Notes under the pieces: generated by a model
What the model was told of the DNA's origin: nothing
Seen by the model: the letters and a program-made list of their open reading frames with translations, nothing else
Databases searched by the model: none
Program-made: the position numbers and the translations under genes
IMG/VR virus record: IMGVR_UViG_3300025886_000156
Location: 1-24,141 of that record
From: a virus
Strand: one strand, 5' to 3'
Length of the DNA: 24,141 bases
Shown here: positions 1-24,141 of the stretch, in pieces
Layout of the letters: the number at the start of each line of letters is the position of its first letter
How positions within the stretch are numbered: the first letter of the stretch is position 1

Positions 1-1
1 A

Positions 2-442
2 CCATATACAGTAAGCAATGGCAAAGGCACAATTCACGGCCCTAAAAGCAGCTACGATGATGCCTATAAAAAAAGAGATAGAAAGGTTTACGGAGAAATG
101 TCTAAAGCTCAATATATCAAAGAAGCTAAAAAACAAACAAAATCTTTTGAGAGCACTGGTAAATTCAATGCTCCTAAAGCTAAGAAAGCAAAACCGGTTT
201 CTACAATTAAACCTAAAGTTACAATTGAATCTAAAAAACCTACGGCTGATGTAACTATTACAGTTAAACCAAAAGCTAAAGTAGCGCCTAAAACAAAAGC
301 TGAAGTTAGGAAAACAACTAAAGTGAATAAAAAATTATCACAAGCGGCAGAGGCAAGAGCTGGAGGTAACGAAAAGAAAGCTTTAAGAAAAGAAAAAGCA
401 GCAATGAGAAAAGCAGCTAGATTAGCTAAAAAAAATAAGTAA
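2..442 (+). CDS. Lys/Ala-rich basic protein, 5' end outside window
   Basis: The reading frame is open from the first bases of the window to TAA at 440-442, so the gene starts upstream of the left edge. An in-frame ATG at 98 exists, but the residues before it (including SSYDDAYKKRDRKVYGE) are continuous in character with what follows, so 98 is probably an internal methionine. The visible N-terminal part is Tyr/Asp/Lys-rich. The C-terminal two thirds is low-complexity, very basic Lys/Ala/Val/Pro sequence ending in an Ala-Lys-Arg helix-like stretch (KKALRKEKAAMRKAARLAKK). This resembles histone H1-like or nucleic-acid-binding tails, but no family is recognised. Its stop directly abuts the TTG start of the holin-like gene, so the two are probably co-translated. 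A DNA-binding or virion-internal role is inference only. Confidence 0.7.
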   Translation, partial: PYTVSNGKGTIHGPKSSYDDAYKKRDRKVYGEMSKAQYIKEAKKQTKSFESTGKFNAPKAKKAKPVSTIKPKVTIESKKPTADVTITVKPKAKVAPKTKAEVRKTTKVNKKLSQAAEARAGGNEKKALRKEKAAMRKAARLAKKNK

Positions 443-847
443 TTGAAAAAGATACTACAATGGCTATCCGGTAGCGTTATCAAAGAGATTGGTAACGCTA
501 TTGATAAGCTTACGACAACCGAAGAGGAAAAGCTTGAAATAAAAAAGCAGGTTCAACAGATACTAGAAGACGCAGACACTAAAGCTCAAGAGCAAGTAAC
601 AGCAAGATGGCAGTCAGATATGCAGTCTGATTCTTTCTTGTCTAAAAATATTCGCCCTATAGTACTTATATACTTAACAGTTATATTTACTATTTGTGCG
701 TTTTTTGATGGTAACGTTGGAGAATTTGTAATAGCAGAAGAATATATACCAATATTTCAAACTTTATTAGTTACCGTTTATGGCGCTTATTTTGTAGGAA
801 GATCTTGGGAAAAAGGAAAATCAATAATAAATAACAAAAATAAATAA
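443..847 (+). CDS. holin-like membrane protein (GTA/3TM holin family)
   Basis: This 134-aa protein probably forms membrane lesions for host lysis. An N-terminal charged helical region (about residues 10-55) is followed by RWQSDMQSDSFLSKNIRP, the pattern that precedes the membrane segments in the 'holin of 3TMs, for gene-transfer release' family (RW.aD...sdswLs..iRP). Two hydrophobic segments follow at about 72-88 and 102-119, with a basic tail ending KGKSIINNKNK. The start is TTG directly after the previous stop (TAA-TTG). The first in-frame ATG is at codon 60 and would remove the conserved motif, so TTG is preferred. The stop overlaps the next ATG by one base (TAATG). No endolysin lies beside it in this window. 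The family call rests on recalled motif similarity. Confidence 0.72.
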   Translation: MKKILQWLSGSVIKEIGNAIDKLTTTEEEKLEIKKQVQQILEDADTKAQEQVTARWQSDMQSDSFLSKNIRPIVLIYLTVIFTICAFFDGNVGEFVIAEEYIPIFQTLLVTVYGAYFVGRSWEKGKSIINNKNK

Positions 848-1095
848 TGGGACAATTTAACAATCAACCAGACTTTGGAACAAATGCGTTTCCAGTTGTT
901 GCAGGAACTACAAATGTTAGAAACTGCGCGTTATATTTAGGTAGCGGAGGAAATATAGAGGTTACCTTAATGGGCTCACCAGATATTCCAGTGGTATTTA
1001 AAAACATTCCGAATGGTAGCTTTTTACCATGCATTGTAAGTACTATTGTAACAGGAGCTAATACTACTGTTGCGGATATTGTAGCTATTCAATAA
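847..1095 (+). CDS. small beta-rich protein, spike-base-like
   Basis: This 82-aa protein has almost no charged residues and looks all-beta. The pattern RNCALYLGSGGNIEVTLMGS...VVFKNIPNGSFLP..VSTIVTGANTTVADIVAIQ matches what I know of the 'spike base protein, RCAP_Rcc01079' family (gene transfer agent head-spike base): Gly-Gly-[DN]-[IL]-x-V, then VxFxN[VI]PxGxxLP, then a TG-x-T-T-A-like stretch and a hydrophobic end. The gene is joined by TAATG overlaps to the holin-like gene before it and to the adhesin-module gene after it. That placement fits a small virion surface protein made together with a partner. A base or anchor for the next protein is plausible but inferred. Confidence 0.55.
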   Translation: MGQFNNQPDFGTNAFPVVAGTTNVRNCALYLGSGGNIEVTLMGSPDIPVVFKNIPNGSFLPCIVSTIVTGANTTVADIVAIQ

Positions 1096-1622
1096 TGAAT
1101 TGGTCTGCAATATTAAACGGGGTTTGGTGGCCAGATAGAGATGACACAGGAATCCCCTGTAATACTACGGCTCAACCTGGAGGATTAGGCGTAACAGATA
1201 ACACTATAGCTTTAGATCCATCAGGAGGAATAATAACTCTGCAATTTACAGCTTACGGTATACCAGATAAGCTTGAAATAATTCACGGTAATTCCAGCGG
1301 AACTAAAGTAGCGACAACGGGTATGGCTGCAAATTCGAACTCTGGGCCTTTTGATGATGTATACGGGACTGAACCTTTTAATGTTGTACCTACAGAGGGT
1401 CAAACCTCCTTAACGCAATTCATTGGAAATAACAAGGGGGCTATACCAGACAGAGGGATTGAATACTCTCAAGCTACCGGAATTGCAAATCCTCTAGTTT
1501 CGCCTTATCAACAATTAGTGTGGTGGATTTATACTTCAGCTGATTATCAGACAGCCCCATTCGTTACAGTTAGAGCGACCGGACCTAACGACACTCAATG
1601 GCAGTTTGAAAGGATATGCTAA
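1095..1622 (+). CDS. stand-alone adhesin/virion surface module protein
   Basis: This 175-aa protein is beta-rich, acidic and Trp/Gly-rich, with no signal peptide or membrane segment. Residues 22-175 are clearly homologous to residues 515-677 of the 684-aa protein encoded at 19418-21472. Shared blocks include LDP[ST]GG, G[IL]PDK[LF]EI[IF]HG, AT[ST]GM, GPF[DE]..[YF]GT.P.N..PT, QFIG, and VWW.YT[SA]ADY...P..T[VI]R.TGP. The copy here lacks the roughly 500-residue N-terminal part of that protein and has only about 20 extra residues at its start, so it may attach through a partner such as the spike-base-like protein encoded just before it. A role in host or glycan recognition is inferred from context; no catalytic motif is visible. 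Start ATG overlaps the previous stop (TAATG). Confidence 0.7.
   Translation: MNWSAILNGVWWPDRDDTGIPCNTTAQPGGLGVTDNTIALDPSGGIITLQFTAYGIPDKLEIIHGNSSGTKVATTGMAANSNSGPFDDVYGTEPFNVVPTEGQTSLTQFIGNNKGAIPDRGIEYSQATGIANPLVSPYQQLVWWIYTSADYQTAPFVTVRATGPNDTQWQFERIC
1158..1619 (+). repeat. paralogous adhesin module, copy 1 (stand-alone)
   Basis: This coding segment (residues 22-175) is the first copy of the module repeated at 20960-21451. By eye, roughly two fifths of residues match over the whole length, and both copies begin and end at a cysteine. Confidence 0.75.
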
Positions 1623-1690
1623 CTGAAAAAGTAATTATTAGCCAAAATACGTGATTAATAATATAAGTAATAACAATTAAATCAAATAAA
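1623..1690 (+). other. AT-rich intergenic gap before coiled-coil gene
   Basis: This 68-bp non-coding gap is the longest spacer in the left part of the window and separates the lysis/adhesin cluster from the pre-terminase genes. It contains a weak 7-bp all-AT inverted repeat (ATTATTA at 1634-1640 and TAATAAT at 1656-1662) and an A-rich leader before ATG 1691. It is a plausible place for a promoter, but I cannot identify -35/-10 or Bacteroidetes-type TAnnTTTG elements. Confidence 0.3.
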
Positions 1691-1933
1691 ATGTCAAAAA
1701 AGTTAACACAAGAAGAATTAAAAGGATTACAAGAAGCAGTGAACGCAATGAACAGTATTCAATTGCAAATAGGAGGCTTGGAAGCTCAGAAGCATGAGCT
1801 GCTACATTCTATGGAAGACGCTAAGGTAAAACTTGCAGAAGTCCAAAAGCAATTAGAGGAAGTATACGGTCAAGTATCTGTAGATATCCAAACAGGTGAT
1901 ATCAAAGAAGAGGAAGTTGATACGAAAAATTAG
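1691..1933 (+). CDS. small coiled-coil (prefoldin-like) conserved phage protein
   Basis: This 80-aa protein is almost entirely heptad-patterned helix (about residues 5-65: ELKGLQEAVNAMNSIQLQIG, then a second helix HELLHSMEDAKVKLAEVQKQ), with a short loop GGLEAQK between the two arms. It ends in an acidic tail with IQTGDIKEEE. Small two-helix coiled-coil proteins of this type are common just before the terminase block in marine phages. Their function is not known to me. The ATG at 1691 follows an A-rich leader (AAATCAAATAAA). The 3' end overlaps the next gene. Confidence 0.7.
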   Translation: MSKKLTQEELKGLQEAVNAMNSIQLQIGGLEAQKHELLHSMEDAKVKLAEVQKQLEEVYGQVSVDIQTGDIKEEEVDTKN

Positions 1934-2129
1934 TATCGGCAGAGACTATAAAACTGACGCCATGCACTATTCTGTTGGACAGGAAGTGTATGGTGGTCAT
2001 ATTATAGCTAATATAATTGAAGAAGATTCAAAGTACTCAATATATATAAAGAAAAAAGATGAGGTTCTACCTTGGAAAGATTTTAATAAAAATATGGCTA
2101 TTGCCATAGAATATGATCTCCAGTATTAA
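1917..2129 (+). CDS. small conserved phage protein of unknown function
   Basis: This 70-aa product, if begun at TTG 1917, starts MIRKISIGRDYKTDAMHYSV and continues VGQEVYGG..I..I.....YSIYIKK..EV.PWK.FN.NM...IEYDL. The block KISIG..YK.DAMHY.VGQ.V.GG is conserved in small proteins next to marine phage structural genes as I recall them, so the ATG at 1962, which would cut into it, is less likely. GTG at 1896 is another possible start. The gene overlaps the end of the coiled-coil gene by about 17 bp and its TAA overlaps the next ATG by one base (TAATG). It looks like a compact beta-rich domain. No function can be assigned. Confidence 0.62.
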   Translation: MIRKISIGRDYKTDAMHYSVGQEVYGGHIIANIIEEDSKYSIYIKKKDEVLPWKDFNKNMAIAIEYDLQY

Positions 2130-2719
2130 TGAAGGCTCTATATGATTTTATTATAGAACCAGTAGGAGAAAGATACAACAACAAAAAAGATATAGAAGGT
2201 AACGAGCTTATTTTAAATACTGAATTGCATAACCATAATTACTCAAATAGAGTTGGTAAAGTAATAGCAGTACCCTCTGAAATTAAAACAGATATTGAAG
2301 TTGGCGATGAGGTAATAGTTCATCACAATGTGTTTAGACGTTTTAAAGACATCAGAGGTGTTGAAAAAAACAGTAAGTCTTATTATAAGGACAATATTTA
2401 TTTTGCTGATGATGGGCAGGTTTACGCCTATAAGCGTTGCTGCGGATGGATGAGCAGAGAAGGTTTTAACTTTGTTAAACCAATTAAAGAAACAAAGATG
2501 TTTTCAACTGACTTCGAAAAAGAGGGTGTTGGAATTTTATATAGTAAGGATCCAGAACTTCAAAGTGTAGCTAAAGGAGACTTAATTGGCTTTAAGCCAG
2601 GGGCGGAATATGAATTTGTTATCGATAAAGATAGAGTTTATAGAGTACCCACCAAATCAATTACAATCAAATATGAACATCAAGGAAACGAAGAAGAATA
2701 TAATCCAAGCTGGACATAG
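2129..2719 (+). CDS. GroES/Cpn10-like co-chaperonin, double domain
   Basis: This 196-aa protein likely acts as a phage co-chaperonin that works with host GroEL in folding the capsid protein. Residues 1-105 carry a Cpn10-like layout: an N-terminal strand (YDFIIEPV), a polar, probably flexible loop (about 15-40), then VGKVIAVP.....IEVGDEVIVHHNVFR and a terminal DNIYFA..G.VYAYKR strand pair. Residues about 130-185 repeat the theme: GILYS...........KGDLIGFKPG.EYEFVIDKDRVYRV....ITIKYE. Two such halves make it about twice the size of GroES. CC at 104-105 is unusual. Phage T4 gp31 is a functional precedent. The assignment comes from motif pattern, not alignment. Start is at a TAATG overlap. The 3' end overlaps the next gene by 47 bp. 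Confidence 0.62.
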   Translation: MKALYDFIIEPVGERYNNKKDIEGNELILNTELHNHNYSNRVGKVIAVPSEIKTDIEVGDEVIVHHNVFRRFKDIRGVEKNSKSYYKDNIYFADDGQVYAYKRCCGWMSREGFNFVKPIKETKMFSTDFEKEGVGILYSKDPELQSVAKGDLIGFKPGAEYEFVIDKDRVYRVPTKSITIKYEHQGNEEEYNPSWT

Positions 2720-2948
2720 AGCAGTTGAGGAATTAATAAAGGTAGCGGGAGAAAAGATCGTTGACTCAGGTGAAGATATATCAGCTGACAGACTTAAGAA
2801 TGCTGCTGCCACAAAGAAGCTCGCTATATTTGATGCCTTCGAAATACTTACTAGAATACAAGAGGAGGAGGATATGCTGAACAACAAGCCTAAAGAAGAA
2901 GTTGAGAAAAAAGCTTTTAAAGGGTTTGCTGAAAAACGATCTACATAA
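2673..2948 (+). CDS. small helical protein, candidate small terminase subunit
   Basis: This 91-aa protein begins at ATG 2673 (MNIKETKKNIIQAG). Earlier in-frame codons back to 2586 lie well inside the co-chaperonin gene and encode sequence of different character, so 2673 is preferred. The protein is highly helical and charged: AVEELIKVAGEKIVDSGEDI, SADRLKNAAATKKLAIFDAF, EILTRIQEEEDML, ending KAFKGFAEKRST. Its place directly before the large terminase, sharing a TAATG overlap with it, is where small terminase subunits usually sit. The size and lack of an obvious helix-turn-helix leave that open. It could also be an unrelated conserved marine-phage helical protein. Confidence 0.6.
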   Translation: MNIKETKKNIIQAGHRAVEELIKVAGEKIVDSGEDISADRLKNAAATKKLAIFDAFEILTRIQEEEDMLNNKPKEEVEKKAFKGFAEKRST

Positions 2949-5161
2949 TGTACGAGCAATCATTATATAAAATAATAACCCCTGTTAAATTAACTACAAT
3001 ATCCAGGCTAAATAAAGCTAAGAAGTGGGAATATGGTTATAACAAAGAACATGATTTAGTTGTTATAAGCAAAACAGGACAGATAGGTGATATATATAAT
3101 ATACAAAATCTAAAAATAGCATTACCTAAGACCCCGTCTAAAGTAGACGAAGCTAATAACAAATGGAAAGCTGAAGAATATCCTAAAGAATTAAAGTCGG
3201 TAACAAGTATATTTGACTGGAGGGAATATCCTGAAGATTTTCAAAATAAATGGGAACCCTATATAGATGAACAATTTAAAAGACGCGACGAAGGCCATTG
3301 GTTCAATAATAAGAGCGTGGCTACTTACATTACTGGTACTCATTTTATGTACCTGCAGTGGAGTAAAATTGACGTTGGGCGACCAGACTTTAGAGAAGCA
3401 AATAGATTATTCTTTATATTCTGGGAAGCTTGCAAAGCAGACAGCAGATGTTACGGCATGTCATATCTCAAAAACAGACGTTCTGGATTTTCGTTCATGG
3501 CATCCGGAGAGACTGTCAACATGGCCTCCATATCAAGTGATGCACGGTTTGGGATATTGTCCAAATCTGGCTCCGATGCGAAGAAAATGTTCACGGATAA
3601 AGTCGTACCCATATCGGTTAACTACCCGTTCTTTTTCAAACCAATACAAGACGGAATGGATAGACCGAAAACGGAATTGGCGTATAGGATACCAGCATCC
3701 AGACTAACAAGAAAATCAATACAAAATAAACAAAGTGTCGAAGTCCTCGAAGGTCTCGATACCACAATAGATTGGAAAAACACTGGTGACAACTCCTATG
3801 ATGGAGAAAAATTAAAATTACTAGTACACGATGAAAGTGGAAAGTGGGAAAGACCAGATAATATATTAAATAACTGGCGAGTAACAAAAACGTGTTTACG
3901 ATTAGGTTCTAGAATTATTGGTAAGTGTATGATGGGTTCAACCTCAAATGCTTTAGATAAAGGAGGAGCTAATTTTAAGAAGTTATATGGGAATTCCAGT
4001 GTAACAAAAAGAAACAGAAACGGGCAAACAGCTTCTGGTTTATATTCTTTATTTATTCCAATGGAATGGAATTACGAAGGGTTTATAGATGAATATGGAA
4101 TGCCTGTATTCAATACGCCTAAGGAAACAGTATTAGGTCCATTAGGAGACGTTATAGACGTCGGAGTTATAGAACACTGGGATAATGAAGCAGATGGCTT
4201 AAAAGGAGACCAGGATGCTTTAAATGAATTCTATAGACAGTTTCCGCGTACAGAGGAACACGCTTTTAGAGATGAAACAAAAAACAGTATATTTAACTTA
4301 GTTAAGATATACGAGCAAATAGATTATAACGAAGATCTTGGTAATACAAATGTAGTTACTACTGGCAATTTTCAGTGGGCTAACGGAATTAAAGATTCAA
4401 CTGTTATATTTACACCAAATCCAAGTGGAAGATTTAAAATATCGTGGGTTCCAAGCAGTGCTTTACAGAATAGACAAACAGTAAAGAATGGATTAAAAAG
4501 CCCAGGCAATGAGCACATGGGTGCATTTGGCTGTGATAGTTATGATATATCTGGAACAACAGATGGTCAAGGTTCCAAAGGAGCTTTGCATGGGTTAACT
4601 AAATTCAGTATGGAGGATCATCCAGTTAATACTTTCTTTTTAGAATATATTGCTAGACCTCAAACTGCTGAAATATTTTTTGAAGACGTATTAATGGCAT
4701 GCATATTTTATGGAATGCCTATACTAGCAGAGAATAATAAACCTAGGTTATTATACTACTTTAAAAGAAGAGGATACAGGGGTTATTCAATGAATAGACC
4801 AGATAAGCTTTGGAACAAGCTATCAGTAACTGAAAGAGAAATTGGCGGCATGCCTAACTCGAGTGAAGATATAAAGCAAGCTCACGCAGCAGCTATAGAA
4901 ACGTATATTGACAAACACGTTGGTTTACAATCAGATGGACAATATGGAGCAATGTATTTTAATACAACGCTAAACGATTGGGCGGGGTTTGACATAAATA
5001 AACGAACAAAGTTTGATGCGGCAATAAGTTCGGGGTTAGCGATAATGGCTTGCAATAGACATTTATACCACCCACGACCTCAAGTAGAAAAGAATAAAAT
5101 AAATTTAAAAATAGCTAAATACACCAACACTGGTGGTTTATCAAAAATAATGAAAAAATAA
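2948..5161 (+). CDS. terL: terminase large subunit
   Basis: This 737-aa DNA packaging motor combines an N-terminal ATPase with a C-terminal RNase H-like nuclease. The P-loop region appears to be YLKNRRSGFSFM (residues about 173-184), which lacks the usual GK[ST] and instead has RRxGFS, a variant I associate with some Bacteroidetes-phage terminases. Walker B is LKLLVHDESGKWE with D295-E296. The nuclease has GCDSYDISGT (D530, D533) and KFDAAISSGLA (D690), matching the usual spread of metal-binding acidic residues. Length is somewhat above typical TerL (about 500-650). Start is the TAATG overlap with the helical gene; the portal gene follows after 4 bp. Codon choice changes inside the ATPase half (about 3255-3770), see findings. 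Confidence 0.88.
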   Translation: MYEQSLYKIITPVKLTTISRLNKAKKWEYGYNKEHDLVVISKTGQIGDIYNIQNLKIALPKTPSKVDEANNKWKAEEYPKELKSVTSIFDWREYPEDFQNKWEPYIDEQFKRRDEGHWFNNKSVATYITGTHFMYLQWSKIDVGRPDFREANRLFFIFWEACKADSRCYGMSYLKNRRSGFSFMASGETVNMASISSDARFGILSKSGSDAKKMFTDKVVPISVNYPFFFKPIQDGMDRPKTELAYRIPASRLTRKSIQNKQSVEVLEGLDTTIDWKNTGDNSYDGEKLKLLVHDESGKWERPDNILNNWRVTKTCLRLGSRIIGKCMMGSTSNALDKGGANFKKLYGNSSVTKRNRNGQTASGLYSLFIPMEWNYEGFIDEYGMPVFNTPKETVLGPLGDVIDVGVIEHWDNEADGLKGDQDALNEFYRQFPRTEEHAFRDETKNSIFNLVKIYEQIDYNEDLGNTNVVTTGNFQWANGIKDSTVIFTPNPSGRFKISWVPSSALQNRQTVKNGLKSPGNEHMGAFGCDSYDISGTTDGQGSKGALHGLTKFSMEDHPVNTFFLEYIARPQTAEIFFEDVLMACIFYGMPILAENNKPRLLYYFKRRGYRGYSMNRPDKLWNKLSVTEREIGGMPNSSEDIKQAHAAAIETYIDKHVGLQSDGQYGAMYFNTTLNDWAGFDINKRTKFDAAISSGLAIMACNRHLYHPRPQVEKNKINLKIAKYTNTGGLSKIMKK

Positions 5162-5165
5162 AAAT

Positions 5166-7592
5166 ATGGCTACCACTCCTATAACAAGTTATTTTCCAAG
5201 CCAAATAGCTAGTGACCAAGAAAAAATGTCATTAGACTACGGGACCACTATTGGTAGAGCTATAGAAAATGAATGGTTTAGTTCCGATAATGGGAACGGC
5301 AGGTTCAAAAGTAACCAAGCAACCTTTCATAATCTTAGATTATACGCTCGAGGAGAGCAGCCAATTCAAAAATATAAAGATGAGTTATCAATCAATGGTG
5401 ATTTATCATATTTGAATTTAGACTGGAAGCCTGTACCAATTATACCTAAGTTTGTAGATATAGTTGTTAACGGAATTTCAGACAGACAATTTGACATAAA
5501 AGCATACTCTCAGGATCCATACGGTGTTGAAAAAAGAACTAAGTATATGGAGTCTATTATAAGAGACATGCAAACCCAGGCGCTAAACGACTTCGCAGCT
5601 AAGGAGTTTGGGGTTAATTTGTTTGAGAATAACCCTGACACTTTGCCTAAAAACAAAGAAGAGCTTGATCTACACATGCAGCTTAGCTACAAGCAGCAAG
5701 TTGAAATAGCTGAAGAGCAGGCTATAAATGTATTATTAGATGGTAATAAATACGATTTAATTAAAAGAAGATGTAACTATGATCTAACGACTATTGGTAT
5801 TGGCGCTGTGAAAAACACCTTTAGCAAAGCAGAGGGAGCTTTAGTTGATTACGTGGACCCCGTAACCTTAGTGTGGTCTTACACGGATTCTCCATATTTT
5901 GATGACGTATATTACGTAGGGGAAGTTAAAGCAGTTCATTTAAACGAACTTAAAAAACAATTCCCTCACTTAACTAATGATGATCTACAAAAAATAGCAG
6001 GTCAAAATACAAGCAACAATGGTTTTTATGACAGAACCCTTAGTAATTCGGATTATGACGATTCAAATACTGTTCAGGTTCTTTACTTTAATTACAAGAC
6101 TTTTTCAAATGAAGTTTACAAGGTTAAGGAAACTGCTACAGGAGCAGCTAAAATAATTCCTAAAACAGATGAATTTAATCCGCCTGAAGAATTATATGAG
6201 GAGTACGGGATAACTAAGTTGTCTAAATCCTTAGAAGTTGTTTATGAGGGAGTAAAAGTTTTAGGTGGAGAAATGCTTAAATGGGAATTAGCAAAAAATA
6301 TGATTCGCCCTAAGAGCGATTACACTAAGGTTAAGATGAATTATAGCATCGTGGCGCCTAGAATGTATAGAGGTAGAATAGAATCAATAGTAAGCCGTAT
6401 AACTGGTTTTGCGGATATGATTCAATTAACTCACTTAAAGTTACAACAAGTAATGTCAAGAATGGTGCCTGATGGTGTTTATCTTGATGCAGACGGATTA
6501 GCTGAAGTAGATCTTGGCAATGGAACTAATTACAACCCGCAAGAAGCGCTTAATATGTTCTTTCAAACAGGTTCTGTTATAGGTAGATCGTTCACTCAAG
6601 ATGGTGATATGAATCCTGGTAAAGTGCCAATACAAGAAATTACAACAGGAGCGGGTGGGCAAAAAATGCAAAGCTTAATAACCAACTACAACTATTACAT
6701 GCAAATGATAAGAGATGTTACGGGGTTAAACGAAGCAAGAGATGGCAGCACTCCAGATGCTAGAGCTTTAGTTGGTGTGCAAAAAATGGCTGCAGCAAAC
6801 TCTAATACAGCAACAAGACATATATTGGATGGTAGTTTATATCTAACGTCTGATTTATGTGAAGGATTATCATTAAGGATATCAGATATACTAGAATACT
6901 CACCTACAAAGGAAGCATTTATACACAAGATAGGTAATCAAAATGTAGCAGTGCTTGAAGAGATGAGCGATCTATACTTATATGATTTTGGCATATTTAT
7001 TGAGCTTCAACCAGACGAAGAGCAAAGAGCTGTTCTTGAAAACAACATTCAAGCAGCTGTTCAAAGTGGTCTTATAGACTTAACTGATGCAATTGATCTT
7101 AGGGAAATTAAAAACTTAAAGCTAGCTAATCAATTATTAAAGATAAGAAGGAACGAGAAGCAGATTAAGGATCAGCAAATGCAGCAGCAAAATATACAAG
7201 CTCAAGCACAAGCAAACACACAAGCACAACAAGTAGCGGCTCAAGCAGAAGTGCAAAAAGGACAAGCTTTAATCCAACAAAAAATTGCATTAGAGCAAGC
7301 AAAAGCTCAAATAGATGCTCAAAAATTAATACAAGAAGCTTCTTTGAAAAAAGAGTTGATGCAATTAGAATTCCAAATGAATATGCAGCTTAAAGGTATT
7401 GAGGTTCAAGGTCGGAAAACTGAAGTAACAGATAAAGAAGATAGAAAAGACGAAAGAACTAAGCTACAAGCTACACAACAGAGTGAATTAATAAATCAAA
7501 GACAGAATGATTTACCTCCAAAAAACTTCGAATCCAGCGGAAACGATATACTTAGCGGAGATTTTAACTTAGGTTCCTTTGGGCCTAGGTAA
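5166..7592 (+). CDS. portal protein
   Basis: This 808-aa protein would form the dodecameric ring through which DNA enters and leaves the capsid. Typical portal features of this phage group are visible near the N-terminus: NLRLYARGEQPIQKYKDEL, then LSYLNLDWKPVPIIPKFVDI and VVNGISDR, followed by a helical crossing region (QEQAINVLLD-like, about 170-200). Residues about 400-560 contain the ARALVGVQKMAAANS segment and a predicted long helix. The last about 150 residues are Gln/Ala-rich coiled coil (QMQQQNIQAQAQANTQAQQ), then a charged segment and an Asn/Gly/Ser tail, a layout common in large portals of crAss-like and marine phages. It directly follows terL and precedes the scaffold gene, the standard order. 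It begins after the leader TAAAAAT. Confidence 0.88.
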   Translation: MATTPITSYFPSQIASDQEKMSLDYGTTIGRAIENEWFSSDNGNGRFKSNQATFHNLRLYARGEQPIQKYKDELSINGDLSYLNLDWKPVPIIPKFVDIVVNGISDRQFDIKAYSQDPYGVEKRTKYMESIIRDMQTQALNDFAAKEFGVNLFENNPDTLPKNKEELDLHMQLSYKQQVEIAEEQAINVLLDGNKYDLIKRRCNYDLTTIGIGAVKNTFSKAEGALVDYVDPVTLVWSYTDSPYFDDVYYVGEVKAVHLNELKKQFPHLTNDDLQKIAGQNTSNNGFYDRTLSNSDYDDSNTVQVLYFNYKTFSNEVYKVKETATGAAKIIPKTDEFNPPEELYEEYGITKLSKSLEVVYEGVKVLGGEMLKWELAKNMIRPKSDYTKVKMNYSIVAPRMYRGRIESIVSRITGFADMIQLTHLKLQQVMSRMVPDGVYLDADGLAEVDLGNGTNYNPQEALNMFFQTGSVIGRSFTQDGDMNPGKVPIQEITTGAGGQKMQSLITNYNYYMQMIRDVTGLNEARDGSTPDARALVGVQKMAAANSNTATRHILDGSLYLTSDLCEGLSLRISDILEYSPTKEAFIHKIGNQNVAVLEEMSDLYLYDFGIFIELQPDEEQRAVLENNIQAAVQSGLIDLTDAIDLREIKNLKLANQLLKIRRNEKQIKDQQMQQQNIQAQAQANTQAQQVAAQAEVQKGQALIQQKIALEQAKAQIDAQKLIQEASLKKELMQLEFQMNMQLKGIEVQGRKTEVTDKEDRKDERTKLQATQQSELINQRQNDLPPKNFESSGNDILSGDFNLGSFGPR

Positions 7593-7624
7593 TAATAATA
7601 ATAACAATTATATAATATTTTATC

Positions 7625-8785
7625 ATGGCAGAAGAACAAGAACAAGGAATTCCTGTAGTAGCGGAAGCTCCTCAAGAGGAACAAAAACCATTGTCGTATG
7701 ATGATGGCGTCATTAGAGTTAATCTAGACGAATTAAATAAACCAGCAGAAGAAGCTGTTACGGCTCCTGACGTAGTTGTAGAAGAAGTAGCTGAAACACC
7801 TGAGGTAATAGCTGATGAAACACCTCAACAGCCAGAACCTGTTCAAGCTGAAGAATCTTTTATTGAAGAGATAACGGAAGAAGAGGTGCAGGAACAAGTA
7901 GAAGATCTTCAAGAAGATGTACACGAAGCTCTCGCTGAACAACAAAATTCAGGAATTGAATTACCAGATAATATACAGAAGGTAGTTGAATTCATGAATG
8001 ATACAGGCGGAAGCTTAGAGGACTACGTAAAACTTAATACTGATTATGCTTCTTTAAATGAAGGACAACTATTAAGGGAATACTACGAGTCAACTAAACC
8101 GCATTTAGACAGGGAAGAAATTGATTTCTTAATGGAAGACAACTTTTCTTATGATGAAGAACTAGACGAAGACAGAGATGTACGTAAAAAGAAAATAGCC
8201 CATAAAGAAGAATTAGCAAAAGCTAAAAATCACTTAGAGGGATTAAAAACAAAATATTACGACGAAGTAAAAGCTGGGGTAAATTTAAACCCAGAGCAAC
8301 AAAAAGCGGTTGAATTTTTCAATCGATATAGTAAAGAAAACGAAGCAGCAACTAAAGTAGCTGAAAGTCAAGTGTCTGTATTTAAGAACAAAACAGAAAA
8401 GCTTTTTACCGATGATTTCAAAGGTTTTGATTTCAACGTTGGTGAAAAGAAGTTCCGTTTTAAAGTAAACAATGCAGACCAGGTTAAAGACACCCAAAGC
8501 GACATCAATAATTTGGTCAAGAAGTTCTTGAACGACAAAAATGAAATGAGTGACGCAGCAGGTTATCACAAGTCTTTATTTACAGCTATGAATGCAGACA
8601 AGATTGCAAACCATTTTTATGAGCAAGGCAAGGCCGATGCAATGAAAACAAGTGTACAGAAAGCTAAAAACATTGATATGGGTCCTCGAGGCACTCATGA
8701 GAAAGTCAGTGACAACAGCGGATTCTCTGTAAAAGCAGTCCCGTCAAAAAGCACCAACAAGTATGGCTTCAAAATTAAAAAATAA
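7625..8785 (+). CDS. capsid scaffolding protein
   Basis: This 386-aa protein lies between portal and capsid genes and has scaffold-like composition. Residues 1-110 are very acidic and Pro/Val/Glu-rich low complexity (for example PLSYDDGVIRVNLDEL, then runs of EE). The middle (about 110-330) is charged helix, including KKKIAHKEELAKAKNHLEGL. The C-terminal 50 residues are basic (SVKAVPSKSTNKYGFKIKK), suited to binding an acidic capsid surface. No protease motif is visible, so any head maturation protease would be encoded elsewhere or be absent. It is preceded by five consecutive in-frame TAA triplets (7590-7604) closing the portal gene. The role is inferred from position and composition. Confidence 0.78.
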   Translation: MAEEQEQGIPVVAEAPQEEQKPLSYDDGVIRVNLDELNKPAEEAVTAPDVVVEEVAETPEVIADETPQQPEPVQAEESFIEEITEEEVQEQVEDLQEDVHEALAEQQNSGIELPDNIQKVVEFMNDTGGSLEDYVKLNTDYASLNEGQLLREYYESTKPHLDREEIDFLMEDNFSYDEELDEDRDVRKKKIAHKEELAKAKNHLEGLKTKYYDEVKAGVNLNPEQQKAVEFFNRYSKENEAATKVAESQVSVFKNKTEKLFTDDFKGFDFNVGEKKFRFKVNNADQVKDTQSDINNLVKKFLNDKNEMSDAAGYHKSLFTAMNADKIANHFYEQGKADAMKTSVQKAKNIDMGPRGTHEKVSDNSGFSVKAVPSKSTNKYGFKIKK

Positions 8786-8800
8786 TAAATAAAAAAAATT

Positions 8801-10228
8801 ATGGCAACAAAATTTACTGGGAGCGCAGGAGCATTAGCTCACTTAGTCCCACGACCAACACAAAACTTATTTCAAGACAACTATTTAACACTAGCTGACT
8901 TAGACTTTACACAACAATTCTTACCTGAGGTGTATGAAAAAGAAGTAGAGCGTTACGGAAACCGTACGATCTCTGGATTCTTAAGAATGGTAGGAGCAGA
9001 AATGCCAATGGCTTCAGACGTAGTAGTTTGGTCAGAGCAAGGAAGATTACACGCAGCTTACGATCCAGTTGAGACTACAGCTACAACAGTTATAATCCCA
9101 GCAGTTGGGGGAGTTTCTCAAAATGTTATTGGACCAGGAGCTACTATCGTAGTTGCTTCAGCTAATGGTTTAGTGGTAGAAAAAGCTTATGTACAGTCTG
9201 TTACAGCGAATTCTCCTAACGCAGGTGATGCTACATTAACAGTAACTGGATATGCAACTCCAGCTATTACAGTGCATGCAGCCGCCAAAATCTTCGTATA
9301 TGGTTCTGAATATGCAAAAGGAACGTCTAATGCAGGTACTTCTGTTGATGCAGCTTTCGAGCAGTTTAATAACAAACCAATTATCCTTAGAGACAAGTAT
9401 AATGTAAGTGGATCTGATACAGCTCAAATTGGGTGGGTTGAAGTTACTACTGAAGTTGGAACATCTGGATACTTATGGTATTTAAAATCTGAGCACGAAG
9501 CACGTATTCGTTTTGAGGATCAATTAGAAATGAGTATGTTAGAAGCTGAAAAGTCAGCTGCTGGTATTACGGTTGCAGACGCTAGCTTTGGCGGTGGAAC
9601 AACTCTTACTGGTTCTGATGGACTTTTTGCCGCACTTGAAGATAGAGGTCTTGTCTATACAGATCAAAATTTTGGTGGAGCGAATGGACTTGCAGACTTT
9701 GACGAGATACTACAAGAGCTTGATAAGCAAGGAGCGATTGAAGAGAATATGTTATTCTTAGATCGTGCTACTTCTTTAGGCATTGACAACATGTTAGCCG
9801 CTCAAAATTCTTACGGTGCTAATGGTACATCTTATGGTGTATTTGACAACTCTGAAGATATGGCGCTTAACTTAGGATTTAGCGGATTCCGTAGAGGATC
9901 TTACGATTTCTATAAGACTGACTGGAAATACTTAAACGACGCCACTACTCGTGGATTAGTTGGAGATATCGAAGGTGTGGTTGTACCAGCTGGAACTTCT
10001 ACAGTTTACGATCAGCAATTAGGTAAAAATATTTCACGACCATTCTTACATACTCGTTATAGAGCTTCTGAAGCTGACGATCGTAAGATGAAGTCTTGGA
10101 TTACTGGATCTGTTGGTGGAAACTATACAAGCGACGAGGATGCAATGAACGTTCATTTCTTATCAGAAAGATGTTTATGTGTACAAGCAGCTAACAACTT
10201 CGTATTATTGAAGAAAGTTAATGTTTAA
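8801..10228 (+). CDS. major capsid protein
   Basis: This 475-aa protein builds the icosahedral shell (HK97-type fold expected). The N-terminus ALAHLVPRPTQNLFQDNYLT, then LDFTQQFLPEVYEKEVERYG and NRTISGFLRMVGAEMPM, is a strongly conserved pattern of marine Bacteroidetes-phage capsid proteins. Residues about 95-175 look like an inserted Ala/Val/Thr-rich beta domain. Later blocks include SEHEARIRFEDQLEMSMLEA, a helical spine-like stretch, and the C-terminal FLSERCLCVQAANNFVLLKK. It follows the scaffold gene by 15 bp with an A-rich leader, and a strong stem-loop terminator sits 17 bp after its stop. That arrangement fits high, separately tuned expression. Confidence 0.88.
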   Translation: MATKFTGSAGALAHLVPRPTQNLFQDNYLTLADLDFTQQFLPEVYEKEVERYGNRTISGFLRMVGAEMPMASDVVVWSEQGRLHAAYDPVETTATTVIIPAVGGVSQNVIGPGATIVVASANGLVVEKAYVQSVTANSPNAGDATLTVTGYATPAITVHAAAKIFVYGSEYAKGTSNAGTSVDAAFEQFNNKPIILRDKYNVSGSDTAQIGWVEVTTEVGTSGYLWYLKSEHEARIRFEDQLEMSMLEAEKSAAGITVADASFGGGTTLTGSDGLFAALEDRGLVYTDQNFGGANGLADFDEILQELDKQGAIEENMLFLDRATSLGIDNMLAAQNSYGANGTSYGVFDNSEDMALNLGFSGFRRGSYDFYKTDWKYLNDATTRGLVGDIEGVVVPAGTSTVYDQQLGKNISRPFLHTRYRASEADDRKMKSWITGSVGGNYTSDEDAMNVHFLSERCLCVQAANNFVLLKKVNV

Positions 10229-10244
10229 TCAAAAGTAAATCAAC

Positions 10245-10290
10245 GTAATTGTTACCCTCGTTGTATTAGCGGGGGTAATTATTACTTTTT
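10245..10290 (+). terminator. intrinsic terminator after capsid gene
   Basis: The arms GTAATTGTTACCCTCG (10245-10260) and CGGGGGTAATTATTAC (10270-10285) form a 16-position stem with one T-T mismatch and two G-T wobbles. The loop is TTGTATTAG, and TTTTT follows at 10286-10290. This is the best intrinsic terminator in the window and would end, or partly end, transcripts covering the head genes. Confidence 0.82.
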
Positions 10291-10315
10291 AAAAATTATC
10301 TAATTATATTATATC

Positions 10316-11155
10316 ATGGCAAAAAAAGCTACAGCACAGCAAGCAGAGGTTGCTCCTCAAGCAATTGAAAATACTTATGTAGAACCAGCAAAGGTTTCTG
10401 CACCTAAAAAAATTATACCGGAATTTGAATTTAAAGATAGAACATATTACCTAGCAACAGGTAAGTCTCCTTTAGTTTACACAATTGCGTCTAAGCATAG
10501 TAACAATAAGCCTCTATTATATTTTGACAAAGATTCAGGATATCAAAGAGAACTTCGATATGCAACAAACCAAAGATCCTGTTTTGTCGACGAACAAAAA
10601 GGAGAAGCTACATTAGGCCGTATTGTTTTCAGAGATGGAACATTAACGGTTAAAAAAGAGAATGTATCATTACAAAAATTACTTTCTATATATCACCCAT
10701 TAAGCGGCATTATATTTAAAGAGTTAGATCCAGTACAAAGTTCCGTTGACGAATTAGATTGGATTGAATACGAATTAGAAGCACTGAACGCTGCTAAAAC
10801 ACTTGACATCGATCACGCGGAAGCAATACTAAGATCTGAGTATGGTGAAAAAGTAACAACATTATCTTCTAGTGAATTAAAAAGAGATCTAATGATCTTT
10901 GCTAAAAAGAATCCAATTTTATTTATTCAATTAGCCACTGATGACTCATTACAATTGAGAAACACAGGAGCTAAAGCAGTAGAGGCTGGCATCTTACATC
11001 TCTCAGGAGATCAGCGTACATTCACATATGGCGATGGAAAAAGAAAGTTAATGACAGTTCCTTTTGATGAGCATCCTTATTCAGCATTAGCGTCTTACTT
11101 TAAGACAGATGCAGGTATGGAGGTTTACAAAACAATTTTAAAGAAACTTAAATAA
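10316..11155 (+). CDS. conserved head-associated protein of unknown function
   Basis: This 279-aa protein has an Ala/Gln/Pro-rich N-terminal 35 residues, then a compact beta-rich region (EFEFKDRTYYLATGKSPLVY, with a basic EFKDR..Y strand) to about residue 110. A mixed helical part follows, with WIEYELEALNAAKTLDIDHA, SSSELKRDLMIFAKKNP, LATDDSLQLRNTGAKAVEAG and a C-terminal LASYFKTDAGMEVYKTILKK. Proteins with this layout follow the capsid gene in related marine phages as I recall them, but no function is known to me. It is set apart by hairpins on both sides (terminator at 10245-10290 and long stem-loop at 11163-11207), so it may be transcribed or processed as its own unit. A minor head or completion protein is possible. 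Confidence 0.72.
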   Translation: MAKKATAQQAEVAPQAIENTYVEPAKVSAPKKIIPEFEFKDRTYYLATGKSPLVYTIASKHSNNKPLLYFDKDSGYQRELRYATNQRSCFVDEQKGEATLGRIVFRDGTLTVKKENVSLQKLLSIYHPLSGIIFKELDPVQSSVDELDWIEYELEALNAAKTLDIDHAEAILRSEYGEKVTTLSSSELKRDLMIFAKKNPILFIQLATDDSLQLRNTGAKAVEAGILHLSGDQRTFTYGDGKRKLMTVPFDEHPYSALASYFKTDAGMEVYKTILKKLK

Positions 11156-11162
11156 GTTACCC

Positions 11163-11207
11163 TTTGTAGTGGTTAGGCCATCTTAAAGGTGGCTTAATTA
11201 CTATAAA
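11163..11207 (+). promoter_or_regulatory. long stem-loop between genes, no T-tract
   Basis: The arms TTTGTAGTGGTTAGGCCATC (11163-11182) and GGTGGCTTAATTACTATAAA (11188-11207) pair along all 20 positions with several G-T wobbles and a TTAAA loop. No T-run follows on the + strand, so it is not a standard intrinsic terminator. It could be an RNA processing or 3'-end stability element, or an atypical terminator. Confidence 0.65.
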
Positions 11208-11225
11208 TAATAAAAAAATACACAA

Positions 11226-11957
11226 ATGGCAATAAGCGTAGACAGTGTTTACCAACGAGTGCTTGGTATCCTTAATAAAGAGCAAAGAGGTTATGTAACC
11301 GCTCAAGAATTTAATCTATTTGCCAATCAAGCTCAAGAAGATTTATTCGAACAATATTTTTACGATATAAATCAATTCGGAAGAGTTCCAGGTAACAGCA
11401 CTGAGTATTCAGACATGCTAACCCTGTTAAATGAAAAAATTAATATATTTGAATCTGTTGCGCAACCAACACGTTCAGGCTTATTCTTTGAGCCGGCAGC
11501 AGACCAATATAGATTAGGATCAGTTGTATATAAGAACACGACCACCAACTCCTTTGGTGTGGCTACGACTGAAAACATAGAAGCTGAGCGTATCAACGCA
11601 AACGAGTTTCTATATATAAATTCATCTCCATTAACAAAACCTAAAAACGTTAGACCTATTTTTGTTTCAAATACAAGCGGAATTAGAGTATACGGTAATT
11701 CAGAGATTACAGACCCAACTGAAGTTGAGTTTCAATACATAAAGAAACCAGCTAAAGTGCAGTGGGCTTATCAAATAGTTTTTCAAGAACCATTATACGA
11801 TGCAGCCAACTCTGTCAACTTTGAGCTACATCCTTCTGAAGAAACAGAACTTGTTATTAAAATACTAGAGCTTTCTGGTATACTAATAAAAGATTTGTCT
11901 TTATATCAAGTAATGAATCAAGAAGAGAACGAAACAATCCAACAAGAAAAAGCATAA
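11226..11957 (+). CDS. head-tail connector/ring-like protein
   Basis: This 243-aa protein has a helical N-terminus, SVYQRVLGILNKEQRGYVTA then QEFNLFANQAQEDLFEQYFY, which is characteristic of a structural protein between the capsid and tail genes in marine phages. A beta-rich centre follows (about 85-190), with VRPIFVSNTSGIRVYGNSEI, VEFQYIKKPAKVQWAY. The C-terminal part NFELHPSEETELVIKILELS is a final helix ending in a Gln/Glu-rich tail. Position after the head genes and right before another adaptor-like protein suggests a ring or connector component, as in crAss-like phages. The exact position in the particle cannot be deduced here. Preceded by leader AATAATAAAAAAATACACAA. Confidence 0.68.
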   Translation: MAISVDSVYQRVLGILNKEQRGYVTAQEFNLFANQAQEDLFEQYFYDINQFGRVPGNSTEYSDMLTLLNEKINIFESVAQPTRSGLFFEPAADQYRLGSVVYKNTTTNSFGVATTENIEAERINANEFLYINSSPLTKPKNVRPIFVSNTSGIRVYGNSEITDPTEVEFQYIKKPAKVQWAYQIVFQEPLYDAANSVNFELHPSEETELVIKILELSGILIKDLSLYQVMNQEENETIQQEKA

Positions 11958-11960
11958 TAT

Positions 11961-12872
11961 ATGGGCTTAATAAACCAAACAGATGAACAGTACTACCTAG
12001 GTCCAGATAATGTTTGGAACAGTTGGGACGAAGACTACGGTAATTATCAATTTACCAGTATAAAAGATATTATAAATAACTTCATTATATCTTACGTAGG
12101 TGAAGAGAAGATCATACCTAAAGCAAAAAGAACCGACGTAGCATTTCATGCTCAGCGAGGTATTCAAGAATTTAGCTTTGATATATTGCCTTCCGTTAAA
12201 TCCGCAGAGATTGAAGTAGGGCCTAATTTAAACTTCGTATTACCTAAAGACTACGTAAACTATGTAAAACTAGTTTGGGTTGATTCTAGCGGCATAGAAC
12301 GCGTAATATACCCAGCTCAGCACACTAGCAACCCTTTCCCTATCCTACAAGACAACAATTACGAATATCTATTTGACGAACAAGACCAGGAGATCATATC
12401 TGCTCAGTCCTCAGAGACAAAGAAAAGATTTCAATCAACAACTAATAGTGAGATTGGAAATGAATCTGATAATATTACCAATAGAGGATTTTCAATTAAT
12501 CACTTTGGCAGACGTTACGGTATTTCACCTCAACAAGCACAAACAAATGGTGTTTTTTACATCGATCAGCTTCAAGGAATTATATTCTTTGACTCTTCAT
12601 TTGTAGGGAGGATAGTTACTTTAAAATACATTTCTGATGGCTTAGGTACAGACGAGGAAATGGTAGTACATAAATTTGCAGAGGAGGCTTTATATAAATA
12701 CATGGCATACGCTATATTATCTACTAGAGCCAACACTCCTGAATATTTAGTATCAAGATTTAAGAGGGAGCAATCTGCGGCTAAAAGAAATGCAAAAATA
12801 AGATTATCTAATATTAAAATAGAGGAAATTACACAAGTTATGCGTAATAAATCTAAGATCATAAAACACTAA
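11961..12872 (+). CDS. connector/tail-adaptor-like protein
   Basis: This 303-aa protein begins 3 bp after the previous stop. It shows TSIKDIINNFIISYVGEEKI, RTDVAFHAQRGIQEFSFDIL and LPKDYVNYVKLVWVDSSG, a pattern seen in neck or tail-tubular-type proteins of this phage group. A hydrophilic Ser/Asn/Gln-rich region (about 135-185) separates this from IDQLQGIIFFDSSFVGRIVT, followed by helices with EEALYKYMAYAILSTRA and a basic C-terminus (KREQSAAKRNAKIRLSNIKI). The two connector-like genes and the giant gene after them are spaced by only 3 bp, so they are probably translated together as a tail-assembly set. A T7 gp11-like adaptor is a possible analogue. Confidence 0.65.
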   Translation: MGLINQTDEQYYLGPDNVWNSWDEDYGNYQFTSIKDIINNFIISYVGEEKIIPKAKRTDVAFHAQRGIQEFSFDILPSVKSAEIEVGPNLNFVLPKDYVNYVKLVWVDSSGIERVIYPAQHTSNPFPILQDNNYEYLFDEQDQEIISAQSSETKKRFQSTTNSEIGNESDNITNRGFSINHFGRRYGISPQQAQTNGVFYIDQLQGIIFFDSSFVGRIVTLKYISDGLGTDEEMVVHKFAEEALYKYMAYAILSTRANTPEYLVSRFKREQSAAKRNAKIRLSNIKIEEITQVMRNKSKIIKH

Positions 12873-12875
12873 TAT

Positions 12876-15800
12876 ATGGCAGAGTTTGTACATAGTTTCC
12901 AAAGAGGGAGAATGAACAAAGACCTTGACGAACGTTTAGTTCCGAATGGAGAATATAGAGATGCTCTAAATTTAGATTTAGCAAATTCAGACGCAAGTGA
13001 CGTTGGAGCTATGCAAAATATTGCAGGCACAATACAATTGCGTTCAAAAGTAGGTACGGGAGCAACTTGGACAGGTGGTTATATAGACGCTATGACAAAC
13101 CCTGTTTGTATTGGATCTTATAGAGATGATATAAATGAAAGAATATATTGGTTTATAGCAAGTGATGGCATTAGTGCTATTGCTGAATACGACCAAGTTA
13201 AAAACGAGGTTAGCCCTATTTTAGTAGACACCGCGGGTATTTTAAATTTTTCTGCTGATTATTTGATTACAGGTATAAACATACTTGACAAGTTTTTGTT
13301 TTGGACAGACGATCAAACTGAACCAAAGAAAATTAACGTTGAAAAGTTTAAAACGGGTTCTACTGATTTTGTTACTCAAACTAAAATTCCTAAATGGGAT
13401 GCCGTTCAAAATAACTATAATACAAATTTATCAGGTCAGCCAGATTTTGTAGAAGCAGATGTTACTGTTATAAAACTATCCCCATTAGATGCCCCTACTT
13501 TTACTGCAGCAGATTCTAAATTTGGCAATGATATTATTGGAACTGGTAATACGCCGGCAACAACCAGGTTTAATTATATTGATTTATATAATTTTACCTA
13601 CATTCCAGATTTGATATCTTTTCCATCACGATTTACTGCTTATCCTACATATGGCGAATATTTGGAACAGATAGAATCTGGCGGCGACTATCTTGATAGT
13701 TCTTTTAATGACTCTGTTAACAACCCTAACTATGATGCTACCTATGGGTGGAACGGGTTAGTAACTTTTATTACAGATCAATTAGTCACTGTTTGGGACA
13801 CTGTAGATAATGATATAGTAACACTTAAAGCAGAATTTAATAATCAATTTGGTCAAATTGAAAACTACGCGTTACAAATAAAAATAACGCAAATAAATAA
13901 CACAGAAATAACAGGTCAAATACAAGCTATATCTACTGATATAATTAGAAACATAGACGCTGAAGGCGTTAGTACACCTCTGCAATGGGAAGCTGTCTTA
14001 CAAGAAAAAGACCCTATGTTTGAATATGTGTTCCCTAGGTTTGCGTATAGATGGAAGTACATAGATAATGAGTACTCTTGTTTTTCACCTTTTTCAGAGG
14101 TTGCTTTTATTGGAGACGAATTTGAATATATTTCTTCTAATGGGTATAATGTAGGCATGACTAATAATATTAGAAAACTTGCAATAGAATCTTTACAATG
14201 GGGTTCCGAAGAGGTTGATGAACTTGATATACTATATAAAGAATCAAACAGCACAGCTGTATATGTTGTAGACACTTTAAAGCTGCAGGATTTTGTTCCA
14301 TACACCTTAACGCCTTTACCTACTTCTTATAAAATCAATACTGAGTTAATTACAAAATTAGTTGAATCTAACCAAATATTAAGACCGTGGGATAATGTTC
14401 CGCGTAAAGCTAAATCTCAAGAAATAATTGGCAACAGAGTAGTTTATGGTAATTACTTACAAAACTACACACTGAATAACACAATTAAGCTAGGCTTAAC
14501 ATTGTTTTCTAATGTTCACCCTGGAACACTGCCTTCTGAAATTGATCCCGCTACTGAGATTGGAATTCCAAATCCAAATACAAGAATGCCTTACAAGTCT
14601 TTAAAGTCTATACGAACCTACCAGCTAGGAGTATTATTTAAAGATCAATATGGAAGGGAAACACCCATATTTACTAGTGAAGAATCCGGCTTGCAAATAG
14701 ACGTAAATGAAGCTTCTTTTGTAACGCAATTACAAGCCTCTCCTATTTCCTTACCTCCTTTTCCTGAGGCAACGCATTATAAGTTTTTTGTAAAAGAAAC
14801 TGCAACCGAATATTACAATTTAGCTTTAGATAGATTTTACTTAGCAGAGGACGGCAATGTTTGGCTTTCTTTTCCTTCATCTGAAAGAAATAAAGTTGAC
14901 GAAGAAACTTATTTAATACTTAAAAAGCAGCACGACAATAATATTCCTGTAACTACTGCGAATAGATACAAGATACTATCAATAGCAAATGAAGCACCTG
15001 ATTTTATATCAAGATTCGACGCCTTCATTGCATCATCTTCTGTTACACTACTTAATGAAATAGAACCTGGTTTTTTACAAATTAAATTTACAGGGCCAGA
15101 TAATCAAACCAATTCTAATTTTAGAGAAAACTTGAACTCCTCTGCTAAAATAGCTATAAATTTTTCAGGACAAAGCACTCAGAAATATGATTTACAATCT
15201 GCTGAAATTAGCGGTACCAATGGAACAACTTATACATTAAAACTTGAAAATGCTTTAGGAGCTGAAGTTCCTGTAATTCCAGATGGAACTACTAATGTAA
15301 TTATAGAAATTTACCAAGAAGAAACTAAAAATTTACCAGAATTTGAAGGTAGATTCTTTGCTAAAATAAACAGAAACTTTGGTTTTGACACAAATATTAT
15401 ATCTTCTTTTAAAGCTTTAAAAACGCAATATGCAGTTAAAGATGAAATAGACTTTGAAAGAGCGTTGCAACCTGAAACTAACGGAGCAGGGGTTCCTAGC
15501 GGTTATTACTATGGAGACAATGGCAGTAGAGATGTGAAAAATGATGTTGGGGGGGATCAACTATGCAACGGTCGTGCTGGCGAAAGATATTTAAGAGGAG
15601 GCAATGGCTGGGGAGGCGCTGGTTCCGGCGTGCAAGCATTCCTTAGCGACGGCTATCAGCCTCCTACTAATGGCTCTAATGTTTTTGGCTTTCAGTATTT
15701 GGATTCTCCATTAAATGGACTCATAGATGATATGGTAGGAACCACGCCTGATATGTGGGGGAGTCGTACACCTCTTAGTGGTTACATAGCTCCAGGAGCT

Positions 15801-18800
15801 AGTATTAGGTTTAAATTTAAAGACGGATCTTATTCTAATATATATACAGTAGACCAATCTTTTGGTAGAGTTACATATAGGGGCGCAGAAGCAGTGAAGG
15901 TAACATGGCACGGGTTTCCTCCTATCCCAAGATTTAATTGTAGAGATAGAAACGCACAGTGGAATTATAGATATGGCTGTACGATTACTCTTAAAGAACA
16001 ATTAAACGAGCCTTTAATGCCAAACGCAGGGGATTGGGAACACCTTCAAGATGTATTGCCTAGCGTACAAGTAGTTGAACCAATAACCAGCGATAACAAC
16101 AAGCTTTTATCTTCTTCAAACCCAGCTATATTTGAAACAGAGCCTAAAGAATCTGTTGATTTAAACTTGTTTTATGAGGCAAGCAACGCTATTCCAATAG
16201 CAGATTACAATACACCTAATCAATTAATAAACTGGTTTAACTGCTACTCGTATGGAACAGGGGTTGAATCAAACAGGATTAGAGATGACTACAACGCAGT
16301 ATATATAGATAAAGGGCCTAAAGTTTCAACCGTACTGGACGAACCTTACGCAGCTGAACGAAGAGGTAGCGGCTTTATATTTTCGCAAATATATAACTCT
16401 ACATCGGGTATAAATAGATTAAACCAATTTATACAAGCAGAACCTATCACAAAGGATCTTAATCCTATATATGGAACAATACAGAAATTACATGCTCGTG
16501 ACACTGATTTAATATCTTTATGTGAGGACAAATGCTTACGTGTGTTAGCTAATAAGGACGCTTTATACAACGCCGATGGTAATTCTAATGTAACATCTAA
16601 TCAATCGGTATTAGGGCAAGCTGTGCCTTATGCAGGTGAATTTGGCATATCTAAAAACCCAGAGTCTTTTTCTTCTTATGGATTTAGAGCATATTTTACA
16701 GACAAGAATAGAGGTGCAGTAATAAGGCTTTCAGTAGACGGTATTACAAATATCGCTGATAAAGGAATGGCTGGATTCTTTGCAGATAACTTAAGAACCA
16801 CTACAACAGCTGTGGGAAGTTACGACGATGACAAAGACATATACAACCTTACTCTAAATAACCTATCTAACTACTGGCAGAAAAGACTTAGTCTTGACGC
16901 TAATTATCAATTAGATCCCGATTGCGAGGACGCACCAACAAGTTTAGTACCAAATACTACAATATCATTTAAAGAAAGTGTAGATGGGTGGACTAGTAGA
17001 AAAGACTTTATACAAGAGTCCGGTATTACATTAAACAATTTGTATTATACATTTAAAAATGGTTTAATATGGATACATGGAGCTAATTCTGTATATAACA
17101 ACTTCTATGGAATACAATACGATAGTTCATTTAACGTTTTAATAAATGAACAACCGCAAGTGGTTAAAGGGTACAGTACTTTAAATTACACAGGCACCGC
17201 TTCCAGGATTTTTGAATACCAAAGCGGCAATAAGTGGTACTCTATTGCGGAAATTAACGCTAATCAAATAACACCTACAGCTTCACAGCTTAAAAAGCAC
17301 GGCTGGTACACTAGCTTTGTTAGAACAGATCTTGAAGCTGGTGAAATTAAAGAATTTCAAAAGAAAGAAGGGAAGTATTTTAATTACATAAAAGGTACTT
17401 TAATTGGCTGCGAGCCTGATACAGGAGGTATTGGACCTTGCTTGGATTGTGGTGAAACACCTCAAGATTACTTGTTAACTGTTACTATTGACGAAACTTG
17501 TAGCAGCTCTGGTTCTCCAACTCCAGATACTGATTTTGAAGGATGGTACCAGTGGAATGCTAAAGGTCTAAGCTCTTCAATATTAGAAGCACCAACTGCT
17601 CAAGATGCTAAATGTATTATAGACGATTTTTATGCTTATGTAAACGGAGGCTACAGCTCGGTAACTTCAATAAATTATAATCAATTTAAGTACGTATTTT
17701 CAGACGGTATATCTGTAGGAACTCAAATATACGATAAAGATACTTTGCAGCCTATAACTGAAGCAGGCACTTATTTGTGGATAAAACCTCCGCCAATAGG
17801 GATTGCACCAGACAGCCCTTCTTTAGATTCTAATAACCCGACTATAGTACCTAATACATATTTTATAGTTATATGGGGATCAGACGGAGTTATTACATCT
17901 GTTACACCATATAGTTCTCTTACAGTATGCCAAACGCCCCCAGATACTTATTGGGCTATGTGGACTACTTTCCAAGTTGTAACAGAAGAAACGGGGTCGC
18001 ATGTAGAAACCTTAGCTAATTATTCTAATGCTTTAGATAGTAAGTGTGCGCTTGAGGATTTATATCAGTTAACTGTTGATGAAACAGCAACGGGAGGCTT
18101 CCAAGGTGGAATAGGATTTTATTTTTATAGCAATATTGGCTTTGGAGTAGGCACACAGCTTTACGATCGGGATGATCTTTCACTGCCTCTTAATAGCCCT
18201 GGAGCTCACTTATTAGTAAGGCCACCGGCAGAGAATAGTTTAAACGATGACGTTTTTATACGAGATAATGGCGTATCTGCCCCGGATTCTTACGAAATAG
18301 TAATTGTAGGTAGCAATGGAGTGGTAGAATCCATAACACAATATAACACTATTACAGGATCTTGTTCCGAGGACCCTTACGAGCCCGTAGAAGGCCAAGA
18401 CTTTAGGTTTATAGCTAAAAAAAGTGCGTCTCCATATTTTGGGCTGTTCGATGACACCTTAACAGAAGTGAGTTCTCCTTATACATTTGCACCTGTGCCT
18501 AATTCCTCTACCTCAGCTGTAGCTAAAGTAAGCGACAATTACACCTATATACTAACGGCGGGATTGTTTGGTCCTGAAGTAGTCCATTTATCAACTAATA
18601 ATGGCGAAAGCTGGGGTGCTTTGCCTTTTTCTAGTACCGTAAATGAGGTGCATATTTCCAAATCTGGTCAAGTTATTATTGTTGAAAGCGGGGGATATAA
18701 TAACCCTTTAATTGAAGTTTCAAATAATTTTGGAGGTAGTTTTACAACTTTTAATTTAAATAACATAATTACGCTAGGAACATCTATTCCTGTTATAAGC

Positions 18801-19385
18801 AGGGTAGCATTGTCTTCGGGAGGTAAATTTATAACGATAAGCGTCATTGGTGTTTCAGGCATTACGTTTGGCGATAATAATAACCGCATATTAAAAAGTA
18901 GTGATTATGGGGTTAGCTTTAGTGACATAACCGACAACGTAGGCTTTCCTTCTATAGGAGCTATGTATGACGTTAGTATTCAGGACGCTTTAATATCAGG
19001 AGATGGTAAATATGAAATATATTTTAATTCTTCAGGTGCATCTAGATATTCTGACGACTATGGCGAAACGTTTATTGATAAAAATTATCAACAAACCGAT
19101 TGGAATGAAAATGGTCAAATAAGCGAAAGTGGAAAATATTTTATGATAACAGGTATTAATTTTGAAGGCTCTTATTCAACGGATTTTGGAGTTTCAAATA
19201 CGCTGTCAACTATTCCTACAGCTTCACAACAGTACTTAGGCGTGAGCAGTTCAGGAGAATTTTCTTTTGCTTCGGGAACTTTAGCTAATAGCTTGCTGTA
19301 CAGTGATGATTTCTTTGTTACATTTACGCCTATTGGGCCGGTAGCAAATGTTTCTAAACCTTTTATATTAGTAGACGTAAGTTAA
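12876..19385 (+). CDS. giant tail stabilisation/muzzle-like protein with C-terminal repeats and Asp-box propeller
   Basis: This 2169-aa virion protein begins FQRGRMNKDLDERLVPNGEY, then RDALN and SDASDVGAMQNIAGT, a signature of large tail nozzle or stabilisation proteins in marine and crAss-like phages. A second conserved block near residues 1205-1335 contains SNQSVLGQAVPYAGEFGISK, NPESF, TDKNRGAVIRLSVDGITNIA and GSYDDDKDIYNLTL. Between them lies a Gly-rich segment (about 870-925) encoded by locally GC-richer DNA with a G7 run at 15549-15555. After about residue 1480 come two tandem Cys-containing beta domains (1556-1685 and 1696-1830), then a propeller-like domain with six Asp-box motifs (about 1838-2169). 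The conserved part would close the tail tube; the C-terminal domains probably point outward and may bind host surface glycans. No sialidase catalytic set is visible. Confidence 0.8.
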   Translation: MAEFVHSFQRGRMNKDLDERLVPNGEYRDALNLDLANSDASDVGAMQNIAGTIQLRSKVGTGATWTGGYIDAMTNPVCIGSYRDDINERIYWFIASDGISAIAEYDQVKNEVSPILVDTAGILNFSADYLITGINILDKFLFWTDDQTEPKKINVEKFKTGSTDFVTQTKIPKWDAVQNNYNTNLSGQPDFVEADVTVIKLSPLDAPTFTAADSKFGNDIIGTGNTPATTRFNYIDLYNFTYIPDLISFPSRFTAYPTYGEYLEQIESGGDYLDSSFNDSVNNPNYDATYGWNGLVTFITDQLVTVWDTVDNDIVTLKAEFNNQFGQIENYALQIKITQINNTEITGQIQAISTDIIRNIDAEGVSTPLQWEAVLQEKDPMFEYVFPRFAYRWKYIDNEYSCFSPFSEVAFIGDEFEYISSNGYNVGMTNNIRKLAIESLQWGSEEVDELDILYKESNSTAVYVVDTLKLQDFVPYTLTPLPTSYKINTELITKLVESNQILRPWDNVPRKAKSQEIIGNRVVYGNYLQNYTLNNTIKLGLTLFSNVHPGTLPSEIDPATEIGIPNPNTRMPYKSLKSIRTYQLGVLFKDQYGRETPIFTSEESGLQIDVNEASFVTQLQASPISLPPFPEATHYKFFVKETATEYYNLALDRFYLAEDGNVWLSFPSSERNKVDEETYLILKKQHDNNIPVTTANRYKILSIANEAPDFISRFDAFIASSSVTLLNEIEPGFLQIKFTGPDNQTNSNFRENLNSSAKIAINFSGQSTQKYDLQSAEISGTNGTTYTLKLENALGAEVPVIPDGTTNVIIEIYQEETKNLPEFEGRFFAKINRNFGFDTNIISSFKALKTQYAVKDEIDFERALQPETNGAGVPSGYYYGDNGSRDVKNDVGGDQLCNGRAGERYLRGGNGWGGAGSGVQAFLSDGYQPPTNGSNVFGFQYLDSPLNGLIDDMVGTTPDMWGSRTPLSGYIAPGASIRFKFKDGSYSNIYTVDQSFGRVTYRGAEAVKVTWHGFPPIPRFNCRDRNAQWNYRYGCTITLKEQLNEPLMPNAGDWEHLQDVLPSVQVVEPITSDNNKLLSSSNPAIFETEPKESVDLNLFYEASNAIPIADYNTPNQLINWFNCYSYGTGVESNRIRDDYNAVYIDKGPKVSTVLDEPYAAERRGSGFIFSQIYNSTSGINRLNQFIQAEPITKDLNPIYGTIQKLHARDTDLISLCEDKCLRVLANKDALYNADGNSNVTSNQSVLGQAVPYAGEFGISKNPESFSSYGFRAYFTDKNRGAVIRLSVDGITNIADKGMAGFFADNLRTTTTAVGSYDDDKDIYNLTLNNLSNYWQKRLSLDANYQLDPDCEDAPTSLVPNTTISFKESVDGWTSRKDFIQESGITLNNLYYTFKNGLIWIHGANSVYNNFYGIQYDSSFNVLINEQPQVVKGYSTLNYTGTASRIFEYQSGNKWYSIAEINANQITPTASQLKKHGWYTSFVRTDLEAGEIKEFQKKEGKYFNYIKGTLIGCEPDTGGIGPCLDCGETPQDYLLTVTIDETCSSSGSPTPDTDFEGWYQWNAKGLSSSILEAPTAQDAKCIIDDFYAYVNGGYSSVTSINYNQFKYVFSDGISVGTQIYDKDTLQPITEAGTYLWIKPPPIGIAPDSPSLDSNNPTIVPNTYFIVIWGSDGVITSVTPYSSLTVCQTPPDTYWAMWTTFQVVTEETGSHVETLANYSNALDSKCALEDLYQLTVDETATGGFQGGIGFYFYSNIGFGVGTQLYDRDDLSLPLNSPGAHLLVRPPAENSLNDDVFIRDNGVSAPDSYEIVIVGSNGVVESITQYNTITGSCSEDPYEPVEGQDFRFIAKKSASPYFGLFDDTLTEVSSPYTFAPVPNSSTSAVAKVSDNYTYILTAGLFGPEVVHLSTNNGESWGALPFSSTVNEVHISKSGQVIIVESGGYNNPLIEVSNNFGGSFTTFNLNNIITLGTSIPVISRVALSSGGKFITISVIGVSGITFGDNNNRILKSSDYGVSFSDITDNVGFPSIGAMYDVSIQDALISGDGKYEIYFNSSGASRYSDDYGETFIDKNYQQTDWNENGQISESGKYFMITGINFEGSYSTDFGVSNTLSTIPTASQQYLGVSSSGEFSFASGTLANSLLYSDDFFVTFTPIGPVANVSKPFILVDVS
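17541..17930 (+). repeat. tandem Cys beta domain, copy A
   Basis: This segment encodes residues 1556-1685 of the giant tail protein and is homologous to copy B directly after it. Shared positions include D[AS]KC..[DE]D.Y, G[IF].VGTQ[IL]YD[KR]D, [IV][KR]PP, and P[ND][TS]Y.IVI.GS[DN]GV[IV].S[VI]T.Y...T..C. Confidence 0.75.
17961..18365 (+). repeat. tandem Cys beta domain, copy B
   Basis: This segment encodes residues 1696-1830 of the giant tail protein. It is colinear with copy A over its full length, with the same start (DSKCALEDLY) and final Cys. The nucleotide sequences have diverged, so the duplication is not recent. Confidence 0.75.
18591..19325 (+). repeat. six Asp-box-like repeats (beta-propeller)
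   Basis: Six motifs of the form S-x-[DN]-[DNYF]-[GF]-x-[ST]-[FW] are spaced about 40-60 residues apart in the giant tail protein: STNNGESW (S1906), SNNFGGSF (S1949), SSDYGVSF (about 2009), SDDYGETF (S2059), STDFGVSN (S2101) and SDDFFVTF (S2143). The last two are degraded. Lines such as ISKSGQ, LSSGGK, ISGDGK, ISESGK and VSSSGE recur between them, as expected for propeller blades. Confidence 0.7.
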
Positions 19386-19417
19386 AATAAATAAAAATAA
19401 TTTAATAATAAATAAAT

Positions 19418-21472
19418 ATGCCTAGTTTTAACAATTATACATTTACAGATATTCAGTATACTATACCGGAAGGAAGTAATGTTTCTATATTATACCCAAC
19501 AGCTCAAATAACAATTGTACCAAATGAAGGTTATACAGCAGTCGCTGCGGATTTTTCGTTAGACTCTAGCTTTTCTGACAATGCAGTACAATCTGTTGTT
19601 TTTACTCAAGATGGTTTAAACGTGCTTTGTACTGTAACCTTTGATACAGGATTTGTAATGCCGTCAGGTAATTACACAATACCATTATGTGTTGTTGGAG
19701 AAGGAGGCGTAAGTCTTATTACTATAGATGGAACATTCATTGCCAACGTAGGACCTAATATTTCAGGAGATGTAAACGAATCTGTTCCTTATACAAACTC
19801 AGGAAGTGTTGGAGAACTTGAATTGCTTTTTACTAAAAATTATACAGCTAATGCCGGCTATTACTTAACTTCAACTGGACTTCAAGTTGTTACAGGCAAT
19901 GCGTCTAATTACAATATAGTTCAAGGGACTGTTTATGATGGGGATAACAATTTAACAGGTATTAGTTATGCCGTTAATTATTTATATCCTAATCAAAGCA
20001 TTGATGGTGATACATTACGGATTAATCAAGTTTCAGCTAAAGAAATATATGTAGCCCCTCCTGCTCCTGTTGTAACAGGCTATGGGTTTTTACCAACCAG
20101 CGTCTCCCCTAAAGGTACTACAATAAGAAATTGGGAAATAAGCGGTGAAATAGGCGCAACATTCTCTATTGTGATGACCAGTCAATCTGGGGGCTCATGG
20201 AATTTAGCTACTAATCAAGTTATTCCAGCTACAGGGAGTACTATTTTGAATGTACCCTTTCCTGCTATTGTTGGAATGGCTAATGAAGAGATCTACACAA
20301 TTACATTTTCCGGTGGCATAGACCCTGCTTTAATAAACCCAATAATTATGTACCAATTTACTGCTTTACCTAGAATCGCATTTACAGGCTCGTCAATTAA
20401 TGGCATAACGGGTTACACTCCTGTAACAACGGAAAGGACCGCACTCACTAGATTAGTTGAAGACTCCAATTTAATAACTATTGAATGGGATATATCAACA
20501 CCAGACGGTTTATTGCAATATCCTAATACCGTAAATAGAACTACCATTACAAACATGGATCCCGTGCTAGCTACTGAAAACACATCCGCGGTCACAAATA
20601 GCACTTCTTTAGATTTAAACTCCACTACCGGCCTTGCTGCAGGGGATAAATTTAATTTACCAACAACTTCTTTTGGAGAAAATGATTCCGGGTATGCTCC
20701 TTTCCAGTATGAGGTAACAGCTGTTAATTCATCTACTAATATAACTATTTCCCCAGCTATATCAATGCTAGAAGATAATAGAATAATTTTTTGGAAAAAT
20801 AGCGGGAACGTATCTACTATCAATAGTACATCATACACTCCTGCTACAGATTCATCTGGTAAATTAACATTAGTATTTGACGTTACTGGCTATGGGGATG
20901 CAGATTCAATATTTATTATTGATTTAGACACTATATTTAATTTTGTGCCAAACTTAGCTTGCGGATCAGCTGCTATTAGCGGTGGTGAAGGCATAACAGA
21001 CTATTCTTTAGACTTAGATCCAACAGGAGGTGTTGTAGCGTTTTTAGTTAATGGACAAGGTTTACCTGATAAGTTTGAAATATTCCACGGCTTACCTTTT
21101 GCTAATGATAAAAAAGCAACATCCGGCATGGTGGCATCTGAAAACTTTGGGCCATTTGAAAACAATTTTGGCACATCCCCACTGAATGCAATACCAACTT
21201 CATCACAGCTAAATTCAGATCAATTCATAGGATCTGATAAATACGCACCCTTGCCGTTTGCTCCAAGCAGAACTTCAGAATTTAACTCAGACACAGGATT
21301 TACTATACCAAGTATGACCGTAGGTGGAACAACTTATCAACAGGTTGTTTGGTGGCAATACACAGCAGCCGATTATACTAGTAATCCAAATGCAACAATA
21401 AGAATAACAGGCCCGACAGGTACTGGGTGGGATGCTTTAAGACTATGCTGCCCTGATGGAAATTGTACTTAA
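19418..21472 (+). CDS. fibre-like virion protein with Ig-like repeats and C-terminal adhesin module
   Basis: This 684-aa protein is beta-rich, Ser/Thr/Asn-rich and poor in basic residues, with no signal or membrane segment. The first about 220 residues look like two related Ig-like units: NEGYTAVAADFSLD...VVFTQDG...VTFDTGFVMPSGNYTI, then KNYTANAGYYLTS with a similar tail. A further Ig-like stretch (about 225-320, GYGFLPTSVSPKGTT onward) and another beta region follow. Residues 515-677 are the module also found alone at 1095-1622. This N-terminal-stalk, C-terminal-head layout fits a tail fibre, head fibre or other host-recognition protein. It lies between the giant tail protein and a small conserved virion protein. 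The leader is very A-rich (AATAATAAATAAAT-ATG). Confidence 0.7.
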   Translation: MPSFNNYTFTDIQYTIPEGSNVSILYPTAQITIVPNEGYTAVAADFSLDSSFSDNAVQSVVFTQDGLNVLCTVTFDTGFVMPSGNYTIPLCVVGEGGVSLITIDGTFIANVGPNISGDVNESVPYTNSGSVGELELLFTKNYTANAGYYLTSTGLQVVTGNASNYNIVQGTVYDGDNNLTGISYAVNYLYPNQSIDGDTLRINQVSAKEIYVAPPAPVVTGYGFLPTSVSPKGTTIRNWEISGEIGATFSIVMTSQSGGSWNLATNQVIPATGSTILNVPFPAIVGMANEEIYTITFSGGIDPALINPIIMYQFTALPRIAFTGSSINGITGYTPVTTERTALTRLVEDSNLITIEWDISTPDGLLQYPNTVNRTTITNMDPVLATENTSAVTNSTSLDLNSTTGLAAGDKFNLPTTSFGENDSGYAPFQYEVTAVNSSTNITISPAISMLEDNRIIFWKNSGNVSTINSTSYTPATDSSGKLTLVFDVTGYGDADSIFIIDLDTIFNFVPNLACGSAAISGGEGITDYSLDLDPTGGVVAFLVNGQGLPDKFEIFHGLPFANDKKATSGMVASENFGPFENNFGTSPLNAIPTSSQLNSDQFIGSDKYAPLPFAPSRTSEFNSDTGFTIPSMTVGGTTYQQVVWWQYTAADYTSNPNATIRITGPTGTGWDALRLCCPDGNCT
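20960..21451 (+). repeat. paralogous adhesin module, copy 2 (fused C-terminus)
   Basis: This segment encodes residues 515-678 of the 684-aa protein and matches the stand-alone protein at 1158-1619 from Cys to Cys. It carries about 10 extra residues before the VVWWQYTAADY block. The DNA is still partly alignable (for example around the GLPDKFEIFHG codons), so the copies share ancestry. Confidence 0.75.
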
Positions 21473-21489
21473 AATAAAAATATAAAAAT

Positions 21490-21819
21490 ATGGCAAATCT
21501 AACAATGACATTTTCAAACCCCTTGCCTGACGGGATTCAAGTAGGGGATATTGCTTGGTACCTAAACACAACTACAAATGATGAATTTGAAATGGGGCCA
21601 ATAATTGCAATAACAAATAACCCTGTATCTATAACTATAGACTTAGCTGCAGGTGTACCCCCACCAACGTCTAGTGATTTCATTTTTTATGTTGAAGATC
21701 CAATTGGGCATTTAGGGCAATTAAAAGGATATTACGCCGAAGCACAATTTAGAAATGATTCAACAAGCTATGCTGAACTATTCTCCGTTGGGTCAGAGAT
21801 ATTTGAGAGCAGTAAATAA
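21490..21819 (+). CDS. small conserved virion-type protein
   Basis: This 109-aa protein is beta-rich. It begins MTFSNPLPDGIQVGDIAWYL, continues FEMGPIIAITNNPVSITIDL, and ends LKGYYAEAQFRNDSTSYAEL then FSVGSEIFESSK. The C-terminal pattern GYYAE..F.N.S...AELF.VGSE[IV]..SSK recurs in small proteins next to tail genes of marine phages as I recall them, and suggests a structural component. Its exact role is unknown to me. It follows the fibre-like gene after a 17-bp leader of AAAATAAAAATATAAAAAT type. Confidence 0.65.
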   Translation: MANLTMTFSNPLPDGIQVGDIAWYLNTTTNDEFEMGPIIAITNNPVSITIDLAAGVPPPTSSDFIFYVEDPIGHLGQLKGYYAEAQFRNDSTSYAELFSVGSEIFESSK

Positions 21820-21850
21820 TACGTAATAATAAAATATAAAACTTAATTAA

Positions 21851-22492
21851 ATGGTAGGACAAGTAGTCGGCGGATTAACCAGCATAGCTAGTGGTATAAT
21901 CGGCAGCGGAAAAAGAAAACGAGAAGCTAGAGCAGCAGCAGCTGACTTAGCTAAAAGAAAAAGTCAATATGAAATGTTAGATACATCTAACGTGTACCAA
22001 AACATGGAGAATACCATGGAAGACTTAACCGTTAACCAAGGAGCAGCTCAGTTCCAAGCAGAACAAGAACAGCAAGGGCTTTCTAATATAATGGGCAATA
22101 TGCAAGGAGCAGCTGGAGGATCTGGCATTGCGGCATTAGCTCAATCATTAGCTGGCCAGCAATCTCAAAACTTAAGACGTGCGTCAGTAGATATTGGTAA
22201 ACAAGAGCAATCTAATCAAATGGCTGAACGAACCCAAGCGGGTAACCTTCAGTTGTATGAAAGAAAAGGAGAGCTAATTTCAAGAGATGCTGAAAAAGAT
22301 AAAGTGTCAACCTTAATGGGTATGGCTCAACAAAGATCTGCAGCGGCAAATCAAGCAAGACAAGATGCAACAAATGCTATTGTTGGTGGAATTGGATCCA
22401 CAGTAGGTGGTGTTGCTTCTGCTCTAAGTGGTACACCATCTATGGGTGGAGCCGGAGGAGGGTTTATGCCGAATATGATGGGCAACGGGTAA
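21851..22492 (+). CDS. Gly/Ala-rich internal virion (ejection) protein
   Basis: This 213-aa protein starts with a glycine-patterned hydrophobic stretch (MVGQVVGGLTSIASGIIGSG) followed by a basic turn (KRKREARAAAADLAKRK). A long Gln/Ala/Met-rich helical centre follows (residues about 45-165), with the conserved VNQGAAQFQAEQEQQGLSNI, MGNMQGAAGGSGIAALAQSL and ERKGELISRDAEKDKVSTLM. A second glycine-patterned hydrophobic stretch lies at about 175-195 (AIVGGIGSTVGGVASALSG) and the tail is Gly/Met-rich. This layout is typical of small internal proteins in marine podoviruses, comparable in role to T7 gp14, which enters the host membrane during DNA ejection. The assignment is by composition and recalled motifs. 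Confidence 0.7.
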   Translation: MVGQVVGGLTSIASGIIGSGKRKREARAAAADLAKRKSQYEMLDTSNVYQNMENTMEDLTVNQGAAQFQAEQEQQGLSNIMGNMQGAAGGSGIAALAQSLAGQQSQNLRRASVDIGKQEQSNQMAERTQAGNLQLYERKGELISRDAEKDKVSTLMGMAQQRSAAANQARQDATNAIVGGIGSTVGGVASALSGTPSMGGAGGGFMPNMMGNG

Positions 22493-22509
22493 TTAATAAA
22501 ATATAAATT

Positions 22510-23916
22510 ATGAATCAACAGTTAGTAAAAGGAGCCGCTTTAATCGGGCAAAGCAATAGATCCACTTGGAATCAAGCTTTTCAAAAAAACCTAAATGCAT
22601 CTTTAGCAGAAGGAGCTAAAAGACAAATGGTCCGTAAAGCTGAGAAAGCTAGAGCTAATGCTAAAACGGCTGGGTATATAGAAAGTTTAAATTCTAATGT
22701 AGATACTACTAGCTTATCCAGTTCCCAGCAGCAAGCTGTTTCAAATTATCTTACCGATCAGAAAATGCTATACGCAGACGCTGCTAGGAGAATATCTAAA
22801 CTAGACCCAACCCACCCAGAGTACATGGCTGTTCGTGACGAGATGAACGCCGTGCAAATGAATTTTACAAATTTAGCAGGTTCGTTAAATCAATATAAAG
22901 AAGACAAAGGCAATTATCTAGAAGATTTTGATAACAGCTTGCTTTCTGCTGGCAACAAAACTAGCACTTATGTGGAGGCTTCTAAAATTTATACTGACGA
23001 AGGATTTGTTGGGATTGGAGATGGTGGCGTGTTAAATTTCTGGAATGACACTAAAGGAGAATACAAAAAATACCAGGATATAGACAAGCCTTTCTTAAAA
23101 GACACAAAATCAGCGGATGGCATACTTCAACTCAATGAGCAATTATACAACTCAGGGAAGGAATTAAATGGCACCAGAAGAAATATGGTGCGTCAAAAAT
23201 TAAATAACATGATTAGTTCAGGAGGTAGAGATACTTTATTGTCCCTAGCTTCTGATGATTTTATAATAGAAGGTGGATTAGGCTTACAAGATCCTACCTT
23301 ATTCGAAAAAGAAAACGAGGCATTCCTTAAGGAAGCTGTGCTGGACGGCTATATGAACGTGTTAGAGGATTCCGCGTCACAAGGAGCTATTGACAATAGA
23401 CCTAAAGTCTCAGGAGGCGGCAGGGGAGCTGGCGGTAGAAAAACTTTACAAGAAGAAATACCTGTTGTTAATGATGCTTTTGCTTTTTCTCAAATGAGCA
23501 CTAATGTTGCTCCTGGAGACAGAGAAGCTAAAACTAGATTACTTGTTCAAGAGATAAATGCAATAGACCCTACTAAGGCAGGTAACTATTATTCTAGGGG
23601 GGATTTTTACAACATGTGGCTTGACGGCGTAGGAGAGGAGGACAGCAATGAAGCTCGAGGGGTTTTTGTTAATACCTATGGAGATTCTCAGATATTCCTG
23701 TTTAATGAAAAAGACCCTGAACGATCTATGCCTATTAAGATGAATACTGATAACCCTCAGGATTTGTATGAGTTTTATTTAAAGAATTCTAATCTTAATA
23801 CTAGAGCGCAGAATTACCACATCGGGCAATACGACGGTTATAAAAACCAATCTTCAAAACAAAACACCAATCAAAAAAATAATACCGAAAGCTCGGGGTC
23901 ATACGATAATCTATAA
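22510..23916 (+). CDS. putative internal virion protein
   Basis: This 468-aa protein has a helical, Gln/Ala/Lys-rich N-terminal half (LVKGAALIGQSNRSTWNQAF, KRQMVRKAEKARANAKTAGY, YADAARRISKLDPTHPEYMA). The C-terminal half is more mixed, with a Gly-rich linker at about 298-312 (KVSGGGRGAGGRKTLQEE) and a Ser/Asn/Gln-rich tail (KNQSSKQNTNQKNNTESSGS). It lacks signal peptide and membrane segments. Its place between the Gly/Ala-rich internal protein and the repeat-bearing gene at the right edge fits a set of two or three proteins ejected with the DNA, as in T7-like and crAss-like phages. No enzymatic motif is recognised. Confidence 0.62.
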   Translation: MNQQLVKGAALIGQSNRSTWNQAFQKNLNASLAEGAKRQMVRKAEKARANAKTAGYIESLNSNVDTTSLSSSQQQAVSNYLTDQKMLYADAARRISKLDPTHPEYMAVRDEMNAVQMNFTNLAGSLNQYKEDKGNYLEDFDNSLLSAGNKTSTYVEASKIYTDEGFVGIGDGGVLNFWNDTKGEYKKYQDIDKPFLKDTKSADGILQLNEQLYNSGKELNGTRRNMVRQKLNNMISSGGRDTLLSLASDDFIIEGGLGLQDPTLFEKENEAFLKEAVLDGYMNVLEDSASQGAIDNRPKVSGGGRGAGGRKTLQEEIPVVNDAFAFSQMSTNVAPGDREAKTRLLVQEINAIDPTKAGNYYSRGDFYNMWLDGVGEEDSNEARGVFVNTYGDSQIFLFNEKDPERSMPIKMNTDNPQDLYEFYLKNSNLNTRAQNYHIGQYDGYKNQSSKQNTNQKNNTESSGSYDNL

Positions 23917-23920
23917 CTAA

Positions 23921-24141
23921 ATGGAGGAATTATATAATCAATTAAATAAAGACGGTAAATACACAAAAACATTTGAAGAGTTTCAAGTGCAATTTGGTAC
24001 CCCTGAAAAATCTGAAAAATTATACTCAGCCTTAAATCAAGCTGGAGACTATACAAAGTCATTTGATGATTTCAAAGTGCAATTTAACGTACTCCCCGAA
24101 GGAGTTATAGAACTCACTGACGAGCAAGTGGGAAAGACAAA
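23921..24141 (+). CDS. repeat-bearing large virion protein, 3' end outside window
   Basis: An open frame starts at ATG 23921, 4 bp after the previous stop, and runs off the right edge (73 codons visible). It opens with two copies of a 22-residue motif 30 residues apart, LYNQLNKDGKYTKTFEEFQV-QF and LYSALNQAGDYTKSFDDFKV-QF, followed by EGVIELTDEQVGKT. Repeats of this LYxxLxxxGxYTKxFxxFxxQF kind occur at the start of very large internal virion proteins of marine phages as I recall them. The position after two putative internal proteins supports that. The function of the repeat is unknown; packaging or docking into the head is a guess. Confidence 0.68.
   Translation, partial: MEELYNQLNKDGKYTKTFEEFQVQFGTPEKSEKLYSALNQAGDYTKSFDDFKVQFNVLPEGVIELTDEQVGKT
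23930..24085 (+). repeat. two LYxxLxxxGxYTKxFxxFxxQF motifs
   Basis: Copies lie at 23930-23995 and 24020-24085, a 90-bp period. Conserved residues are L-Y, L-N, G-x-Y-T-K, F-[ED]-[ED]-F and V-Q-F. More copies may lie beyond the edge or have decayed. Confidence 0.75.

Follow-up and report, generated by a model that had tools for sequence, protein, structure and literature searches.

Background

The described system closest to the locus reported here is the head spike of the gene transfer agent RcGTA, which consists of the base Rcc01079 and the fibre Rcc01080 (PMC7296036, PMC10218006). In the available text on RcGTA, the base is a six-stranded jellyroll whose N-terminus serves as its attachment (PMC7296036), a peptide of alternating hydrophobic and small residues plugs one fibre into five base pockets, and the fibre binds capsule (PMC10218006); particles without head spikes continue to transfer genes at low frequency (PMC10218006). 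This kind of spike is thus already known, with solved structures in one gene transfer agent (RcGTA) and, by its PDB label, in one phage (Carin1). The head fibres of crassviruses are of another type, and the accessible part of PMC10172136 places them at hexon centres, as trimers and dimers. Within the open-access literature, we found the term 'spike base protein' together with 'phage' only in work on RcGTA.

We analysed a stretch of viral DNA, here called the window, which is an entire IMG/VR record of 24,141 bases. An earlier note on this DNA had proposed that two of its genes form a small capsid spike. The proposal is supported by the fold, the sequence family, the gene pairing and the N-terminal peptide of the relatives, although the plug peptide of the window itself is degenerate (3 of 5). 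We think it probable that the pair encodes a capsid-vertex spike working like the RcGTA head spike.

Layout of the locus

The features of the window that bear on the argument are as follows.

443-847, + strand: holin (phrog_3427, E 6.9e-28)
847-1095, + strand: putative spike base protein, 82 aa, predicted six-stranded fold (NF048002, AlphaFold2, Foldseek, VIA)
847-876, + strand: base N-terminus MGQFNNQPDF, probable capsid-binding peptide by analogy with RcGTA
1095-1622, + strand: putative spike fibre protein, 175 aa (the base has an ORF in this position in 81/81 loci; relatives found)
1095-1133, + strand: candidate plug peptide MNWSAILNGVWWP, degenerate RcGTA-like anchor (score 3 of 5)
1152-1619, + strand: adhesin-like module, fibre residues 20-175, predicted beta-sandwich (likeness to the end of the 684-aa protein; relatives; AlphaFold2)
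Between the fibre gene and the GroES-like gene, + strand: small genes
2129-2719, + strand: GroES-like protein (phrog_13932, E 7.3e-17)
2948-5161, + strand: terminase (terL)
5166-7592, + strand: portal
8801-10228, 11226-11957, 11961-12872 and 12876-19385, + strand: virion structural proteins
19418-21472, + strand: 684-aa protein, probably on the tail side
20954-21448, + strand: second module copy, residues 513-677 of the 684-aa protein, in a separate clade from the spike copies

As the earlier note had it, the 82-aa and 175-aa ORFs have one base in common; it lies within the sequence TAATG, and the holin ORF overlaps the 82-aa ORF by one base, also as TAATG. Since both junctions flanking the base gene are one-base overlaps of this form, holin, base and fibre may be co-translated. 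The note had also placed the pair beside the holin and away from the structural genes. It does adjoin the holin, but packaging and head genes follow directly: the pair is flanked by the holin and the packaging/head genes, all on one strand, and terL starts 1.3 kb past the fibre gene. Counted by eye, a terminase-like gene lies at most eight genes from the base in 14 of the 20 contigs for which the gene list is complete. The 684-aa gene is about 18 kb from the spike pair, and its place after a 2169-aa virion protein suggests that its product is on the tail side.

Two further observations concern the neighbours of the pair. The holin resembles Pfam GTA_holin_3TM (E 2.1e-4), with 22.2 bits and so under the cut-off of 24.8. 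The GroES-like gene sits between the spike pair and the terminase in the window, and larger chaperonin-like genes are seen by eye close to the pair in other contigs.

The putative spike base

The first protein of the pair had been likened to the base of the head spike of gene transfer agents, and this likeness is borne out by sequence family and by fold. The window base matches NCBIfam NF048002 ('spike base protein, RCAP_Rcc01079 family') with E 4.7e-6 and 26.8 bits, 1.2 bits short of the curated cut-off of 28, and the same model matches all 42 members of our base alignment, the window base included, at E ≤0.001 (best 1.8e-14). A profile of these 42 bases searched against the PDB returned one clear chain, 8cjz_h, 'Spike Base Protein', at E 1.7e-4, with the next chain at 0.54; with a profile of 16 close relatives, 8cjz_h reached just E 0.55, level with an unrelated chain. 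The RcGTA chain in the PDB was never recovered by sequence, whether with phmmer or with the 16- and 42-sequence profiles. Searching the PDB with phmmer gave no useful match to the 82-aa or 175-aa protein, and Pfam (at E 1) and PHROGs, queried with the proteins of the holin, base and fibre region (P0001-P0003), gave nothing useful for the spike pair.

The AlphaFold2 model of the base has six strands and a pLDDT of 86.4. Residues 1-10 are modelled at a pLDDT of 52, and M1, G2, N6, Q7, P8 and D9 of the base are invariant in all 42 aligned sequences. Foldseek ranked the RcGTA capsid chain 6tb9_A1 first (E 2.6e-3) and the Carin1 capsid chain 8cjz_h second (E 5.6e-3), both with a probability of 1.00; the third rank had a probability of 0.66, and no row was as good as E 0.001. 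VIA gave Z 10.2 for 8cjz_h (79 residues, rmsd 2.8) and Z 10.1 for 6tb9_A1 (77 residues, rmsd 2.6), followed at Z 5.1 by A223, by its title the turret protein of Sulfolobus turreted icosahedral virus. By family and modelled fold, then, the 82-aa protein is a predicted head-spike base of the RcGTA kind. Against a capsid spike count the score below the NF048002 cut-off, the Foldseek result without a match at E 0.001 and the fact that some anchors of the family score only 0-3.

The same genes could be read as part of the tail, with the 82-aa protein as a small adaptor by which a short adhesin is attached there. Such a reading would suit phrog_12296, 'tail fiber protein', which matches 30 of the 42 base relatives (best 3.2e-10), although the window base has no match to it even at E 1, and it would suit a relative in NC_055853.1 that is annotated 'tail fiber protein', as in some elemovirus records. 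These labels, however, are annotation and not tests of location, whereas both solved relatives of the fold come from capsid entries and the pair precedes the packaging/head genes. In Edwardsiella phage vB_EpM_ZHS, moreover, the base relative ZHS_8, together with an ORF starting MIGLGLNIW, lies between a 'minor capsid component' and a 'putative head fiber protein'. We consider a tail part quite improbable and keep to a base on the head.

Gene pairing and selection

Scanning viral contigs with 16 bases yielded 361 relatives, from which the best 80 were retained; with the window these make 81 loci. In every one of the 81, an ORF of at least 25 aa begins -1, +1, +5 or +6 nt from the base. On the upstream side an ORF is in reach in 78 of the 81 loci, and 50 of those 78 are holin-like.

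Comparing the window with nine relatives, we obtained base dN/dS values of 0.024-0.081, which indicate strong purifying selection. For the fibre, the window and locus L007 gave 0.42 (base of that pair 0.081), and the window and locus L003 differ by six nonsynonymous and no synonymous changes; fast change is not general, as the fibres of L017 and L012 gave 0.118. A constrained socket carrying a faster adhesin would look like this, with the caveat that the fibre values are few and vary between comparisons. We also considered that the two ORFs might stand together by chance, and reject this on the conservation, the pairing in 81/81 loci and the base dN/dS.

The ORF behind the base is just 45-51 aa long in 18 of the 81 loci. 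These short ORFs consist of the anchor and a short conserved stretch (L027-L029, L059-L063, L071-L073, L075, L076, L083, L097, L101, L104 and L105). In contigs G028 and G039 the gene that follows the short anchor ORF opens with an LLxKASIxxTPTAYxDG-like stretch, and a stretch of the same kind is joined to the anchor ORF in loci L026, L030 and L031. As it is separate in the former and joined in the latter, fibres appear to exist in split and in fused form.

The candidate plug peptide

We scored each anchor for hydrophobic residues at five alternate N-terminal positions with small residues between them. A score of 4 or 5 was reached by 22 of 35 unique anchors, and by 28 of 41 once the loci of the module scan were added, 19 of these 41 scoring 5. 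Among 626 other N-termini, taken from predicted ORFs of at least 100 aa in 24 contigs, seven scored 4 and none scored 5. We stress that we framed the rule with the RcGTA peptide and the sequences of the relatives already in view, that the control ORFs are predicted ones and that the anchors are kin by descent; for these reasons the count is a description with a control and not a clean test.

The window anchor, MNWSAILNGVWWP, has a score of 3 of 5 and is degenerate. Aligned by eye, it corresponds to the relatives' MGGQSIGNGIWWP and MGLGIGNGIWWP, which likewise have an Asn in mid-peptide; the start of the elemovirus fibre, MFISIANAIGV, has this Asn too. The module type of the window is also found directly after full-score anchors, for example MGLGIGLGVDWCGC, again with a base upstream. 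The anchors of L021-L024 and L065-L070 score 0-2. AlphaFold2 places fibre residues 1-18 below a pLDDT of 50, as might be seen in a peptide that becomes ordered on binding a partner, but this is not evidence of one.

Exchange of fibre bodies

When the 66 distinct base-fibre pairs were clustered by similarity behind the anchor (E 1e-5), they fell into 14 clusters, three of which are the 45-51-aa ORFs. A Pfam search with ten fibres found Laminin_G_3, a ConA-like lectin domain, in three, DUF285 in one and no domain in six. Anchor identity tracks base identity with r 0.82 over 2145 pairs, compared with r 0.64 for body similarity, and related bodies occur in 18% of the 152 pairs with a base identity of 70-80%. 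The window and locus L080 have bases 54% identical and modules 60.6% identical. The base of L016 is 95% like that of the window, and yet its module is closer to that of L080 (63.8%) than to the window's (58.2%). By these sequence comparisons, fibre bodies are swapped between phages while base and anchor remain together.

Rows of adjacent paralogous genes stand behind the base in contigs G024, G026 and G027. For the other body types, matches within a contig at E 1e-3 were found in five of the 20 other contigs (G024, G026, G027, G033 and G037), and those of G024, G026 and G027 are between adjacent genes. In locus L004 (also L210) the fibre ORF, at 803 onwards, ends at 84 aa, and the tblastn match to the window fibre runs on to 1263; either the fibre gene is broken here while the base is intact, or the sequence contains an error.

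A module common to two proteins of the phage

The second gene had been called a free copy of a module, and this description is confirmed: the fibre module is 42% identical over 165 aa (E 1e-40) to residues 513-677 of the 684-aa protein. Searching viral contigs with the module gave 85 relatives, the best 80 of which were retained in 78 loci, partly in records already fetched. Among these loci, the base lies directly upstream of the module ORF in 38 of 78, and 37 of the 38 base-linked ORFs are 174-192 aa long and consist of anchor and module, the remaining one being the 84-aa ORF of L210. Locus L200 has a module ORF with an anchor, and a base was not detected there. The other 39 module ORFs are at least 237 aa long and have no base in reach (in L202 and L214-L216 the locus is cut off within the 5' part of the ORF). 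In 27 of these 39, the module lies at most 11 residues from the C-terminus, and in 12 further inside; likeness to the 684-aa protein outside the module is found in 18 of the 39. In L214-L216 the module ends relatives of the 2169-aa virion protein, a third setting (3/39).

Scanning bacterial genomes with the module gave 30 stretches that fit a pattern and no relative; tblastn of the 175-aa fibre against 50,697 phage records did not find the window's module; Pfam, searched at E 0.1 with all 22 rows of the module alignment, gave no match; and the module profile gave nothing useful against the PDB.

Visualizing 70 module copies as a phylogenetic tree, we observed that 34 of the 35 spike copies form one group (100/98), with the second copy of the window outside it. 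The odd spike copy, L195, which comes from the same record as L025, is placed among the non-spike copies; it is a long branch, its placement has modest support (80/76), and it falls under the starred branches of the tree (98/89, 96/88). The spike label requires at least two changes on the tree, and 0% of 200 bootstrap trees can be explained with one. The tree was midpoint-rooted for drawing only, so that the direction of exchange is not readable from it. In a smaller module tree, the four non-spike copies still amount to one change (77/40), and L025 stands next to them (100/99). We rejected a recent duplication within the phage as the source of the two module copies of the window, since they are in separate supported clades.

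A relative of the 2169-aa protein is present in all 24 contigs compared. The module stands on both the spike and the 684-aa-type protein in each of the three contigs that carry it on the spike and also cover the 684-aa gene (the window, G007 and G008); G018, with the module on its spike, ends within the 2169-aa relative and is outside this count. The module is absent from the 20 other contigs, of which just G011, G016 and G039 carry a 684-aa-like gene. Given that few contigs have such a gene and that the contigs are related, we treat the association of the module on the spike with that on the 684-aa protein as weak evidence.

AlphaFold2 models the module as a beta-sandwich with modest confidence (pLDDT 71.9 for the whole fibre). 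The best Foldseek match of the module is the carbohydrate-binding module of an agarase (E 5.3e-3, query TM 0.30), and the VIA matches, led by collagen-binding and SIDT1 domains, reach at most Z 7.2. Altogether the neighbours in the PDB are of several kinds (SIDT1, collagen-binding domains, GOLD, CBMs) and no better than the stated background of the tool. A search of BFVD returned five viral proteins at E ≤0.001 and query TM ≤0.46, three of them named: an uncultured Caudovirales protein, a virion protein of Brevibacillus phage SecTim467 and a protein of Flavobacterium phage tant8-1. As these fold neighbours are at background level, it is from the position of the module and its exchange, and not from its fold, that we infer a host-binding adhesin.

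A capsid spike could also carry a module that does not bind the host but serves as decoration of the head, makes the head more stable or adheres to particles or to material resembling mucus. The module has no known ligand, its scan of bacterial genomes is without a relative and its fold is without clear function, all of which would agree with this, as would the low-frequency gene transfer by RcGTA lacking head spikes in the available text of PMC10218006. On the other side, bodies of other types take the place of this one, among them the ConA-like lectin domains (Laminin_G_3) of three of the ten fibres, and the module also ends other large phage proteins; both fit receptor binding better, without proving it. 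We regard a non-binding module as unlikely, and host binding remains our preferred reading.

Proposed mechanism

We infer the capsid location, stoichiometry and host binding of the pair. The 82-aa base would form a pentamer on the capsid vertices, as in RcGTA, and would be held there by its conserved N-terminal peptide. The N-terminus of one 175-aa fibre would fill the pockets of the pentamer as a plug; in most relatives an RcGTA-like peptide is found at this point. The rest of the fibre would be an exchangeable module hanging off the head, through which the particle may first touch the host surface, reversibly and perhaps at a polysaccharide. In the available text on RcGTA the fibre binds capsule and spikeless particles still work at low frequency, and so here, too, the spike would make an initial, reversible contact faster. 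As the 684-aa protein ends in a diverged copy of the module, head and tail side may recognise related targets.

We further hypothesize that the head spike of this phage group is a docking port, in which a conserved base and a short plug allow the capsid to display any adhesin that follows the plug, and that the adhesin of the window's lineage comes from a pool common with another virion protein, probably tail-side, and has moved between settings more than once, so that related receptor-binding modules would stand at both ends of the virion. For this wider hypothesis we put the chances at about even. With 361 base relatives, and a slot behind a conserved socket in all 81 loci examined whose content is exchanged, the analysis offers a likely role for short genes now labelled hypothetical or 'tail fiber', and it opens to experiment whether the heads of phages, as well as their tails, help to choose hosts.

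Comparison with known systems

In the open-access literature we found neither an account of a base and plug behind which the bodies are exchanged nor an adhesin module common to a head spike and another virion protein; most subscription journals lie outside this search.

Base relatives at E ≤1 were found in 70 phage records, 68 of them of Flavobacterium phages, and the 40 matches listed are elemoviruses at 42.9% identity. In Flavobacterium phage elemoF_6-3D (KNV11_gp41 and gp40), the base relative is 42.9% identical over 77% of the query. In the elemovirus record NC_055853.1 the base is followed directly by the ORF starting MFISIANAIGV, with GroES, terL and portal further on. The elemovirus genes are annotated 'tail fiber protein' and 'putative YapH protein'. 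The elemovirus fibre body has no Pfam match, and it differs from that of the window, whose module tblastn found in none of the 50,697 phage records. The resemblance to elemoviruses suggests that the window phage belongs to the phages infecting Bacteroidota. For Baltic Flavobacterium phages, the accessible part of PMC7077304 holds no virion proteomics.

The Carin1 phage (PDB 8cjz chain h, 'Carin1 bacteriophage mature capsid') provides the best VIA match and the one clear sequence match in the PDB, at an identity to the window base of at most 24%; the comparison is of the base chain alone. With the RcGTA head spike (PMC7296036, PMC10218006), as described in the available text, the locus has in common the modelled fold of the base (VIA Z 10.1 to 6tb9_A1), a base gene with a partner fibre and, in most relatives, a fibre N-terminus with a hydrophobic residue at every second position and small residues between. 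It differs in a base that is under the NF048002 cut-off, in the degenerate anchor of the window and in a fibre body that is unrelated to that of RcGTA by the tests run. In addition, whereas the available text of PMC10218006 gives BLASTp homology between the RcGTA head spike fibre and tail fibre as absent, the module of the window is common to two proteins.

Follow-up and report, generated by a model that had tools for sequence, protein, structure and literature searches.

A variable C-terminal cassette on a crassvirus-type tail muzzle protein as a candidate surface-binding module

The window analyzed here, one viral contig of 24,141 bases from a marine-type phage, encodes a holin, a GroES-like gene, a terminase, a portal, structural genes and a protein of 2169 amino acids (aa). 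The question raised by this locus is what the C-terminal end of that long protein carries and what it may do on the virion. The ORF (12876-19385; on the plus strand, as are its parts described below and the next gene) was present as given in the original prediction, which had described a nozzle-type protein with added C-terminal domains, and our analysis agrees with that description. The whole protein matched phrog_14478 (E = 6.6e-128), and its core (residues 1-1507, 12876..17396) is homologous to gp97 of Cellulophaga phage phi38:1 and to proteins of the Flavobacterium elemo phages. These homologues are annotated as structural proteins, which bears on the location of the muzzle in the virion. 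Among the conserved domains of the body, crAss_MUZ_C (Pfam PF25729; residues 1406-1507, 17091..17396) comes last. It scored 26.1 bits in the window muzzle (E = 1.1e-5), just under the cut-off of 27, was clearly over the cut-off in the homologues phi38:1 gp97 (67.9 bits) and elemoC, and reached 97.3 bits in crAss001 gp44. The main crAss_MUZ model (PF25731) had no match at E ≤ 1 in the window muzzle and likewise none in the phi38:1 and elemo proteins; hence, the window muzzle is a crassvirus-type protein of a related but diverged group outside the curated family. PDB sequence searches with the window protein and with a muzzle profile yielded no matches. The gene order terminase, portal, structural proteins and muzzle matches that of phi38:1, and the muzzle and its neighborhood also match the elemo phages and one spring-water contig, the terminase of which is 62% identical to that of the window. 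Judged by homology and gene order, the ORF is a crassvirus-type tail muzzle, kin to those of Cellulophaga phi38:1 (Pervagoviridae) and the Flavobacterium elemo phages.

The phi38:1 and elemo proteins are homologous to the window muzzle throughout the body (about 28-37% per block), and these phages share the same gene order from GroES/terminase to the muzzle and the genes beyond. They differ in ending ~120 aa past MUZ_C without a Cys domain or propeller, and no gene of the "d684" type (see below) separates their muzzle from the conserved genes that come next. The likeness to crAss001 gp44 lies in the position within the structural block directly after the ring and tail proteins, in PF25729, and in the proposed role as a channel gate (PMC10172136). 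In contrast to the window protein, gp44 has no cassette, with ~40 aa following MUZ_C (1244-1333 of 1371); a further difference is that the window protein is not matched by the main crAss_MUZ model PF25731. The muzzle is divided over more than one gene or ORF in two relatives: in the isolated Maribacter phage Panino (L070:3998-7911) the homologue is annotated as two genes of 946 and 320 aa with ~110 bp between them, and at L053:8001-13522 it is broken into five ORFs, which may reflect frameshifts, pseudogenes or assembly errors.

According to the tail sequences and their alignment, the body is followed by a linker together with the final strand of the core (residues 1508-1543, PQDYLLTVTIDETC; 17397..17504), and it is at about these residues that short-tailed relatives such as L017 end. 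The original prediction had let the conserved body extend to about residue 1480, which is close to the end of MUZ_C at 1507; within that body, however, residues 721-1075 (15036-16100) are as variable as the C-terminal cassette (28-80% identity among relatives). This hypervariable stretch may correspond to exposed insertions of the crass domain. The cassette ends at 19385 as had been proposed, whereas its start lies at about 17505 (residue 1544) and not at 17541.

The cassette begins with two diverged copies of an alpha/beta domain of ~145 aa with a Cys at its end, located directly in tandem at residues 1544-1689 (17505..17942) and 1690-1834 (17943..18377). That two such copies exist had been proposed before, and several analyses bear this out. 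The copies are 33% identical (when the ORF set was searched, E was about 1e-12), and a single HMM built from relatives picks up both, copy 1 at 1e-55 and copy 2 at 3e-33. AlphaFold2 predicted the identical order of strands and helices twice, with block pLDDT mostly between 78 and 94. Nine aligned copies share two invariant Cys, which copy 1 has at positions 1580 and 1685 and copy 2 at the corresponding positions. At the level of sequence, this duplication is far beyond chance. Among the ORFs of the relatives' loci, the HMM found the domain confined to muzzles. Comparison of the Cys domains with solved folds revealed no relative at E ≤ 0.001, the PHROG search gave no match at E ≤ 0.01, and the one fold match was to an uncharacterised viral model (E = 3.4e-4). 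The Cys domain thus appears to be a family absent from Pfam and PHROGs.

The remainder of the protein (residues 1841-2169, ~329 residues, which with the stop codon span 18396..19385) contains six Asp-box repeats, in line with the original prediction. Boxes 1 to 4 read STNNGESW (18591..18614), SNNFGGSF (18720..18743), SSDYGVSF (18897..18920) and SDDYGETF (19050..19073). The fifth, STDFGVSN (19176..19199), and the sixth, SDDFFVTF (19302..19325), are degenerate. The boxes start at residues 1906, 1949, 2008, 2059, 2101 and 2143, at a spacing of 42-59 residues, and the repeated unit comprises about 42-61 residues. A loose Asp-box pattern was found six times versus 0.26 times expected, and none of 20,000 shuffled sequences reached six; the strict pattern S-x-[DN]-x-G-x-[ST]-[WF] occurred four times versus 0.012 expected. 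The shuffles rule out chance motifs, and the number of repeats is far beyond chance as a property of the sequence. In leave-one-out repeat profiles, each of the repeats 2-6 ranked above 995 or more of the 999 shuffles. The first repeat was weak, with 69 of 999 shuffles equally good. The Asp boxes are kept in L002 and L012, two relatives of which one is 72% and the other 60% identical. A sequencing artefact was ruled out, as the reading frame and 60-72% identity are kept in three independent contigs.

A propeller fold of the six-repeat region is likely on these grounds, given the Asp-box repeats together with a weak VPS10/BNR match of the L002 homologue. The latter matched Sortilin-Vps10 (PF15902) at 8.4e-7 over 135 residues with 28.6 bits (cut-off 33) and BNR at 2.6e-5 with 24 bits, compared with 14.9 bits for the window region (cut-off 27); its BNR_3 match reached only E = 0.1. 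When a three-row profile of the putative propeller was used, solved sortilins were the top sequence hits (E = 0.026, non-significant). The Asp-box repeats are the feature shared with sortilin/VPS10 and BNR propellers. VPS10 propellers have ten blades, however, as compared with six or seven putative blades in the window protein, and the matches stay under the curated cut-offs. The structure prediction that had been suggested as a check gave a mixed picture: it was confident for the Cys domains, whereas AlphaFold2 of the propeller region alone, run with a three-sequence alignment, reached a mean pLDDT of 34. Homologues of the propeller region were searched for in viral contigs with single-sequence and alignment queries, and among the matches listed only L002 and L012 were recovered. 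None were found in genome contigs, and matches in phages were at chance level. The propeller-bearing relatives are all metagenomic, and the C-terminus of the window muzzle matched nothing at E ≤ 1 among 50,697 phage records. Pattern-based scans may overlook diverged propeller copies, and the single-sequence scan missed L002.

The comparison of muzzle tails across relatives relied on 137 viral-contig loci (denoted by L numbers) obtained by scans with short peptide patterns that took in up to 80 loci, in two sets that partly overlap so that some contigs are represented twice; the muzzle pattern itself was matched in at least 599 stretches. Trees were built on distinct muzzle cores only. After MUZ_C these loci carry nothing, one, two or three Cys domains, Cys domains plus the propeller (the window, L002, and L012, the last without Cys copy 2), Cys plus DUF285 (L025), Ig-like domains (L106 and L134), a fused copy of the protein that is the product of the next gene in the window, or other sequences. 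Among 88 distinct cores, 38 had short tails, 21 two Cys domains, nine one and a single core three, with "short" and "one Cys" slightly overcounted owing to a few truncated contigs. The remainder comprised three cores with the propeller, six with a fused neighbor and ten with other long tails. The propeller is thus rare (3 of 88), and Cys domains, Ig-like domains and the fused neighbor are alternatives at the same site. We counted 21 changes of cassette state over the 88 cores and at least 14 over 43 cores when suspect rows were removed. A well-supported tree separates L012 from the window and L002, and supported branches force at least two changes. At L025:11083-12279, DUF285 (3.4e-26), an unusual companion of a phage tail channel protein, occupies the place of the second module together with a weak PKD-like match, and at L122:11303-16015 the muzzle continues for ~1570 residues beyond MUZ_C with no recognized domains.

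The clearest case of propeller presence and absence is the pair formed by the window and L005. Aligned blastn blocks join window 12876-18350 to L005 8001-13475 and window 19407 onward to L005 13505 onward; hence, 18351..19406 of the window is replaced by 29 bp in L005. DNA identity is 84% in the part of the muzzle that precedes the propeller and 76% beyond the propeller, and at the protein level the body is 80-96% and the Cys domains are 83-87% identical, with the propeller absent from L005. Identity to the window muzzle across relatives ranges from 63 to 93% in segment 1076-1405, versus from absent to 87% in the cassette, and Cys copy 2 retains 20-40% in most relatives. In L001, the body is 77-95% identical, as compared with 58% for Cys copy 1 and 33% for copy 2. 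The opposite was observed in L032, where Cys copy 1 is 86% identical on a body of 42-78%, which suggests that this domain was exchanged horizontally between lineages. The C-terminal additions therefore vary on a body that is in large part conserved, which was the comparison suggested as a check, and strict conservation of the C-terminus was not seen.

The gene downstream of the muzzle, d684 (19418..21472, 684 aa), is separate in the window and in most relatives. At seven loci (L086, L089, L104, L118, L123, L126 and L140), HMM hits place the d684 protein inside the muzzle ORF, in frame at its C-terminus, and blastp aligned d684 with residues 1388-1776 of the L104 protein (2.8e-14). The next ORF in the fused genomes is the homologue of window 21490-21819. 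Five fused genomes were checked, and in these the conserved gene that comes next begins 5-11 bp past the fused muzzle, so the fusion is clean. This arrangement indicates that the muzzle and the d684 protein act at the same place.

These observations can be read in several ways. The main rival to the explanation we prefer is that the cassette serves as an adaptor, which docks a separate fiber or the d684 protein onto the muzzle and does not itself touch the host. In the nozzle of phage SU10, a loop on propeller blade 1 docks the short fiber (PMC9509320), and in the fused relatives d684 sits exactly at the cassette site. Furthermore, the muzzles without Cys domains in L017, L020, L021, L031 and L048 are followed by a longer next gene of about 855 aa (split into 269 + 592 in L017). 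We nevertheless regard an adaptor as unlikely because presence of the propeller is not linked to the kind of next gene: L005 lacks the propeller and has a 76% identical next protein of 687 aa, whereas L012 bears the propeller and has a next protein of 768 aa with 41% identity. For a docking part, one would also expect stronger conservation than the 20-40% identity of Cys copy 2. The C-terminal additions could instead be a general decoration of the virion, conferring stability or adhesion to particles or mucilage without any role in host choice. The Ig-like modules and those of the DUF285 type that take this site in other muzzles are common generic adhesion or decoration modules, and the variation of the cassette also fits a structural or decorative role. 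Yet the quick turnover among close relatives and the exchange across lineages look more like receptor binding than structure, and we consider pure decoration improbable.

Sialidases and the glycosidases related to them typically contain Asp boxes, which would favor a catalytic propeller that cleaves glycans and clears surface polysaccharide, and certain Arg residues do not vary among the three copies of the region. Two of these invariant Arg sit just before Asp boxes, however, and Arg at this position is common without catalysis. The original prediction had noted no sialidase pattern, and consistently no sialidase or glycoside hydrolase family of NCBIfam or Pfam was matched beyond the Asp-box repeats; the best weak matches were to Sortilin-Vps10 and bare BNR repeats. 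An active sialidase was rejected for want of a family match, and a cleaving propeller is the least probable of the readings, very unlikely in our judgment.

With moderate confidence, we favor the explanation that the muzzle C-terminus serves as an attachment site for a cassette of surface-binding domains that can be exchanged. Fast turnover and exchange favor recognition over a structural role. The window cassette would consist of two phage-specific, Cys-ended alpha/beta domains followed by an Asp-box propeller, and if the muzzle is hexameric as in crAss001, each virion would display six of these cassettes around its tail. The muzzle of crAss001 is hexameric and located at the end of the tail, a loop of its internal propeller serves as the gate, and the crass domain, which lies distally, was proposed to touch the cell surface; length variation was described within the crass and IG2 regions, not as C-terminal modules (PMC10172136). 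Orientation of the C-terminus toward the host is not guaranteed, as the platform domain on the barrel side of the SU10 nozzle is built from both the N- and the C-terminal part of the protein chain (PMC9509320). If the window muzzle is arranged likewise, its cassette would be attached at the proximal rim, away from the distal gate or tip, projecting outward and adding host-surface binding capacity to a muzzle that presumably shuts the tail channel. Its domains would most likely provide a secondary, non-cleaving contact with glycans or proteins on the host surface, and phages may tune host recognition by gain, loss, duplication and swap of modules at this site. The originally proposed coupling of recognition to tail opening found no support, given the barrel-side platform of SU10; a direct link between cassette and gate opening is possible. 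A further reading is that modular host recognition in this large marine phage group centers mainly on the muzzle C-terminus, with interchangeable lectin-like modules covalently joined to the channel-gating protein and binding through six cassettes directly triggering opening; this appears rather improbable to us.

A partial parallel is offered by the BACON domains of crAssphage, which are likewise tandem, duplicating, fast-evolving domains of a carbohydrate-binding type that a Bacteroidota phage carries on a tail protein, but represent a different domain and are annotated on tail spike proteins and not at a muzzle C-terminus (PMC10136315). Gating is the known role of crassvirus-type muzzles, and contact with the surface has been ascribed to the crass domain. 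The cassette points to a second recognition element besides the tail fibers, and a swappable C-terminus with neighbor fusions is a candidate for how crassvirus-type phages change hosts. The window and L005, with and without the propeller, provide a ready natural comparison.

The d684 protein may be a further module of the same kind acting at the same place, covalently joined to the muzzle in some relatives and separate in others. At L017:12449-15057 the next gene is found in two ORFs, possibly owing to frameshifts, pseudogenes or assembly errors. In the window, a small ORF near the holin (1095-1622) shares a domain of ~165 aa with the C-terminal end of d684 (residues 513-677; 42% identity, E = 2e-37), and the same tip-like domain is thus used twice in one phage.
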